Assembly: GCA_040221175.1 (NCBI GenBank) | Contig: JAVJVK010000019.1 | Location: 372,001-436,000, forward strand | Reading direction: 5' to 3' | Source: Phycisphaerales bacterium | Lineage (GTDB): Bacteria; Planctomycetota; Phycisphaerae; Phycisphaerales; UBA1924 | Length of the DNA stretch: 64,000 nt | The notes under the pieces: model-generated | Seen by the model: only the letters and a program-made list of their open reading frames with translations | Told to the model about the DNA's origin: nothing | Database searches by the model: none | In this document: positions 1 to 64,000 of the stretch, piece after piece | Position numbering within the stretch: position 1 is the first letter of the stretch | Layout of the letters: each line of letters starts with the position of its first letter | Translations under genes and position numbers: made by a program

Positions 1-477
1 GATCATGCGCTCCCGGGCCGGGTGGTTGTACAGCACGACGGCGTCGGCCTTGCGACCGATCCAGTTGCGAAGCCGGCGAGACCACGCCGAGTCTCGCACC
101 GAGTAGCCGTGCCCCCACAGCACCACGCCCACGCCATGCTTCTTCGCACGCCCAATGGCCGGAAGCAGGCTGGGCGCCCCCGCGTTGTACTCCAGCACCG
201 CCACGTCGGCGCGTGCCGGATCGACCGCTTCCATCTGAGCCGACACCCACCGAACCTTCCTGGGCCACTTCAACAGCGTCCGCTCGGCCACCTGGCGAGC
301 CTCGAAGCCCTCGGCCGCTACGTTTGGCAGCTTGGCCTTGTCGCTGAAGAGCACCTCGACCGAGATCCCCGGGCGTTGGGCCAGCTCCGCGAACACGGGC
401 ACGCGATAAGCCGGCAGCGCCGGCTGCTGGAAGCACACGCGGATGGGCTGGTTCTCGGGCGAAGCGGGCACGCTCAT
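1..477 (-). CDS. Glycosyltransferase, N-terminal part (cut by window edge)
   Basis: An open frame starts at an ATG at 475-477 and runs off the left edge, giving 159 residues. The N-terminus reads [18 protein letters not shown] followed by an alternating strand/helix pattern. That is the usual opening of a GT-B fold glycosyltransferase (GT4-like), with the acceptor-side Rossmann domain first. The segment [17 protein letters not shown] resembles the mid-N-domain of O-antigen or capsule-type transferases. It would act in the cytoplasm, transferring a sugar from a nucleotide donor to a glycan or lipid acceptor. It is divergently transcribed from cysC with about 100 bp between them. The donor-binding C-terminal domain lies outside the window, so substrate cannot be judged. 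Family assignment is by fold pattern only. Confidence 0.6.
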
Positions 478-580
478 GGCGGCAACGCTATCGGTTCGCG
501 GCAGCCAACCCGTCTACGATCTCTCCGCTGGACCGGCCATGCGGGCCCGGCGACCATGCAGAACCCAAACAGGAGGCGGA

Positions 581-1207
581 ATGACCCAGACCACCGATAA
601 GGTCAAGGCGACCAACATCCACTGGCACGAGGGCGACCTCAGCCGAGACGAACGCTGGAACGCACTCAAGGCAAAGGGCGCCACGGTCTGGTTCACCGGC
701 CTGAGCGGCTCGGGCAAGAGCACCATCGCCAGCGCCGTCGAGCAGGTCCTGGTCAAGAAGGGCGTCAACAGCTACCGCCTGGACGGCGACAACGTCCGCC
801 ACGGCCTCAACAAGAACCTGGGCTTCAGCGCCGAAGACCGCACCGAGAACATCCGCCGCATCGGCGAGGTCAGCAAGCTCTTCGCCGACGCTGGCGTCGT
901 GAGCCTGACCAGCTTCATCAGCCCCTACGTGAAGGACCGCGAGTTGTGCCGTGCGATGCACGACCAGGCCAAGCTGCCCTTCCTCGAGGTCTTCGTCGAC
1001 ACGCCCCTCGAAGAGTGCGAGAAGCGCGACCCCAAGGGCCTCTACAAGAAGGCCCGCGCGGGCGAGATCAAGGGCTTCACCGGCATCGACGACCCCTACG
1101 AGGCCCCCCCCAAGGCCGAACTGGTCCTCAAGACCGCCGGCCGCTCGATCGACGACTGCGTGCAGGAAGTGCTGAGCTTCCTGGAGAGCAAGGGCATCGT
1201 CCGGTAG
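581..1207 (+). CDS. cysC: Adenylyl-sulfate kinase
   Basis: This 208-residue protein phosphorylates adenylyl sulfate (APS) with ATP to give PAPS, the activated sulfate used for assimilation or sulfotransferases. The P-loop GLSGSGKST is at residues 40-48. The FISPY segment at 112-116 carries the family's conserved serine (S114), and [10 protein letters not shown] at 68-77 is the APS-site signature. Length matches stand-alone CysC (about 200). The ATG at 581 is chosen because AGGAGG sits directly upstream and the family's HWHEG opening follows; the frame is open further upstream without a ribosome site. No cysD/cysN is nearby, so the sulfurylase partner is elsewhere. A small zinc-ribbon gene follows after 11 bp. 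Confidence 0.95.
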
Positions 1208-1218
1208 GACATAATCTC

Positions 1219-1701
1219 ATGCCGAAGCTTACCTGTCCCGAGTGCCATCACTCTAAGACGCTTTCGGGCAGGGAGTATCGTCGAATTGTGGTAGCCAACC
1301 CTCGCTATTTCTTTGAGGATGATGCGAGACGCTATCCAAGTTTTTGTTGTGTGGCTTGCGGATGGCGTGGCACCCCAGTTGTGCAAGACTGGGAGGTTCC
1401 CTCGAAAGTTCCGTGCACGGATTGCGGTAAGCCAATTTCAACAGATCGTATTGATGCGCTGGGCACCCCGTCACGTTGTACCGGATGCCAACTTCGAGTT
1501 GAAGCTAACCCGTTCGAGTTGGCGGGCAAGCCCTGTGCAGTCTGCGGGAGCGCACTAGTCATAGAAATCACTGAGTACTCAACAGACTGGCTCGATCCCG
1601 GCCCGAAGCGTCACCGAGTCCGCTGTGATGCATGCTCTTATGTGCAGCATCAAGACAAGACACGCGTTGAGCCAGAAACCAAGGATCGACACGCTGACTA
1701 G
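1219..1701 (+). CDS. Small protein with six CxxC zinc-ribbon motifs
   Basis: A 160-residue protein of unknown function. It contains six CxxC pairs (CPEC, CVAC, CTDC, CTGC, CAVC, CDAC), enough to build three zinc ribbons, and little else recognisable. Such arrays usually bind Zn2+ and contact nucleic acid or protein. Its codons and base composition are clearly more A/T-rich than the flanking genes, with many third-position A/T, which suggests recent acquisition. It starts 11 bp after cysC but has no strong ribosome site, so co-transcription is possible but functional linkage is doubtful. It ends 41 bp before the convergent gene at 1743. No family name is offered. Confidence 0.7.
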   Translation: MPKLTCPECHHSKTLSGREYRRIVVANPRYFFEDDARRYPSFCCVACGWRGTPVVQDWEVPSKVPCTDCGKPISTDRIDALGTPSRCTGCQLRVEANPFELAGKPCAVCGSALVIEITEYSTDWLDPGPKRHRVRCDACSYVQHQDKTRVEPETKDRHAD

Positions 1702-1742
1702 TAGATGTTGTGTTCCACTGTTGCTGAGCGTGCTCCACCCGG

Positions 1743-2039
1743 TCAATTCTTCATCCGCCGAAGGCGCTGCGGCTTGGCCTTGGGCACCTGCTCGATCAGG
1801 CCGCGCGCTTCGAGGTCCTGCTTCACCGTCGTGACGTACCAGAGGACGCTGAGCCCCTTGGGGTATGCGTCTTCGTTCAAATGGTCGACGACCAGGTCGC
1901 CCAGGTCGCCGAAGAGCACGCCCTCGTCGTCCTTCGGGATGACCTTCAGCAGCGCCCGCCGCATCTCGTCGTACTTGGTCCTTTCGATGTTGACGCCCGC
2001 CTTGCCCTGCGGGTGCAGCGTCATGATCCGCTCGGCCAT
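1743..2039 (-). CDS. Conserved small protein (DUF6958-like)
   Basis: A 98-residue soluble basic/acidic protein opening MAERIMTLHPQGKAGVNI, with KYDEMRRALLKVIP and an ending rich in Lys/Arg. The internal pattern of helix, short strand and YVTTVKQDLEARGLI looks like a small winged-helix-type fold. I recall this sequence type as DUF6958, but that name is from memory. The ATG at 2039 is preferred over an upstream in-frame codon inside gltX because GAGAGG precedes it and the family motif begins here. It lies 16 bp downstream of the gltX stop on the same strand, so it is probably the last gene of that transcript. Role unknown. Confidence 0.65.
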   Translation of the reverse strand: MAERIMTLHPQGKAGVNIERTKYDEMRRALLKVIPKDDEGVLFGDLGDLVVDHLNEDAYPKGLSVLWYVTTVKQDLEARGLIEQVPKAKPQRLRRMKN

Positions 2040-2055
2040 CCCCACGCCCCTCTCG

Positions 2056-3771
2056 CTAGCTATTGACAGCATGGGCCGACACGCACCGCTCGATGCGAGC
2101 GAACGCCTGCGCCTTGCCCACAAGCTCCAGCGTCTGCCCAAGCCCCGGGCTCACCGTCCCGCCCGTCATCGCCACGCGCAGCGGTTGGGCCGCCTTGCCC
2201 ATGCCAAGGCCCTTGCCCTCGCACCACTGCTTGATGGCCGCCTCGATCGCCTCGGCCTCGAACGGCTCGACCGCTTCGAGCACCGGCGCCAACTCACGCA
2301 GCACCGCCAGTCCCTCGCCGTCGTTCTTCAGCAGCACCTTGTTGACGGCCTTCTCGTCGTACCCGAAGTCGTCCCGCAGCGCGAACGCTACCACGCCCGC
2401 CGCCTCACGCAGCACCCGGGTCCGCTGCCTCGCAGCGGCAGCCGCCATCGTCAGCTTGTCGCCCAGGGCCTCAAGCGTCGCCTGGTCGTACCGCTCCAGC
2501 CAGGTCCGCCACGCATCGGCGAACTGTTCGTCGCTCATGCGGTTCTGGATCTCGTCGGCGTTGAAGGCCATGAGCTTCTCGCGGTCGAACTTGCTCGCGC
2601 TCTTGCCGATGCGGTGCAGGTCGAACTTCTCGACCAGGTACCCCATCGTGAATCGCTCGACGTCGGTGCCGTCCTCGTTCTTCTCGCCCGGGTTCCAGCC
2701 CAGCAGCGCAAGGTAGTTGCACAGGACGTGCGGCAGGTACCCGCTGCGCCGGAAGTCCTCCACGTCGATCTCCGGCGGCGTGAAGCCGATGACGCCGGCC
2801 AGCCGCATCAGGTCATCGGTCGGCAACTGCGCCCGCTTGTCGCCCATCCACGCCTTGAAGCTCGCGTCGTCGAGCGTGCCCTCGGGCGCCGCATCGATCT
2901 TCTGTTCCTTACAGAACGCCCGGACGGCCTTGTCCTTGTCCCGCTTGCTCATCTTGCTGTTGTCGGGGTTGAAGATCAGCGGCAGGTGCGCGTACACCGG
3001 CGTGCGATAGCCCAGCGCCTGCTGTAGCGCCACGTGCCGTGGCGTGTTCTGCAGGTGTTCCTGGCCACGCAACACGTGGCTGACGCCCATGGCCTCGTCG
3101 TCGACCACCACCGCGAAGTGGTACGTCGGGAAGCCGTCGGCCTTGCGGATCACGAAGTCGTCCAACTCGCCCGCGGCAAAGCGAACCTCGCCCAGCACCG
3201 AGTCGGCCACCACCACGTCATGGTCGGGCGCCATGAACCGCACCACGTGCGGCTCGCCCGCCATCATCCGGCTCATGCGTTCCTCTTCGGGAATCTCGAG
3301 CGCCGCCCGGTCGTAGCGATACGTCTGATTGGCGTCTTGGGCCGCCTTGCGCTTGGCCTCGAGTTCCTCGGCCGTCTCGAAGGCCGGGTACGCCCGCCCC
3401 CGCTCGAGCAACTCGGCCAGCGCCGCGTTGTACTGGTCCACGCGCTCGGCCTGGAAGAACGGCCCCACGCCCCTAAGGTCGCCGCCCAGCCCTTCAAACG
3501 CGGGCCCTTCCTGCCACGCGATGCCCAGCCAGGCCAGGTCTTCGAGGATGCCGGCAACCGCCGCCTCGCTGGATCGCTTCTGGTCGGTGTCTTCCACCCG
3601 CAACAGGAACGTGCCGTCGTGGCCCTTGGCAAAGGCCCAACAGAACAACGCGGTTCGCGCTCCCCCCACGTGCAGGTGCCCCGTGGGCGAGGGTGCGAAC
3701 CGCGTGTACACCCCATGGACCGGGGCGGGCTGGCCGTTGGCGGCCGATACGTCTGCGTGTGCGTCGCTCAT
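2056..3771 (-). CDS. gltX: Glutamate--tRNA ligase
   Basis: Class I aminoacyl-tRNA synthetase of 571 residues, charging tRNA-Glu in the cytoplasm. The N-terminal Rossmann domain has PSPTGHLHVGG (residues 27-37), the HIGH-class signature. KMSKR follows near residue 275 within NPDNSKMSKRDKDKAV. The C-terminal helical anticodon-binding domain completes the protein. At 571 residues it is about 100 longer than many bacterial GluRS; the extra length is spread in acidic and alanine-rich inserts and a 20-residue N-terminal extension, not a separate domain. Whether it is discriminating (Glu-specific) or also charges tRNA-Gln cannot be told from sequence reading. It starts 36 bp from the stop of the upstream subtilase and is followed by the small gene at 1743-2039. 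Confidence 0.95.
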   Translation of the reverse strand: MSDAHADVSAANGQPAPVHGVYTRFAPSPTGHLHVGGARTALFCWAFAKGHDGTFLLRVEDTDQKRSSEAAVAGILEDLAWLGIAWQEGPAFEGLGGDLRGVGPFFQAERVDQYNAALAELLERGRAYPAFETAEELEAKRKAAQDANQTYRYDRAALEIPEEERMSRMMAGEPHVVRFMAPDHDVVVADSVLGEVRFAAGELDDFVIRKADGFPTYHFAVVVDDEAMGVSHVLRGQEHLQNTPRHVALQQALGYRTPVYAHLPLIFNPDNSKMSKRDKDKAVRAFCKEQKIDAAPEGTLDDASFKAWMGDKRAQLPTDDLMRLAGVIGFTPPEIDVEDFRRSGYLPHVLCNYLALLGWNPGEKNEDGTDVERFTMGYLVEKFDLHRIGKSASKFDREKLMAFNADEIQNRMSDEQFADAWRTWLERYDQATLEALGDKLTMAAAAARQRTRVLREAAGVVAFALRDDFGYDEKAVNKVLLKNDGEGLAVLRELAPVLEAVEPFEAEAIEAAIKQWCEGKGLGMGKAAQPLRVAMTGGTVSPGLGQTLELVGKAQAFARIERCVSAHAVNS

Positions 3772-3807
3772 CGTGCAGATGCTAGCGACGCCACCACGCG
3801 CAGGGCA

Positions 3808-5124
3808 TCAGCAGCCGGTGGCGAACAGGTTCTGAAACTCCAGGAAGTCAAAGATGTTGAAGTCGCCGTCGCCGTTGATGTCCGCCTGGGCCTCGCCCTG
3901 GTCGAACGCGGTCTGGAACGCCAGGAAGTCGAAGATGGTCAGGTCGCCATCGCCGTCGAAGTCGGCCACGCACGGAGGCAGCACGTCCAGCGCCGCCTCG
4001 GCATTCACCAGGCCATAGCCGAAGTCGCCGTCCCAGCCCGGGCTGCCCAGGTCGATGGCCGTATCGATCATGAACTGGCGGACCTCGTCGTTGATGCGCC
4101 CGTTGCCGTTGGTGTCCTGGATGCCAGCGCCGATGATCAACGCCGCCACGCCAACGGCGTGGGGCGTGGCCATGGACGTGCCGTCGAGGTTGCCGTACGA
4201 GTCATCGCGGTTGGAGGTCGTGGAGTAGACGTCCACGCCCGGCGCCACCAGTTCGAGGTTCGTCCCACCCTGCGAGAAGCTCGCACGACGATCGCGGCTG
4301 TCGATGGCGCCCACGGCGATCACGCTGTCGTAGCGTGCGGGCACGCCGATGGGCGCGCCCCCGCCGTTGCCCGACGCCGCAAAGTGGATGATGCCCGCGT
4401 CCCAGGTGTTCTGATACGCCGATTCAACGAGCGAGGAATCGCCCAGCGTGAAGCTGCTGTTGGTGACCTGGATGCCGTTGTCCAGCGCCCACTGCAGCGC
4501 GTTGATGGCGCCCGACGCCGTCGGTGCGAACGTGCCGACCTTCAGCATGTACAGGTCGGCTTCCGACGCCACGCCGACGATGTTCGAACCATTGGCAACC
4601 GCCGCGACGCTGCCGCTGACGTGCGTGCCGTGGCTGAACGGGTCGCTGAAATCGTCGCTCATGATCGAGAAGTCGTATCCGAACACGAAGTTGTCGGCGA
4701 TGTCTTCGTGGGTGTGCCGCAGGCCCGAGTCCATGACGCCCACGGCCACGCCCGTGCCCCGCTGTCCGCCGGTGTGCGTGTTCTCGCAGCCAACGCGGCG
4801 CACGCCCCACACCTGGTCATACTCGGTCGTGTACTGGCCGATGCCGTTGGGCTCCACGCCCACCACACGGGCATCGAGCGCACGCAGCTGAGCCTCGGCC
4901 CCGGCGGGCAGGCTCGCGTGCATGCCCGGCGCCACCGTCCAGACCTGGTGTACGACGCCGCCAAGCGACTCGACCAGCGCCACGTCGGCGGGGGTCGGGT
5001 TGCTGACGAACTCGATGAGCACGTCGGCCATCGGGGTCACGGTCTCATCGGCCTGGGCGGTCGAGCCCAGAGGGCCACACACGGACAACACGGCCGCGGC
5101 GGCGGTCAGTCGGGCAGGCTGCAT
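3808..5124 (-). CDS. Secreted S8 subtilisin-like protease with dockerin-like tail
   Basis: A 438-residue secreted serine endopeptidase. A signal peptide (about residues 1-25, ending STAQA) is followed by an inhibitor-I9-like propeptide (about 33-93). The S8 catalytic domain has Asp132 (VMDSG), His165 (SHGTH), oxyanion Asn253 (SGNG) and Ser317 (GTSMATPH), so the triad is complete. Residues 385-438 form two EF-hand/dockerin-like calcium loops (DFDGDGDLT and DINGDGDFN, each followed by FDFL.FQ) ending in Gly-Cys. The same tail occurs on six other secreted proteins in this window. It is transcribed toward gltX with 36 bp between, and divergently from the EF-G gene across 347 bp. A role in extracellular protein degradation or surface processing is inferred. 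Confidence 0.93.
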   Translation of the reverse strand: MQPARLTAAAAVLSVCGPLGSTAQADETVTPMADVLIEFVSNPTPADVALVESLGGVVHQVWTVAPGMHASLPAGAEAQLRALDARVVGVEPNGIGQYTTEYDQVWGVRRVGCENTHTGGQRGTGVAVGVMDSGLRHTHEDIADNFVFGYDFSIMSDDFSDPFSHGTHVSGSVAAVANGSNIVGVASEADLYMLKVGTFAPTASGAINALQWALDNGIQVTNSSFTLGDSSLVESAYQNTWDAGIIHFAASGNGGGAPIGVPARYDSVIAVGAIDSRDRRASFSQGGTNLELVAPGVDVYSTTSNRDDSYGNLDGTSMATPHAVGVAALIIGAGIQDTNGNGRINDEVRQFMIDTAIDLGSPGWDGDFGYGLVNAEAALDVLPPCVADFDGDGDLTIFDFLAFQTAFDQGEAQADINGDGDFNIFDFLEFQNLFATGC

Positions 5125-5471
5125 ATCAAACTCCTAACAGTTTCGATGGGCAGGAAACGAGCGAAACCGGGCGGGCCATCCCGGCCGCCCACCACCTGCC
5201 AGCATACCGCGCTCCGCTGGCGTGCACGGCTGGCTGGCGGTCTTTTGGGTCTACGTACCCAACCATCCGCCGTTACAACCGGTGCGGTTTCGCCTCGTTG
5301 GCGCGGGTTCACCATGCCATAACGCAGGCTTGGCCCCACATGTATGATGGAGCGTGGCCGCTCGTGGGCCCGGGGCCGCCCCAGGCCCCATGCCAGGCCA
5401 CGCCAACCCGCTCGGCGGCAACGACGGGCACGGACCCGCGACGTGCCGCCCAATCCGACGGAGGCGCCCCT
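5125..5471. other. Divergent intergenic region between subtilase and EF-G genes
   Basis: No plausible gene is seen in these 347 bp. Promoters for both flanking genes must lie here. A TATGAT hexamer at about 5342-5347 is a possible -10 for the EF-G gene, but no convincing -35 stands at the right spacing. GGAGG at 5460-5464 is the ribosome site for the EF-G start at 5472. Confidence 0.5.
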
Positions 5472-7541
5472 ATGGCTGTTCGCAATCCTTCAACGATCCG
5501 CAACCTCCTCCTGGCCGGCCACGCCGGCGCCGGCAAGACCCTGCTCGTCGAGCGACTGCTCAACGCCGCCGGCGCCACCAACCGCATGGGCTCGATCGAA
5601 GACGGCAACACCGTCACCGACTGGACCGACGAGGCCAAGAAGCATGGCCACAGCCTGACCAGCAGCCTGGCCCATTACGAACGCAACGACACGCTTGTCT
5701 CCCTCATCGATACGCCCGGCCTGGCCGACTTCTTTGGCCAGGCCATCGCCGGCCTGCCCGCCGCGGGCCTGGTGGGCGTGGTCGTCGATGCCGCCAAGGG
5801 AATCGAGACCAGCACGCGCCGCATCATGTCCGTCGCCGAGCAGCGCAACATTCCGCGCATGATCATCGTGAACAAGATCGACGACGCACAGGCCGACCTC
5901 GAAGGACTGATCGCCAAGATCCGCGAGACCTTCGGCAACGTGTGCGTGCCCGTCAACCTGCCCGCGGCCGACCGCGAGGGCGTCGTCGACGTGCTGGGCG
6001 AAGACACCAGCGGCGATACGCTCTTCAGCGACGTCGAGACGGCCCACACCAGGATCGTCGAGCAGGTCGTGGAGGTCGAAGACGGCCTGATGACCCAGTA
6101 CCTCGAGGGCGGCGCCGCCTCGCTCGACCGCAAGGCCGTGCACGATGCCTTCGAGAGGGCCCTGCGCGAAGCCCACCTGGTGCCCATCTGCTTCGTGAGC
6201 GCCAAGACCGGCGCGGGCGCCGATGCCCTGCTGGACCTCATCGAGAGCCAGTGCCCCAGCCCGTTGGAGACCAACCCGCGCACGTTCGAGAAGCTCGACG
6301 ACGACGGCAAGCTCATCGAGAGCTTCGAGCCCAAGCCCGACGCAAGCCAGCCGCTTCTGGCCCACGTCTTCAAGGTCGCCAGCGACCCGTTCGTGGGCAA
6401 GCTGGGCATCATGAAGATCCACCAAGGCACGCTGAAGGTCAAGGACGAGGTGTACTTCGGCGACGGTCGCAAGCCCGTCCGCGTGAACACGCTCTTCCGC
6501 CTCCAGGGCAAGGATCACGTAGACGTCACCGAGGCGGGCCCGGGTGAGATCGTCGCCGTCAGCAAGATCGACGAGATCGAGTTCAACACCGTCGTGCACG
6601 CCCACGCCAACGAACACCTCCGCCTGCGGCCGCTGCCGCTGCCCAAGCCCATGTTCGGCCTGGCCGTCGCCTTGTCAAACCACAAGGACGAATCCAAGTT
6701 CGGCCCCGCCATCGCCAAGTTGCAAGCCGAAGATCCCTGCTTCATCATGGACCGCGTCGTCGCCACCAAGGAGACCGTGCTGCGCGGGCTGGGCGAGATG
6801 CACCTGCGCGTCATGCTCGAACGCATGAAGAGCCAGTACGGCATCGAGGTCGAGACCCACCAGCCCAAGATCGCCTACAAGGAAACCGTCACCGCCAACG
6901 CCGAGGGCCACCACCGCCACAAGAAGCAGTCGGGCGGCTCAGGTGAGTTCGGCGAGGTCTATCTCCGCGTGGCGCCCCTCAATGGTGAAGCCGCCGAGCA
7001 CGGCGAGCACTTCGAGTTCGTGAACGCCACCGTGGGCGGCTCCATCCCCAAGCAGTTCATGCCCGCGATCGAGAAGGGCATCCGCCAGGCGCTCACCGAG
7101 GGCGCCATCGCCGGATACCCCATGGAAGGCGTGAAGGTCGAGGTCTACGACGGCAAGTACCACGCCGTCGACTCCAAAGAAGTGGCCTTCATCAAGGCCG
7201 GAAAGCGCGCCTTCGTCGATGCCTGTCGCAAGGCAAAGCCTGCGCTGCTCGAGCCGTTCGTCGAGGTCGAGGTCACCGCCCCGGCCCAGTACATGGGCGA
7301 CATCACCGGCGACCTGTCGACCAAGCGCGGCCGAGTGCAGGACTCCATGGTCGACGGCGATACCTGCACCGTTCGCGCCGTGGCGCCCCTGGGCATGCTC
7401 CAGAACTACGCCAACGAACTCAAGAGCATGACCCACGGCGCTGGCAGCTACGTCATGGACTACAGCCACGACGAACGTACGCCGCCGAACGTCCAGGCCG
7501 AAGTCATCGCGGCGTATGACCCCCACGCCGACGACGACTGA
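5472..7541 (+). CDS. Elongation factor G-like translational GTPase (non-canonical EF-G)
   Basis: A 689-residue EF-G/TetM-superfamily GTPase. G1 is GHAGAGKT at residues 16-23, G3 is DTPG at 80-83 and G4 is NKID at 134-137. Domain II follows, and the C-terminal domain IV/V region includes GSGEFGEVYLRVAPL and the AQYMGDITGDLSTKRGRV segment typical of EF-G domain V. The P-loop lacks the AHIDAGKTT form of canonical FusA and instead looks like the divergent EF-G-like (EF-G2) branch. Whether it does translocation, recycling or another ribosome job is not decidable. Start 5472 has GGAGG seven bases upstream; the open frame extends further 5' without support. No rpsL/rpsG neighbours are present, again unlike canonical fusA. 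A hairpin separates it from ssrA. Confidence 0.9.
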   Translation: MAVRNPSTIRNLLLAGHAGAGKTLLVERLLNAAGATNRMGSIEDGNTVTDWTDEAKKHGHSLTSSLAHYERNDTLVSLIDTPGLADFFGQAIAGLPAAGLVGVVVDAAKGIETSTRRIMSVAEQRNIPRMIIVNKIDDAQADLEGLIAKIRETFGNVCVPVNLPAADREGVVDVLGEDTSGDTLFSDVETAHTRIVEQVVEVEDGLMTQYLEGGAASLDRKAVHDAFERALREAHLVPICFVSAKTGAGADALLDLIESQCPSPLETNPRTFEKLDDDGKLIESFEPKPDASQPLLAHVFKVASDPFVGKLGIMKIHQGTLKVKDEVYFGDGRKPVRVNTLFRLQGKDHVDVTEAGPGEIVAVSKIDEIEFNTVVHAHANEHLRLRPLPLPKPMFGLAVALSNHKDESKFGPAIAKLQAEDPCFIMDRVVATKETVLRGLGEMHLRVMLERMKSQYGIEVETHQPKIAYKETVTANAEGHHRHKKQSGGSGEFGEVYLRVAPLNGEAAEHGEHFEFVNATVGGSIPKQFMPAIEKGIRQALTEGAIAGYPMEGVKVEVYDGKYHAVDSKEVAFIKAGKRAFVDACRKAKPALLEPFVEVEVTAPAQYMGDITGDLSTKRGRVQDSMVDGDTCTVRAVAPLGMLQNYANELKSMTHGAGSYVMDYSHDERTPPNVQAEVIAAYDPHADDD

Positions 7542-7572
7542 ATCAGAGCGAGCATCACCTGATCACCAACGA

Positions 7573-7602
7573 CAACGCCGCGCGCAGGAGCACGCGGCGT
7601 TG
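7573..7602. terminator. Hairpin between convergent EF-G gene and ssrA
   Basis: A perfect 10-bp inverted repeat, CAACGCCGCG and CGCGGCGTTG, encloses a 10-nt loop. It sits between two convergent transcription units and could terminate both. There is no strong T-run on either side, so intrinsic termination is inferred from position and stem strength. Confidence 0.6.
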
Positions 7603-7613
7603 TTCATCGAGAG

Positions 7614-7961
7614 TGGAGCCGGGGGGAATCGAACCCCCGTGTCGGATCGGCAGCCATGGCGCCTCTACGCGTGTAGTCGGCGATTTGATCTCGGCCTGTG
7701 CACGGGCGCCGACGCCCTTGCCTTCGGCCCAGCCACCGGTGAACCTCCTCGCCAACACGCCCGGAAGCGCCACGTGTTGACCAGCCCGATGTCGTCGTCC
7801 CCCTTCCCTATCGGGCGTCGAGAGGGGGACGGGCTACGTTAAGCAGCCAGAGCGTACTGCGGTTCGGCAGTTGTTGGTTTTGTGTGCCGGTTACGAGGAG
7901 AGCACACCTCTCGACGCGCCACACCATGCCTCACACGTCCGATCGAATCCATATCGGCCCC
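7614..7961 (-). ncRNA. ssrA: tmRNA (transfer-messenger RNA)
   Basis: One-piece tmRNA of about 348 nt that rescues stalled ribosomes together with SmpB. The 5' end GGGGCCG pairs with 3' CGGCTCC to give a 7-bp acceptor stem including the usual G3-U pair. The 3' part has the tRNA-like T arm, with GGTTCGATTCC-type loop sequence seen as GGGGTTCGATTCCCC. CCA is not encoded. The tag reading frame ends GCTCTGGCTGCTTAA at 7839-7853. Taking GCC at 7866-7868 as resume codon gives the tag AEPQYALAA; the ALAA end is the normal protease signal. The resume codon is inferred, since the frame is open further upstream. It is convergent with the EF-G gene and divergent from ispD. Confidence 0.93.
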
Positions 7962-8088
7962 AAGTTGTCGCCCCGACCATCAGGCCGCGGGCACGGACTA
8001 TAGAGAGCGATCCATTGCCGGGCCGCCCGTTCTGGGAACCCCACCAGCATCATCGCCTATTCCGCCACCCGACTCCATACACTGGTCA

Positions 8089-8820
8089 ATGCCCCCGCCC
8101 ACGAGCCTTGCCGTCCTCATCTGCGCCGCCGGCTCGGGCAGCCGCTTCGGCACCAGTTCTGGAAGCAAACTCGACCAGGACATGCACGGCAAGCCGGTGC
8201 TCCATCGAGCGGTGGAGCCCTTTCTTTCCCAGCCAGGAGTTGGCTCGGTCCTCGTCGCCGGCCCCGCAGATGCCTCGCAGCTCGCCGCGTTTCGCGAGCG
8301 GCACGAGGCCGCCCTGACGCCGCTGGGAGTCACCATCTGCCCCGGCGGCAAGGCCGAACGCTACGAGACCGTCGCCGCGGGGCTCGACGTTCTCCGCTCT
8401 CGCGCGTCCGGCGAGCAGGCCGTGCTGATCCACGACGCGGCGCGGCCGTGCGCGTCCCGGGCACTCGTGCGTCGCGTGATCGACGCCTTGGGAGATGCGG
8501 CGGCGGTCGTGCCCGCGATTCCAGTAGCCGACACGCTGAAGCGTGGCCGGCCAACCGAAGGTAATCGAGCCTTTGTCGAGGAAACCGTCGATCGCCGAAG
8601 CCTCTACGCATGCCAGACGCCCCAGGGCTTCACGAGAGAGCTCATCTCACGGGCGTACGCCCAGCACGACCTGCAGAGCACCGACGACGCGCAGCTCGTC
8701 GAACGCCTGGGCGAACCAGTCACGCTCCTACCAGGCGATCCGAGGAACCTGAAGATCACAAGGCCCGAGGATCTCGCGCTGGCACGTGCGATCTGGCCGA
8801 CGCTGGCGTCGGATGCCTAG
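8089..8820 (+). CDS. ispD: 2-C-methyl-D-erythritol 4-phosphate cytidylyltransferase
   Basis: A 243-residue cytoplasmic nucleotidyltransferase of the MEP isoprenoid pathway, converting MEP and CTP to CDP-ME. The signature LICAAGSGSRFG is at residues 10-21, followed by a conserved Lys in the KLDQDMHGKPVLHRA segment. HDAARPC in the middle and QTPQGF near residue 185 are the other IspD hallmarks. Length is typical (about 230). The ATG at 8089 is chosen because the family begins just before the glycine-rich loop; the frame is open upstream but contains tRNA-like ssrA flank and no ribosome site. No ispF fusion or neighbour is present. It ends 9 bp before the convergent lexA stop. Confidence 0.93.
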   Translation: MPPPTSLAVLICAAGSGSRFGTSSGSKLDQDMHGKPVLHRAVEPFLSQPGVGSVLVAGPADASQLAAFRERHEAALTPLGVTICPGGKAERYETVAAGLDVLRSRASGEQAVLIHDAARPCASRALVRRVIDALGDAAAVVPAIPVADTLKRGRPTEGNRAFVEETVDRRSLYACQTPQGFTRELISRAYAQHDLQSTDDAQLVERLGEPVTLLPGDPRNLKITRPEDLALARAIWPTLASDA

Positions 8821-8829
8821 CCCCAGGGC

Positions 8830-9444
8830 TCAATACCGACGGATGACGCCGCGCACCACGCCCTGCACTTCGCAGTGCTTGACGCGGATGGGCTCGAAGT
8901 CGGGGTTCGCTGGCTGCAGGCGGATGTGATCGGATTCCCGGTAGAACGTCTTGAGCGTGGTGGCGCCATCGGGCAGCAGAGCCACGACGCGATCACCGTT
9001 GTGGGCTGTGGGGCTGCGCTCGATCAGCACGTAGTCGCCGTCGAGAATGCCCTCGTCGCGCATCGAATCGCCGTCGACCTTGAGAGCGAACATGGAACGG
9101 CTGGAGTCCGAGGGATTACCCACGAGTTGTTGCAGGTCGATCTCGTCGCTGTCGGCGACCTTCTCGATCGGGTAGCCCGCGGCGATCTTGCCGACCAGCG
9201 GATAGCGGAACGGCCGGGACTCGTCGGGAACCGAGACGCCCTCAGCAATCGACAAAGAGCGTGCCCTGTTGGGCTCGCGCACCAGAGCGCCCTTCTTGAT
9301 GAGCGCCTCGACGTGCTCGAATACGGTCACCTTGCTGACGCCGATTTCGTCGGCGAGTTCCTGCATCGTTGGCGAATAGCCTCGGCGGATCCGCCAGTCG
9401 CGGATGAGCCGAAGAATGCGAAGCTGCTTGGGTGTCAGGTTCAT
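8830..9444 (-). CDS. lexA: SOS-response repressor LexA
   Basis: A 204-residue DNA-binding repressor and RecA-activated self-cleaving serine protease. The N-terminal winged helix (1-70) contains RGYSPTMQELADEIGVSKVTV, the LexA recognition-helix region. The autocleavage site is Ala89-Gly90 within KIAAGYP. The catalytic dyad is Ser127 (DGDSM) and Lys165 (TTLKTFY). All key residues are present, so it should be active. The ATG at 9444 matches the family start MNLTPKQ. An open frame with coding-like composition overlaps its 5' end on the same strand, and a sigma70-like promoter with an SOS-box-like palindrome lies about 500 bp upstream, suggesting autoregulated co-transcription with that leader ORF. 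Confidence 0.95.
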   Translation of the reverse strand: MNLTPKQLRILRLIRDWRIRRGYSPTMQELADEIGVSKVTVFEHVEALIKKGALVREPNRARSLSIAEGVSVPDESRPFRYPLVGKIAAGYPIEKVADSDEIDLQQLVGNPSDSSRSMFALKVDGDSMRDEGILDGDYVLIERSPTAHNGDRVVALLPDGATTLKTFYRESDHIRLQPANPDFEPIRVKHCEVQGVVRGVIRRY

Positions 9445-9898
9445 GGGGGCGTACCTCGTTCTCTCGCGGCACGGTGACCAGGGGCATGGGCCCGCGGCGC
9501 AGAGCGTGCTGCGTGGCTCCCGTCCCAGCTTCGGAACTGGTCCGGGCCGGTCTGGGTGTGTTGTTCGTGCTCTCCGAGCGCCGGTCGGCCGACGCTCCCT
9601 CCAACGACCCGGGCGCCGCCCGGGCCACGTTCTCTTGCTCGCATACCGCGCCACGTGCCGGGTCGCGCACGCTGACAAGGCGAATGGCGCCCAGGGCCAG
9701 CCCCACGAGTTCGCCCAGGAGTTCCCTCCAATCCTGGGCGCTCCACGACTGGGTGGCCTGCGACGCGGTTGCCTGTGCGTCGCCGCGAACAAAATCGCCG
9801 CCGGGTCCCAGCATGACCAGCGCACCTTCGCCCCGGCATCCGTCTGCGACCTCAATCGGAAGGGACGTGGCGGCGAGTTGGCTTGGGTGGGCGATCAT
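9242..9898 (-). CDS. Hypothetical leader ORF overlapping the start of lexA
   Basis: An ATG at 9898 opens a 218-residue frame. Its first ~150 codons show the strong G/C third-position bias of genes in this window, for example the stretch WRELLGELVGLALGAIRLV. It has no family I recognise. The frame does not stop before lexA but runs 203 bp into it in another frame, which is unusual, so either the gene really overlaps, or the true product is shorter through a frameshift, or the signal is spurious. The ribosome site is weak. Position directly below the lexA-type promoter and SOS-box-like site suggests an SOS-induced small protein. A cell-division inhibitor would be the classical companion, but nothing in the sequence shows that. 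Confidence 0.4.
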   Translation of the reverse strand: MIAHPSQLAATSLPIEVADGCRGEGALVMLGPGGDFVRGDAQATASQATQSWSAQDWRELLGELVGLALGAIRLVSVRDPARGAVCEQENVARAAPGSLEGASADRRSESTNNTPRPARTSSEAGTGATQHALRRGPMPLVTVPRENEVRPHEPDTQAASHSSAHPRLADPPRLFANDAGTRRRNRRQQGDRIRARRGAHQEGRSGARAQQGTLFVDC

Positions 9899-9942
9899 GC
9901 CAGATTCATCGGATCACGCGGTCATGGTGTTCGATATTTTTT

Positions 9943-9956
9943 CGGACTTCTGTTCG
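9943..9956. promoter_or_regulatory. SOS-box-like (LexA) operator
   Basis: Read on the minus strand it is CGAAC-AGAA-GTCCG, one mismatch from the Bacillus-type LexA box CGAACnnnnGTTCG. It covers the predicted +1 of the promoter at 9961-9989, the expected place for a repressor. A further GAAC occurs about 14 bp downstream. Confidence 0.55.
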
Positions 9957-9960
9957 GATT

Positions 9961-9989
9961 ACTGTAGCAAGCCAGATCCCTGATATCAA
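9961..9989 (-). promoter_or_regulatory. Sigma70-like promoter for the leader ORF and lexA
   Basis: On the minus strand TTGATA (9984-9989, five of six to -35 consensus) and TACAGT (9961-9966, four of six to -10) are separated by exactly 17 bp. The region is locally A/T-rich within a G/C-rich chromosome. It points to the ATG at 9898 and to lexA. Confidence 0.6.
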
Positions 9990-10037
9990 ACGATCCGCCG
10001 ACTCGTCCGGGCCCCTCGGCCATGCTAGGCAATACCC

Positions 10038-11216
10038 TTACCGATTCCGAACAAGCCTGAGACCTTCCCTGCGGATCCGCCGCCGAATCTCCAGCAGCGT
10101 CACCACCGCACGGACCTGTTCCGGCGGCAGGTCGACGCGCTCGCAAAGCTGGTCGAGCGTCAAGGCTTCGGCCAGCGCGTCGAGCACGCGATCTTCCATG
10201 TTGTTCGGTGTCCGATCGCGCCCGGTTCCCTCTGGTGCAACCTCTTCTTCCGAAGAGGCCCCGAACAGGTCGGGAGCGGGGTACTGGCGGTCCCGGAGAG
10301 ACCCCAGGGCTTCTTCAACGTCGGCGGGCGTGGCCACGAGCGTCACGCCGTCGCGGATCAGCGCATGGCAGCCGCGGCTGGATTCCACGTCGACGCGCCC
10401 CGGCACGGCCATGACTTCCCGCCCCATCTCACCCGCCAGCCGGGCGGTGATGAGCGCCCCGCTCTTCGCCCCCGCCTCGATCACGACAATGCCGCGCGAG
10501 AGGCCGGCGATGATGCGGTTGCGGGCGGGGAAGTTCTTGGCCTCGGGCCGGCAGTGCATGGGCAACTCGGATACCACCGCCCCGCCGCGCTCGGTGATCT
10601 GCTCGAACAGTTCGGCATTCTCGGCCGGGTAGGCGTGGTCGAGTCCGCAGCCCAGCACGGCGACCGTGACGCCGCCGCATCGAAGCGCCGCGTGATGGGC
10701 CGCCGTGTCGATCCCCCGGGCGCCGCCCGACACGATCGACCAGCCGCCCTGGGCCAGGACGCCGGCGAAACGTCCGGCCTGGTCGATGCCATACGCCGAG
10801 CACTTGCGCGCTCCGACAAGCCCAACGCCTGCGCGTTGGAGCGCCTCGACCGATCCACGCACGTACAGCAGTGCCGGGGCGTGCTCGTCGCCAGCCAATT
10901 GCGGCGGGTAATCGGGATGATCGAACGGCAGCAGCTGCACGCCGGCCTCGAGCGCATGCTCATATCGCTGCTCGACCTCGGCACGCGCCGTCTTCAGCCC
11001 CGCGGCCAGCTTGCGGGCCAGGGCGTCGCCCACGGAAGGGACGGCGGCGAGTTGCGCCATCGACGCGGTCAGCGCCGCCTCGGGACCGCCCATGATGGAA
11101 ACCAGGCGGCGGATCCGCCGGGGGCCCAGCTCGGGCACCAGCGTGAGCGCGAGGATCGCCCGGGCCGAGGGCCGGCTCTCGGCGGGCGTCGTCCTGGGCG
11201 TGCCGACTACGGACAT
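10038..11216 (-). CDS. dprA: DNA-processing protein DprA
   Basis: A 392-residue cytoplasmic protein that binds incoming single-stranded DNA and loads RecA during natural transformation (Smf/DprA family). An N-terminal helix-hairpin-helix-like region (about 20-75, LVPELGPRRIRRLV) precedes the Rossmann-like DprA core. The core has VGLVGARKCSAYG near 130-145, SGGARGIDTAAHH near 165-178, NFPARNRIIAGLS near 225-240 and KSGALITARLAGE. A C-terminal winged-helix-like region (about 330-390) matches the DML1-type domain of longer DprA proteins. It is divergent from the SpoIID-like gene and upstream of the lexA unit. Other competence genes are not in the window. Confidence 0.94.
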   Translation of the reverse strand: MSVVGTPRTTPAESRPSARAILALTLVPELGPRRIRRLVSIMGGPEAALTASMAQLAAVPSVGDALARKLAAGLKTARAEVEQRYEHALEAGVQLLPFDHPDYPPQLAGDEHAPALLYVRGSVEALQRAGVGLVGARKCSAYGIDQAGRFAGVLAQGGWSIVSGGARGIDTAAHHAALRCGGVTVAVLGCGLDHAYPAENAELFEQITERGGAVVSELPMHCRPEAKNFPARNRIIAGLSRGIVVIEAGAKSGALITARLAGEMGREVMAVPGRVDVESSRGCHALIRDGVTLVATPADVEEALGSLRDRQYPAPDLFGASSEEEVAPEGTGRDRTPNNMEDRVLDALAEALTLDQLCERVDLPPEQVRAVVTLLEIRRRIRREGLRLVRNR

Positions 11217-11395
11217 CCGCGATTCCCTCCGGGATCCTCTGTCGCCATGGTAGCCCCCAAGCGACAGGCCCGGACAACCCCCTCACACGTCGTCAGGCCT
11301 GCTTGACTACTACGCTTGTGGCCGGGGCCCGGCGATCGACCGCCGCTGGTAGCTTTCTTACAAGGACGCCACCGACGGCGCCGATCGGGAGCAGG

Positions 11396-12832
11396 ATGTT
11401 CCAGCCCATTCGCACAGCCGGGGTCAGGGCCTGGGCCGGCCTCTTCGGCCCGGCCGGCCTGGCGCGAGCCCACCTCGCCCATCCGGGCTCGGGAACGATG
11501 GCGGTGCTGCTTGCCACGGGCCTGATCGTGAGCCTCGTGGCGGCCAGTTGCCAGTGGCCGCAGCGCACGCGCACCGTGCTGGGCCCGACCGATGGCACTT
11601 GGGAAGTCTCCAGCGTCTGGATCGGCCAGGAGCCGACGATCCGGGTGCGCATCGCCGAACCGACGCGCGAGATCCTCGTCGCGGGGGCGCGCCTCGTGCT
11701 CGCGCGCGACGCGACGGGCGGGGTCAAGATCTATCGAACTCCCCTGCTGGCCCGCGCCTCGGCCGGCACGCTCGAGTTCCAGGAACCCGGCGGCGCCACG
11801 CACCGGCTGTCCGGGGACGTGACGCTCGAGTCGGCCGACCCGCGCGAGGCGGGTTACGCAAGCCCGGGCACGCTTGCCTGGTTCAAGGACGCACCGACCA
11901 TTGCCGTGCAAGGCGTGCCATACGCCGGCTCGGTCACGCTCAGCGCGTCGGCGGCGGGCGTGCAGGCGGTGAACGAGATCGAGCTGGAGCGGTACGTCGC
12001 GGCGGTCGCCTCGCGCGAGCTCTATCCGTCGTGGGACCTGGCCGCCTACGAAGCCCAGTGCATCGCCGCACGCTCTTATGCGTTGCAGTCGATGGAACTG
12101 GCCGAGCGGCGCGGCCGCGCGTGGCAGGTCGAGAGCGGCACGATCGACCAGGCCTACCCCGGGCACACCGAGCACGAGCAGAGCATTAGGGCGGCGATCA
12201 ACACCCGCGGCCGGGTGCTGGCCTACGGCGGGGGCGTGCTGCGTGCCTATTACAGCAGCACCAGCGGCGGGCGCAGCGGCTCGGCGGCCGATACCTGGCC
12301 GACCGGCCCGGGCTATGAATACAACCTGGTGCCGCCGCTGCAAGCTGGCGTGGGCGGCGTGGCTATCCACGCCAGCGAGGCGTCGCGCTTTCACCGCTGG
12401 CAGGTCGTGCGCAGCACCGACGACGTGACCAGGCGGCTGCGCGCATGGGGGGAGCGTGCCGGCCACTCGCTCAAGAACGCCCGCGCGGTGACCAACATCG
12501 AGGTCGCGCGCACCAACCGCGTCGGCCGACCAGCCCAGTATCGCGTGGGCGAGCGCAACGGCGTGTCGCACGTGCTCAGCGCCGAGCAGCTCCGCATCGC
12601 CCTGAACGCCGACGCCAAAGGGCTCGAGGACGTCGGCGGCGAAGAGCGCGTGCGCAGCGGCGACTTCGAGGTCACCGCCGCCGGCTCGCGCTTCGTGATC
12701 CGCGGCCGCGGCTTCGGCCACGGCGTGGGCATGTGCCAGTTCAGCGCGCAGGCCCTGGCCCAGCGCGGGTGGAACGCCGAGCGCATCCTGCTGAACTTCT
12801 ATCCGGGTGCGGAGATCGAAAGGGCGTACTGA
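11396..12832 (+). CDS. SpoIID/LytB-domain protein, exported
   Basis: A 478-residue protein with a SpoIID/LytB domain, the family of peptidoglycan-strand lytic or amidase-enhancer proteins. A hydrophobic segment (about residues 35-52, TMAVLLATGLIVSLVAASC) indicates export; the Cys is only a poor lipobox. The domain shows VNEIELERYVAAVASRELYPSWDLAAYEAQCIAARSYA near 205-240, the hallmark E and R/Y residues, then YYSSTSGGRSGSA and the C-terminal GRGFGHGVGMCQF. The start at 11396 has GGGAG upstream; a later ATG at 11498 just before the hydrophobic segment is also possible. In non-sporulating planctomycetes the role is presumably wall or septum remodelling. Confidence 0.85.
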   Translation: MFQPIRTAGVRAWAGLFGPAGLARAHLAHPGSGTMAVLLATGLIVSLVAASCQWPQRTRTVLGPTDGTWEVSSVWIGQEPTIRVRIAEPTREILVAGARLVLARDATGGVKIYRTPLLARASAGTLEFQEPGGATHRLSGDVTLESADPREAGYASPGTLAWFKDAPTIAVQGVPYAGSVTLSASAAGVQAVNEIELERYVAAVASRELYPSWDLAAYEAQCIAARSYALQSMELAERRGRAWQVESGTIDQAYPGHTEHEQSIRAAINTRGRVLAYGGGVLRAYYSSTSGGRSGSAADTWPTGPGYEYNLVPPLQAGVGGVAIHASEASRFHRWQVVRSTDDVTRRLRAWGERAGHSLKNARAVTNIEVARTNRVGRPAQYRVGERNGVSHVLSAEQLRIALNADAKGLEDVGGEERVRSGDFEVTAAGSRFVIRGRGFGHGVGMCQFSAQALAQRGWNAERILLNFYPGAEIERAY

Positions 12833-13007
12833 CGACCCTCCGAGGCAGAACACGTGCCGCGTCGTGTCGGGCTGCGACGCATCGGAGGCCACGTGGTGCG
12901 CGTTGCGCTTCGCTGGCTTCCCAGATAGATTGCAAGACGGCTGCCCCGCGATGCTGCGGCAACGCAGCCGGCGCATCGTCTAGACTTGTCTGGGAGTTCG
13001 CCCTCGC

Positions 13008-13556
13008 ATGTGTCAGACGCCGGAGAATTGGCACGCAGAGCTTCTGCATCAATGCCGAGCGGGCGATCAGCGCGCTTGGGCGGAGCTGGTGTCCGAGTTC
13101 GGGCCGCTGGTTTTCGCCGTTGCACGACGCGTTGGCTTGTCCGAGGACCGCTGCGAGGATGCGGCGCAGTCAACTTTTGCCGCACTTGCGAGCAACCTCC
13201 GACGGATCAAGGAGCCTGCGGCATTGCCAGGGTGGCTCGCAACGACCGCTCGTCGGGAAGCAGTTCGGATATCGAAAGATGTCGCCAGGCGGCGCGGCAA
13301 TCCGCTCGCCAATGAGCCGGAGGCTCCACCCGAGCATGCATGGCTCGATGAACTCGAGACTCATCAGCGATTACGAACGGCTTTCGGCAAACTCGGGCCT
13401 GCGTGTCGCAATCTGCTCAGGGCCCTGTACTTTGAAGGGACATCGCCCGACTACCGGGGTGTTGCCGAGCGTCTGGACATGGCCGTGGGCAGTATCGGTC
13501 CTACTCGGCAACGTTGTCTCTTGAGACTGGCCGAAATCTTTACGGGGTCTCCCTGA
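13008..13556 (+). CDS. ECF-like sigma-70 family RNA polymerase sigma factor
   Basis: A 182-residue two-domain sigma factor. Region 2 (about 10-90) contains GDQRAWAELVSEFGPLVFAVARR and DAAQSTFAALASNL, and region 4 (about 118-178) has PDYRGVAERLDMAVGSIGPTRQRCLLRL, a helix-turn-helix that would read the -35. There is no C-terminal extension and no classical membrane anti-sigma gene next to it. Instead a small protein, a TPR-CHAT protease and a subtilase follow in order within one apparent operon. The SIGPTRxRCL ending is a variant I associate with sigma factors next to CHAT genes, from memory. It probably directs a small regulon, possibly its own operon, when released by the downstream proteolytic partner. 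Confidence 0.88.
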   Translation: MCQTPENWHAELLHQCRAGDQRAWAELVSEFGPLVFAVARRVGLSEDRCEDAAQSTFAALASNLRRIKEPAALPGWLATTARREAVRISKDVARRRGNPLANEPEAPPEHAWLDELETHQRLRTAFGKLGPACRNLLRALYFEGTSPDYRGVAERLDMAVGSIGPTRQRCLLRLAEIFTGSP

Positions 13557-13637
13557 TTTTTTGCCCTGCCGAGGGAAAGGTCGCGATCTTGCGGCATGCT
13601 GCTGTATCAGCAGGCGGCTGAATACCTCTAAAGGGGC

Positions 13638-14186
13638 ATGATGGACCATCAGGACATCCCGCCAGAGATCGCCGATCCGCTCCGTCGCGCAGCGGCGCTT
13701 GAGCCGTTGTTTGCCGTTGACCGTGGCGTGCTCGATCGCATCGCGGCCGCGACCGCGCCGACGACGCCCGGCAACCTGGCGAATTCCCTGGGAGAGTTGG
13801 TCTTGACGCTCGTCGAAGGTTCCACCGGCGGCCTGCGACCGGCATATCGCGCCGGTGTGAATCCGACGCACGCCGTTCGCAAGATGACCTTTGCGGCCGG
13901 CGGCCTCCGGCTCTCGCTCATGCTTGACCCCGGGACACCCGGGCTGCCGCTGGACCTGCCGGCAGCGTACCGGGTGCTCGGCCGTGTCTTGGGGGCCAAA
14001 GCCATGCAGGACTGCGCGGTGCGATTCCGGTCGTCGCAAGGCGTCAAGGCTACAACCCTCGATTCGCATGGGTTCTTCGAATTGACGCTCGATCCGGGCG
14101 TGTACCGGTTGGAAATCGCGTTGTCGGACCCGGAGACGCAATTGGTCGTGCCACAACTCGACGTTGGGACCAGCGGAGTCGAGTAA
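13638..14186 (+). CDS. Small protein of sigma/CHAT module, beta-rich C-terminus
   Basis: A 182-residue protein without signal peptide or membrane segment. The N-terminal half is helical (PPEIADPLRRAAALEPLF). The C-terminal half (about 118-178) looks like a small beta-sandwich: CAVRFRSSQGVKATTLDSHG then FFELTLDPGVYRLEIAL resembles carboxypeptidase-regulatory or transthyretin-like folds with the G-x-Y-x-L strand. I cannot name a family. It lies between the sigma factor (81 bp upstream) and the TPR-CHAT gene (3 bp downstream), so it is a good candidate for the substrate or adaptor linking protease to sigma factor, by analogy with Csx30 between sigma factor and TPR-CHAT in type III-E CRISPR loci. 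That role is inference. Confidence 0.75.
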   Translation: MMDHQDIPPEIADPLRRAAALEPLFAVDRGVLDRIAAATAPTTPGNLANSLGELVLTLVEGSTGGLRPAYRAGVNPTHAVRKMTFAAGGLRLSLMLDPGTPGLPLDLPAAYRVLGRVLGAKAMQDCAVRFRSSQGVKATTLDSHGFFELTLDPGVYRLEIALSDPETQLVVPQLDVGTSGVE

Positions 14187-14189
14187 TCC

Positions 14190-16946
14190 ATGGGCTCCGT
14201 GCTCGACCAGATTGAGGTCGTGTTGACGCGGAAGAGCACGCGGCCGGACGAACTGCGCGCATTGGCCAGCGATCTCAAGCAACTCGCGCTAACCGACCTG
14301 AAGCAAGCCGTGACAATCGCCGAGCGTTTGGCCAGCCTGCCGGTGGCCGATGATGCGCTGGCCGTTGATTTGCTTACCGCCCGGGCACACGTCCTGAGCT
14401 ATGCCACCCGATTCGATGACGCGACGAGCCTGCTGACCCAAGCTGCACGGATCGCTGACCGCACCGGCGATATCGGCGCTTTGGCCCAAGTCCGGCTCAC
14501 GGCGGTGCAACCGTTGGCCCGCGCCGGGCGGTTCGAGGAAGCCCAGCACGCCGCCGAGGCCGCCTGCGATGCGTTTTCCGCTCGCGACGATTCGATTGGT
14601 CAGGGCAAGAGCAAGCTGAATCTGGGCATCGTCCTTCGCATGCGCGGCCTGCCGTCGGATGCCTTGCAGGCATTCAATGCCGCATTGCCGATGCTGGCCG
14701 AAGAACCCCTGCTGCTGGGCGCGCTCTTCAGCAATCGTGCCGAGGCAATGCTGGATCTCGATCTGTTCGGTGAAGCCGAAGAGTCATTCCTGGCGGCACG
14801 CGAGGCCTTTTCTACGGCCGGCAACGAGCATGGGGCGGCGATCGTGGAAGGCAACCTGGCGGATCTGTTCGCTCGCGAGGGCCGCCTCGACGCAGCGCTG
14901 GAGCGTTTCGAGCTTGCGCGCCAACATTTCGAGGCCAGTGGTGCGACCGCCGACGTAGCTCGCCTGGACGCCGAAAGTGCCGAAGCCATGGCGATGCTGG
15001 GCGCGCGCGATGCCGCCATCACGACGCTCAGCCAGTGCCTGCCCCAATTGAGCACCGCTGGACTGGTGCGCGAGTGGCGGCGCGGCCAATTCGCCCTGGC
15101 CTGGTGCCTGCTCACCGGCGGACACGATGGTTCGGCCCGAGACGTCATCCACGCGTTGCTCGGAAACCTTGGACCGGAGGAGCCTGTCTTGCGTGCCCAA
15201 TGCGAATTGGTGCTCGCCGTGCTGGACATTCGCTTTGGTCGCGCTGCGACTTCCGATCGGGCATCGGCCATCCTCGAAGCACTGGGCGACAGGCCCTTGC
15301 GTCTGGCACAGGCCCACGCGTGGCTGGCCGACGCAATGATCCGCGCCGGGAACTTCGACCGTGCCGATACGCACCTTCAAGCACTGGGTGCAAGCCGACT
15401 GGCAATGTCGATGTCGGCTCTACGAGCCCAACACGGACACCTGAGCGGCAGGCTGTTGCAGGCTCGCAAGAAGACCGCTGAGGCAGCGGAAGTGCTCCGC
15501 GAAGCGATGCTGGAGGCCGAACGCATACGCGGGGCCCTGCGTGCTGATCGCTGGCGGACCGCCTGCGGCCAATCGTGGCGCGATGCCTACCTTGACGCAA
15601 TGTCGGCATCGCTGGACTCGGGCGATGTAGGAAACGCGCTGGACGCACTCGAGCGCGTGCGCGGCCGATCGCTCCACGAAGCAATGGGTTCGCAAGCCTT
15701 GGCCCGGGCACAGGACCCAGAACTGCATGAGAAACTCGAGGCCCTGAACGTGCAGTACGCACGGCTGGAAGCCGATGGCGACGCCTCGAGCATGGCGGCG
15801 AAGATCGCCCAACTCGAAGACGGCATCGAGCGGCTTCGTATCCGCAGAGATGCGGTGGGTCAGCCGCGACCTCTTTCGGTCGACCCGCTGCCGCTGGAGA
15901 CCATCCGGGAGCGATTGCCCAGAGGCGCCGCGATCCTGGAGTACTTCCAGGAGGGCCGCGACGTGGGCGTGTTCGTTCTCCGGTCCGACGGCGTGCGCGT
16001 GCATCGCTGCATCGCGGGCGAGCAGCAGGTGCGAAGCGGTCTCTCGCGATTGCTGTTCGCCGTCGAATTCGCCGTTGACGATGAAGCCGAGCGTCGTGCG
16101 AGCGGCGAAGGGGAAGAGGTCGGCCCACGCAACGAGTCGGAGCAACGCGCCAACAGTCAGCTCTGGCGTTCCGCCGCCGACAACCTTTCCAGATTGCTCC
16201 TGCACCCCCTTGCGCCGGACCTGGAGGGCATCGACACGCTGGCCATCAGCCGGCCAGCAAGCCTGGAGGGCGTACCCTGGGCCGCCTTGCCCTGGGGAGA
16301 GTCGATGCTGCTGGCGCAATTCGTGGTGCGTTCGACGCCCAGCGCGAGCGTCGCCGTTCGGCCGCGAGAATCCGTATCACTGTCGGACGTGCTCGCCGTG
16401 GGCGTCGACGATGCGCTCGCACCGCGGATGGGTGAAGAGGCGGCATTGGTGGCCCAGCAGACCATTGGGCATGCACTGATCGGAAGGGACGCGACGACGA
16501 AGCGCGTCCTGGCAGCCATCGAGACGGCGGATGTGGTGCATCTCGCAACGCACTGCGTTTTCTCTCCCCGGCATCCGATGGCCTCGCGGCTGAAGCTGGC
16601 CGACCGATGGCTGAGCGCCTACGAGCTGGCCGCGGCCATCCGGCCGGGAGCTCGCATCGTGCTGGCCGGGTGCGAGACTGGGCGCGCGGGCGGAGTCAAC
16701 ACCGAGGATCGCACGGGGCTCGTCAGCGCCCTGCTGGCCAATGGAGCCGCGGAGGTGCTGAGCACCCATTGGCCGCTGCATGATTCGAGCGCTGCACGGA
16801 TCTTCGAGGCGATGTACGCCCAGCTCACATCGGGTTCGGCGGCCTCGCTTGCACAGGCGCTGGGGCGAGCACAGCTTCAGGCCGAAAGAGAAGGCATGTC
16901 GCCGTGGCACTTCGCGGCGTTGCACGTCACGGGAGGGATGACATGA
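14190..16946 (+). CDS. TPR-repeat CHAT-domain cysteine protease
   Basis: A 918-residue cytoplasmic protein. Residues about 40-500 are tandem helical pairs of TPR type with A/L/G/Y pattern (for example FEEAQHAAEAACDAFSARDD and SKLNLGIVLRMRGLPSDALQ). The C-terminal ~280 residues form a CHAT (caspase HetF associated with TPRs) domain. The catalytic dyad is visible: His788 in VVHLATHC and Cys828 in VLAGCETG, each after a hydrophobic strand. A later THWPL segment is also typical. HLATHC has Cys where HLATHG is usual. CHAT proteases are activated by an upstream sensor and cleave specific partners. Start 14190 is 3 bp after the previous stop; the end overlaps the subtilase start by ATGA, showing translational coupling. 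Confidence 0.93.
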   Translation: MGSVLDQIEVVLTRKSTRPDELRALASDLKQLALTDLKQAVTIAERLASLPVADDALAVDLLTARAHVLSYATRFDDATSLLTQAARIADRTGDIGALAQVRLTAVQPLARAGRFEEAQHAAEAACDAFSARDDSIGQGKSKLNLGIVLRMRGLPSDALQAFNAALPMLAEEPLLLGALFSNRAEAMLDLDLFGEAEESFLAAREAFSTAGNEHGAAIVEGNLADLFAREGRLDAALERFELARQHFEASGATADVARLDAESAEAMAMLGARDAAITTLSQCLPQLSTAGLVREWRRGQFALAWCLLTGGHDGSARDVIHALLGNLGPEEPVLRAQCELVLAVLDIRFGRAATSDRASAILEALGDRPLRLAQAHAWLADAMIRAGNFDRADTHLQALGASRLAMSMSALRAQHGHLSGRLLQARKKTAEAAEVLREAMLEAERIRGALRADRWRTACGQSWRDAYLDAMSASLDSGDVGNALDALERVRGRSLHEAMGSQALARAQDPELHEKLEALNVQYARLEADGDASSMAAKIAQLEDGIERLRIRRDAVGQPRPLSVDPLPLETIRERLPRGAAILEYFQEGRDVGVFVLRSDGVRVHRCIAGEQQVRSGLSRLLFAVEFAVDDEAERRASGEGEEVGPRNESEQRANSQLWRSAADNLSRLLLHPLAPDLEGIDTLAISRPASLEGVPWAALPWGESMLLAQFVVRSTPSASVAVRPRESVSLSDVLAVGVDDALAPRMGEEAALVAQQTIGHALIGRDATTKRVLAAIETADVVHLATHCVFSPRHPMASRLKLADRWLSAYELAAAIRPGARIVLAGCETGRAGGVNTEDRTGLVSALLANGAAEVLSTHWPLHDSSAARIFEAMYAQLTSGSAASLAQALGRAQLQAEREGMSPWHFAALHVTGGMT

Positions 16947-18199
16947 AGAGGAAACCGAATCTGCTTCTGATTTTTGTGCTGGCGACGCTGCTGCCGGCCA
17001 TGGTGGCGCTCGGCGACGACGATGAGGTCGTGCCCGGGCAGGTGGTCGTGCGATTCGCTCCCGGGGCCGACATCCCCGGCTTCCTCGCCCGATGGCGGGC
17101 CGAGTACGGGGCCGAGATCATCACGCGGACCACCAGCCGCCCGATCTACCTCTTGAGCGTCTTCGAGGGCGATGAGGAAGAGTTCGTCGACGACGTCGAG
17201 TTCGACCCCGCCCTCGACTGGGCCGAGCCCAACTACTTCGGGCGTGACGAGAATCCAGATCCGGGCACCCAGAGCATCTTCGTGGCCAGCACGTCCGGAG
17301 CGTTCCAGTCCCAGCCCGCCATGAAGGCCCTGGGCGTGGACGCGGCCCAGCGTTTCGCCACCGGCCGGGGCATCGTCGTCGCCGCGATCGACTCGGGGCT
17401 GGACCCCGCACACCCGGTGCTTGCGGGCAAGCTCGCCCCGGGCGGCTGGAACTTCATCACGGGCACGCCCGACGTTGCCGACGTGGGCGACGGCATCGAC
17501 AGCGATGGCGACGACCTGATCGACGAGTCGGTCGGCCATGGCACGATGGTCGCCGGCCTGATCGCACGAATCGCACCGGACGCGAACATCCTTCCCCTGA
17601 AAGTCCTGGACAGCGACGGGCTGACCAACACCTTCCTGATGGTCGAGGCGATCTTCTACGCCATCGACAACGGCGCCCATATCGCCAACGTCTCGATGGG
17701 CACGACGCGCCAGACGCTGGTCATCGACGCGGCCCTGGCCGAGGCACGCGACGCCGGCATGCTGGTCGTCGCCAGCACCGGCAACGAGGACGACAGCAAC
17801 CCACGCTTCCCGAGCGGATCATCCGACGAATCGGGCTTGGGCCTGGGCGTGCTGGCCGTGGCCGCGGTGGACGACGACAACCGCCGCGCCGAATTCAGCA
17901 ACTACGGCCCGCATGTGTCCCTGACGGCGCCCGGCGTGGACATCACCAGCACCACGCCCGGCGGCGGGTATGGCCGCGCCAATGGCACCAGCTTCGCCGC
18001 CCCGATGGTCGCGGCGGGCGCTGCGTTGTACTGGTCAGGGGCGCCCGACGCCTCGGCCGGGAGCGTGCGTGATCGGCTGCTGGCCTTCACGGTGGACGTC
18101 TCCGCGCAGAATCCGAGCTTCGACGATGAGCTCGGCGCCGGCCGGCTGCACGTGTTGTGGCCTGTCAAGGGCGTCGAGCTCCGACGCGACCAGCGCTGA
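16943..18199 (+). CDS. Secreted S8 subtilisin-like protease of the CHAT module
   Basis: A 418-residue exported serine protease. A signal peptide MKRKPNLLLIFVLATLLP covers about residues 1-24. An I9-like propeptide (about 28-95, VPGQVVVRFAPGADI) precedes the S8 domain with Asp150 (AIDSG), His199 (GHGTMVAG), oxyanion Asn281 (STGNE) and Ser350 (GTSFAAPM). All catalytic residues are intact. Unlike the subtilase at 3808 it has no dockerin-like tail and ends soon after the last helix. The ATG at 16943 overlaps the TPR-CHAT stop (ATGA), so the two are made together even though one is cytoplasmic and the other exported. A hairpin with a T-run about 40 bp downstream closes the operon. Confidence 0.93.
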   Translation: MKRKPNLLLIFVLATLLPAMVALGDDDEVVPGQVVVRFAPGADIPGFLARWRAEYGAEIITRTTSRPIYLLSVFEGDEEEFVDDVEFDPALDWAEPNYFGRDENPDPGTQSIFVASTSGAFQSQPAMKALGVDAAQRFATGRGIVVAAIDSGLDPAHPVLAGKLAPGGWNFITGTPDVADVGDGIDSDGDDLIDESVGHGTMVAGLIARIAPDANILPLKVLDSDGLTNTFLMVEAIFYAIDNGAHIANVSMGTTRQTLVIDAALAEARDAGMLVVASTGNEDDSNPRFPSGSSDESGLGLGVLAVAAVDDDNRRAEFSNYGPHVSLTAPGVDITSTTPGGGYGRANGTSFAAPMVAAGAALYWSGAPDASAGSVRDRLLAFTVDVSAQNPSFDDELGAGRLHVLWPVKGVELRRDQR

Positions 18200-18238
18200 G
18201 CATCCAGGCTTTCCACCACGTCGCGCTCGTTTTCCTTG

Positions 18239-18265
18239 GCGGCCCCCGGAGGCCGTTCTCTTTTT
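18239..18265 (+). terminator. Rho-independent terminator after the sigma/CHAT/subtilase operon
   Basis: A short G/C stem (CGGCC at 18240-18244 with GGCCG at 18251-18255) is followed by TTCTCTTTTT. It lies 40 bp past the subtilase stop and delimits the module. Confidence 0.65.
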
Positions 18266-18387
18266 GGTGCGCATCGCACGAATTTCGTGCGCGCCATGTA
18301 TCACGACGCACCTTGCGCGCTCTGTGGTGTTGAACGCCGGCCCACGACTGCGGGGCCGGCCACACACAACGCTCAAGGAGATGCACC

Positions 18388-19509
18388 ATGACTCGCACGA
18401 ACACGCTTTCGACCCTCGCCGGCCTTGCACTTGCCAGCCTTGCCACCGCTTCGCCCGTCGACCCCGTGTACACCGTCACCTTCGACGACTGCATCACCAG
18501 CGACAACCAGTACGTCGGCCCCGACGGCGAGCTGCGCTGGGACGTGGACGCGGGCTGCGACATCTACCAGACCGACCTGTACGAGCGGCCCATGGCCCAG
18601 GCCTTCGACCTCTTCCGCGGCCGCTTCGGCGCCAAGGAATACTTCGAGTACCTCGACATCGCCCAGGCCCGCGCCGGCTTCGACGACCGCTACCTGTACG
18701 TCTCGATCAAGCTCGCCGGCCGCGACCTGCTGACGAGCGGCGGCGACCGCAACGAGCAGGGCCTGGTCGAGCGCTACGGCTTCACGCTCAGCACCGACGC
18801 CGACGGCCGCTTCGGCGTGCTGCTGGTTGCCGACCAGCCCGAGCTGAAGATCGACCCCGTCACCGTCTTTGGCACCACCGGCGTCTTCGGCTACCGCGAC
18901 ACCGACGGCGATGTGGGCGGCGCGGCCGATTCGGGGCCCACCGGGCGCGACGTCACCAAGACCGACAACCCCCAAGAAGAGAGCGGGCTGAACGGCTACG
19001 ACACGGCCATCATCAGCGACGGCGTGCTCGACGCGACCAGCCGGGAGGTCCTGTTCGTCCGCCTCAGCCCAACCGACGACACCGTCGTCGAGTTCGCCCT
19101 CGACTACGCCGCGCTCGGCTTCACGCAGGACGACCTTCGCACCATCGGCTCGTTCGAGATCGAGGCCATCAAGGGCGGGCCCAAGGACCCCCAGAACTAC
19201 CGCTTCAACGACAAGTACAGCGCGGTGGAGGCCGGCTCGCCCAACCCCGGCATGGGCGGCACGAGCGAGTTCGGCACCGAGGGCCTCGAGGCCATCTACG
19301 AGATGGACACGGTTCGCGGCGGGCCGATCGACGGCGGCGCCGTGTGCCGGGCCGACTGCGACGGCGATGGCGCGCTGAGCATCTTCGACTTCCTGTGCTT
19401 CCAGAACCTCTTCGCCGCGGGCGACCTGCGGGCCGACTTCGACGGCGATGGCGCCCTGACGCTGTTCGACTTCCTGGCGTTCCAGAACGCCTTCGACGCG
19501 GGCTGCTGA
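18388..19509 (+). CDS. Secreted protein with dockerin-like tail
   Basis: A 373-residue exported protein. The signal peptide is about residues 1-21 (ending LATASP). The mature part (about 25-310) is acidic, with repeated beta-strand patterns such as FDDRYLYVSIKLAGRDL and TVVEFALDYAALGF. This looks like a carbohydrate-binding or surface beta-sandwich module, but no family is recognised. Residues about 320-373 are two dockerin-like loops (DCDGDGALS and DFDGDGALT, each with FDFL.FQN) ending FDAGC. AAGGAG nine bases upstream supports the start. It follows the terminated CHAT operon across 188 bp and is convergent with a DUF1772-type gene. The function is unknown; attachment or sorting through the tail is inferred. 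Confidence 0.85.
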   Translation: MTRTNTLSTLAGLALASLATASPVDPVYTVTFDDCITSDNQYVGPDGELRWDVDAGCDIYQTDLYERPMAQAFDLFRGRFGAKEYFEYLDIAQARAGFDDRYLYVSIKLAGRDLLTSGGDRNEQGLVERYGFTLSTDADGRFGVLLVADQPELKIDPVTVFGTTGVFGYRDTDGDVGGAADSGPTGRDVTKTDNPQEESGLNGYDTAIISDGVLDATSREVLFVRLSPTDDTVVEFALDYAALGFTQDDLRTIGSFEIEAIKGGPKDPQNYRFNDKYSAVEAGSPNPGMGGTSEFGTEGLEAIYEMDTVRGGPIDGGAVCRADCDGDGALSIFDFLCFQNLFAAGDLRADFDGDGALTLFDFLAFQNAFDAGC

Positions 19510-19565
19510 GGCTCGTCATGAGCCCCGCCCGTCACGATGGGCCCGGGCACGCGCTCCCTCCGGTG

Positions 19566-19594
19566 CACCCGGCGTCGCTCGCGGCGACCGGGTG
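19566..19594. terminator. Hairpin between convergent genes
   Basis: CACCCGG (19566-19572) pairs with CCGGGTG (19588-19594), with further inner pairing of TCGC and GCGA. It sits midway between two convergent stops. T-runs are lacking. Confidence 0.5.
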
Positions 19595-19645
19595 TTCCTG
19601 CGCCCTGCGCGGGCTCGTTGGGCGCCGGTGACGTGGGGCTGTCGA

Positions 19646-20128
19646 TCAGAGCGCCCTTAGCGCCCCGGCGAACTGGATGAGCGCGAGGACGGAGGCGACG
19701 ACGCGGACGTGGTTCCACCGCGTCCAGACGACCAGGTACCGCCGCCAGAGCTCGGCCGCCTTGGGATCATCCGCGTCGACGGCCGCGAGCCGGTTGTTCA
19801 GCGGCACGTTTCCGGCGGCGGTGACCACGAACACGCCCAGCGCGTAGAGCGCGCCGGCGGACGCCATCGGGAACCACCAGCCGCGATCGGTGTTCAGCAG
19901 CCCGAGCACGACCGCCGCCACGCCCAGGACCGCCGTGCCGAAGAACGGGACCATGAACCAGGGCGTGAACACCGTCTTGTTGATCTGCTGCATGGCGCGG
20001 ATGCCCTGGGCGTCGGGCACGCGGGCCAGGGCGGCCATGATGAACGCCGAGAAGCCGAAGAGCGCCCCGCCCACGAGCGCGACGCCGACGATGCCGGCGT
20101 ACGCGAGGATGGTGATGGTCCCGTCCAT
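19646..20128 (-). CDS. DUF1772 / anthrone oxygenase-like membrane protein
   Basis: A 160-residue integral membrane protein with four predicted hydrophobic helices: ILAYAGIVGVALVGGALFGF, FMVPFFGTAVLGVAAVVLGL, ASAGALYALGVFVVTAA, and a C-terminal VRVVASVLALIQF. The segment PLNNRLAAVD followed by W..RYLVVWTRWNHVR is the hallmark of the DUF1772 family, some members of which are called anthrone oxygenase-like. The bacterial role is not established. The ATG at 20128 is preceded by GGGAGG; the longer upstream frame has no support. It is monocistronic, between a tailed secreted protein (convergent) and the FN3-like gene upstream on the same strand. Confidence 0.82.
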   Translation of the reverse strand: MDGTITILAYAGIVGVALVGGALFGFSAFIMAALARVPDAQGIRAMQQINKTVFTPWFMVPFFGTAVLGVAAVVLGLLNTDRGWWFPMASAGALYALGVFVVTAAGNVPLNNRLAAVDADDPKAAELWRRYLVVWTRWNHVRVVASVLALIQFAGALRAL

Positions 20129-20286
20129 GCTTTCCCTCCCAGGGCTCGAGTGCGCGACCGCACCGATTGTTGGCGATCGCGAGCGCGCGGGCGGCCGGAT
20201 CGACCGCATCGCTCGCGCGAGGGGACCTGCTATTCGGGTTTGCACGGCGCGACCGGGCGCTCGTGCCGGCCCTCGTGCTCATGCGA

Positions 20287-20308
20287 AAGGGCGGCCGTGG
20301 CCGCCCTT
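20287..20308 (-). terminator. Terminator after FN3-like gene
   Basis: A near-perfect palindrome AAGGGCGGCC-gt/ac-GGCCGCCCTT is followed on the minus strand by TTTC. It lies 54 bp past the stop of the gene at 20362-21138. Confidence 0.7.
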
Positions 20309-20361
20309 GGGTTCGTCACGTTGTCGATGGCTCGGCCGGCCCTCGCTCAGCCGGCTTTGGC

Positions 20362-21138
20362 TTACCCGGCCTTTTCCGAGCCCTTGGCCGTCTGGGCGTC
20401 CTTGAGCTGCTGGGCGTCTTCGATGGTCAGGCCCTCGCCGCCATCGCCCCCACCACCCTCGCTGGTGGTGCTTGCCTGGCCGCTCGCCTGGGGGTTCTGG
20501 TTCCCGATGGTGCCGAAGTTGAAGGTCTTCTCGTCGCTCCAGTCGCTGACGACGTTGGTGGTGAGCTTCGTGGCCACCTGGTAGGCGATCCACTCGAGCC
20601 CGCCGGGCACGTCGGTGTCGGTCCATTCCTTCTCGCCGGTGGTGTCCATGTACTGGAAGCTGGAGACCACGCCGTCGAGGGTCTTGTACCGCCGCTGGAT
20701 GACGAAGACCGAGCCCTGGCCCTTGTTGGCCTCGTAGGTCAGCACCAGGTTGCCGTTGGTGGTGCTGCGCAGCGCCAGGTTGGTGGGAATGGGCGCCTCG
20801 GTGCGCGGCGTCGCCTTCCTGGGCGGGTCGATCTGGGCGAGCTGGTAGAGCTCGTCGGTGCCGTCCTTCTTGGCGTTGACGCGGATCTGCTGGACCAGCA
20901 GCGAGCCAAAGTCGTAGAGCGCGTTGAGCGCCTCGTCCTGGGCGTCGACCATGGCCTTGTATTCGTTCCAGCCCTCCTGGGCCTCGTTGAACTTCGTGTT
21001 GGCGTCGCTGAGCAACGCCGTGAGCGTCGTGATGTCGTTGGTTGACAGCAGGAGCTGCTCGGCGTTGTTCGACCAGGGGGCGATCCGCTGGTTGAAGAAG
21101 TCGAGAATGCCCTGCTTCGTACGATTGATCGTGCTCAT
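20362..21138 (-). CDS. Helical plus FN3-like protein, paralogue A
   Basis: A 258-residue protein without signal peptide. Residues about 5-95 are amphipathic helix (QGILDFFNQRIAPW, then long A/E/K/L runs to DFGSLLVQQIRVNA). After a proline linker comes a fibronectin-III-like domain (about 118-205) with LALRSTTNGNLVLTYEA, SVFVIQRRY and EWIAYQVATK strands. The C-terminus is a Gly-rich tail. The protein at 61521-62189 has the same architecture and matching blocks (LDFF.QRI.PW, FGSLLVQ.IR, IDPP.....P). The ATG at 21138 is preferred because GGGGATG is correctly spaced; an in-frame ATG three codons earlier is possible. Function unknown; families of this shape occur in Planctomycetes and Verrucomicrobia. 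Confidence 0.8.
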   Translation of the reverse strand: MSTINRTKQGILDFFNQRIAPWSNNAEQLLLSTNDITTLTALLSDANTKFNEAQEGWNEYKAMVDAQDEALNALYDFGSLLVQQIRVNAKKDGTDELYQLAQIDPPRKATPRTEAPIPTNLALRSTTNGNLVLTYEANKGQGSVFVIQRRYKTLDGVVSSFQYMDTTGEKEWTDTDVPGGLEWIAYQVATKLTTNVVSDWSDEKTFNFGTIGNQNPQASGQASTTSEGGGGDGGEGLTIEDAQQLKDAQTAKGSEKAG

Positions 21139-21508
21139 GGTTTTCATCCCCGTGAAAGCACCCGTGGGCGAGCCGGTTCATCGTGCCCAGCGTGCCCGTG
21201 TGATGCGGCCCGCACCTCGGGGCCGCCGACACCCGTTCATCGGGAACCGCGGGCTGGCCCCTGAGCGTCGAGGGTTGGTCGCGTCGAAATCGGTCCGGTT
21301 GTGCGGTCTGGGTAAGCGGGCGGGGGTTGGGCACGCGGTGGCGGGCACTGAGGGGGGTTGAAGAGGGGTTGGGCGGCGGTTATGGGGACGGGAGGCGTTC
21401 CGCTTCGCGGCATGGGGCGAGCATCCGGGGGGACTCGGAGGCCTCTCTACTCCCTCCCCCGCTCCCAGCGGGGGAGGTGGCCGAGGTCTGCCGAGGTCGG
21501 AGGGGGGC
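21139..21508. other. Gene-free region with palindromic repeat at island edge
   Basis: No gene is seen over 370 bp. The part next to the FN3-like gene should hold its promoter. The part near res carries the 11-bp palindrome at 21453-21477 and a G-rich segment (to 21508) that looks like the rest of the same intergenic repeat. Confidence 0.5.
21453..21477. repeat. REP-like palindromic intergenic element
   Basis: CCTCCCCCGCT and AGCGGGGGAGG form a perfect 11-bp stem with a CCC loop. The surrounding sequence (CTCTCTACTCCCTCC before, GGTGGCCGAGG after) is typical of short palindromic repeats scattered in bacterial intergenic regions. A relative lies at the other end of the island (32571-32591). 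Confidence 0.65.
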
Positions 21509-24500
21509 TTAATCCCGCCTGTTTCGCTCTACGACAGCCACCAACTCGCGCCCCAGCGTCTGCGGGTCCCGACACGGGTGGAAATCCCATCGCCCGAGTT
21601 TGCCCCAGTTGTTGACCGCCCGGACCCACTGGCGGGCCGCGTCGTACTTGGCCGTGTCCTGCGGCGTCTCGTAGCCCTTGACTTCGAGCACGAGCGTCGT
21701 GTCGTCGCTCATCCGCACGAGGAAGTCCGGCTCGAAGCCGTGCTCGACGTTCATGTGCTCGTAGGGAATCGAGAACTCAAGCCCGTCCGTTCTCGCGTAG
21801 AACTTGATCGTGCCTGCCCTCGCCGCTTCTTCGAGCCGGAAGGCCGCGCTGCTCTCCCATGCTTGCGTATCGAGCACGACCTGGTTCACGTGGCTGAACG
21901 TCGTGCCGTGCACCGCTCGCTTGGTTGTGAAGTTGATGTCGTCGGTGCTGCCCAGCGGCTTGGTCTTGTTGAGCACCGGGAGCAGCGGCGACTCGCCCTG
22001 CCCGTCGTCCGGCTCAATAGCGGCGGCCAGCCGCTCAACGACCTGCTGGGCGTATCGCTGCAAGGCGATCTCGGCTCTTGGCTCGTCGCGGTAGTTGACC
22101 TTGCGTGACAAATACTCATCGACGTAGCGGTAGACCTGCGGGAAGAGCATGTGCCGCGACTGCAGCTTCATGACCCTGGCTTTGCGTTCACTGTCGGGGC
22201 CCGCGGAAGCCCCAGACAGCAGACGGTCGATCACGCGTCGCGTGAACTCAAACGCGATCGTCTGGCTGTGGTTCGCCGCGTAGTACGCCGCCCGATCCTG
22301 CTTGACGGTCTCAAAGGCGCCCGCCGTCGCGGTCGAGGGCCCCTCGCTCACGCCCGCCGCCACTCGCACAAAGGTCGCCGTCGGCTCCCGGTGCGGCTCC
22401 AGTTCGAGCACCTCCATCGAGTCGATATCGCAGCGGATCAGGTTCTGCCGCAATGCGTACACGTAGCCCTCAACTACCGGGAACTGCATGCGGAAGGCCG
22501 ACCGCTCGTCGAGCGCCCGCACGTGGTTCAGCGGCCGGTCATCGTCGTCCGGGGTGCCCGTTGCCTTGCCCTTGTAGGGAATCACCGAGAAGGGGATGCC
22601 GTAGACGTCGACGTGCTCGGGCGGGAGCAAACCCGTGGTCGGGTCTGGGCGGTAGTTCATCCGGCGCAAGCCGCGGCCGACGACCTGCTCGCATAGCAAC
22701 TGGCTGCCGAAGGCGCGCACGCCGAGGATGTGGGTCACGTTGTTGGCGTCCCAGCCCTCGGTCAGCATCGACACCGAGACCACGCACCGCACATGCTCGC
22801 CCGGCTCGCCCTTCTTGCCCACGGTCGCCACGACCCTGCGGAGCGCCTGGGCCGCGTCGTCCTTACTCTTGCCCGGTATGCCGCTTTCGGCCTCGGCCAG
22901 CAGCTTCGAATCGATGCGGATGGTGTACTTGCGGTGCGCGGTATTGGACAGTGCGTCCGGCTGCACCTCGCCCTGCCCGTACGCCGTACGCGTCTTGGGC
23001 TTGGCGGCCTTCTTGCCCCGCTTGGGTTTGGCCTCTTCCTCGTCTTCCTCGTCGGCGTCGAGTTCCTGTTCGACGTCCTCGCGCGTCACCACCTCTTCGG
23101 TCGTCTCGCCGCTGATGCGGCGGTAGAACTCTTCGGCGATGTCGGTGTTATCGCACACGATGATGAGCACGGGCGGCACGCGCTCCTGGCCCTGCTCGGC
23201 CGCTTGCACCATGTCGAACCGCGTTCGCCACTCGCCGGCGAGTTGCTGGAGCGCGGCCTCGGCCTTCTCGTAGACCACGTGTGGCTTCGGCTTGCCCTGC
23301 TTGCCCGGGAGCTTCTGGCCCGGTTGCAGGTCGGCCACGATGTGGTCCTTCCACAGCCGGAAGTACTTGGGATCGGGCCGCCCGGTCGTATCCTGCACCG
23401 GCAAACGCGGGATCTTGACGATCCCGCTCTCGATGGCGTCCACCAGCCCGAAGTCGCTGACCAGCCAGGGGAAGGGCAGGCCCTCGGGGTAGTCGCTGCC
23501 CTGGATGTAGAAGGGCGTGGCCGACAGATCGACGCACAGGCCCACGCACGGCACGCCCGCACCACGCAGGCCGCAGTTGTTGAGGCGGTCGAGCCCGTCG
23601 AGCCAGACGCGGGCCTCTTCCTTTTCAGTCTTGAGATCGCCCTCGGTGGCGACGCGCTCCTCGCCGTCCTTCTTGCGCGAGCCCTTCACCGGGTTGGGGT
23701 TGGGCCGCCAGCAATGGTGCCCCTCGTCGTTGAGCACCATGATGGGCATGCGCGACGTGGCGGCGTCGCCCAGGATGCGGCGGGCGAAGCTAGCGGGGTC
23801 TTCCTCGCCCTTGTCGACCGCCTGGTACGTCTTGCCACCCTCGCTGTGCGGCGAGGCGGGCTGGAACTGGTGCCAGTTCTCGACGATGACCGTGCCGCGG
23901 TTGAGGTAGTCGCGATACTTGGCGGGCACCATGCCGAAGTCGTCGTAGTAGTTCTTGTCATCGCCGGGGCGGAGCACCTGCAAGCGCTCCTTGACGGTCA
24001 GGTTCGGGCAGCACACCAGCACCACGTCGGGGAAGTGCTCGCTGTGCGGGTTCACGCCGCGGTTGCACAAGGCCCAGGTGATGAGCATGGCCATGACGAC
24101 CGTCTTGCCCGATCCGGTGGCCATCTTGCAGCCCAGGCGGCGCAGGCCCAGCAGGCTCTCGTCGGCGGGTTGATCGAGCAGCGTGGGGTAGAACTCGGCG
24201 CTCTCGGTGCCGAACCGCGGGTCCTCGCCCTTGCACAGACGGCGCAGGTGCTCGTCGGTCACCTCGAAGTTGCCGAAGCCCGTGCGGCTGCGCGATGGCT
24301 GGCCGGGCGTTGAGCGTGCCGATTCGGGCAGGCGGATCTCGGCCAGGTAGATCAGCGTCTCGACGGCCTCACGCTGGCAGAAGAACAGGCGGCGGAAGCC
24401 GCCCTTGGCCGTGCCCTTCTCGCGTGACCAATGCCGGAGCAGGTCCTTGGTAACGGTGGTCGAGCCGCGGTAGCCCGATTTCCGCCAGCGGCGAACATCC

Positions 24501-24730
24501 TTCCGAAGACGGTTGACGAGTTCAAGGAGGTCTTGGTCCTCGTCAGGAAAGATCTGCGTCTGCGAGGTACCGACGCGTTCGGTCTTGTACCAGTACGCCG
24601 CGTCCCGTCGGAATCCCGCGCGGTAGGCCTCGCCGCTCTCGCGGCGGTAGAGCCAATGGTCGTTCGGCTCCGCGTAGGGGTTGCAGAGGATTGGGGAAGC
24701 GACGGGCTGTATCGGTGTGGCACTAGTCAT
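21509..24730 (-). CDS. Type III-like restriction endonuclease, Res subunit
   Basis: A 1073-residue superfamily 2 helicase-nuclease. Walker A is ATGSGKT at 204-210, the DExx box is DEGH at 335-338, LSATP follows near 404, and motif V/VI is ..TEGWDANNVTHILG then EQVVGRGLRR. Near residue 1000 a PD-(D/E)xK-like nuclease core is visible (EPDFLVRM, then LVLEVKG). Length and order match the BPTD_3080-type Res family of type III-like systems. It would translocate on DNA and cleave unmodified sites with Mod. It overlaps the PIN gene by 8 bp, so all four genes 30157-21509 read as one operon. A low-complexity acidic/basic insert (EEDEEEAKPKRGKK) interrupts the middle. Confidence 0.9.
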   Translation of the reverse strand: MTSATPIQPVASPILCNPYAEPNDHWLYRRESGEAYRAGFRRDAAYWYKTERVGTSQTQIFPDEDQDLLELVNRLRKDVRRWRKSGYRGSTTVTKDLLRHWSREKGTAKGGFRRLFFCQREAVETLIYLAEIRLPESARSTPGQPSRSRTGFGNFEVTDEHLRRLCKGEDPRFGTESAEFYPTLLDQPADESLLGLRRLGCKMATGSGKTVVMAMLITWALCNRGVNPHSEHFPDVVLVCCPNLTVKERLQVLRPGDDKNYYDDFGMVPAKYRDYLNRGTVIVENWHQFQPASPHSEGGKTYQAVDKGEEDPASFARRILGDAATSRMPIMVLNDEGHHCWRPNPNPVKGSRKKDGEERVATEGDLKTEKEEARVWLDGLDRLNNCGLRGAGVPCVGLCVDLSATPFYIQGSDYPEGLPFPWLVSDFGLVDAIESGIVKIPRLPVQDTTGRPDPKYFRLWKDHIVADLQPGQKLPGKQGKPKPHVVYEKAEAALQQLAGEWRTRFDMVQAAEQGQERVPPVLIIVCDNTDIAEEFYRRISGETTEEVVTREDVEQELDADEEDEEEAKPKRGKKAAKPKTRTAYGQGEVQPDALSNTAHRKYTIRIDSKLLAEAESGIPGKSKDDAAQALRRVVATVGKKGEPGEHVRCVVSVSMLTEGWDANNVTHILGVRAFGSQLLCEQVVGRGLRRMNYRPDPTTGLLPPEHVDVYGIPFSVIPYKGKATGTPDDDDRPLNHVRALDERSAFRMQFPVVEGYVYALRQNLIRCDIDSMEVLELEPHREPTATFVRVAAGVSEGPSTATAGAFETVKQDRAAYYAANHSQTIAFEFTRRVIDRLLSGASAGPDSERKARVMKLQSRHMLFPQVYRYVDEYLSRKVNYRDEPRAEIALQRYAQQVVERLAAAIEPDDGQGESPLLPVLNKTKPLGSTDDINFTTKRAVHGTTFSHVNQVVLDTQAWESSAAFRLEEAARAGTIKFYARTDGLEFSIPYEHMNVEHGFEPDFLVRMSDDTTLVLEVKGYETPQDTAKYDAARQWVRAVNNWGKLGRWDFHPCRDPQTLGRELVAVVERNRRD

Positions 24731-25547
24731 CGATTACCGGCGGGGGGTGCAGAGCATAATCTGTCGGATGAGCCGATGCTGAGCTCTCCAGCAACTCGGA
24801 TTCGCTACGTTCATCTTCCTCGGTCACAACAACATCGAGAAGCTTCATTGCCTCCGTGAGTCGATCCGTAAGAGACACTCGTCGCTGAAGGGTGGTTCGA
24901 GATCGAAACTCTTGGTCCAGCCAATCGTTGATGTAGGATTGTCGGTCTAGCGTGATGCCATAGTCCCCGTCCCTAGAGACGATTATCACGTGTCGCGACG
25001 TGACGTTTGAGCAGTGGATCACCCACTCCCAGTTAATGGCATCGCCAATCGACGTGTCATTAGTTTTGCGTGGCGGGTAGCCGAGCATGAATCGCTTCCA
25101 CGCCCGACGACGAACGTCTTTCTTTTCATCTCGGTCACGCCGCAGGTTCGTTATCGCCTTGCACTTGAAGAGCCTTTGTGCAGATTGATACACTGGATCT
25201 TCGCCCGTCGGATTCAGCATAAGCTTTTTCGTGCGCTCGTGAAGCCTTTTCAAGCCGTCATTAATCTCGGCCTCCCTACTACGAATCGCGCCTACGGTCT
25301 TCGCGCCCTTCAAAAAGGCGGGCGGAGTTGGAGCGGAGACCTTGCTCTTGAAAGCGCTCAGAGCTTCCAGGATAGCTCGCTGCCGATTCTTCTTGAACTC
25401 CATCTCAACCTGATAGCTAGTGATAAGTGACTCGTGCAGCTTGTCGATCTTTTCCAGCAGCTCGATCTGCATCTCGTTGCGGGCTCTGTAGAAGTCCAGC
25501 AGAATATTCGTATCGATGAAGACTAGCGGGGGAGTTGCACTTGCCAC
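24723..25547 (-). CDS. PIN-domain protein (DUF4935-like) within RM operon
   Basis: A 274-residue protein. Residues about 8-20 read LVFIDTNILLDFYR with the first PIN acidic residue Asp12. A helical middle (about 30-140) is rich in K/E/R. Residues about 165-215 include INWEWVIHC and VIIVSRDGDYG, matching the second half of PIN_8/DUF4935 RNases with acidic residues. It is predicted to be a metal-dependent ribonuclease or structure-specific nuclease. The start is GTG at 25547. It lies 30 bp after the DUF262-HNH gene and overlaps res by 8 bp. Its base composition is much more A/T-rich than flanking housekeeping genes. No paired antitoxin is seen, so it is probably an effector of the system rather than a plain VapC toxin. 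Confidence 0.8.
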   Translation of the reverse strand: MASATPPLVFIDTNILLDFYRARNEMQIELLEKIDKLHESLITSYQVEMEFKKNRQRAILEALSAFKSKVSAPTPPAFLKGAKTVGAIRSREAEINDGLKRLHERTKKLMLNPTGEDPVYQSAQRLFKCKAITNLRRDRDEKKDVRRRAWKRFMLGYPPRKTNDTSIGDAINWEWVIHCSNVTSRHVIIVSRDGDYGITLDRQSYINDWLDQEFRSRTTLQRRVSLTDRLTEAMKLLDVVVTEEDERSESELLESSASAHPTDYALHPPPVIDD

Positions 25548-25577
25548 GAGTTGAGGTTCCTTGGCGGCCGAATGCTC

Positions 25578-26909
25578 TCAGCGGCGAACAGGTCGACCGC
25601 GCTTTGGTGCCGCCCGATTGCCCTTGGATGTGTTACACCGAGCACAAAGCACTTGCCCGTTTTCCACGCCCGTCCGCCCGCCACGCGAGTGCGGCTTGAC
25701 GTGGTCCGCATGGTAGTTGTCCCAGGTCACTTCCTCTTTACACCCGACGCAAACGGGTGCCTTGGCGCTGTTCCAGATGAGACGACGTTGCACCGGATTG
25801 AAGGCACGGACGGTGTCCTTCTCTTCAAACACGTTTTCGAGAAGATCGCTCAGGATCTTGTGTCGCTTCTTACGGTTTGCAAGCGCATCCGCACCCTCAC
25901 GGGTTGACATGAAGTAGGCGCTCAGCTCTGGATCGACGTTTCGGGGCATCTGCAGGTTACGCTGCCGCTCGGCCAATTCGTCCAACCTCATCGCCAGTCG
26001 CTTTAAGATGCTCGCCGCCTGCCCGCACCTCTTAGCGGAACGCGTTGACAGATGGCGGCGATGCAACTCGTCGAGCACGATGACCAGTGAATAGAAATCG
26101 GACACCTGCTTGAACCGGGTCGCCTTCATGTCTGGCAGGATTCTTTCCGCCGTCCGAACCGCCTGTCCGAGTTCCGACGCGGCTTGCTTGATTTGTTTGG
26201 CCGTGAATCCCGAGTTTGCCATCGCTCGGTCGAGAGCCGCCTTCTTGTGCTGCGGACCCTGCTGAATGATCGCCACGAGCAACTCCGAAACGAGTTCGAC
26301 GTCTCGCATCCGCTTCCGCTGCGGCTCGCTCACTACGCCCATGTGCTGAAGCGCTTCGCCATGTCTGACGGCGAGCCGCTGCGCCTCCTTGAGCAACGGG
26401 CTTTGGAGGAACTGCGCGTGCCTCTGTTCCTGGCGGGTCAGCTTCTGCCCAGTGCTGTTGATGCGAACGAACAGGTCCACGATCGCGGACATGTCACCCT
26501 CGACTTCCACCGCCTGCATCTCGTAACCACGAAAGACGGCTTCGTGGCCCCACTCCTTGATGTCCCGCCATTCGTAGCGGTACATACCGTCATCCTCGGG
26601 AAACTGGTACTTCACGTCAAAACCGTCCCTCGTGAAGCCCTTTGCCCGCATGAACATGAAGATCGATTCAATCCGCTGCTTGCCGTCTAACACGTCGTAG
26701 ACCGGACGGCCGCGCTCGCTCCGTCGATACAGGAAGATCGATGGCACCGGCATTCCGTCGAAGATCGAGGTGATGAGTTTCTGGCGGTCGCTTTGCCTCC
26801 AGACGCTCTTTCGCTGAAAGCCCGGGTTCAGGTTCAGGCGTCCGGCCTCTTGCATGTCCACAAGGTCTTGGACGGTGTACGTACGAAATCGCCGCTCAAG
26901 CATGCTCAC
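25578..26909 (-). CDS. DUF262 / HNH endonuclease (GmrSD-like)
   Basis: A 443-residue protein. The N-terminal DUF262 domain (about 10-180) has LNLNPGFQRKSVWR and DGKQRIES at 75-82, the ParB-like NTP-hydrolysing motif of the GmrS half of GmrSD systems. A helical middle follows. The C-terminal 57 residues are an HNH nuclease: CVGC at 387-390, HADHVKPHSRGG from 400, then CARCN closing a zinc knuckle. GmrSD enzymes cut modified phage DNA; here the HNH is of the zinc-finger type, not DUF1524. The start is GTG at 26909, overlapping the mod stop (GTGA), or the ATG two codons later. It is more A/T-rich than its neighbours. It may guard against phages that escape RM by DNA modification. Confidence 0.85.
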   Translation of the reverse strand: MSMLERRFRTYTVQDLVDMQEAGRLNLNPGFQRKSVWRQSDRQKLITSIFDGMPVPSIFLYRRSERGRPVYDVLDGKQRIESIFMFMRAKGFTRDGFDVKYQFPEDDGMYRYEWRDIKEWGHEAVFRGYEMQAVEVEGDMSAIVDLFVRINSTGQKLTRQEQRHAQFLQSPLLKEAQRLAVRHGEALQHMGVVSEPQRKRMRDVELVSELLVAIIQQGPQHKKAALDRAMANSGFTAKQIKQAASELGQAVRTAERILPDMKATRFKQVSDFYSLVIVLDELHRRHLSTRSAKRCGQAASILKRLAMRLDELAERQRNLQMPRNVDPELSAYFMSTREGADALANRKKRHKILSDLLENVFEEKDTVRAFNPVQRRLIWNSAKAPVCVGCKEEVTWDNYHADHVKPHSRGGRTGVENGQVLCARCNTSKGNRAAPKRGRPVRR

Positions 26910-29900
26910 AACCCCACCACCTTCATCACCTCATTCCCCCGCGGATCGATCACTTTCACCGCCGCCCGCTTGTGCTTGCCGGGCGGGAAGGGCAGGCTCT
27001 CGGTCCCAGCAAGCGCCTCGAACCGCTCGTCGTCGATCACGCCCCCGCCCTTCGACCCCAGTGCCTTCGCCAGCTTCTCCCACGCCGAGCGGTCGGGGAA
27101 GAAGGCCTGGGTGATGCAGAAGGTGCGGCCGTCGTAGTCGCCATCGAGGAACCAGGCGGCGACCTTCTTGGCCCCCGTGGGCTCGATGGTGTTGCTCACA
27201 GGGTCGTAGATGTCCACGCCCTCCATCGTCACCACGTACTCGCCGTCCTCGTCGGGCCCCTCGATGCTCACGCGGGGCTGGCCGAAGACGGTGAAGAGCT
27301 GCTGGCTGCTCTTGCCGGTGCTCTTGGCGCCCTTGCCGCCCTTCTGCTTGTCGGGGTCCTTCAGCAGGCCGTCCATCGCCGGGTTGGCCGTGGGGCTGAT
27401 GTTGGACATGTGGATCTTCAGGTTGGGGTGCTGGGCTTCCTCGATGGCCGATTGGGCCATGCCGTCGAAGCTGAAGCCGGCGATCACCAGGGCGTCGTAG
27501 CCGGCGCGGTTGGCCGCCCGCACCAGGTCCTCGACCATCTTGGCCGTCACCGGGCCGTACTGGGGGCCGAAGGCCACGGCGACCTTGTCGGCAAGGACCG
27601 TGCCCTCGCCCTGCTCCATCCACTGGCCCTGGGCGTGGATCATGTCGCTGCGGCCATCCTCGAACAACGGCGTTAGCGGCTCGCCCTGCTCTTCGGATGC
27701 CCAGGCCATGTGCTTGTTGTTGGGGAAACGCACGCCGTCGTCGCGGATGAGTTGGAACATGCGGCGCAGGTAGGCCGCGGCGTTGGCGGCCTCGACGTCG
27801 CCGCGTGACTCGACCATACGGATCTCGCGCGGCATGTCCTCGTCGTCGAAGGCTTCCAGTTCTTCCGGCTCGCCCCCGAACCCGACGTCGACGACATCGC
27901 CCAGGCTCATCTCCGGCGGCTGCACGGCCTCGACGGTGAACGGCCCCGACACGCGGACCACGCCGGGCACCTTCTCGGGCTGGTCGACCAGTTCCTCCTG
28001 CGTCGCGTTGGCCTCGATGCAGGCGTTGACCTCGTCCATCTTGGCCCGCCAAGCCTTGCGATACGCGGTCACCGCGTCGGCCAGTCGTTTTGGATATGCC
28101 CCATCGGGCTCGAAGGGCACCTGCCAATGCTCCCAGCCCATGCCGCCTTCGGGCACGCTGCTTGGACCAACCTCGGCGGGCGACGGCACCTTGTCAACCA
28201 GCGAACGGATCTGCTTGGCCGTGGCCTTCTTCTTGGTGCCTTTCAACCCGTCGGCGACGCCCTGCTCGATGGTTTCCTGCTTCGTCCCGGGCAACAGCCA
28301 CTGGCGTTCATCGCCATGAGTCAGGCCACGCCAGCCGGCGCTGGCGATCTTGTAGCCGAGTTTGCGTGTGAGTGCCAGGTGGTTCTCATCGTTGATCTCG
28401 GTGATCGCCGCGTTGCACTCGGCTAGCGCCTTGTCGAGAATGGGCTGGTGCTTGGCGAAGATGGGATCGAGATTCGTGTCCTGGGCGATGGAGCCAAGCT
28501 TCACGTGCGGAACCGTGTTATAGACAAATCCACTATTTGGATCTGTTCCTGTAGCTTCATCGACGCCTTCGTTTGCAACCCGATAGTGCTCGTACTGATC
28601 TGTCAGCAACCGCTGTCTGGCGACGGCCACCGCGACGCGGCTAGTGTCTATGGTAATCCAACGTCGTCCCCATTGCTCGGCTACCGACGCTGTTGTGCCG
28701 GATCCGCAAGTGGGATCCAGGACAAGATCACCCGGATCAGTCGTCATAAGCATGCATCGTTTCACAGCTTCAGCGGCCGTCTGCACAACATACAGTTTTG
28801 ATTCCGATCTCGACTGGATGCCGCCAATGTCCGACCAAACGTTTGTAAGCTGCGAAGCTGGGAAGTCCTCAATGTAACGGATGTAGCTCGCAGTCTTGCC
28901 GGAAGGGGTCAACCGTTCCGCATCTCGCAACCTGAGAAGCCCCGACGGATTAGTCTTCCAGGTCTGCGAAAACTCGACGCCGTTTATGATTATCGAGTGC
29001 TCAGGATTGCCTTGCGAGGTCGCATTGTCTTCACGAAGAACACGCGCTCGCTCCGGAAGCACGTCGCTCCTTTCGTATCCGGCTTGTGCGAATGTGCGAC
29101 ATTCGCCGCTTTCGAACTCGATCGTATTGTATTTCTTGCTGGCACCTTCGATGGCATTCTTTAGCGAGTATAACCTGCGCAGCTTCATGTGGTCGCGATC
29201 GCGACAATACCAGATTAGGTAATCGGCAACGCCTTTCACAGACAAGCTACTACCGAAACCGCCGGTCTTCACAAATGCGATGATTGCTACGAACTGATTG
29301 GGCCCGAAGACCTCGTCCATGAGCATCCTGACTCGATGCTCATTCTCATCACTAATCTGCACAAAGACACTGCCCGAATCCGCCAGCAACTCCCTCGCGA
29401 CCGTCAACCGATCGCGCAGATACGACAAGTACGAGTGGATCCCCAGGTGCCACGTATCCCGGTACGCCCGCACCATCTCTGGCTCGCGTGTCAGATCCTC
29501 CTGCTTGTCCTTCACGTCGCGCTTGCCGACCTCGGGCTGGAAGTTGCTCGCGAACTTGATGCCGTAGGGCGGGTCGATGTAGATGCACTGGACCTTCCCC
29601 GCCAGATTCTCCCGCCGCGCAAGCGACGACATGACCTGCAGCGAGTCGCCCAGGATCAGCCGGTTGCTCCAATCGACCTGGTGCTTGTAGAACTGAACGG
29701 CCTCGTGGTACTCCTGCTGCGGGTCGGCGAAGAGCGTGCGCTCCACGTCCTGCCGGGCCGCCGCCCGCAAGATGGCCTGGGCGCTGACCCGCTCGTGGAT
29801 GTGCAGGGCCACGGGGTCGACCTCGAAGAACCCGCGCTGGTGTTGCTCGGCCTTCTCGGCCCACTCCAGCCAGGGCTCGCGCGCCTCGAGCGCCGCCCGC

Positions 29901-30157
29901 AGCGTGGCCGCCTCCTCGTCGCTCAGCGGCTGCTGGCGGGCCTTCTCCAGCAGCGCCACGTACTCGCCATCGGGGTCGAACCGCAGCGTGGGCGGCCGGT
30001 GCGGGCTGTACGCGTACCGGGCCTTGGGCAGCGCCGGCACCACCCCCTCGGCGGCGATCTTCGCCGGCGGGTTGTTGGCCCGCTTGTCCTTGGTGTGGCG
30101 GTAGTCGGCGGTGGTGGTCGACCCGCCAGACTTGCTGGAACGCTTCTTCTTGGCCAT
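26906..30157 (-). CDS. Type III-like DNA methyltransferase, Mod subunit
   Basis: A 1083-residue site-specific adenine methyltransferase of the beta class. Motif IV IDPPYG is near residues 194-199. A target-recognition region follows (about 205-470). The AdoMet motif I DLVLDPTCGSGTT lies near 478. The last ~500 residues form the Res-interaction and accessory region. The basic N-terminus (MAKKKRSSKSGG) precedes the core. The ATG at 30157 has AAGGA upstream; a GTG seven codons earlier also exists. About 28.5-29.36 kb, the recognition region, is visibly poorer in G/C than the rest, suggesting an exchanged specificity cassette. It is the first gene of the four-gene operon, divergent from the Z1 gene across about 160 bp that must hold both promoters. 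Confidence 0.9.
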   Translation of the reverse strand: MAKKKRSSKSGGSTTTADYRHTKDKRANNPPAKIAAEGVVPALPKARYAYSPHRPPTLRFDPDGEYVALLEKARQQPLSDEEAATLRAALEAREPWLEWAEKAEQHQRGFFEVDPVALHIHERVSAQAILRAAARQDVERTLFADPQQEYHEAVQFYKHQVDWSNRLILGDSLQVMSSLARRENLAGKVQCIYIDPPYGIKFASNFQPEVGKRDVKDKQEDLTREPEMVRAYRDTWHLGIHSYLSYLRDRLTVARELLADSGSVFVQISDENEHRVRMLMDEVFGPNQFVAIIAFVKTGGFGSSLSVKGVADYLIWYCRDRDHMKLRRLYSLKNAIEGASKKYNTIEFESGECRTFAQAGYERSDVLPERARVLREDNATSQGNPEHSIIINGVEFSQTWKTNPSGLLRLRDAERLTPSGKTASYIRYIEDFPASQLTNVWSDIGGIQSRSESKLYVVQTAAEAVKRCMLMTTDPGDLVLDPTCGSGTTASVAEQWGRRWITIDTSRVAVAVARQRLLTDQYEHYRVANEGVDEATGTDPNSGFVYNTVPHVKLGSIAQDTNLDPIFAKHQPILDKALAECNAAITEINDENHLALTRKLGYKIASAGWRGLTHGDERQWLLPGTKQETIEQGVADGLKGTKKKATAKQIRSLVDKVPSPAEVGPSSVPEGGMGWEHWQVPFEPDGAYPKRLADAVTAYRKAWRAKMDEVNACIEANATQEELVDQPEKVPGVVRVSGPFTVEAVQPPEMSLGDVVDVGFGGEPEELEAFDDEDMPREIRMVESRGDVEAANAAAYLRRMFQLIRDDGVRFPNNKHMAWASEEQGEPLTPLFEDGRSDMIHAQGQWMEQGEGTVLADKVAVAFGPQYGPVTAKMVEDLVRAANRAGYDALVIAGFSFDGMAQSAIEEAQHPNLKIHMSNISPTANPAMDGLLKDPDKQKGGKGAKSTGKSSQQLFTVFGQPRVSIEGPDEDGEYVVTMEGVDIYDPVSNTIEPTGAKKVAAWFLDGDYDGRTFCITQAFFPDRSAWEKLAKALGSKGGGVIDDERFEALAGTESLPFPPGKHKRAAVKVIDPRGNEVMKVVGL

Positions 30158-30319
30158 ACGGTCCTTCCGGTCAGCCACGATCCCGCCGGGCCCGTAGCCA
30201 GGCGATGGCCACTCTACGCAGGGGAATGCCCCGATGGCAATTCGGGCCTAGCCTGGCCAAATAGAGACGACCGGGGAGCGCTCAACGCACCCCCCCAGTG
30301 TGGGGAGCAGGAGAACTTC

Positions 30320-32503
30320 ATGCAGACCGCTGGCTCCTTCTACACGAGGTACCGTCAGACTCGCGGCCACTACGACGCGGAGACCTTCGAGTGCGCCGAG
30401 GACACGGTTTCGGCCCTGCTCGACAAGCCGACCTCCGAGGACCATCCCGGCATGTTGCTCGGCAAGGTCCAGAGCGGCAAGACTCGCACCTACGTCAGCG
30501 CGCTGGCCCTCGCCTTCGACAACGGCTACGACGTCGCGATCGTCCTGACGAAAAACTCTCGCGCGCTCTCGGAGCAGACGCTCAAGCGGCTGGACGACGA
30601 GTTCAAGCCCTTCGTCGAGGACCACGAGCTCGAACTCTTCGACATCATGACGGCGCCGACGTCCTTCACCGCGTTCGAGTTGGAGGCCAAGCTCGTCTTT
30701 GTGGCCAAGAAGCAGAAGCACAACCTGGAACGGCTCATCGAGTTGATCTCCAACGGCTGCCCCGCCCTGGCGCACAAGAAGATCCTTGTAATCGACGACG
30801 AGGCCGACGCCGCCTCTATCGGCTACACGAAGAAGAAGGACATCATCGAAGCGAGGACGATCGCCAAGCTCGTCAGCGACCTTCGCGCCACTGCCCAGGA
30901 TGTGTCGTTCCTCCAGGTCACGGCCACGCCGTATTCGCTGTACCTCCAGCCCAGCGACGTGGCGATCAGCAACAGCCCGGACTTCCGTCCCACGCGGCCG
31001 GCGTTCACGAAGCTGGTGCCGGTGCCCGACTCGTACGTTGGCGGCGACGTCTACTTCGGCGAGCGAGCCCGATCCGAGCAGCGGTCGCTCGAGCGGTGCA
31101 TCCACGTCTCGGTGCCCCAGGCTGAACTCGACGTCGTCCGGTCGCCAGACCGGCGGCGGTTCAAGATCGAGCAAGCGTTGGAACACCAGGCCATCGACGG
31201 GTTGCGCCGCGCGTTCGTAACGTTCATCGTCGGCGGATCGATCCAGCGGCTGAACGGCATCGCCGCCCACGTCCCGTCGCGGCGGCTGCGGTACTCGTTC
31301 CTGCTGCATTCTGAGCAGGCTAAGGGCTCGCACAACTGGCAGGTGCAGATCTTCGAAGAACTTTACCGCCAGTTCGCAGAGCAGGCCGCGGGCGACACCA
31401 AGCTGTTCCGCGGCCTGGTCGAGGACGCGTACGCGGACCTGGCTCAGTCCGTTCTGTTCGACGGGGGCCGGTTACCGAAGCTGGACGAGGTGCTCGATGC
31501 GACACGCGAGGCCATGGAGAACGAGTTCGTCACCATCAGCAAGGTCAACTCCGACGACGACGTGGTCGCCATGCTCGACAAGGACGGCCAACTCAAGCTT
31601 CGCAGCCCGCTGAACATCTTCATCGGCGGGCAGGTGCTCGACCGCGGCGTGACGCTGGCCAACCTGCTGGGCTTCTACTACGGGCGTCGGCCCAACAAGT
31701 TCCAGCAGGACACCGTGCTCCAGCACTCGCGCATGTACGGGTACCGGCGGCAGGACCTAGCCGTGACCCGCTTCTACACGAGCCACTACATCCGCCAGGC
31801 CATGTTCGAGATGGAAGAGTTCGACTCGGCGCTCCGTGCGGCCATCGAAGATGGCCACGACACAGGCGTGCAGTTCATCCGTACGTCGGCCAACGGCTCG
31901 ATCGTGCCGTGCAGTCCCAACAAGATCCTGGTCGCCACGACGCAGACGCTCCGACCCTTCCGTCGGATTCTCCCCATTGGCTTTCAGTCTGGATACAAGA
32001 CCTACATCGAGGAGAAGGTTGCCAGAATCGACGAGCATGTGTCGCGCACCTGCGGCTTCAACGCCGATCGCCCTGTGCTGGTTTCGCTCGATGAGGCCCT
32101 GGGGCTCCTCGATCTGATCAAGTCAACCCTCGAATACGACAAGAAGGACGATGTCGAGCCGTTCAACTGGGCCGTGGCGAGCGACGTGCTGCGGCACCTG
32201 GCGACACACCACGACGACCCCAAGCTGCGGGGCAAGGTGTACCTCTGGGCAGCCAGGGGTCGCCAGTCTGCTCGGTTCGCCAGCGCGGGCACGCACGCCA
32301 GGTTCATCGAAACGCCCGACTCGGAGAAGACAGAAGGCCAACTCGCCCGAACCTACGCGAAAGATCATCCCATCCTGTTCGTGCTGCGGCAGGAAGGCGA
32401 GAAGACCAAGGGGTGGCGTGACACGCCATTCTATTGGCCGGTGATCCGCGCCCAGGCAAACGCGCCCACGACGATCTACTCGCCTGATGCGGTCGAGGAG
32501 TAA
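30320..32503 (+). CDS. Z1-domain ATPase/helicase-like protein
   Basis: A 727-residue P-loop protein. Walker A is GKVQSGKT at 48-55, Walker B ILVIDDEAD at 155-163, and the TATP motif is at 201-204. The C-terminal half has GGQVLDRGVTLANLLGFYY followed by HSRMYGYR, a helicase motif V/VI-like segment. This matches the Z1 domain, described in association with MORC/MutL ATPases, nucleases and methyltransferases in restriction-type loci. No MORC, PLD or Vsr partner is adjacent; the nearest genes are the divergent mod operon. AGGAGA before 30320 supports the ATG. It would act in the cytoplasm, probably translocating or remodelling DNA. A G/C hairpin follows eight bases after the stop. Confidence 0.85.
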   Translation: MQTAGSFYTRYRQTRGHYDAETFECAEDTVSALLDKPTSEDHPGMLLGKVQSGKTRTYVSALALAFDNGYDVAIVLTKNSRALSEQTLKRLDDEFKPFVEDHELELFDIMTAPTSFTAFELEAKLVFVAKKQKHNLERLIELISNGCPALAHKKILVIDDEADAASIGYTKKKDIIEARTIAKLVSDLRATAQDVSFLQVTATPYSLYLQPSDVAISNSPDFRPTRPAFTKLVPVPDSYVGGDVYFGERARSEQRSLERCIHVSVPQAELDVVRSPDRRRFKIEQALEHQAIDGLRRAFVTFIVGGSIQRLNGIAAHVPSRRLRYSFLLHSEQAKGSHNWQVQIFEELYRQFAEQAAGDTKLFRGLVEDAYADLAQSVLFDGGRLPKLDEVLDATREAMENEFVTISKVNSDDDVVAMLDKDGQLKLRSPLNIFIGGQVLDRGVTLANLLGFYYGRRPNKFQQDTVLQHSRMYGYRRQDLAVTRFYTSHYIRQAMFEMEEFDSALRAAIEDGHDTGVQFIRTSANGSIVPCSPNKILVATTQTLRPFRRILPIGFQSGYKTYIEEKVARIDEHVSRTCGFNADRPVLVSLDEALGLLDLIKSTLEYDKKDDVEPFNWAVASDVLRHLATHHDDPKLRGKVYLWAARGRQSARFASAGTHARFIETPDSEKTEGQLARTYAKDHPILFVLRQEGEKTKGWRDTPFYWPVIRAQANAPTTIYSPDAVEE

Positions 32504-32510
32504 CCCTTGC

Positions 32511-32532
32511 CCCCCGCGTCACCGCGGGGGTT
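32511..32532 (+). terminator. Hairpin after Z1 gene
   Basis: CCCCCGCG-TCAC-CGCGGGGG is a perfect 8-bp stem immediately after the Z1 stop, followed by TTCGTC. It is a strong stem with only a short T stretch. Confidence 0.6.
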
Positions 32533-32570
32533 CGTCAGAGCGCTGCGGCGCGGAGCCCCCCTCACCCCGG

Positions 32571-32591
32571 CCCTCTCCCAGAGGGAGAGGG
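32571..32591. repeat. REP-like palindromic intergenic element
   Basis: CCCTCTCCC-AGA-GGGAGAGGG is a perfect 9-bp stem within the context CTCACCCCGG...GAGCCGGAGG, a well-known type of intergenic palindrome in many bacteria. It marks the right edge of the defence island, opposite the element at 21453. Confidence 0.65.
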
Positions 32592-32803
32592 AGCCGGAGG
32601 CGGACGCCCGAGAACGTGGCTCGATGCGCCGCCAACCGCCGCGCGGGACGCACGTCCGACAATCCCGTTCGGTCACTTTTCGCGTTAGCCCCGCGCCGCG
32701 GCTCCGAGTGCGGGTCGGGCCCGAACATCGTCCGGATCGCACCAGGTGCGGTTGAGAATCGCAGCGGTGTTGTTGAGAATCGCAGGCCTGCGGGCGCCAC
32801 CAA

Positions 32804-33020
32804 CACCAGTGGGCGAGCCGCCAACACCAGTGCGCGCGGCTCCAACACCAGTGCGCGAGCCGGCCGCACCAGTGCGGGCGACGCCAACACCGGCGCCCGA
32901 GCCAGCAGCACCGGTGCGGGCACGACCAGCACCGGTGCGCGCGCGGGCGACGCCGGTGCGCGAGCGAGCCGCACCAGTGCCCGAGCCACCGGCACCGGTG
33001 CGGTCGCCGCCCGCACCCGG
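32804..33020. repeat. Tandem 21-nt degenerate repeat, about ten copies
   Basis: The heptamer CACC(A/G)GT recurs at exact 21-bp steps starting at 32804, 32825, 32846 and onward to 32993, with a weaker copy at 33014. Between the heptamers are variable 14-mers rich in GCG/GAGCC. Since 21 is a multiple of three, all frames stay open across it. It ends about 70 bp before the hydrolase start. Confidence 0.8.
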
Positions 33021-33090
33021 GCGCACGCCCCCACCAGCGCCCCCACTACCACCCGGCTCCCCCGCCCCGGACGGTGTACCGTCCGCCGCC

Positions 33091-33918
33091 ATGGCCGAGC
33101 CCGCCCAGACGCACGCGCCGAACCGGCCCGATGGCCACGCGCACGAGGACGCCGCGCCCGATCGGGGCCCGCGGCCGCGCCTCATCCTCATGCCCGGCAT
33201 GGGCACCGATGGCCGGGCCCTCCAGCCCCAGCGGGCCATCGACGCCGACGTCACCGTCCTCGAGTGGCTCGAGCCCGACGAGCGCGAGCCGCTCGACCGC
33301 TACGCGGGGCGGCTGGCCGATGGGCTGGACCTGAAGGGCACGGCGGACAGGAAAGCGCCGCCGCCTTCCGTCGCGCCTGGGTCTGTCGGGCCGCTGTATG
33401 TCGGCGGCGTGTCGCTGGGCGCTATGATCGCACTCGAGCTCGGCCGCGTGCTGCACGCCCGGCGCGAGCGAACGGGCGCGCCCGTCGCGGGCATCTTCAT
33501 CATCGGCGGGGCGCAGTCGGGCGAGCAGATCGCCACGCCGCTGCGCTGCTCGGCCTGGCTGGCGCGGCACACGGTGTTTCCCAGGGTGCTCGTCCGCCCC
33601 TCGCTCCCGATCGTCGCGCGCTTCGTGAAGTTCAGCGAGGGGCTCGACGACGAGCAGCGAAGGCTCGTGCGCGACATGCTGCAGGACCTCTCGACGCCCA
33701 TGCTCCGCTGGCAGGCGACCGCCGCCTGCGCATGGGCGCTCGACGGCGATCCGGCGGCGCCGGTGCACAGCATCCACGGGGCCCAGGATGGCGTGATTAC
33801 TCGTCAAGAAGGCGAGGTCGACCAGATGGTCGAGGGCGGCAAGCACCTGATCAACATGACCCACGCGGATGAAGTGAACGCGTTCATCGAGGCCCGGATG
33901 GCCGCGGCCGGGGCCTAG
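33091..33918 (+). CDS. Alpha/beta hydrolase
   Basis: A 275-residue predicted serine hydrolase. After a Pro/His-rich N-terminus come LILMPGMGTDGRALQPQ (about 31-47, oxyanion-side loop), the nucleophile elbow GGVSLGAM with Ser108, and a C-terminal HGAQDGVI/HADEVNAF region that would supply Asp and His. No signal peptide or membrane anchor is visible. Substrate unknown. The ATG at 33091 is the first one next to the hydrolase fold; an upstream GTG at 32746 would add a 115-residue proline-rich repeat, so the true N-terminus is uncertain. It is convergent with the lipoprotein hydrolase gene at 34003. Confidence 0.78.
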   Translation: MAEPAQTHAPNRPDGHAHEDAAPDRGPRPRLILMPGMGTDGRALQPQRAIDADVTVLEWLEPDEREPLDRYAGRLADGLDLKGTADRKAPPPSVAPGSVGPLYVGGVSLGAMIALELGRVLHARRERTGAPVAGIFIIGGAQSGEQIATPLRCSAWLARHTVFPRVLVRPSLPIVARFVKFSEGLDDEQRRLVRDMLQDLSTPMLRWQATAACAWALDGDPAAPVHSIHGAQDGVITRQEGEVDQMVEGGKHLINMTHADEVNAFIEARMAAAGA

Positions 33919-34002
33919 GGCGGCCCGGCGCGGGCCCACGCAGCGCACCGCTCAACGGGTCCACGCGGCGGGCCCAGTCAGCAGCCCCACGGAGCGGCCC
34001 AT

Positions 34003-35373
34003 CTAGCGGACCGGGTCCGCCTCGGGCGTCCACTCGCGCAGCGGCGCCGTGCCCCGCACCGCGCCCAGGCCGCGCAGCCGGTCGGGGTAGTCCGCGGGGA
34101 TCGACCAGACGATGGGGTCGCGATCGGGCTGGTCCTCTGGAGCGGTCCCCACCAGCCCGCGCTCGGCCGGGCTGAGATCGGTCCGGATCGACAACACAAC
34201 ATCGGAGCTGGCCCAGGGATGGTTGAACCAGTAGCGGTGCCCGGTGATGTCGAAGCCGCGCTCGCCCGAGCCCCGCGACACGTTGATCACGTGGAAGCGT
34301 TCCAGGTCCAGCAGCCAGCCGCGATGCTCCTCGGCGACCGTCGCCGCGTGCAGCAGGCCGATGCGGGCCTCACCGCCCATGAACCGCTCGGCCGAGGCGA
34401 GCGCGCCGTCGTGGTCGCTCTGGGTCACGACGACCTCGCGCGAGAGATCGTGGATCGCCGGCAGCGCCTCGAGGAACTGGTCGGCCGGCACGTCGGCGGC
34501 GGCGAAGTAGACCGTGCCCAGGCGGAGCTTCTCCTGCAGCTCCGCGTGGTCAAGATCCGGATGCCGCTCGCGCAAGAGGGCCATCGCCCGCGACGTCACG
34601 CGGCCGCCCGCGCTCCAGCACAAGACGTGGATGCGCCGGGCGCTGGTGTCAGAGGCCAGCACCTCGAGCAAGGTCGCCAGCGCCGGCGCGGCGTGGTAGG
34701 CCCGCCCCACGTCCCCGCCCACGCCGTAGGACAGGATGCTCTGGTGCGTGGGCCACGCGAACGCCAGCGAGGTGAGATCGCGGCCCATGAAGTGGTCCAG
34801 CTGGGCCGCGAAGGCGCAGGCGTTGTAGAAGTCGACCTTGGCCCCGTGCACGTAGACCAGGATGTCCGGGTCGCGGGCGGTGCGCACGGCCTGATCGATG
34901 TTGTCCAGCACCCAGCCGGCGCGGTTGGGCTCGGCGGCCTGGTCGGCCGTCGCGTCGACCGCGAAGCGGCCGGCCTCGAACACGCCGTTGATGGTCAGCG
35001 GCGGGCGGCCGTCCGTCCCGGGCGTGACGGTGGCGGCCCGCAGGTCGGCCCAGGTCATGTCCTCGGGCCCGAAGCCGACCAGCGCGACGCCCATCGAGAG
35101 GTGGTCGGCCTCGCGGTTGCCGTAGGCGATATCGCGCCGCGTGCTCGTGCGTTCGCGCGTCGTCGCGTAGAAGACGCGGCGGGGCACCCAGCGCTCCTCC
35201 TCGGGGATGTGGGCCATCGGGTCCACGCCCGTCTCGGTGAAGAGGGCCGGCGTGGGCATCAGCGGCTCGAGCTTCGCCGCGCACGCGGGCAGCAGGCCGA
35301 GGGCGAGCGAGAGCAGCGCAAGCGTCACGATGGGGCGGGGTGGGGTCCCGAGCCAGGCGGTTCGTCGGTGCAT
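34003..35373 (-). CDS. Lipoprotein alpha/beta hydrolase (DUF900-like)
   Basis: A 456-residue exported protein with a lipobox LLPAC giving an acylated Cys31. Residues about 60-75 (RRVFYATTRERT) and the core ILVYVHGAKVDFYNAC, then SLAFAWPT and the nucleophile elbow HVLCWSAGGR match the DUF900 family of alpha/beta hydrolases, which typically open with FYATTR. Later segments (VYFAAADVPADQF) fit as well. It would sit at a membrane facing the periplasm. Substrate unknown. The ATG at 35373 is chosen because it directly precedes the signal sequence. It lies downstream of katG on the same strand but behind a terminator, so it has its own transcript. Confidence 0.82.
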   Translation of the reverse strand: MHRRTAWLGTPPRPIVTLALLSLALGLLPACAAKLEPLMPTPALFTETGVDPMAHIPEEERWVPRRVFYATTRERTSTRRDIAYGNREADHLSMGVALVGFGPEDMTWADLRAATVTPGTDGRPPLTINGVFEAGRFAVDATADQAAEPNRAGWVLDNIDQAVRTARDPDILVYVHGAKVDFYNACAFAAQLDHFMGRDLTSLAFAWPTHQSILSYGVGGDVGRAYHAAPALATLLEVLASDTSARRIHVLCWSAGGRVTSRAMALLRERHPDLDHAELQEKLRLGTVYFAAADVPADQFLEALPAIHDLSREVVVTQSDHDGALASAERFMGGEARIGLLHAATVAEEHRGWLLDLERFHVINVSRGSGERGFDITGHRYWFNHPWASSDVVLSIRTDLSPAERGLVGTAPEDQPDRDPIVWSIPADYPDRLRGLGAVRGTAPLREWTPEADPVR

Positions 35374-35416
35374 GGCCCATGGTATCGCCGGCCACGGGCG
35401 GCGACCGGGGCGCACG

Positions 35417-35440
35417 AAAACGCCCGGGCAAGCCCGGGCG
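35417..35440 (-). terminator. Rho-independent terminator of katG
   Basis: CGCCCGGGC and GCCCGGGCG pair over 9 bp; on the minus strand the stem is followed by TTTT. It lies 39 bp beyond the katG stop. Confidence 0.8.
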
Positions 35441-35478
35441 CGGATCTTCCCTTCGTGCCTCCGTCGCTTCGTCGCTTC

Positions 35479-37827
35479 TTAGTTCTTTACATCGAAGCGG
35501 TCCAGCATCATCACCTTGTTCCAGGCGGCGATGAAGTCGCGCACCATCCGCTCGTGGCCATCGTTGGCGGCGTAGACCTCGGCCAGGTTGCGAAGCTGGG
35601 AGTTGCTGCCGAAGACGAGGTCCAGGCGCGTGGCGGTGTGCTTCGTCTCGCCCGTGGCCCGGTCCTTCAGGTAGAAGCCCATCTCCATCGGGTCGGCCGG
35701 CTCCCACTCGTAGTCCATGCTGGTCAGCGTGGTGAAAAAGTCGTTGCTCAGCACGCCGGGACGATCCGTGAAGACGCCGTGCTTGGAGTGATCGAAGTTC
35801 TGGTCGAGCACGCGCAGGCCGCCGACGAGCACCGTCCACTCGGGGGCGGTGAGCGTCAGCAGGTTGGCGCGGTCCAGGAAGATCCGCTCGGGGGCGATGT
35901 CGATGCGCACCTTCGTGTTCACGTAGTTGCGGAAGCCGTCGACCACCGGCTGGAGCCAGTCGAAGCTCTCGACGTCGGTGTGCTCGTCCATGGTCTCGGC
36001 CGGGCAGTCGGTGCGGCCGGGGGTGAAGGGCACGGTGGCGCTGACGCCGGCGTCCTTGGCGGCCTTCTCGATGGCCGCGCAGCCGCCGAGAACGATGAGG
36101 TCGGCCAGGGAGATCTTCTTGTTGCCGGACTGCGACTTGTTGAACTCGCCCTGGATCTTCCGCAGCGCGTCGAGCGTCTTGGCGAGCTCTTCGGGTCGAT
36201 TCACGGCCCAGTTCTTCTGTGGGTCGAGCGCGATGCGGGCGCCGTTGGCGCCGCCGCGCTTGTCCGAGTCGCGGTACGACGAGGCGGAGGCCCACGCCGC
36301 CGAGACCAGCTGGCCGACCGAGAGCCCGCTCGACAGGATCGCCTGCTTGAGGTTCGCCACGTCGCTCTCGGTCACCAGGTCGTGGTCGACCGCGGGCACC
36401 GGGTCCTGCCAGACCAGGTCTTCGCTGGGCACCTCGGGGCCCAGGTAGCGGCTCTTGGGGCCCATGTCGCGGTGGGTCAGCTTGAACCACGCGCGGGCGA
36501 AGCAGTCGGAGAAGTAGTCAAAGTCGGCCAGGAACTTCTGGCAGATCTTGTTGTATTCGGGATCGACCTTCAGCGCGATGTCGGTGGTGAGCATCATCAG
36601 CTCGTTCTGCTGGCCCGGCTCGTGCGCATCGGGCGTCTTGGGCGCGCTGGCGTCCTTGGGCTTGTACTGGATGCCGCCGGCGGGGCTGCGCGTCAGCTCC
36701 CACTCGTACTTGAAGAGGTTCTCCAGGTAGGCGTTGTCCCACTTGATGGGCTCGGGCGTCCACGCGCCCTCGATGCCGCTGGTCATGGCGTACTTGGCGT
36801 AGCCGCTGCCCTCCTCGTTCTTCCAGCCCATGCCCATGGCGCTGATGGGGGCGCCTTCGGGCGCGGGGCCGATCTTGTCGGCCGGAACGGCGCCGTGGCT
36901 CTTGCCAAAGGCGTGCCCGCCGGCGATCAGGGCCACCGTCTCCTCGTCGTTCATGGCCATGCGCTTGAAGGTCTCGCGGATGTCGGCGATGGCGCTCTGG
37001 GGGTCGCCATCGCGCAGCGGGCCCTCGGGGTGCACGTAGATCAGGCCCTGGAAGCTGGCCGCCAGCGGGGCCTCCAGGTCGTAGTTCTCGTCGCCGGGCT
37101 TGCCGGTCCAGCGCTTGGTGCGCGTGACCATCTCGCCGGGGTGGTCGCCCGGCTGGGTGGCGTGGGCGTCTTTGGCGCGGGCGAACTCGTTGACGCCCTT
37201 GCCATCCCAGAACTCGCTGCCGAAGTACATGCCACGGTCGGGCTCCCACGCGTCGATGCGCCCGCCGCCGAAGCCATAGGTCTTGAAGCCCATGTCCTCG
37301 AGCGCCACGTTGCCGGTGAGGATCATCAGGTCGGCCCAGCTGAGCGCGGCGCCGTACTTCTTCTTGACCGGCCAGAGCAGGCGGCGGCTCTTGTCGATGT
37401 TGCCGTTGTCGTCCCACGAGTTGGTCGGCGCGAAGCGCTGCAGCCCGGCGCTCGCCCCGCCGCGGCCGTCGGCGATGCGGTACGTCCCCGCCGCGTGCCA
37501 GGCCATGCGCACCATCTGCGGCCCGTAGTGCCCGTAGTCGGCCGGCCACCAGGGCTGGCTGTCGGTGAGCACCTTGCGGATGTCCTCCTTGACGGCCTTG
37601 AGGTCCAGGGCCTCGAAGGCCTTCTGGTAGTCCACGTCCCCCAGCGGGTTGGCCTGGGGCGGGTCCTGGTGGAGCAGCTCGACGGGCAGGCGGTTGGGCC
37701 ACCAGTCGCTGATGGTGGGGCGGCTGCCGAAGGCCCCGCCCACGCGGCCGCCGCGGAAGGGGCACTTGGCCCCGCCCTGGCCGTTGGAGTGCGACGGGGC
37801 GCCCGATGAGGTATCCATGGTGGTCAT
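35479..37827 (-). CDS. katG: Catalase-peroxidase
   Basis: A 782-residue bifunctional heme enzyme that disproportionates hydrogen peroxide and has peroxidase activity. The distal triad is Arg107, Trp110, His111 ([12 protein letters not shown]). The Met-Tyr-Trp adduct residues are Trp110, Tyr264 (LIYVHPEGP) and Met290 (KRMAMND), and the proximal heme ligand is His305 ([11 protein letters not shown]). The second, heme-less peroxidase-like domain fills the C-terminal half. Length is about 40 above the common 740, mostly N-terminal and in a small insert near 230. Start ATG 37827 has GGAG nine bases upstream. A 17-bp palindrome 81 bp upstream may be a PerR/Fur-family operator. It is probably monocistronic. 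Confidence 0.97.
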
Positions 37828-37907
37828 GCTGGGGTCTCCTTGCTCTGCGGATCGCTCGGGCGGGCGCGTGCCGGGATGGGACCCGCGTGCCGGCGACGAT
37901 CTGGAAT

Positions 37908-37924
37908 GATTCTAATCTAGAATC
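37908..37924. promoter_or_regulatory. Palindromic operator-like site upstream of katG
   Basis: GATTCTA-ATC-TAGAATC is a perfect 7-3-7 inverted repeat in an A/T-rich patch, about 81 bp before the katG ATG. It resembles Fur/PerR-type operators, which are A/T-rich palindromes of similar size; the regulator itself is not in the window. Confidence 0.6.
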
Positions 37925-38023
37925 GCAGGATACCCCCCACGACTGCCGAAGGCCATCGCAGCGGAGGCGCGACAAGGGGAGTTGTGGATGTCGGTTGCGT
38001 GGCGCGGTGCCCGCGTACGCCCC

Positions 38024-39403
38024 TTAGTCCACCCAGCGGACCACGGCCTGCTTCTTCTTGCCCCGCTTGAGCACGGTCAGCCGGTCGTGCAGCAGATCGG
38101 CCGCGGTGATGGGCGTCGAGCCATCGTGGGGTTTGCCGTTCACGCGGATCGCTCCGGCTGCCAGGAACTCGCGCGCCTCGCGCTTGCTCGAGGCGAGCTT
38201 GGTGGCCAGCAGCAGGTCGATGAGCGCCACGCCATCCGCCAGGTCGGCGCGCGGGTGGTGGATGCTCGGCGCATCGGCAACGGCGGCCTCCAGCGCGTCG
38301 GCGTCCAGCGACGCCAGGTCGCCCGAGAAGAGGGCCTGCGCCGCCTGCACCGCGCCGGCGCACTCGCCCCGGCCGTGCAGCAGCGTGGTGGCGTGCTCGG
38401 CCAAAGCCTGCTGGGCCAGGCGCTTGCCCGGCTCGGCCTCGTGGCGGCGGAGCAGGTCCTCGATCGCCCCGCGGTCGAGCAGCGTGAAGATCTTGAGGAA
38501 GCGGCCCACGTCGGCGTCGGGCGTGTTGAGCCAGAACTGGTAGTAGTCGTAGGGGCTCGTGCGCGTGGCCGTCAGCCACACCGCGCCGCTCTCGCTCTTG
38601 CCGAACTTGCTTCCGTCGGCCTTGGTCACCAAAGGCATCGTGAAGCCGAAGGCGGCGGCCCGGCGTTCGAGCTCCTCGCGAACGACCGTGTCGCCGGCCT
38701 CGGTGCTCAGCCACGCGGGGCGCTGGCGGGTCATGGGCAGCTCGACCATGAGCCGGCGGATGAGGTCGGTGCCCGAGACGATGTTGCCCCACTGATCGCT
38801 GCCGCCGCACTGGACGGTGACCTTTTTGGTCAGGTGGAGGTGGGCGAAGTCGAGCGCCTGGAGGATCATGTAGCTGAACTCGGTGTAGCTGATGCCCTGC
38901 TCGCGGCCGTGCAGCCGGTCGCGGACCGAGTCTCGCTGGATCATCTGGTTGACGCTGAAGTGCTTGCCCACGTCGCGCAGGGCGTCGAGGAAGCTGACCT
39001 TGCCCAGCCATTCGAGATTGTTCAGGATGGGCGGCTCGGCCAGCCCGGCGCCCCTGAAGACGCTGCCGAAGATCGGCCGCTGGGCGTTGACGTTGGCCTC
39101 GATCCGCTCGCGGCTGGTGAGCTGCCGCTCGGCGCTCTTGCCTGACGGATCTCCGACCAGTCCGGTACCTCCGCCCATGACGACGATGGGCTCGTGCCCC
39201 GCCTGGGCGACGTGGACCAGGGTCATGATGGGCACGAGGTTGCCGATGGTCAGCGAATCGGCGGTCGGGTCGAAGCCGTTGTAGATCCGCCTCGGGGATT
39301 CGCTCAGGTGCTGGGCCAGCCCTTCCTCGTCGGTGCACTGGTGGAGCAGGCCCCGCCAGCGGAGTTCGTCGAGGAGGTCAATCTGTTTGGAAGTCTCGGG
39401 CAT
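38024..39403 (-). CDS. tyrS: Tyrosine--tRNA ligase
   Basis: A 459-residue class I aminoacyl-tRNA synthetase charging tRNA-Tyr. NGFDPTADSLTIGN (about 42-55) is the HIGH-class motif of bacterial TyrRS. QCGGSDQWGNI near 200-210 contacts tyrosine, and KFGKS near 267 is the KMSKS equivalent. A C-terminal S4 RNA-binding domain (about 380-450) carries SKREAREFLAAGAIRVNGK. Slightly long for the TyrS1 type (about 420) owing to loop inserts. It is transcribed toward katG but stops before its promoter region. The pseudopilin-like gene on its upstream side is on the same strand with 55 bp between. Confidence 0.95.
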   Translation of the reverse strand: MPETSKQIDLLDELRWRGLLHQCTDEEGLAQHLSESPRRIYNGFDPTADSLTIGNLVPIMTLVHVAQAGHEPIVVMGGGTGLVGDPSGKSAERQLTSRERIEANVNAQRPIFGSVFRGAGLAEPPILNNLEWLGKVSFLDALRDVGKHFSVNQMIQRDSVRDRLHGREQGISYTEFSYMILQALDFAHLHLTKKVTVQCGGSDQWGNIVSGTDLIRRLMVELPMTRQRPAWLSTEAGDTVVREELERRAAAFGFTMPLVTKADGSKFGKSESGAVWLTATRTSPYDYYQFWLNTPDADVGRFLKIFTLLDRGAIEDLLRRHEAEPGKRLAQQALAEHATTLLHGRGECAGAVQAAQALFSGDLASLDADALEAAVADAPSIHHPRADLADGVALIDLLLATKLASSKREAREFLAAGAIRVNGKPHDGSTPITAADLLHDRLTVLKRGKKKQAVVRWVD

Positions 39404-39458
39404 GGGCGGGCATGGTATGAACCCTGCCCAAAGATCGCCGAGGCTTCTTGCCGGGCCC

Positions 39459-40298
39459 CTACCGCCGCGGCTCGGGCGCCCAGTCCGAGCTGTCCGCCTG
39501 GTCCGCCCACCGGCGCATGTCCCTCAGCTCTTGCCACCCCAGCACCTCGGCGTGTCCGTCGAGCATCGCCGTCACGGCCTTTCCACCGTGCCGCAGGCTC
39601 ACGAAGCCGCTGTTGAGGCCGGGGTTGGTCGCCCCGTCGTCATAGCTGTCCTGCCAGCCGGCGCCGAAGGTCGGGGCCTCGACCCTGAAGAAGCCCTCGG
39701 GGTCGGGCAGCTCCTCGATGGTGCCGGGCCCGCGGAAGCGGGCCGAGGCGAAGGCGATGACCTCGGTGGGCCGATTGGCCTGGTCGTCACGCTCCAGGAA
39801 GACCTTGCCGAAGATGCGCTGGCTGGTGCGATCGCCCAGGTGGTTCACGCTGCCGCCGACGTAGGCGACGTTCATGCCGAGGCTGGGGTAGAGGCTCACG
39901 ACGTACTGGAAGTCGGCCCGACGATCGCGCAGGGTCGCCAGGGCCCGGTCTTCATAGAGCCCGCGGAAGTTGTAATCGACATAGGGGGCCAGGCGCCACG
40001 GGTAGCGCTGGGCGATCCGGGGGTCGGTGATCGGCTCGCCCCGATCGTCCATCGGAGCGTCGCGGCCCACGACGTCGCCCACGGCGGGCATGCCGCTGAG
40101 CAGGCGGCCGTCATTGTCCTGGGCGTAGAGCTGGAAGGCGACCATGGTCTGCTGGGCGGCGGCCAACTCGCGGGTCGACTTGGCCAGCGAGCGGGCGGCC
40201 CCCAGGCTGGGCAGAAGGATGGAGATCAGGACGGCGATGATCGCGATGACGACCAGGAGCTCGATGAGCGTGAAGGCGGCTTGGCGGTGGCGTGGCAT
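39459..40298 (-). CDS. Prepilin-type N-terminal methylation domain protein
   Basis: A 279-residue protein opening with a type IV prepilin/pseudopilin leader: RQAAFTLIELLVVIAIIAVLISILLP, cleaved before Phe with the canonical Glu at +5. Planctomycetes have many such single-pass proteins, often with a C-terminal beta domain. The C-terminal region ends in LRHGGKAVTAMLDGHAEVL, the family's closing motif around H-x-G and D-G-H. It would be anchored in the inner membrane and processed by a prepilin peptidase; pilus, secretion or surface display role is unknown. The ATG at 40298 directly precedes the leader. It is divergent from the tailed protein at 40435 across 136 bp. Confidence 0.85.
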   Translation of the reverse strand: MPRHRQAAFTLIELLVVIAIIAVLISILLPSLGAARSLAKSTRELAAAQQTMVAFQLYAQDNDGRLLSGMPAVGDVVGRDAPMDDRGEPITDPRIAQRYPWRLAPYVDYNFRGLYEDRALATLRDRRADFQYVVSLYPSLGMNVAYVGGSVNHLGDRTSQRIFGKVFLERDDQANRPTEVIAFASARFRGPGTIEELPDPEGFFRVEAPTFGAGWQDSYDDGATNPGLNSGFVSLRHGGKAVTAMLDGHAEVLGWQELRDMRRWADQADSSDWAPEPRR

Positions 40299-40434
40299 CG
40301 TGGTGCTCCGGAGCGATTGCTGTAGAACCGGAATTATTCTTGACGGACAGCGACGCGGGCTCAATACTACGCAACTGAGACTCAATCGCAACCACTTTCC
40401 GAGCCCAAGGGTTCGGCTTTCAGGAGAATCCGCC

Positions 40435-41463
40435 ATGCCCCGCCCCGTGAACGCTGTCGCCTCCGCCGCCCTCCTGGCCCTGGCCGGCGCCACCTTCGCC
40501 CAGACTGGACCGATCTCGCTTTCCTTCGACGAGCCCGCCCGCGACCGCTGGAACTACCCCTTCAGCGCCTCCCCCGGCGTGCGGACCAACGCGAGCATCT
40601 TCGGCGCCACCGGCATCGAGGGCTTCGACGACCGCGACGCCCAGTTCGTGATCGGCTTCGACACGGCAAGCGAGATCCCCACCGGCTTGGGCGCTGGCGC
40701 CTTCCGCGTGGTCTCGGCCCGCGTGACGCTGGTGATCGACAACGACCTGCAGTTCGTCTACGACGATTCGGCCGACCCGCTGGCCAGCTTCTTCGACCCC
40801 GCCGACCCCGACTACGTCGAAGACACCTCCGCCGGCCGCCCCATCGAGCTTTACGCGACGGGCTACCGCAACGGCTTCACGATTGAAAGCTGGGAGGAAA
40901 CTAGCGAGTTCGGCGGCATCCCCATCGTGCCCCCGGCCGAGGGCGCCCGCAACGCGTTCGCCGCGTTCTACGCGGACGTGGACGACGTCGTCGACCTATC
41001 GCGCCAGGTGCGCGAGCGAATCGAGAGCACGCCGCTGGCGATCGGCCAGACCGACGGCGTCGCGGCGGGCGAACTCGTGCCCGCCGAGACGGTGTTCACA
41101 TTCGACATCGACACCTGTGCGCCTGGTGCCGCCGCATTCTTTGACGCCTCGTTCGATGCCGGGAAGGTGAACCTGACCGTCACGAGCATGCACTCGGCCG
41201 AGCTAGGGTCAACCGAGTATCCCTCCTTCTTCACCAAGGAGAACGCTATCAGCCCGATCCTGGGCTATGCCCCCCGGCTGGAGCTGACGGTGATTGCCGT
41301 GGACGACGCGGACATCAACGGCGACGGCGTGCTGAACATCTTCGACTTCCTGGCCTTCCAGAACGCCTTCGATGCCGGCCAGCCGCTTGCGGACTTCGAC
41401 GGCAACTGCACGCTGGACATCTTCGACTTCCTGGCTTTCCAGAACGCCTTCGACGCCGGCTGA
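40435..41463 (+). CDS. Secreted protein with dockerin-like tail lacking terminal Cys
   Basis: A 342-residue exported protein; signal peptide about 1-22 (ending ATFAQ). The body (about 25-285) is acidic, beta-rich and unrecognised, with long Asp/Ala/Phe-rich stretches and one internal CAPGAA. The tail (about 290-342) has two calcium-loop repeats, DINGDGVLNIFDFLAFQ and DFDGNCTLDIFDFLAFQ. Unlike the other six tailed proteins it ends FDAG without the final Cys. In the second loop the GDG is changed to GNC, moving a Cys inside the loop. CAGGAG upstream supports the ATG. It is 35 bp before the heme oxygenase gene on the same strand, so they may be co-transcribed. Confidence 0.83.
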   Translation: MPRPVNAVASAALLALAGATFAQTGPISLSFDEPARDRWNYPFSASPGVRTNASIFGATGIEGFDDRDAQFVIGFDTASEIPTGLGAGAFRVVSARVTLVIDNDLQFVYDDSADPLASFFDPADPDYVEDTSAGRPIELYATGYRNGFTIESWEETSEFGGIPIVPPAEGARNAFAAFYADVDDVVDLSRQVRERIESTPLAIGQTDGVAAGELVPAETVFTFDIDTCAPGAAAFFDASFDAGKVNLTVTSMHSAELGSTEYPSFFTKENAISPILGYAPRLELTVIAVDDADINGDGVLNIFDFLAFQNAFDAGQPLADFDGNCTLDIFDFLAFQNAFDAG

Positions 41464-41498
41464 GCCCCTACGATCGATCTCAACAGGAGCCAGACCGC

Positions 41499-42179
41499 AT
41501 GCAACACCCCACCACCCACACCGGAGCGTCCGAGGCAGCCACCGGACTCGCCGCAGCGCTCAAGGACAACACCTGGGACCTGCACCAGGAGGCCGAGAGC
41601 GGCGACCTTCAGAAGCGCCTGGTCAAGGGCGAACTTGGCAAGCACGAGTACGCGTCTCACCTTGGCCAGCTCTACCTTGTGCATCGCGCGCTCGAGAACT
41701 GCCTGGATAAGGCACCGTGCGATCACGTCAAGTCCCTCAACAGCGAGGACCTGAACCACACAGGCAAGCTGGAAGCCGACCTGGCGTTCCTGTCGATCGA
41801 CCCGGCCGACGTGCAGCCCGTGCCCGCGACCTCGAGCTTCGTGAGTTGGATCGAAGAAACCGCCCAAGAGCACCCCACGGCGCTCATCGGCGTGCAGTAC
41901 GTGCTGGAGGGATCGACCAACGGCAATGGCTACATCGCAAAGAAGATCGGCCCGGCCCTGGGCCTTGAAGAAGACGGCCTGCGCTACCTCAAGAGCTACG
42001 GCCCGGCCCAGCGCGAGACGTGGGCACGCTTCAAGAGCCGGCTGGACACGCTGGACCTGAGCGAAGAATCTCGCCAGCGCGTGGTCGCCGCGGCCCGCCG
42101 CACGTTCGAGGGCGTACGGGATATCAATCAGGAACTGCTCGAGGTCCTGGCTGGCCACAAGAAGCCCGCGGGCGCGTAA
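41499..42179 (+). CDS. Heme oxygenase
   Basis: A 226-residue soluble all-helical protein of the biliverdin-producing heme oxygenase family, which cleaves heme to biliverdin, CO and Fe2+ with an electron donor. DNTWDLHQEAES places the proximal heme ligand at His29. The distal helix glycines lie in YVLEGSTNGNGYI near 135-147, and the length matches the family (about 220). AGGAG upstream supports the ATG at 41499. Its partner in the cell could be iron acquisition from heme. A pair of upstream and downstream neighbours offers no functional link. A hairpin with T-run follows. Confidence 0.88.
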   Translation: MQHPTTHTGASEAATGLAAALKDNTWDLHQEAESGDLQKRLVKGELGKHEYASHLGQLYLVHRALENCLDKAPCDHVKSLNSEDLNHTGKLEADLAFLSIDPADVQPVPATSSFVSWIEETAQEHPTALIGVQYVLEGSTNGNGYIAKKIGPALGLEEDGLRYLKSYGPAQRETWARFKSRLDTLDLSEESRQRVVAAARRTFEGVRDINQELLEVLAGHKKPAGA

Positions 42180-42209
42180 CGCGGCTCCTTCGGCCCTGAT
42201 AACTGAGGT

Positions 42210-42241
42210 GGTCCCGACCAGAGCAAGGATGGGACCTTTTT
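42210..42241 (+). terminator. Rho-independent terminator after heme oxygenase
   Basis: GGTCCC and GGGACC pair around a 15-nt loop and are followed by TTTTTG, about 30 bp past the stop. Confidence 0.65.
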
Positions 42242-42371
42242 GTCTGGACATCGCTCGGGCAGCGCTGCGAGACTTCGCGAAAACGAGCCTCTGGCTGCAA
42301 CTTTTGCTGCAGCCGGGCTGTAGCCTCCCATGACCTGCGTTCGCGGGGCTTTGGACGAGAGGGAGGACGGC

Positions 42372-44840
42372 ATGCTGCAAGTCGATACGGGCGCGCCGCG
42401 CGCCCGGTGTTGGAGCTGGATCGGAGCTGCGATCCTCCTTATGTTTTGCTGCGCCGCGCCGGCGGCGGCACAGGATTGCGAACCGGCCTTCGCTGAGGGC
42501 CTGTTTCTGCCGCCCGGCGTGAGCGGAGACGTCCGGGATGCGGTCGTGTGGGACGACGGACGCGGCCCGGCGTTGTATCTCGCGGGCGAGTTCTTCTCGG
42601 CCGGTGACACGGCTACCACTCTCGTCGCACGCTGGGACGGGCAGACCTGGGAATCATTGACCAGCATCACGGGGAGCCAACTCTCGGGTGAGGAGGTCAA
42701 CGCGCTCGCTGTCTTCGACGACGGAGGCGGCCCGGACCTCTATGCGGGGGGAATCTTCTCGCGGGCCGGCGGACTGACGGCAACGAACATCGCCAAGTGG
42801 GACGGTCGCACGTGGAGAGAAGTCGAGGGTTCGCTGGGACAGGGGATCAACGGACGCGTTGACTGCATGCACGTCCACGCCGATGCCACGGGCACCGCCC
42901 TGTACGTTGGCGGCCAGTTCGATCGGGCCGGAGGCGTTTCGGCGTCCAACATCGCCAGGTGGGACGGCTCGGAGTGGTCCCGCCTGGGGAGCGGTTTCGC
43001 CGCCGGCGTTGATGCGGCTGTGTTCGCGATGGAGACGTTCGACGATGGCTCGGGACCCGACCTCTACGTGGGCGGCGCATTCACGTCGGTGACCGGAATC
43101 GGCTCGGCTCGATACATCGCGCGTTGGGACGGCAGTGCGTGGTCTGCCGTAGGAAGCGGCGCCGATGGCGGCGTTCGGGCGCTCCGCACCATCGTAGCCG
43201 ATGGTCGTCCATACCTGTACATCGGCGGCGCGTTCCAGACCATCGGCGGCGTTTCGGCATCGCTGATCGCGCGATTTGATGGGAACGACTGGAGACCCAT
43301 CGGCGATGGACTCGAAGGCTCCGAAGTCAGCGACATCCTCCCATTCGATGACGGCCGCGGACGCGTCCTATTCGTGGGAGGCTCGCTCGACAAGCCCGGC
43401 TCGCGTGGCGAAGACGTGGGCATACTGGGCTGGGATGGCCAGGCTTGGTCGGCTCCCAATGGCGGCGTTTCGCGTTTCGTTCGAACGCTTACCGAGTTCC
43501 AGGGCCGACTCGTGGTCGCGGGACGCTTCGAGTGGACGATTGACGGCGGTTCCATGAACCACGTGGCAACCTGGGGAGCGGACGGGTGGCAATCGCTGGG
43601 CAATGGGTTTGACCCCGGGACCGTACAGGCATTCGAGACCTTCGATTCGGGCGAAGGCCCGGAACTCTTCGTAGGTGGCCACTTCGCGTCGGTGGCTGGG
43701 CGCCCGGCGGGCGCCATCGCCCGATGGAACGGCTCCCGATGGCTTCCCTCCCCACCGGCGCTGCGTTCACCGGGACAAACGCGGGTGCTGGACATGCTTT
43801 CGTTCGATGATGGCTCGGGCCCGGCGTTGTACGTGAGCGGAGATTTCACGCGAGCAGGCAACCATGCCCAAGCGATGAACATTGCTCGCTGGGACGGTCG
43901 GCGATGGAGCGTGGTTGGCGATGGCTTCAACGGCATCGTCGATGCGCTGCTCATCCATGACGACGGCAACGGCCCGCGCCTGTATGCAGGAGGGCGTTTC
44001 ACGGCGTCGGGCAATAACACGATGCTGCATGTTGCCCGTTGGACGGGTGACCAGTGGGAAGCGGTCCGCGCCCAAGGGGACGAAGGCATCAACGGCGAGG
44101 TCTACACCATGGCCTCCTGGAACGGCGACCTATACGTCGGCGGGCGTTTCTCCGCCGCGGGGAGCGTCGCCGCATCGAACATCGCCCGCTGGGACGGAAT
44201 TCGTTGGACGGCCGTGGACTCCGGCGTGAATGGGCCGGTCAACGCGCTGGCCATCTTCGACGATGGCGGTTCGGAAGCGTTGTTTGCCGCTGGCGAATTC
44301 ACCGACGCCGGACCTCTGCAGGCCGAAGGTATTGCCCGCTGGGACGGCGCGGTGTGGACCGATCTGGATGGCGGTCTCGACGGCGAGGGCAACACGCTGC
44401 TCGTTCACGACGACGGCACCGGGCCGGCTCTGTACGTTGGCGGGCCGTTCTCGGGCGTCGGACCCGTGGATGATCGCATCCAAGCCGGAGGGCTTGCGGC
44501 CTGGTCCGATGCTGGATGGCGTGGCGTGACCGACTTCGTCAGCGGCGAGATCCTGACGCTGGCCAATCATCGGGATGACGACGGGCAGGCCTTGTGGGTG
44601 GGCGGACGGTTCGGACGGATCGACGGCGTCGTCTCGGCTCGCATCGCGAGGCGTTCGGTGTGCCCTGATCCATGTCCGGCTGACTTCGATGAAGACGGCT
44701 CGCTGACGGTGTTTGATTTCCTGGCGTTCCAGAGTGCGTTCGCCCTGGGTGAACCGGCCGCGGATCTGGACCTGGATGGTCAACTGACCTTGTTCGACTT
44801 CCTCACTTTCCAGAGCACGTTCGCTCGCGGTTGCTCGTAG
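42372..44840 (+). CDS. Secreted repeat protein 1 with dockerin-like tail
   Basis: An 822-residue exported protein, first of four tandem paralogues. After a signal sequence (about 1-33, ending AAPAAAQ) and the conserved DCEP, about 14-16 units of ~45 residues fill the body. Each unit follows the pattern VFDDGxGPxLYVGGxFxxAGGVxAxNIARWDGxxWxxLGxGxxG, which resembles blades of a beta-propeller or the Rax2/cortical-marker type repeat. The tail (about 770-822) has DFDEDGSLTVFDFLAFQ and DLDLDGQLTLFDFLTFQ, ending RGCS. The start is the ATG at 42372 with AGGGAGG upstream; an earlier ATG at 42330 is less likely. Function unknown; adhesion or surface display inferred. Confidence 0.85.
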   Translation: MLQVDTGAPRARCWSWIGAAILLMFCCAAPAAAQDCEPAFAEGLFLPPGVSGDVRDAVVWDDGRGPALYLAGEFFSAGDTATTLVARWDGQTWESLTSITGSQLSGEEVNALAVFDDGGGPDLYAGGIFSRAGGLTATNIAKWDGRTWREVEGSLGQGINGRVDCMHVHADATGTALYVGGQFDRAGGVSASNIARWDGSEWSRLGSGFAAGVDAAVFAMETFDDGSGPDLYVGGAFTSVTGIGSARYIARWDGSAWSAVGSGADGGVRALRTIVADGRPYLYIGGAFQTIGGVSASLIARFDGNDWRPIGDGLEGSEVSDILPFDDGRGRVLFVGGSLDKPGSRGEDVGILGWDGQAWSAPNGGVSRFVRTLTEFQGRLVVAGRFEWTIDGGSMNHVATWGADGWQSLGNGFDPGTVQAFETFDSGEGPELFVGGHFASVAGRPAGAIARWNGSRWLPSPPALRSPGQTRVLDMLSFDDGSGPALYVSGDFTRAGNHAQAMNIARWDGRRWSVVGDGFNGIVDALLIHDDGNGPRLYAGGRFTASGNNTMLHVARWTGDQWEAVRAQGDEGINGEVYTMASWNGDLYVGGRFSAAGSVAASNIARWDGIRWTAVDSGVNGPVNALAIFDDGGSEALFAAGEFTDAGPLQAEGIARWDGAVWTDLDGGLDGEGNTLLVHDDGTGPALYVGGPFSGVGPVDDRIQAGGLAAWSDAGWRGVTDFVSGEILTLANHRDDDGQALWVGGRFGRIDGVVSARIARRSVCPDPCPADFDEDGSLTVFDFLAFQSAFALGEPAADLDLDGQLTLFDFLTFQSTFARGCS

Positions 44841-44865
44841 ACGCTTGGGCAGGAGCAAAGGACAC

Positions 44866-47409
44866 ATGATGGTGCGACAAATGATCACACGCACAACGAA
44901 TCACGTCGCCGCGAGCTTGGTCGCGGCAGCGGCCTTGATCGGCTCTACGCCCGCCAACGGCCAGGACTGCGAGCCAGGTTGGGTTGCGTCGGTCTTCTGC
45001 CAGCCCGGGACGGACGACCGCATCAACACGACTACCAGTGGCGTCGTCGGCGACGGGGGAAACCTCTTGTACATCGGCGGCCGGTTCGATTCGGCAGGCT
45101 GTACGGATGCACAATCCCTTGCCGCGTGGGACGGGGGCGCGTGGGCGGAAGTCGGTGGCGGCGTTTCCGGCGAGGTCAACGCCATGGTCATCTTCGACGA
45201 TGGCAGCGGACCGGCGTTGTACATCGGCGGCGGCTTCACGGCTGCCGGCGGCGTGGCCGCTCGGAACATCGCCCGGTGGGACGGCACGCAATGGTCCGCC
45301 CTGGGGGGCGGCATCGATGGACGGGTGACCGAACTGGCGGTGTTCGATGATGGCGGTGGACCGCGCCTGTATGCCGCCGGTAGCTTTGACACGATCGATG
45401 GCCAGCGTGTGAACAACATCGCCCGCTGGAATGGCGCCCAATGGGAACCCGTGGGCACTGGCGTCTACAGCACGACCGGGCCATCCCGAGTGGGCGCCCT
45501 GCACGTGTTCGACGATGGAAGCGGACCTGCTCTCTATGTCGGTGGCAGCTTCTCGACCGCCGGAGGCCGTTCGGCCCGCAGCATCGCGCGATGGAACGGA
45601 TTCGAGTGGGCGCCCCTTGGCTTTGGCACGAGCGGAGACGTTGAAGCACTCGAAGTCTTCGACGATGGCACCGGTCCGGCGCTGTACGCCGGTGGTGAGT
45701 TCCAGGTCATGTCCGGCGTGCTCGTCGAGAACATCGCGCGGTGGGACGGTGCTGGCTGGTCTCCTTTCGGCTCGGGCATGGAGTTCGGAATCTACGGCGA
45801 GGTCTATTCGCTCCAGGCTTATGAGGAAGCGGGCACGCCCACGCTCGCCGTGGGTGGCAACTTCATCCGCGCCGGCGGCGAACCTGCGGCCAACGTCGCT
45901 CGCTGGACCGCCTTCGGCTGGACTTCGATGGGCAGCGGGCTGGATCGGACCCCCGGCCCGGCCATCGTGGAAGACATGATCGTCCACGACGATGGCGCGG
46001 GCGCCGACCTGTTCGTCGTTGGCACCTGCGACCGCGCGGGCGGCCAGGTCGTTCGGAATATTGCCAGGTGGAACGGCAGCGCATGGGGCTCGGAGAAAGT
46101 CCTGCAAACTTCGCTGGATGACGCCGTCGCAGCCTTCACAGTCTTCGATGAGGGCAATGGGCCAAGGTTGTTCGCCGGCGGCGACTTCGAAATCGGCGGC
46201 GCCGAGCCGTCCCGCGGAGTCGCACGCTGGGATGGTCGCGTGTGGACCAGCGTGAAGGAGGAAAACGTCGAAGGCGTGGAGGGCATCGTCCGCGCTGTCA
46301 CCGTCTTCGATGACGGCGACGGGCCGGCGCTCTACGTCGGTGGCGTCTTCTCCAGGGCCGGCGAACGCGAGGCAATGAACGTCGCGCGATGGACCGGTGC
46401 GCAGTGGGAACCGGTGGGCGAGGGACTCAATGGTCCCGTCCTGGCGCTGGCGGTTTATGACGATGGGACCGGCCCCGCGTTGTATGCGGGCGGCGACTTT
46501 GATCGGTCGATTCAGGACCCGCTCAACCACATCGCTCGCTGGGACGGTTCTGAGTGGCGACCCGTGGAAGTCGACGGTGTCGCAGGCATGAACGACTTCG
46601 TGTCGGACATGATCGTGTACGACGATGGCCGCGGGCCCGGCCTGTTCGTCACCGGCAGCTTCAACACGGCTGGCGAGATCGATGCCAACCGCATCGTGCG
46701 CTGGGATGGCTCCGCATGGACGCTCCTTGAAGGACCGATGGGCCAGGGCCTCGATCGCTCGGGCTCAGGCGGACTCGACGGCTACGCGCTCGAGGTGTAC
46801 GACGACGGAAGAGGCGACGCACTCTACGTGGGCGGCGAGTTCGACTTGGCCGGGGGGCGCGTGGTCAACCGCGTGGCGCGATGGGACGGCGCCGACTGGG
46901 AGCCCTTGGCCAGCCCGCTGGGCACGGGCGTGGGTTCGGGAAGCGTCAACGCGTTGCTGTCTTTCAACGACGGCTCGGGGCCGAAGCTCTACGTAGGCGG
47001 CCTTTTCCAGTCAGCCGGCGGCGTTACGGCCGGCAATATCGCGCGGTGGGACGGCGGCCGCTGGGAAGCCATGCCAACGGCCGCGGGCTCGGGCCTGGGG
47101 ACCCATACGGGCAGCGACGTGTGGGCGTTGGAGGCGTTTGACGCCGGCCAGGGCGAGCGGCTGATCGCTGGCGGCCGCTTTACGCGGTCTTCGGGGTCCC
47201 CGACCGACTACACGGCGGTCTGGAAGGGTTGCCCGAAGGCGTGCGCCGTCGACTTCGACGGTGACGGCGAACTCACGTTGTTCGATTTCCTCGAGTTCTC
47301 CAATGCGTTCCACATGGGCGAGCCACGCGCGGACTTCGATGGCGATGGCCTGTTCACCCTGTTCGACTTCCTCCTGTTTTCCAACGACTTCGATGCGGGG
47401 TGCCCGTGA
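44866..47409 (+). CDS. Secreted repeat protein 2 with dockerin-like tail
   Basis: An 847-residue paralogue of the preceding gene, 25 bp downstream. The signal peptide is about residues 1-33 (ending TPANGQ) and is followed by DCEPGW. The body has the same ~45-residue units, for example FDDGSGPALYIGGGFTAAGG and ARNIARWDGTQWSALGGG, slightly more numerous and with a longer block (about 290-400) where spacing varies. The tail reads DFDGDGELTLFDFLEFS then DFDGDGLFTLFDFLLFS, ending DAGCP; here FSN replaces the usual FQ. AGGAG upstream of 44866 supports the ATG. It overlaps nothing but ends only 12 bp before the next start, consistent with one operon. Confidence 0.85.
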   Translation: MMVRQMITRTTNHVAASLVAAAALIGSTPANGQDCEPGWVASVFCQPGTDDRINTTTSGVVGDGGNLLYIGGRFDSAGCTDAQSLAAWDGGAWAEVGGGVSGEVNAMVIFDDGSGPALYIGGGFTAAGGVAARNIARWDGTQWSALGGGIDGRVTELAVFDDGGGPRLYAAGSFDTIDGQRVNNIARWNGAQWEPVGTGVYSTTGPSRVGALHVFDDGSGPALYVGGSFSTAGGRSARSIARWNGFEWAPLGFGTSGDVEALEVFDDGTGPALYAGGEFQVMSGVLVENIARWDGAGWSPFGSGMEFGIYGEVYSLQAYEEAGTPTLAVGGNFIRAGGEPAANVARWTAFGWTSMGSGLDRTPGPAIVEDMIVHDDGAGADLFVVGTCDRAGGQVVRNIARWNGSAWGSEKVLQTSLDDAVAAFTVFDEGNGPRLFAGGDFEIGGAEPSRGVARWDGRVWTSVKEENVEGVEGIVRAVTVFDDGDGPALYVGGVFSRAGEREAMNVARWTGAQWEPVGEGLNGPVLALAVYDDGTGPALYAGGDFDRSIQDPLNHIARWDGSEWRPVEVDGVAGMNDFVSDMIVYDDGRGPGLFVTGSFNTAGEIDANRIVRWDGSAWTLLEGPMGQGLDRSGSGGLDGYALEVYDDGRGDALYVGGEFDLAGGRVVNRVARWDGADWEPLASPLGTGVGSGSVNALLSFNDGSGPKLYVGGLFQSAGGVTAGNIARWDGGRWEAMPTAAGSGLGTHTGSDVWALEAFDAGQGERLIAGGRFTRSSGSPTDYTAVWKGCPKACAVDFDGDGELTLFDFLEFSNAFHMGEPRADFDGDGLFTLFDFLLFSNDFDAGCP

Positions 47410-47420
47410 TGGAGTTTCAC

Positions 47421-49835
47421 ATGAGCATTCGACGAGGCATGCACCTGCGCTTGGCGACCTTCGTGGTCGCACTGACCGCCCTGCTTTCGTTCGCCAACTC
47501 GGCTCGGGCTCAGGACTGCGAACGCTCGTGGACGTACGCGGACTTTCCAATCTCTGGCCTGAACGGCAGCGTGTTTGACATGGTCGTCTGGGATGACGGG
47601 GCCGGGCCGGCACTCTTCGTGGGCGGTCGCTTCCGCCTGCCCGACGAGACCACTTTTCGCGGCATCGCGCGCTGGGATGGACAGACCTGGTCCACGCTGG
47701 CGGGCGGTGGCGTCGGCGGCGAGGTCTACGACCTGGAGGTCTGGAACGACGGTTCCGGATCTCGCCTGATCGTCGCCGGTGAGTTTCGCAGCGCCGGGCC
47801 GATCCCCGCAGCGAACATCGCCAGTTGGGACGGCACGACCTGGTCGCGCTTCGGCGACGGACTGGATAGCCGGGTCGAGTGCGTGGCCACGTTCGATGAC
47901 GGCAACGGCCCCGCCCTGTACGCCGGTGGGCGCTTTACCGGGTCGGGCGGCTTGCCCGTGGACGGCATCGCGCGATGGGACGGCGTCAACTGGACGAATC
48001 TGGGCGAGGGCCTCGGTGGCGGCAGCGCGACGGACCTGGCCGTCTACGACGACGGCAACGGCCCACACCTGTACGTTGCCGGCGGATTCGACACGGCCGG
48101 ACCGATTGCCGCCGAGTCAATCGCGCGATGGGACGGACTGGCGTGGTCTGCCGTGGGGCTTGGCGTCGCTGGCGAGGTCAACGCCCTGGAGGTCTATGAC
48201 GACGGCAACGGTCCCATCCTCTTCGCCGGGGGCCGCTTTTCACAGGCCGGCGGCGTCACCGCATCCAACATCGCCGGCTGGGACGGCGTGCAATGGTCCG
48301 CGTTGGGACCGGGCCTGGACGATGCCGTGCACGCCCTGCACGTGCACGATGAAGGAACCGGCCCCCGGCTGTTCGTCGGCGGCGACTTTCTGCAGTCCGG
48401 TGGCGCGCGCACGACGCGTGTGGCCATCTGGAACGGCCGCTTCTGGCTGTCCGCCGCAACCGGCACGGACGAGCGCGTGTACACACTGGCAAGCTACGTC
48501 CACGACGGACGCCCGGCGCTGTACTGCGGGGGCATATTCGGACGCGCCGGCGAGACGAGCGCTCAGCGAATCGCTCGCTGGCAGGAAGGCCGCTGGTCTT
48601 CGCTCAACGAAGGCCTGTCCGGCGACGCCATCATCTTCGACCTGCTCTCGTTCCGCGACGCCCAGGGCCCCTTGCTGATCGCCGCGGGTGACTTCGAGTA
48701 TGCCGGCAGCGTTCAAGCCGGTAATCTCGCGGGCCTGCGTAACGGCGCCTGGGTCGCGCTGGGCAGCGGCTTCGATGGCCCGGTCTACGCGATGCTCGAA
48801 CACCATACCGGCTCGGGCGTGGGCCTTGTGGCCGCCGGATCGTTCACGACCGCCGACGGCCAGCCGGCCGCGAACATCGCCAGGTGGGACGGCAGCCAGT
48901 GGTTGCCGATGGGCGACGGACTGAACGGAATCGTGCGCGCACTGACGCTCTTCGATGACGGCGCGGGCGAAGCGCTCTATGCCGCGGGTGAGTTCACCCA
49001 GTCGGGCGCCGAACCGGTTTCGCGAATCGCTCGATGGGATGGCGTGCGCTGGCTCTCGGTCGGCGGTGGCGCGAACGGCAGCATCAATGCCCTCGCCGTG
49101 TTCGACGATGGAACGTCATCCGCCCTCTATGCCGGCGGCGAGTTTACGTTCATCGGCGATGCCGACGTTCGCAACATCGCTCGCTGGGACGGCGCCGCGT
49201 GGTCTCGCCTGGGCTCGGGCATCGACGGCGAGGTTGCTGCGATGGAGACGTTCAACGACGGCGATGGCTTCGCGCTGTTTGTCGGCGGCAACTTCCAACA
49301 GGCCGGCTCCCTCCTGGCGCTGAACGTCGCCCGGTGGAGTGGCCGGTCGTGGACCCCCCTGGGCACGGGCGTACGCGAAGGCGGCGCCTCGCCGGTTCGT
49401 GACCTGCTCGCATGGGACAACGGCACGCGTCCCGCCCTGGTCGTCGCTGGAGACTTTACCGAGCCCGGCGCGTTCCAACGCGAACGCATCGCCTATTGGT
49501 ACCCATTCTCGTACGAGTTGTTCCCAGCCGGCCCCAACGACATCATCCATACGCTGGTCTTGCATGACGATGGTGGCGGCGTTGCGCTCTATGCGGGCGG
49601 CGCCTTCAATCAGATCGGAGACCGCCCCTCGATGGCCCTCGGCCGCTTCGGCTGCGAGCCCCAGCCCTGCATTGCGGATTTCGATGGCGATGGTTCGCTC
49701 ACGCTGTTCGATTTCCTCGCGTTCCAGAGCGCGTTCGATCTCGGCGATTCGCGGGCCGACGTCGATGGCGATGGAAGCCTGACCCTGTTCGACTTCCTCG
49801 AGTTCCAGACCGCGTTCGCAATCGGCTGCCCCTGA
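47421..49835 (+). CDS. Secreted repeat protein 3 with dockerin-like tail
   Basis: An 804-residue paralogue. Signal peptide about 1-30 (ending ANSARAQ), then DCERSW instead of DCEP. The repeat units follow with the usual YDDGNGPxLYVAGGFDTAGP and AESIARWDGLAWSAVGLG patterns. The tail has DFDGDGSLTLFDFLAFQ and DVDGDGSLTLFDFLEFQ, ending AIGCP. GGAG at 8 bases before 47421 selects this ATG; another ATG at 47409 overlaps the stop of gene 2 and is a possible alternative. The body shows several WYPFSY and similar exceptions in the unit near the end, indicating repeat decay. It is 27 bp upstream of gene 4. Confidence 0.85.
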   Translation: MSIRRGMHLRLATFVVALTALLSFANSARAQDCERSWTYADFPISGLNGSVFDMVVWDDGAGPALFVGGRFRLPDETTFRGIARWDGQTWSTLAGGGVGGEVYDLEVWNDGSGSRLIVAGEFRSAGPIPAANIASWDGTTWSRFGDGLDSRVECVATFDDGNGPALYAGGRFTGSGGLPVDGIARWDGVNWTNLGEGLGGGSATDLAVYDDGNGPHLYVAGGFDTAGPIAAESIARWDGLAWSAVGLGVAGEVNALEVYDDGNGPILFAGGRFSQAGGVTASNIAGWDGVQWSALGPGLDDAVHALHVHDEGTGPRLFVGGDFLQSGGARTTRVAIWNGRFWLSAATGTDERVYTLASYVHDGRPALYCGGIFGRAGETSAQRIARWQEGRWSSLNEGLSGDAIIFDLLSFRDAQGPLLIAAGDFEYAGSVQAGNLAGLRNGAWVALGSGFDGPVYAMLEHHTGSGVGLVAAGSFTTADGQPAANIARWDGSQWLPMGDGLNGIVRALTLFDDGAGEALYAAGEFTQSGAEPVSRIARWDGVRWLSVGGGANGSINALAVFDDGTSSALYAGGEFTFIGDADVRNIARWDGAAWSRLGSGIDGEVAAMETFNDGDGFALFVGGNFQQAGSLLALNVARWSGRSWTPLGTGVREGGASPVRDLLAWDNGTRPALVVAGDFTEPGAFQRERIAYWYPFSYELFPAGPNDIIHTLVLHDDGGGVALYAGGAFNQIGDRPSMALGRFGCEPQPCIADFDGDGSLTLFDFLAFQSAFDLGDSRADVDGDGSLTLFDFLEFQTAFAIGCP

Positions 49836-49862
49836 ACCCGCCTTCGCGCAGGAGCCTTTCAG

Positions 49863-52277
49863 ATGCCCATTTCTCAGACGATTGCCGTGCTGGCCACGGC
49901 GCTGGCAACATGCCTGGCAACGACGACCCACGCCCAGGATTGCGAGCCGGCCTGGGCCTCGGACCTGTTCAGCATTCCCTACGTTGACGGCGAGGTGCTC
50001 AGCGGCGCGACGTTCGACGACGGTGCCGGGCCACGGTTCTTCGTCTCGGGATACTTCACCCAGATGGGCGTCCAGCCGATCAGGCGCCTTGCGATTTGGG
50101 ATGGCCGGACGTGGTCGGCGCTCGGCCAGGGTGAGCCCGACGGCGCCATGACCATGCTGTCGTTCGATGACGGCGCCGGTCCGGCCCTGTACTACGGCGC
50201 TTCGGTCGGGCCGATCGACGGCCTGCCGACGAACAGCATCGCCAAGTGGGACGGCACGCAGTGGTCGCGGCTGGGCAACGGCCTGGACGGCAGAGTCAAG
50301 GCCATGGCGGCCTTCGACGACGGCTCGGGCCCGGCGCTTTTCGTAGCCGGTGAGTTCCTGATCGCAGGCGGTGAACTGGTCAATCGCATCGCTAAGTGGG
50401 ACGGTTCTCGCTGGAGTCCGCTTGGCGAGGGCCTCAGCGGTCGCGCCAACGCACTTGCGGTGCACGACGACGGCAGCGGTCCTTCGCTCTACGTCGGTGG
50501 TCGTTTCGTGACCGCTGGCGATGAAATCGTCAACAACATCGCCCGCTGGGATGGCGCCGCGTGGGACTACCTCGACTTCGGCGTAAACGAAGAGGTCCAC
50601 GCCCTGGCCACCTACGACGATGGCTCCGGACCAGCGCTCTACGTCGGCGGTGGCTTTACGCAGGCAAGCGGAACGCCCGCCGTGGGCATCGCCCGATGGG
50701 ACGGCGCGGCATGGTCGCCGGTCGGCGGCGGGCTGGACGGCGGCGTCGCGACGTTCCAGGTCGTGACCGGGGGCGACGCGCCGGGCCTGTACATGGGCGG
50801 AAACTTCCGCGCCGCCAATGGCGAGATCGGCTTCGACTTCGTTGCTCGCTGGGTAGGCGCATGGCAGCGCGTCGGCGCCGGCTTCCAGAACACGGTGGCG
50901 ACCCTGGCGACCTACTACGGGCCCGATGGACCGCACCTGCACGCCATGGGCTCTTTCAGCCGAAGCGGCGAGGGCTTCCTCCCCGGCTTTGCGCAGTTCA
51001 ACGGGGAAGACTGGGCCGCGCCGTTCACCGGCTTGCAGGCCACGCCCCTGGCCATGGCGGTCCACGACGACGGCAGCGGCCCCAGCCTGTACGCGGGCGG
51101 CGAGTTCCGCGGCGCCGGACGATCGGCGGCCATCCGCATCGCAGCGTGGGACGGCGATCGCTGGCGCAAACTGGGCTCGGGCATGGACCGGTCGGTCCTG
51201 GCGCTTGCGTCGCACGATGACGGCGATGGACCGATGCTGATCGCTGCCGGCGACTTCACTTTCGCCGGCGGTCTGCCGGTGGGCTACGTCGCAGCGTGGG
51301 ACGGCCAGCAATGGCTCAGCATGGGCGATGGCTTTTCGCACGGCGCCCACGCACTGCACGTCCACGCCGACGGGCAGCTCTACGCCGGCGGTGGCTTCTT
51401 GCAGAGCGGGTCGCGCACGCTCAACAGGATTGCCCGATGGGACGGCGACGAGTGGGTCGCACTCGAAACAGCAACGAGCACCGGCCTGAGCGGCGGCGTC
51501 CACGCCCTGGCGACCTACGACGATGGCGATGGGCCGGCGCTCTACGCGGGCGGGCAGTTCGCCGGTGCGGGCGAAGTCGTCGCCACGAACATTATCCGGT
51601 GGGACGGCTCGGCATGGCAGTCCCTCGGCCCCGCCGGCACCCAGGGGGTCAACGGCCTGATCTCGGACATGGCGGTCTTTGACGACGGCAGCGGACCGGC
51701 GCTCTACGTTGCCGGCAGCTTCACCCAGGCCGGCGGCGTCGCCGTGTCCAACATCGCGCGCTGGGACGGCGCCGCATGGTCGGCCGTCCAGGACGCCTCG
51801 GGCAACGGGCCCGACGAGCCCATCGTCGCCCTCGAGGTCTACGACGATGGCGACGGCCCGCAGCTCTACATCACCGGCCGGTTCCAGGCCATCGGCTCGC
51901 TGCCCGCCGGCCGGCTGGCCCGCTGGAACGGCTCTCAATGGTCTGGCGTGGATGGCGGCATCGGCACGGGCCGGCGCGAGCGCGGCTGGGCGATGGCGAC
52001 CTACGACGACGGCGCCGGTGAGGCGCTCTTCGTCGCGGGCACCTTCGACACCGTGGGCGATCGCATCGAGTCGGCCTACCTGGGCAAGTGGCAGGGCTGC
52101 CCGCCAGTTCCGTGCGTGGCCGACTTCGACGGCGATGGCGCACTGACGCTCTTTGACTTCCTCGCCTTCCAGAGCGCCTTCGCGCTGGGCGAGCCGTCAG
52201 CGGACCTGGACGGCGACGGCGCTTTGACGCTCTTTGACTTCCTGGAGTTCCAGACCCTCTTTGCGGTGGGCTGCTGA
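49863..52277 (+). CDS. Secreted repeat protein 4 with dockerin-like tail
   Basis: An 804-residue paralogue and the last of the array. Signal peptide about 1-24 (ending TTTHAQ), then DCEPAW. Units are of the same type, such as FDDGSGPALFVAGEFLIAGG and VNRIAKWDGSRWSPLGEG. One atypical block (about 300-345) has WVGAWQRVGAG, lacking the RWDG anchor. The tail has DFDGDGALTLFDFLAFQ and DLDGDGALTLFDFLEFQ, ending AVGC. GCAGGAG about 8 bases upstream supports the start. Its stop is immediately followed by the convergent sialidase stop, with no base between. The four genes plus the strict shared grammar indicate tandem duplication followed by divergence. Confidence 0.86.
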   Translation: MPISQTIAVLATALATCLATTTHAQDCEPAWASDLFSIPYVDGEVLSGATFDDGAGPRFFVSGYFTQMGVQPIRRLAIWDGRTWSALGQGEPDGAMTMLSFDDGAGPALYYGASVGPIDGLPTNSIAKWDGTQWSRLGNGLDGRVKAMAAFDDGSGPALFVAGEFLIAGGELVNRIAKWDGSRWSPLGEGLSGRANALAVHDDGSGPSLYVGGRFVTAGDEIVNNIARWDGAAWDYLDFGVNEEVHALATYDDGSGPALYVGGGFTQASGTPAVGIARWDGAAWSPVGGGLDGGVATFQVVTGGDAPGLYMGGNFRAANGEIGFDFVARWVGAWQRVGAGFQNTVATLATYYGPDGPHLHAMGSFSRSGEGFLPGFAQFNGEDWAAPFTGLQATPLAMAVHDDGSGPSLYAGGEFRGAGRSAAIRIAAWDGDRWRKLGSGMDRSVLALASHDDGDGPMLIAAGDFTFAGGLPVGYVAAWDGQQWLSMGDGFSHGAHALHVHADGQLYAGGGFLQSGSRTLNRIARWDGDEWVALETATSTGLSGGVHALATYDDGDGPALYAGGQFAGAGEVVATNIIRWDGSAWQSLGPAGTQGVNGLISDMAVFDDGSGPALYVAGSFTQAGGVAVSNIARWDGAAWSAVQDASGNGPDEPIVALEVYDDGDGPQLYITGRFQAIGSLPAGRLARWNGSQWSGVDGGIGTGRRERGWAMATYDDGAGEALFVAGTFDTVGDRIESAYLGKWQGCPPVPCVADFDGDGALTLFDFLAFQSAFALGEPSADLDGDGALTLFDFLEFQTLFAVGC

Positions 52278-53447
52278 CTACCGCTCGCGCCCGGCCTCGA
52301 TCACGCCCGCGTCCAGCACGATGTGCCGAACGTGCTCGCGGCCATGGCCATGGACGACGTGGATGCGGCCGTCCGAGCCCTGCATCATCGTCGGATAGTC
52401 GGCCTGGTCTCGATTGCGAGAGACGTCGGGGATCAGCACCTCCCAGCGCTCGCCATCGAACGACCGCGCCAGCGAGAGCGGTCGGCGGTCGGGCGGGGGG
52501 TTGTAGGCCAGCAGGTGCACGCCATTGGCGGTCGTCAGGGCGTGCGAGCCGGCCTTGGTGTCGATGGGCGAACGCTCGATGGGCGACCAGGTCTTGCCGC
52601 CGTCGGTCGACTCGCTCCACGCGCTCTCGCGTGCGAAGACTGCCAGGTGCTGCATGTCGGGCGAGAGCACGATGAAGCTGGGCTGGATGGCGTGCGGATT
52701 GCCTGGCCCTCGCGGGGCGTTCTGCCGTGCGTCGGTGATGGGCCCGATGATCTCGACGCCGTGCTCCTGACCGATCCAGTCGCCCGCGCGGTAGCGCTCG
52801 AAGTGGATGCGCCAGCCCTCGGGCGACTCGGTGCTCGAGGCGCACAAGAGGTCGCCATCGGGCAGCACGATGGGCCGGTTCTTGACCGGGCCCGTTGCGC
52901 GATGAGCGTAGGGCTCGAAGACAGCGTGCCGCTGGTCCTGCTCGATCTCGGGCAGCCACACGCGGTCCGACCACGTCCGACCGCCGTCGTCGCTCGTGCG
53001 CACGGCACCCCACCAGTTCTTGTATCCGGGCAGATCGGTCTCGCCCGTGATCTTGAACCACAGGTAGATGCGGCCCGTCTCGGGATGGGTGAACAACACC
53101 GGATTCCAGCACGCGTACTCGATGTCGCGCTCCTGGCCATCGCGGCCGGTGATGGTGCACACGCCGTCGTCGACGATCACCGGCCCGGACCATGGCGCAT
53201 CGACCGGCTTGCGGGCCACCCAGATGTCTACGTCCGCCCGCCCCTCGCGGCTGCCGCCGTACCAGGCGGCCAGCAGCGTCCCGTCGGCGGCCTCGGTGAT
53301 GGTGGCCGCGTGGATCTGCCGCTGGCGGGGCAGGTCGCCGTGCGGAATATTGTGCGTTTCGAGCACGGCGTCCGCGGCGAGCCGGCCCTGCTGGGCAAAC
53401 GCCGCGCCGCACAGGCAGGCGAGCACGAACACGATCGTCGTTCGCAT
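52278..53447 (-). CDS. Exo-alpha-sialidase-like BNR-repeat protein, secreted
   Basis: A 389-residue exported protein; signal peptide about 1-18 (ending AAFAQ). It has a six-bladed sialidase-type fold: two clear Asp boxes, SDDGGRTWSD and STDGGKTWSP, plus R-H-x-A-T near the N-terminus that could hold the arginine of the catalytic cluster (QIHAATITE). The FRIP-like motif and the full Arg triad are not obvious, so enzymatic activity is uncertain; many planctomycete BNR proteins of this type are named sialidase only by similarity. It lacks the dockerin-like tail. Convergent with repeat protein 4 and divergent from the outer-membrane gene across 226 bp. Confidence 0.82.
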   Translation of the reverse strand: MRTTIVFVLACLCGAAFAQQGRLAADAVLETHNIPHGDLPRQRQIHAATITEAADGTLLAAWYGGSREGRADVDIWVARKPVDAPWSGPVIVDDGVCTITGRDGQERDIEYACWNPVLFTHPETGRIYLWFKITGETDLPGYKNWWGAVRTSDDGGRTWSDRVWLPEIEQDQRHAVFEPYAHRATGPVKNRPIVLPDGDLLCASSTESPEGWRIHFERYRAGDWIGQEHGVEIIGPITDARQNAPRGPGNPHAIQPSFIVLSPDMQHLAVFARESAWSESTDGGKTWSPIERSPIDTKAGSHALTTANGVHLLAYNPPPDRRPLSLARSFDGERWEVLIPDVSRNRDQADYPTMMQGSDGRIHVVHGHGREHVRHIVLDAGVIEAGRER

Positions 53448-53673
53448 GTCGAAATCCCCCGAGGCTGGTCTTTGGTTACTCTAGCTCCACGCCTTCCCAA
53501 GGCAGCGCGGTTCGACAAGCCTGGCAGAGACAGGGAGAACGCCTATGCCCTGCCGAGTCGAGGTCGAGTACACTTCGAAGCACGGGTCGCGTGTGTAGGG
53601 GCGCGCAGCCGGCGTCCGAGTCCGAAGGCTCCGGAGGCGCGAGGGCCGGACCACAACACAAAGGAATGGGAAA

Positions 53674-54630
53674 ATGATGCAGGTGCGTGGCATGATCCCG
53701 CCGTTCGTCGCCGCACTTCTTATGACCGGCTTCGCAATGACCGGCTTCGTATACGCCGCGCCGAGCGATTCGGGCGCCGCGCTGCGATTCGTGCACGACC
53801 AACGCGGCGCAACGCCTCCGCACGCTGCATCGACGCCGCCGCGACCGGGCGTGTTCACGCTGCCGGGCGTCGAGCTGCCAGCCGCCCAGGACACCCCGCC
53901 GGCGAGTGAAGATCTCGCCAAGAAGCTGCAGAACCCCGTCGCCGATCTCATCAGCGTGCCCTTGCAGCTCAACTACGACCACGGCTACGGGCCCGACGAC
54001 GCCGAGCGATGGACGCTGAACATCCAGCCGGTGATCCCGTTCTCGATCAGCGAGGACTGGAACCTGATCTCGCGCACCATCGTGCCCATCATCTATGCCG
54101 AGGGGCTGAGCGACACCGACGACAGCGACGTGGGCATCGGCGACACGGTGCAGAGCCTGTTCTTCTCGCCCAAGGAACCCGTCGGCGGGGACGGCTGGAT
54201 CCTGGGCTTCGGCCCCGTCGCGCTGCTGCCGACGGGCACCGACCCCGACTTGCGGGCCGAGCAGCTCGCGCTCGGGCCGACCGGCGTGGCGCTGCGACAG
54301 CAGGGCGGCTGGACGTACGGCCTGCTGTTCAACCACCTCTGGGGCGTGGCCGGCAGCGGCGACGTGCCCGACGTGAACGCCACCTTCCTGCAGCCCTTCG
54401 CCAGCTACACCTTCGAGACCAAGACGACGCTGACGCTCAACACCGAATCGACCTATGACTGGCGCACGCACGACTGGACTATCCCGATCAACCTCAGCGT
54501 CAGCCAGCTCACGGGGGTCGGCAGCCAGCCGATCAGTCTCCAGTTCGGCGCCCGCTACTACGCCGAGCGCCCGGGCGGCGGGCCCGATGTGGGACTGCGC
54601 TTCGGGCTGACGTTCCTGTTCCCCAACTAA
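53674..54630 (+). CDS. Outer-membrane beta-barrel-type protein
   Basis: A 318-residue exported protein. Signal peptide about 1-28, then a Pro-rich linker. From about 85 on, amphipathic strands alternate with short turns: PLQLNYDHGYGPDDAERWTLNIQPVIPF, WILGFGPVALLPTG, WTYGLLFNHLWGV and LRFGLTFLFPN. The closing aromatic strand ending in F-x-N is typical of an outer-membrane barrel. It resembles phenol-degradation MetA or neuromedin-U-type barrels in shape. Function is not defined. The ATG at 53674 (or the next at 53677) lies after AAAGGAATGGG. Its promoter shares the intergenic region with the sialidase gene. It ends 13 bp before the coiled-coil lipoprotein gene running opposite. Confidence 0.75.
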   Translation: MMQVRGMIPPFVAALLMTGFAMTGFVYAAPSDSGAALRFVHDQRGATPPHAASTPPRPGVFTLPGVELPAAQDTPPASEDLAKKLQNPVADLISVPLQLNYDHGYGPDDAERWTLNIQPVIPFSISEDWNLISRTIVPIIYAEGLSDTDDSDVGIGDTVQSLFFSPKEPVGGDGWILGFGPVALLPTGTDPDLRAEQLALGPTGVALRQQGGWTYGLLFNHLWGVAGSGDVPDVNATFLQPFASYTFETKTTLTLNTESTYDWRTHDWTIPINLSVSQLTGVGSQPISLQFGARYYAERPGGGPDVGLRFGLTFLFPN

Positions 54631-54643
54631 GTTCGCCGATCCG

Positions 54644-55951
54644 CTAGGCACTCCGCTTCGGCCACACGCGCACGTACGCGTGCGCGACGATGGGTGCGAG
54701 CACGACGGCGATGGCAATGCCGATCACGAAGCCGATCACGAGACGGATCATGATCGTATCGACGAGCGCGTGCGCTGTTTCGTCCGCCTCCCGGATGGCG
54801 TCGGCCACGAGCCGCTCGATGTCTTGCGTGGCCTCTTCGCGCTGGCGATCGAGCTGGGGCTGTAGCCATTCGAGCGTGGCAAGGCGCTGTTCGTCGACGC
54901 CGCGCAGCACGAGCGCGCGCTCGTCGGCGATGCCCGCGAGCAGCGCAGCACGTTCGGCCGCAACGGCATCCAGCACGATGGCTCGCTCGCTGGCCACGGC
55001 CTCGAGCATGAGCTCCCGCTCGCCGCGCACGCCGTCCATGAGCAGCTCTCGCTGCTCGGAGACAGCATCCAGCACAATGGCCCGCTCCTCGCGCACCAGT
55101 TCGGGCACGGCCTCGGCAACGGAGGCCGCGCGTTCGGCGGCTTGTGTCGCGTCCAGGGCGGCGCCGACGAGCTCTTCAACGGCTGGCTGCCGGACCACTT
55201 CCTCGACGGCTTGATCAATCAGCAGCTCCGCCTCGCCGCGCACCTGGAGGTGCACGTCGGACAGCACCAGCCTCGCCTGGTGGGCCAGCACGGCGACCTG
55301 CTCGTCCAGGTTGTTCACCCGTTGCAACGCGTTGCCGCGATCGGGCGCGAGCTCGGCCAGCGGCCCGAGCGGCGATGACCGCTCGAAGGAGAGGTCCTCG
55401 AGCGGGTGTGCTTGGACCCATGCCGCGACGCGGTCGCGTGCCTCCGCGTCCAGATCGTCCTCTGACGTGACGTACTCGCGCCACAATCGCTCGGCGGTCT
55501 GCGTGAGGTGCCGGGACGTCTCGATGGCGATATCCTGCTGATCACCAAAGACGTTCCGGCCAGCGCCGGCTTCGAAGAACTCGGCGAGTTGGGCCGCGAG
55601 CAGCCATGCATCGAAATACGCCGCGAGCGGATCGGCTCGGAAGCACGCTTCCTGCATCGCCGGGATCGCGTTGAGCTTCCATAACAGCGCCGCACGTTGC
55701 ACTTGCGGGTCCGACGACTGGGACGCGATTCGATCGGCGGCCTTGCGCACGGATGCGGAGAAGTCCATGAGGTACTCTGTCGCGGCTGCGCGAATGATCT
55801 CCGTCCGTACGTCGACGGGCACGCCAGCGGCACGCTCGCGCTCCTGAGCGTGCGACCTCGCCGTACCGCATGCGGCAAGCGTGGCCAGCGGCGCAGCGAC
55901 GAGCGCGAGCCAGCAGCCCGCCAGTGCGATCGAGCGTGCGGTGTCTGCCAT
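54644..55951 (-). CDS. Coiled-coil lipoprotein with C-terminal membrane anchor
   Basis: A 435-residue protein with an N-terminal LAAC lipobox (Cys28) and a C-terminal hydrophobic helix (IMIRLVIGFVIGIAIAVVLAPIV) just before the end. Between about 275 and 355 it has strict 11-residue repeats of the type ERELMLEAVAS, ERAIVLDAVAA, ERAALLAGIAD, ERALVLRGVDE, the hendecad pattern of a right-handed or straight coiled coil. The N-terminal third is helical too. A protein anchored at both ends could bridge cell-envelope layers. No enzymatic motif is seen. It is convergent with the outer-membrane-type gene and divergent from the first sulfatase across 173 bp. Confidence 0.75.
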   Translation of the reverse strand: MADTARSIALAGCWLALVAAPLATLAACGTARSHAQERERAAGVPVDVRTEIIRAAATEYLMDFSASVRKAADRIASQSSDPQVQRAALLWKLNAIPAMQEACFRADPLAAYFDAWLLAAQLAEFFEAGAGRNVFGDQQDIAIETSRHLTQTAERLWREYVTSEDDLDAEARDRVAAWVQAHPLEDLSFERSSPLGPLAELAPDRGNALQRVNNLDEQVAVLAHQARLVLSDVHLQVRGEAELLIDQAVEEVVRQPAVEELVGAALDATQAAERAASVAEAVPELVREERAIVLDAVSEQRELLMDGVRGERELMLEAVASERAIVLDAVAAERAALLAGIADERALVLRGVDEQRLATLEWLQPQLDRQREEATQDIERLVADAIREADETAHALVDTIMIRLVIGFVIGIAIAVVLAPIVAHAYVRVWPKRSA

Positions 55952-56124
55952 GTTGAACCCCCCAGGGTTGCGAACCGATCACCACAGCGTACGACTCGTC
56001 CGGCCTTAGCGGCACAAGAGGGACAACGCGTATTCCAGGGCCCGCGGTTCCTGGGTACACTGCGCGAAGGTAACGACCCTGCGGGGTGTCCCCACAGTCG
56101 GACGTAAGAAGGAGTTCGGACACG

Positions 56125-57693
56125 ATGCAGGTACGAAGCACGATCGTGCTGGTCGCCGTCCTGGTGCTGGCCGCCTCGGCCTTCGCCCGTAATGGCAACC
56201 AGCAGGGCCAGCAGGAACAGGGGCAGGCATCCAGGCCCAACATCCTCATCATCTGGGGCGACGACGTGGGCATGTGGAACATCAGCGCCTACCACCGCGG
56301 CATGATGGGCGGCGAGACCCCCAACATCGATCGCATCGCCAAAGAGGGCATGATCTTCATGGATCACCTCGCCCAGGCCTCCTGCACGGCCGGCCGGGCC
56401 TCGTTCATCACCGGGCAGTACCCCATCCGCACGGGGCTGACCACGGTCGGCCTGCCGGGCGCCAAGGAGGGGTTGCAGGACTCCGACCCGACGCTGGCGT
56501 CGATGCTCCAGGACCACGGCTACGCCACCGGTCAGTTCGGCAAGAACCACCTCGGTGACCGGGACGAGCACCTGCCCACGGCGCACGGCTTCGATGAGTT
56601 CTACGGCATCCTCTACCACCTCAACGCCGGCGAGTACCCAGAGCAGTACGATTTCCCAAAGGACGAGGCAGTCCAGGAGCGGTTCAACCTCAAGCAGCGC
56701 GGCATCATCCACTCCCGTGCACTGCCGGATGGTGGGCAGGAGATCGAGGACCTGGGCCCCTGGGGCCGCGAGGTGCAGCGCACGCTCGACCAGCAGGTGC
56801 TCGAGCAATCGAAGCGGTTCATCACCGACGCCGTCGAGAGCGACACGCCGTTCTTCGTGTGGCACAACACCACGCGCATGCACTACCGCACGAACCTCAG
56901 TGAGGAATACGAGGGCAAGAGCGGCCTGGGCATCTACGCCGATGGCATGATGGAGCTCGACGACGACGTCGGCGAGCTGCTCGACCTGCTCGACGAGCTC
57001 GGCGTCGATGAGAACACGATCGTCATGTTCTCCACCGACAATGGCGCCCCCTCGAATTCCTGGCCCGACGGCGGCAACCACCCCTTCCACGGCGAGAAAG
57101 GCGTCGGCGGCTGGGAGGGCGGCTTCCGCGTGCCCATGCTCGTGAAGTGGGACGGCAGGATCCCCGCCGCAACGCACACCGGCGAGTTCATGACCATGGA
57201 GGATTGGGTCCCCACGCTCATGGCCTGGGTCGGCGACCAAGACATCAAGGAGGACCTGCTCGACGGCATGGAGATCAACGGCAAGCAGTTCCGAGTCCAC
57301 TTGGACGGCTACGACCAGAGCGACATCCTGCTCAGGAACGGCGCGAGCCATCGCAAGGAGTTCTTCTACTTCACCGAAACCGTCTTCCACGGCATGCGCT
57401 ACGACCCGTGGAAGCTGCTCTTCATCGACCAGGAAGAGTGGTTCCGCGCCGAGCAGGTCCCGCTCTCCACGCCCATCCTCATCAACATGGAGCTCGACCC
57501 GTTCGAGCGCTTCATCGAGGCGCGCGGCTACGACGAATGGTCGGAGAACCGCAGCTGGATCCTCGGCCAGGCCGGCGGCGTCATCGCCGGGTTCGTCAAG
57601 ACCTTCGAGGAATATCCGCCCAGCCAGAAGGGCATGTCGGTCCAGGTCACGAACCTGAGCGAGAAGATCAACTCGATGCCGGGCAGCCGTTAG
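56125..57693 (+). CDS. Secreted sulfatase 1
   Basis: A 522-residue exported S1-family sulfatase hydrolysing sulfate esters. Signal peptide about 1-22, then a Q/N/G-rich linker (NGNQQGQQEQGQ). The metal site begins with Asp46-Asp47 (GDD). The formylglycine site is Cys87 in CTAGR (87-91), a CxAxR variant of the usual CxPxR, followed by ASFITGQYP. STDNGAPS near 300 and HGEKGVGGWEGG supply the other sulfatase signatures. It is closely related to sulfatase 3 (same linker and the same motif). The ATG at 56125 has AAGGAG upstream. The sulfated substrate is unknown; algal polysaccharide is a usual planctomycete target. Confidence 0.93.
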   Translation: MQVRSTIVLVAVLVLAASAFARNGNQQGQQEQGQASRPNILIIWGDDVGMWNISAYHRGMMGGETPNIDRIAKEGMIFMDHLAQASCTAGRASFITGQYPIRTGLTTVGLPGAKEGLQDSDPTLASMLQDHGYATGQFGKNHLGDRDEHLPTAHGFDEFYGILYHLNAGEYPEQYDFPKDEAVQERFNLKQRGIIHSRALPDGGQEIEDLGPWGREVQRTLDQQVLEQSKRFITDAVESDTPFFVWHNTTRMHYRTNLSEEYEGKSGLGIYADGMMELDDDVGELLDLLDELGVDENTIVMFSTDNGAPSNSWPDGGNHPFHGEKGVGGWEGGFRVPMLVKWDGRIPAATHTGEFMTMEDWVPTLMAWVGDQDIKEDLLDGMEINGKQFRVHLDGYDQSDILLRNGASHRKEFFYFTETVFHGMRYDPWKLLFIDQEEWFRAEQVPLSTPILINMELDPFERFIEARGYDEWSENRSWILGQAGGVIAGFVKTFEEYPPSQKGMSVQVTNLSEKINSMPGSR

Positions 57694-57830
57694 CGGCCGG
57701 GCCGCAGCCAGGCCATCAAGGGCACGAACGAGGGCAACACGCGGTAGGCACGGGCGGCAGGAGCCCGTGAACGATCAGTTCTCTGCAACGACTCAGACAC
57801 CGGGCCAAGTCCGGAGAACGGAGAATCAAG

Positions 57831-59438
57831 ATGCAATGGAACGCGACCCGTGGCATGCTCGTCGCAATGGCGGTGGGCGGCCTGAGTGCATCCGCCTTGG
57901 CCCAGGCCGAGGGCGACGCCTTCAACCGAGCCGTGCGCACCGCCGACCACCTCGAGCCGGCCATCCCCAACGGCGAGCAGGACCGCCAGGCCGCCGCCAA
58001 GCTGCGAAGCCTCCGCGAGCGCTTCGGTCGCCCGCCCAACATCCTGATCCTCGTGGCCGATGACATGGGCTGGGGCGATCCGGGCGTCTACGGCGGCGGC
58101 ATCGCCGTCGGAGCGCCGACCCCGACGATCGACCGGATGGCCAACCGGGGCCTGCGGCTGACGTCGACCTACTCCCAGCCCACGTGCACGCCCACGCGCG
58201 CGGCGATCATGACCGGTCGCATCCCGACGCGCAGCGGCCTGACGCGGCCCATCCTGACCGGCGAGCAAGTCCTGGTCAACCCGTGGGAGGCCGAGGTCTC
58301 GGCCGCCGAGATCCTGTCGGGCAACGGCTACACCACGGCGCTCATCGGCAAGTGGCACGTGGGCGAGCAGGAGGGCATGCGCCCCCACGAGGTTGGCTTC
58401 GACGAGTACTACGGCATCCTCTCTGTCGTCAGCGAGTTCTCCCAGCAGTTCGACGAGCGGCTGTACCCCGACCTGGTCCTCCGCCCCGAGCGCATGGCCG
58501 CGGTGGCCAAGCTCAGCGAGCCGGCGATCACCAAGGGGGTCAAGGGCGGCCCGCTGGAGATCGCCGAGGAACTCGCCACGACCGACGACCTGGGCCAGCT
58601 CGATCAGAGGTTCGCCGATGCGTCCGAAGACTTCATCCGGCGGACGGTGGACGCCGATCGCCCGTTCTATCTGGTGCACGCCTTCAGCCGCGTGCACAAC
58701 GACAACTACCCGGCCGAGGGCTACGCCGGCAAGAGCCCGGCCGGCTTCCCGTACAAGGACGGCATCATCGAGATCGACGACATCACCGAGCGTCTGCTCG
58801 GGGTGCTCGCCGACACGGGCCAGCTGGAGAACACGCTCGTGTTCTTCACCTCCGACAACGGCGCCAACGAGGACCTCTCGCCCGACGCGGGCTTCCAGCC
58901 CTGGCGCGGCGGCAAGGGCACCACGTGGGAGGGCGGCGTGCGCGTGCCCGGCATCGCGTACTGGCCCGGCACGATCGCGGCCGGGCGGCAGAGCGACGGG
59001 CTGTTCGATCTGTGCGACCTGTTCAACACGTCGCTGGCCGTCGCCGGGCTGGACATCCCCAGCGTCACCAGCGAGGAACTGTACATCGACGGCGTCGACC
59101 AGACCTCGTTCCTGCTGGCCGACGACGGCCAGAGCAATCGCGAGGCGGTGTTCATGTACTCCGAAAACACGCTCATGGCGGTGCGCTGGCTCGAGTACAA
59201 GGTGCACTTCCGGGTGTTCCAGACCCATGCGCCGCGCCGCAACCTCGATGAAACGACGATCGCGGCCACCGGCATGAGCCCGTGGGTGTACAACCTGTAC
59301 ATGGACCCCAAGGAGCAGGCCAGCACCGGCCACTCGCGCTTCGAGTGGGGCATCCCACAGGTGTTGCAGAAGGCCGGCGCGCACAACGCCACGTTCGAGA
59401 AGTTCCCGCGGAAGGACATCGGGCTGCGCAAGCCCTGA
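57831..59438 (+). CDS. Secreted sulfatase 2
   Basis: A 535-residue exported sulfatase. Signal peptide about 1-25 (ending ALAQA); no Q/N-rich linker. Metal residues Asp77-Asp78 (ADDMG) precede the formylglycine site Cys119 in CTPTR (119-123), the canonical CxPx[11 protein letters not shown] near 335 and the [16 protein letters not shown] segment are further signatures. It differs from sulfatases 1 and 3 in the motif and in lacking the GQYPIR block, so it represents another S1 subfamily. CGGAGAA upstream supports the start. A remnant of a further sulfatase follows directly downstream. Substrate unknown. Confidence 0.93.
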
Positions 59439-59774
59439 CGGGGCGATCGATCGCGCGTGTGCTCGGCCTGGACGCCTTCGGCATCGGCATGGACACCGGC
59501 CAGCCGGTGACCCCCGACTACGAGCCGCCCTTCGCCGGCCAAATCGAGAAGGTGGTGATCGAGGTGCGTTGAGCATTGGCGGACGGCGGCGGGCCCGGTC
59601 ATCCGGGCCTGGCCAGCCACGGCGTATCCTGGACCAGCCATAGCGTGGCCCAGGTGGCGCGTGCGCTGGCCGAAGCCAGGCGGGAGCGCCCCACCATCGC
59701 GGCAGCAGCGTTGGCGTCAACGCGCCTCGGCCCCCGCTGCTGGCCTGGACCGATTCGACCGAGTGGAGGGCGAC
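59439..59774. other. Gene-free stretch between sulfatase 2 and LssY_C gene
   Basis: Apart from the sulfatase remnant at 59459-59572, nothing supportable is seen in these 336 bp. The promoter and the GGAGGG ribosome site (about 59764) of the next gene must be here. Confidence 0.5.
59459..59572 (+). pseudogene. Remnant of a sulfatase C-terminus
   Basis: In one frame the stretch [20 protein letters not shown] followed by PPF, then IEKVVIEVR and a stop, matches the closing of long arylsulfatases (the usual form is D-T-G-x-P-V ... Y-x-x-P-F-x-F-T-G-x-I-E-K-V). There is no start and no other sulfatase sequence upstream in that frame, and the FT of PFxFTG is missing. It is best read as the 3' stub left by deletion of another sulfatase gene. 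Confidence 0.55.
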
Positions 59775-61058
59775 GTGACGGTCCTGGAACTGGCAGTTGG
59801 CATCGCGGTTCTGCTGGCGGTGTTCTGGGTCGGTCGCCTGCTGATCCACCGCTTCTGGCCCTACCGGACGACCTCCATCGAAGCCGCGGGCGTGCTCGAG
59901 CACGCCCAGGTCCAGTCGAGCGGCCCGGTGCGCGTCACCATCTCGGCCCTGGGGCGAACCGAAGCGCACCGCGTCTTCGGCGTGCCGCTGGCGATCCGCG
60001 GCATCCAACCGGTCTGGATCGAGGTCGAGAACGGCGAGGACGTCCCGCTCTTCTATCTTCGAGCGGGAACCGACGCCTCCTGGTACTCGCCCTTCGAGAC
60101 CTCCTGGCTGGCCCGCTATCGCGCTGCGCGCCCGGCCAATCGAAAACTCCAGGACCGCTGCTACGACCTGAGCTTCAAGAACCCCATCCCGCCGGGCCAG
60201 ACGCGCTGCGGATGCATCTTCACGCGCGTCGACGAAGGCACCAAGGCGGTCGATCTCGACCTGGTGGGCATCGGCAAGGTCGTCCACAGCTTCACGTTCT
60301 CGCTCGACGTGCCGGGGTTCCGCGTCGACTCCCAGGGCATCGACTTCGAGAAGCTCTACGCCCCCCAGGACGTCGTGGACCTGGAATCCGAGGACGACCT
60401 CCGCGAGGCCCTCGAAGCGCTCCCGCGGTGCACGTCCAACAAGGCGGGGGATCGCCAGGGCGACCCGCTCAACGTCGTCCTGATCGGGACCCACGCCGAC
60501 GGCAGGGCCGCCTTCGCACGGCGTGGATGGCATCCGACCGAGCAGACCTACGCGGCCGCGGTCTGGCGGACGATTCGCTCGTTCATCTTCCGGGCGCGCT
60601 ACCGCTATTCGCCCGTCAGCCCGCTGTACGTCTTCGGACGGCGCCAGGACATCTCGGCCCAGAAGGCCCGCGAGTCGATCACGCTCAGGAACCACGCTCG
60701 ATTCTGGCTCACCCACCTGCGTTTCCGGGGCGATCCGGTCTGGATCGGACAGATCAGCCGCGACATCGGCGTTCGCTTCGTCCTTGGACTCCCACCAACC
60801 ACGCACAAGATCGATCCGGACGTCGACGAGGCGCGAGGCGGCCTGGTCCAGGACCTGGGCTACTCCCAGGCGCTGGCGCGCTTCGGGTACGTCAAGGGCG
60901 TCGGCGAGGCGCCGCGGGACGCCCAGCGCGTGAACCTGACCGGCGATCCGTACTTCACCGATGGGCTCCGGGCGGTCCTGTTCTTCGACAAGCGACCGCT
61001 GACCCTCGAAAAGGTCGAGTTCATCGACCAATGGGAGCTGCCCGAGCCGCACCGATGA
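59775..61058 (+). CDS. LssY_C-domain membrane protein
   Basis: A 427-residue protein with an N-terminal membrane helix (LELAVGIAVLLAVFWVGRLL, about 4-23). A beta-rich domain follows (about 50-200). The C-terminal half matches LssY_C: PLNVVLIGTHADGRAAFARRGWHPTE, SPVSPLYVFGRRQD, FRGDPVWIGQISRDIG and HKIDPDVDEAR. LssY is named from the Legionella Lss locus; its biochemical role is unknown. The start is the GTG at 59775 with GGAGGG upstream; an ATG frame further 5' exists but lacks a ribosome site. It stands between the sulfatases and a structured intergenic region. Confidence 0.8.
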   Translation: MTVLELAVGIAVLLAVFWVGRLLIHRFWPYRTTSIEAAGVLEHAQVQSSGPVRVTISALGRTEAHRVFGVPLAIRGIQPVWIEVENGEDVPLFYLRAGTDASWYSPFETSWLARYRAARPANRKLQDRCYDLSFKNPIPPGQTRCGCIFTRVDEGTKAVDLDLVGIGKVVHSFTFSLDVPGFRVDSQGIDFEKLYAPQDVVDLESEDDLREALEALPRCTSNKAGDRQGDPLNVVLIGTHADGRAAFARRGWHPTEQTYAAAVWRTIRSFIFRARYRYSPVSPLYVFGRRQDISAQKARESITLRNHARFWLTHLRFRGDPVWIGQISRDIGVRFVLGLPPTTHKIDPDVDEARGGLVQDLGYSQALARFGYVKGVGEAPRDAQRVNLTGDPYFTDGLRAVLFFDKRPLTLEKVEFIDQWELPEPHR

Positions 61059-61520
61059 CCGCCTGGCCCGCCCCCATCGGGCCCACCCACCGGCCCCATT
61101 CCTCGGCCCACCCCCCGGGCCGGCCGTCACGCCGCCAACGCCGGGCGCGCGAGATCGATCGCCGGGGGCCCCGCCCCCGGGCCCGGGTGCGCCGCGCCGG
61201 GCGCAGGAATTGCCGCGCCGTGGCTTTGTCCCGGCGCGGCTGGGCCACGGCGCGGGGCGACCAACGCAAGGCGCGACGCGCCCTTCGAAGGATTTGTCGC
61301 GCCGGGCGTTGTTATCCGGGCCCTGGCCCCATCGCGGCCGGCACGGCCGGGCACGATCGGCAAGTCTTGCGCTCCCGGTATTTTTTATCATTTCTCGGGT
61401 CGATCCGCCCTCCGATCCGCCGATGCATGGACCCGTCCCGGGGGCACGCCGCCCCCGGCATCCAGCAACGGCCGCGATGCTCCCGTGGGGGCTGGTGGCC
61501 AACAACCACGGAGCATCGAT
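61059..61520. other. Gene-free, hairpin-rich intergenic region
   Basis: 462 bp without a plausible gene. It has a 12-bp inverted repeat (CCGCGCCGTGGC 61213-61224 and GCCACGGCGCGG 61244-61255), an 8-bp one (GGCGCGAC 61270-61277 and GTCGCGCC 61296-61303), and a G/C palindrome near 61164-61185. An A/T-rich patch (TATTTTTTATCATTT, about 61379-61393) may be the promoter of the next gene. Confidence 0.55.
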
Positions 61521-62189
61521 ATGACACCACCGACGATCCCCGAGACCAAGGCGGGGCAACTGGACTTCTTCGAGAGCCGCATCACCCCCTGGACCGAGAG
61601 CGCCGCGCAGATCGGCCTGGTGGTGGCGCAGACCACCGAGCTGAGTTCGCGTATCGACGCGGCCCGCGCCGCATACGACGCGGCGCAGGCGGCCAAGCTG
61701 ACCCTGGCCGCGCTCATCGAGACCCAGGACGCGGCGCTGGGCGCCATGACCGAGTACGGCAGCCAGCTCGTCCAGACCATCCGCGCCTTCGCCAAGCAGA
61801 CCGGCTCGGCGTCGGTCTACGCCACGGCGCTCATCGACCCGCCCAAGGACCCCACCCCGATCCCGCCCTTCCCGGCTAGCAATCTTACGTACGAGCTTAC
61901 GACCAGCGGCTCGCTGAAGCTTACGTGGGACGGCCGGCTGTCCACCGGCACTTCGTACATCCTCGAACGCGCGTTCTTCAACGAGCAGGGGCAGGTGCAG
62001 CCCTTCGAGGCCATCGCCTTCGTGGATGGATTGAGTTACACCGACGACTCGATCCCCAACGGCACGGGCAACATCCTGTATCAGGTCAAGGCCCTCAAGG
62101 GCGGGGCGACCACCCAGCCCACCGCGCCCATCTTCGTCCGCTTCGGCACCGGCAACCAGGCCCAGGGCCAGAGCGAGGCGGCGGCCTAG
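61521..62189 (+). CDS. Helical plus FN3-like protein, paralogue B
   Basis: A 222-residue protein without signal peptide, paralogous to the gene at 20362-21138. Residues about 10-100 are helical (QLDFFESRITPW, then A/Q/L-rich runs and YGSQLVQTIRAFA), a proline linker follows, and an FN3-like domain (about 118-205) has LTYELTTSGSLKLTWDG, SYILERAFF and NILYQVKALK. The shared blocks are LDFF..RI.PW, G.QLVQ.IR and IDPP..P.P. GGAG about 8 bases upstream supports the ATG at 61521. Function unknown. Directly downstream is a 14-nt tandem repeat. Confidence 0.8.
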   Translation: MTPPTIPETKAGQLDFFESRITPWTESAAQIGLVVAQTTELSSRIDAARAAYDAAQAAKLTLAALIETQDAALGAMTEYGSQLVQTIRAFAKQTGSASVYATALIDPPKDPTPIPPFPASNLTYELTTSGSLKLTWDGRLSTGTSYILERAFFNEQGQVQPFEAIAFVDGLSYTDDSIPNGTGNILYQVKALKGGATTQPTAPIFVRFGTGNQAQGQSEAAA

Positions 62190-62203
62190 GCCGGCGTTGG
62201 GAA

Positions 62204-62274
62204 GGTTCCTTCAGCGAGGGCCTTTTCAGCACGGCCCTTCCAGCAGGGTTCTTTCGGCACGGTTCTTTCGGCAT
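62204..62274. repeat. Tandem 14-15-nt repeat, five copies
   Basis: Units of the type GGTTCTTTCGGCAC follow head to tail; the last two differ only in the final base, the first three are more diverged. It begins 14 bp after the stop of the FN3-like gene and ends about 180 bp before sulfatase 3. Confidence 0.75.
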
Positions 62275-62452
62275 GGCAGGGGCCGCACGCGGCCCCTGCC
62301 GTCGTTGCGCACGCGGGTTTCCCGCAGCGCCCCGCGCCCGCGTTCGGGAAAGTGGTGTACCGTTGCGGGCAGGCCGGAGAGTACACTGAGCCAACCGCGC
62401 CGCGTCCCGTGGGGGGCATGCGTGCGTGCGTGCCGCAAAAAGGAGTCCCACG

Positions 62453-64000
62453 ATGACGCGAACGCGCAGCATGATCACGCTGGCCCTCGTTCTGGTGCTG
62501 GCCGCCTCGGCCCTCGCCCAGCGCGGCAACCAGCGGAACCAGCCCGGCCAGCAGGGCCAGCAGAATCAGGGCCAGGCATCGAAGCCCAACATCCTCGTGA
62601 TCTGGGGCGACGACATCGGCTGGTCGAACCTGGGCGTCTACAACCACGGCGTCATGGGCTACCCCACGCCCAACCTGGACAGCATCGGCCAGCAGGGCGT
62701 GATCTTCACCGACCACTACGCCCACCCCTCGTGCACGGCCGGGCGCGCCGCGTTCATCACCGGGCAGTACCCCATCCGCTCGGGCATGACGACCGTCGGC
62801 CAGCCGGGCGATGCGCTGGGGTTGCAGGCCGAGTCTCCGTGCCTGGCGGCGGTGCTCAAGGCCGAGGGCTACGCGACGGGCCACTTCGGTAAGAACCACC
62901 TGGGCGACCGCAACGAGCACCTGCCAACGAACCACGGCTTCGACGAGTTCTTCGGCAACCTCTACCACCTCAACACGCAGGAGGAGGCCGAGCAGCGCGA
63001 CTACCAGAACTTCGGTGAGGCGTTCTCGGGCAGCCTCGAGGCCTACGAAGAGCAGTTCGGCACGCGCGGCGTGATCCACTCCTTCGCGACCGACGAGTTC
63101 GACGACACCGAGCACCCACGATTCGGCATCGTCGGCCGCCAGACCATCGAGGATACCGGCCCGCTCACGCAGGAGCGCATGAAGAACTTCGACGGCGGCG
63201 AGGTGATCCCCAGGGCCCTGGACTTCATCGAGCGATCGCAGGACGAGGACAAGCCGTTCTTCGTCTGGCTCAACACGTCACGCATGCACCTGTACACGCG
63301 CATCGACGACGAGTGGCTCCGCAAGGTCGAGAAGTACACCAGCGAGGCGGACTACCACGGCGCCGGCATGCTCCAGCACGACCACGACATCGGGGTGGTG
63401 CTGCAAGCCCTCAAGGACATGGGCCTGGACGAGAACACGATCATCGTCTACTCCACCGACAACGGCCCGGAGCACGCCTCGTGGCCGCACGGGGCGACCA
63501 CGCCCTTCCGCGGCGAGAAGATGACCACCTACGAGGGCGGCGTGCGCGTGCCGTGCATGGCCCGCTGGCCCGGCAAGATCCCCGCGGGGACGAAGCTCAA
63601 CGGCATCCAGAGCCACATGGAGCTGTTCACCACGCTGGCCGCCGCGGCGGGCGTCGACGACGTGGCCGAGCGCATCATGGCCGAGAAGAACCAGCCGATC
63701 GACGGCGTCAACAACCTGCCCTACTGGCTGGGCGAGGCCGACCAATCGGCCCGCAACCACCTGTTCTATTACTACGAGACCAAGCTGACCGCCGTGCGCA
63801 TGGGGCCGTGGAAGTTCCACTTCTCGACCAAGGAAGACTACTACGCCAACCTCGTGCCGCGCACGGTGCCGCTGGTCTTCAACATCCGCATGGATCCCTA
63901 CGAGAGCTACGACAACAAGGACTCGTACGGCCACCTGCTGCAGAAGGTCTCCTGGCTCATCCAGCCGATGGGCCGCCTGATGGCCGAGCACCTGCAATCG
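62453..64000 (+). CDS. Secreted sulfatase 3 (cut by window edge)
   Basis: The first 516 residues of an exported sulfatase that continues beyond the window. Signal peptide about 1-22 (ending ASALAQ), then an N/Q/G-rich linker like that of sulfatase 1. Metal residues Asp53-Asp54 (GDD), formylglycine site Cys94 in CTAGR (94-98), then [32 protein letters not shown] and [16 protein letters not shown] supply the remaining signatures. It is clearly a paralogue of sulfatase 1. AAAAAGGAG 10 bases upstream of 62453 fixes the start. Part of the same sulfatase neighbourhood. Confidence 0.92.

Follow-up and report, generated by a model that had tools for sequence, protein, structure and literature searches.

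A conserved four-gene operon of Planctomycetota as a candidate protease-gated sigma factor switch

A four-gene operon from a Phycisphaerales bacterium probably encodes a cytoplasmic, protease-gated ECF sigma switch that amplifies itself and has a subtilase as its output. The switch is well supported by comparison of homologous sequences and is unproven. As we picture it, an anti-sigma-like protein would hold the sigma factor, and the TPR superhelix of a TPR-CHAT protease would sense an internal ligand or partner. The CHAT domain would then cut the small protein after an invariant arginine in a flexible loop of its beta-sandwich; the inhibitor would fail after the cut and the sigma factor would be freed. 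The freed sigma factor would transcribe its own operon, at least in relatives with a conserved promoter, and the switch would thus be amplified, with the secreted subtilase as the main output.

Gene order and inheritance of the operon

The four genes lie on the forward strand of a 64,000-nt stretch of contig JAVJVK010000019.1 (the window). The first gene (13008..13556) encodes an ECF-type sigma factor of 182 aa with regions 2 and 4 and without region 3. It matches TIGR02937 (sigma70-ECF) at E 1.7e-16 and 60.3 bits (cut-off 42.9), and the best of the ECF sigma chains that its family profile recognizes in the PDB has E 1.7e-14. The second gene (13638..14186) encodes a small protein, also of 182 aa, which matched nothing in Pfam, NCBIfam or PADLOC at E 0.1; family alignment and the anti-sigma matches of its homologs place it in a putative soluble anti-sigma-like family. 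The third gene (14190..16946) encodes a TPR-CHAT cysteine protease of 918 aa (PF12770, E 8.7e-35, 121 bits against a cut-off of 24, plus TPR). The fourth (16943..18199) encodes a predicted exported subtilase of 418 aa (PF00082, E 6.8e-43; Peptidase_S8, 147.5 bits against a cut-off of 21.8), in which a Fervidolysin-type prodomain scores barely above its own cut-off. The genes are separated by 81 nt and 3 nt and then overlap at an ATGA, and a terminator-like hairpin with a T run follows at 18238..18257 (+). A hairpin scan of 7 kb returned five terminator-like sites compared to 3.3 in shuffled sequences, and the 18238-18257 hairpin by itself is weak. The gene order, spacing and hairpin had been described in an earlier reading made from the sequence alone (the sequence-only reading) and the coordinates agree with it; its assignments to the ECF sigma, TPR-CHAT and subtilase families were each borne out by a model score above cut-off. 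Both in the window and in several relatives, the sigma gene was overlooked by a codon-bias gene caller and recovered by profile searches of six-frame open frames. Start codons of the relatives were chosen by script.

CHAT matches were found in 30 of 151 genomes in a search that included the window's own genome. The locus set was assembled from the stretches around these matches and 36 named Planctomycetota loci, 15 of which duplicate the first set. It contains 53 distinct CHAT rows from the same class, 50 of them with upstream and 50 with downstream sequence. Rows cut by a contig end were excluded from the count on the affected side (L085, L096 and L118 upstream; L079, L084 and L128 downstream); a single split operon is entered as two rows (L084 and L085), and the sigma gene itself is truncated at the contig end in L106 and L111. 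Also excluded were L176 (a longer anti-sigma-like protein without CHAT), L092, the 15 duplicate loci and second CHAT-like frames in L066/L098 and L067. A sigma gene and a small gene lie upstream on the same strand in 50/50 in-class loci with upstream sequence, and a subtilase gene comes next on the same strand in 46/50 with downstream sequence. Among the exceptions, the subtilase gene is on the opposite strand in L075 and absent from L073, L119 and L121. The in-class loci were selected by CHAT, and the presence of the sigma, small and subtilase genes is therefore an independent result. In L092 (genome G037) the CHAT domain is part of a 2352-aa open frame (E 8.9e-14 with a single sequence, 1e-150 with the profile), and its surroundings yielded neither a sigma nor a small gene; counting this locus would give 50/51 in-class rows.

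Across the phylum, the small-protein profile gave some match in 223 of 392 genomes. From this search 18 loci were taken, mostly for matches spanning most of the profile; they were selected by the small protein and not by CHAT. CHAT is present in 17 of the 18, namely 16 loci outside the class (14 genomes, six families) and L173 from the window's own order. Fifteen of these 17 have the sigma gene on the same strand; in L161 and L175 it is divergent. The subtilase gene is downstream in eight, upstream of the sigma gene in six and unseen in three, two of which (L170 and L175) end at most 416 nt from CHAT. L163 and L173 have interrupted CHAT frames. Three of the 17 small genes were missed by the profile; at these loci an open frame is present whose motif looks similar by eye.

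The sigma factor gave a similar picture. With the best 21 candidates per genome scored, its profile identified 33 genes in 31 of 151 genomes (E 1e-25; weakest 4e-59). Thirty-two of the 33 adjoin the module, and the remaining one (G125) lies at the end of a contig, accompanied by a weak match to the small protein. On the same scoring, 29 genomes have both sigma and CHAT, two have sigma only (G096, whose CHAT is interrupted, and G125), one has CHAT only (G037) and 119 have neither. The sequence-only reading had asked for co-occurrence of the four families in Planctomycetes, and they are not independently distributed (50/50, 46/50 and 32/33 in the three counts above). The arrangement is far beyond chance because the genes travel together across genomes. 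Divergence of the four proteins is also correlated among 42 loci (r 0.63-0.77; shuffled maxima 0.16-0.25), which is expected for a jointly inherited set, and vertical descent alone would correlate too. In L086, L088 and L089 (also L120 and L128) a second, divergent sigma gene that matches the same profile adjoins the operon; in the first three it overlaps a gene of about 1300 aa by 4 nt.

At the genus level CHAT is found in the window's genome, as a single gene, and in one of six congeners. In the latter (G006, one of five congeners examined) the operon is on a contig other than that of the SpoIID neighbor, and the set is thus accessory. All five congeners examined share the conserved left flank around the upstream SpoIID gene and lack the operon at that place; the right flank has no match in them, so that no clean empty site was found. 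A single-sequence CHAT search of a genome contig collection confirmed no relatives. Such patchy spread (30/151 genomes, one of six congeners) could also be expected of a defense or self-killing module, in which CHAT and the subtilase would be effectors and the sigma pair would time their expression after infection or damage. The CHAT domain has a weak PADLOC match to BovA (E 2.2e-7) and restriction-like genes occur at 25.6-30.2 kb in the window. However, the N-terminus of the subtilase is signal-peptide-like, no CHAT match was found among 50,697 phage records, and the CHAT matches in 29 plasmid records are all partial, none covering 80% of the query. We regard a defense role as quite unlikely and retain the protease-gated switch.

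Anti-sigma-like protein, invariant arginine and CHAT protease

A soluble anti-sigma factor is the best interpretation of the small-protein family. Seven of 31 family members were matched at E 0.5 by the leading NCBIfam anti-sigma model (lowest E 6.5e-7), in the N-terminal part of those inspected; the other 24, including the window copy, were not. ChrR matches one of the 31 (1.4e-6), zf-HC2 four (best 0.0024) and CarboxypepD_reg six at E 0.5 (best 1.5e-4). When ten members were scanned singly, five matched an anti-sigma model at E 0.05 and five matched none. These anti-sigma matches are far under the curated cut-offs (29.6 vs 100 bits), and RskA in the PDB was matched only at E 0.19. Other proteins, most of them longer, were also matched in their N-terminal part by the phylum search; among ten such loci (L148, L150-L158) a sigma-profile gene is located just upstream in seven, and none was found within the approximately 150-670 nt of upstream sequence in L151, L152 and L157. 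As in class I anti-sigma factors, the small gene lies beside an ECF sigma gene (50/50 in-class rows with upstream sequence).

A read-through chain of the L098 sigma factor and small protein was modeled with AlphaFold2 (61 rows; mean pLDDT 86.4, pTM 0.64). The model consists of the sigma helices, a helical domain at 213-277 (block pLDDT 86-97) and a beta-sandwich at 299-414. Two fold searches with this fusion listed no anti-sigma domain, which proves nothing; one returned ECF sigma chains (best E 5.7e-3) and the other returned ECF sigma and beta-sandwich chains with middling Z scores. For sequence patterns, alignment A2 was too diverse and the seven-row alignment A5 was usable. A fused small-CHAT alignment (A7) was discarded as MAFFT placed the small-protein rows over the TPR part.

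The sequence-only reading had proposed that the small protein holds the sigma factor. This is plausible for the family, which looks anti-sigma-like, and is less certain for the window copy, in which the residues that make up helices 1-3 of most homologs are missing and the helix-4 segment, the Arg loop and the beta-sandwich region are kept. Six of 65 small proteins, including that of the window, have fewer than 50 residues before the helix-4 column (L061 would be the seventh if its ATG start is used). The N-terminal helices are lost and the rest is kept in the window copy and in L061, L081, L090, L120, L128 and L173. According to the available text of PMC7406223, class I anti-sigma factors contact sigma region 4 with helix 1 and region 2 with helix 4; on that basis the window copy may bind its sigma factor through helix 4 only.

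Site-1 proteases act on membrane anti-sigma factors. Such proteases raise the alternative that signaling begins with the subtilase, acting outside as a sensor protease, rather than with CHAT; the available text of PMC10028731 mentions DegS and RseA. No membrane segment was found in 79 of 79 small proteins by a crude hydropathy test (19-residue window, KD 1.9), and an exported protease is unlikely to reach a partner of this kind. The subtilase as sensor was rejected on this topology, and we consider it very improbable. The sequence-only reading had left the subtilase as sensor or output; the output role is the likelier and the sensor role is dropped. A cytoplasmic cut by CHAT is the reading that we follow below.

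The small proteins are strongly diverged (65 distinct homologs, median pairwise identity 22%), and an arginine is the only fully invariant column besides the start Met (65/65). It is followed by Gly or Ser in 51/65, and the motif around it is mostly [AP][GA][LFYV]R[GSA]. In L107 the invariant Arg may be either of two neighboring Arg residues. In the window it is Arg71 (codon at 13848..13850, +), as assigned by a refined alignment; the first alignment placed it four residues away. The candidate cleavage point is Arg71-Ala72. In the L098 model the Arg is residue 318 of the fusion and lies between strands 299-307 and 324-330, in a 10-residue block with a mean pLDDT of 65 (92 in both flanking blocks); the low loop pLDDT may reflect alignment noise. 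The conserved Arg loop fits a protease site. In the available text of PMC10028731, the cut in Csx30 falls within a flexible C-terminal-domain loop, the closest cut-site analogy for the Arg loop, and in an alanine scan no single Csx30 residue was essential to cleavage; a fixed P1 Arg would therefore differ from Csx29.

The CHAT protein is predicted to be an active cysteine peptidase with a His/Cys dyad in the CHAT domain. The sequence-only reading had described His788 and Cys828 as intact, which was confirmed and extends to the homologs. His788 (codon 16551..16553, +) and His784 are found in 66/66 distinct homologs and Cys828 (codon 16671..16673, +) in 65, the remaining one being a gap in an interrupted frame. 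Asp865 (codon 16782..16784, +) is present in 64/66; the two gaps are cut or interrupted frames. The CHAT-domain profile matches Csx29 (5.5e-13), DdvA (2.1e-9) and separase (2.1e-5) in the PDB. In an AlphaFold2 model of the window protein (pLDDT 85.6, pTM 0.80), the structural matches reached Z 32.5 for Csx29 (8eex, 501 residues, 7.1 A), Z 27.8 for separase (5fc2: Z 26.3, 323 residues, 3.4 A) and Z 20.8 for DdvA (8rw5, 597 residues, 7.2 A). Overall, the protein is closest to Csx29 and separase. Asp865 starts a helix in the model and aligns to an Asp in separase and DdvA and to a Ser in Csx29. The available text of PMC4626109 describes separase modeling in which an Asp of helix alpha-4, with a Glu elsewhere, was assigned to P1-Arg binding. 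Asp865 is probably the same residue, judged from the alignment, and it is a candidate S1-pocket acid for the P1 Arg. Residues 830-841, which follow Cys828, have pLDDT below 50 in the model; such low values might be expected if the stretch orders on activation.

Two alternatives bear on these residues. A single invariant residue may also mark an interface, and the other conserved columns, the G and F of a D..G.F motif, look structural. The Arg could then be structural or contact the sigma factor, and CHAT would cut elsewhere or cut another substrate. We find this unlikely for a residue that is followed by small residues in a loop modeled with low confidence and is accompanied by a CHAT domain with the separase-like Asp. 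The second alternative follows from the presence of DdvA, a transmembrane anti-sigma factor with TPR-CHAT, among both the sequence and the structure matches: the TPR-CHAT protein could bind the anti-sigma/sigma pair as a ligand-controlled scaffold without cutting, and release would come from binding. In the operon, however, CHAT is a separate gene, both His residues and the Cys are conserved in every homolog that reaches those columns, and the partner has an invariant Arg for which a scaffold would have no need. A DdvA-like sensor is thus unlikely, and cleavage of the small protein at the Arg loop is the mechanism that we prefer.

Promoter, proposed feedback and probable subtilase output

Of 49 regions upstream of the sigma gene, 14 carry the ECF-type promoter pattern [AG]GAG-N15-20-GATAC (mean 0.15 and maximum 2 in shuffles; 2/49 on the reverse strand of the same regions). 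The pattern was derived from these same regions, some of them from close relatives, and the excess is not a clean test. A matrix built from the 14 seed sites gave 19.4, 18.2 and 13.1 in three out-of-class operons that were not used in building it (1% null, 12.9). The conserved-type promoter was not found at the window operon (score 2.3), which is one of 35/49 upstream regions without it. A TAnACT box is present in 20/49. In six genomes the strict pattern occurs 16 times, compared to two for a reversed control; five of the six were picked because their operon site fits, and that match is by choice. The informative cases are G016 and G043, where the operon site is the sole strict-pattern occurrence in the genome. 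These sequence comparisons suggest that the operon itself is the best-supported sigma target, which makes the subtilase the likeliest output. In two related genomes, G062 and G512 (L198, L201), the strict pattern is also found 71 and 159 nt before a glycosyltransferase-like gene (by eye).

The subtilase of the window has the S8 Asp/His/Ser triad (D150, H199, S350), which is invariant in 29 aligned sequences. A hydrophobic, signal-peptide-like N-terminus was detected in 55/61 S8 homologs with a crude hydropathy window. A dockerin-like motif near the C-terminus is present in 22/61 distinct subtilases (L061-L091, L093-L128, L159-L175) and absent from that of the window; where present, it suggests surface attachment. 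A second S8 protease gene is located outside the operon at 3808-5124 (-).

Relation to known systems and genomic surroundings

CHAT/anti-sigma/sigma circuits are already known from Craspase and DdvA, and the four-gene set is a variant. The Craspase output (Csx29, Csx30 and CASP-sigma; available text of PMC10028731) likewise brings together a TPR-CHAT protease, a sigma inhibitor and an ECF sigma factor. The sequence-only reading had noted a type III-E-like gene order without cas genes or an array. This was upheld: no CRISPR array was found in the window (direct repeats of at least 23 nt, at most 300 nt apart), where only coding dockerin-like repeats were detected, and the RAMP/Cas7 model PF03787 has no match in the window's genome at E 0.01 (a control search matched in 4/14 genomes). 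Membership in type III-E CRISPR was rejected on these two results. The CHAT protein resembles Csx29, and with 22.2 bits against a cut-off of 300 for the Csx29 model NF041237 it is homologous and not a member. The operon also differs from Craspase in having Asp865 where Csx29 has Ser and in the added exported subtilase; Csx30 is not among the families listed for the small protein.

By entry titles and alignment, DdvA (8rot, 8rw5) likewise ties TPR-CHAT to sigma control. By entry titles it is a transmembrane anti-sigma factor in one chain, whereas the operon has separate genes and no clear membrane segment (one of 86 CHAT proteins is marginal at KD 1.92 with the 19-residue window); anti-sigma and TPR-CHAT are thus not joined in one membrane protein here. 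Separase has a caspase-like fold, a helical-repeat superhelix and the shared Asp in common with the CHAT protein, and a P1 Arg according to the available text of PMC4626109, but it acts in eukaryotic cohesin cleavage with different partners. The available text of PMC7406223 describes class I anti-sigma factors with a helical N-terminal domain, encoded beside an ECF sigma gene, of which about 35% are predicted to be soluble. Compared with these, the small protein would add a C-terminal beta-sandwich with a conserved Arg loop and a CHAT partner, and helices 1-3 are lost in the window copy and a few relatives.

We tentatively propose, as a possibility, that CRISPR-independent operons of Planctomycetota use an Arg-specific, separase-type TPR-CHAT protease to cut a conserved bait loop in a soluble anti-sigma factor, self-amplify through their own sigma promoter and release a secreted subtilase, and that type III-E systems took over a pre-existing circuit of this kind. 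If true, the operon would stand on its own, outside CRISPR, as a relative of the Craspase output pathway that is testable in many Planctomycetes, and would be a possible source of the type III-E CHAT/anti-sigma/sigma trio. The proposal predicts exactly which Arg is cut, which Asp belongs to the S1 pocket, which promoter is used and that the subtilase is the output. A literature search for an anti-sigma factor with a CHAT domain found the Craspase paper and none naming the gene set in its title or the start of its abstract; at the same level, a 2025 cyanobacterial paper concerns a CHAT domain and a sigma factor. The ECF group may still be present in the published ECF classification.

Two other gene groups were recorded in the window. 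A restriction-like group at 21509-30157 (-), approximately 3-12 kb from the operon, consists of a GmrSD/HNH endonuclease, an N6_N4 DNA methylase and a 1073-aa protein without a Pfam match at E 0.001. At 42441-52277 (+), four genes in tandem encode proteins of about 800 aa that match Rax2 and DUF6087, and three of the four also match DUF5122. Each of them ends in paired dockerin-like repeats spaced 81 bp apart, and such repeats are also found at 19351-19503 and 41308-41460.
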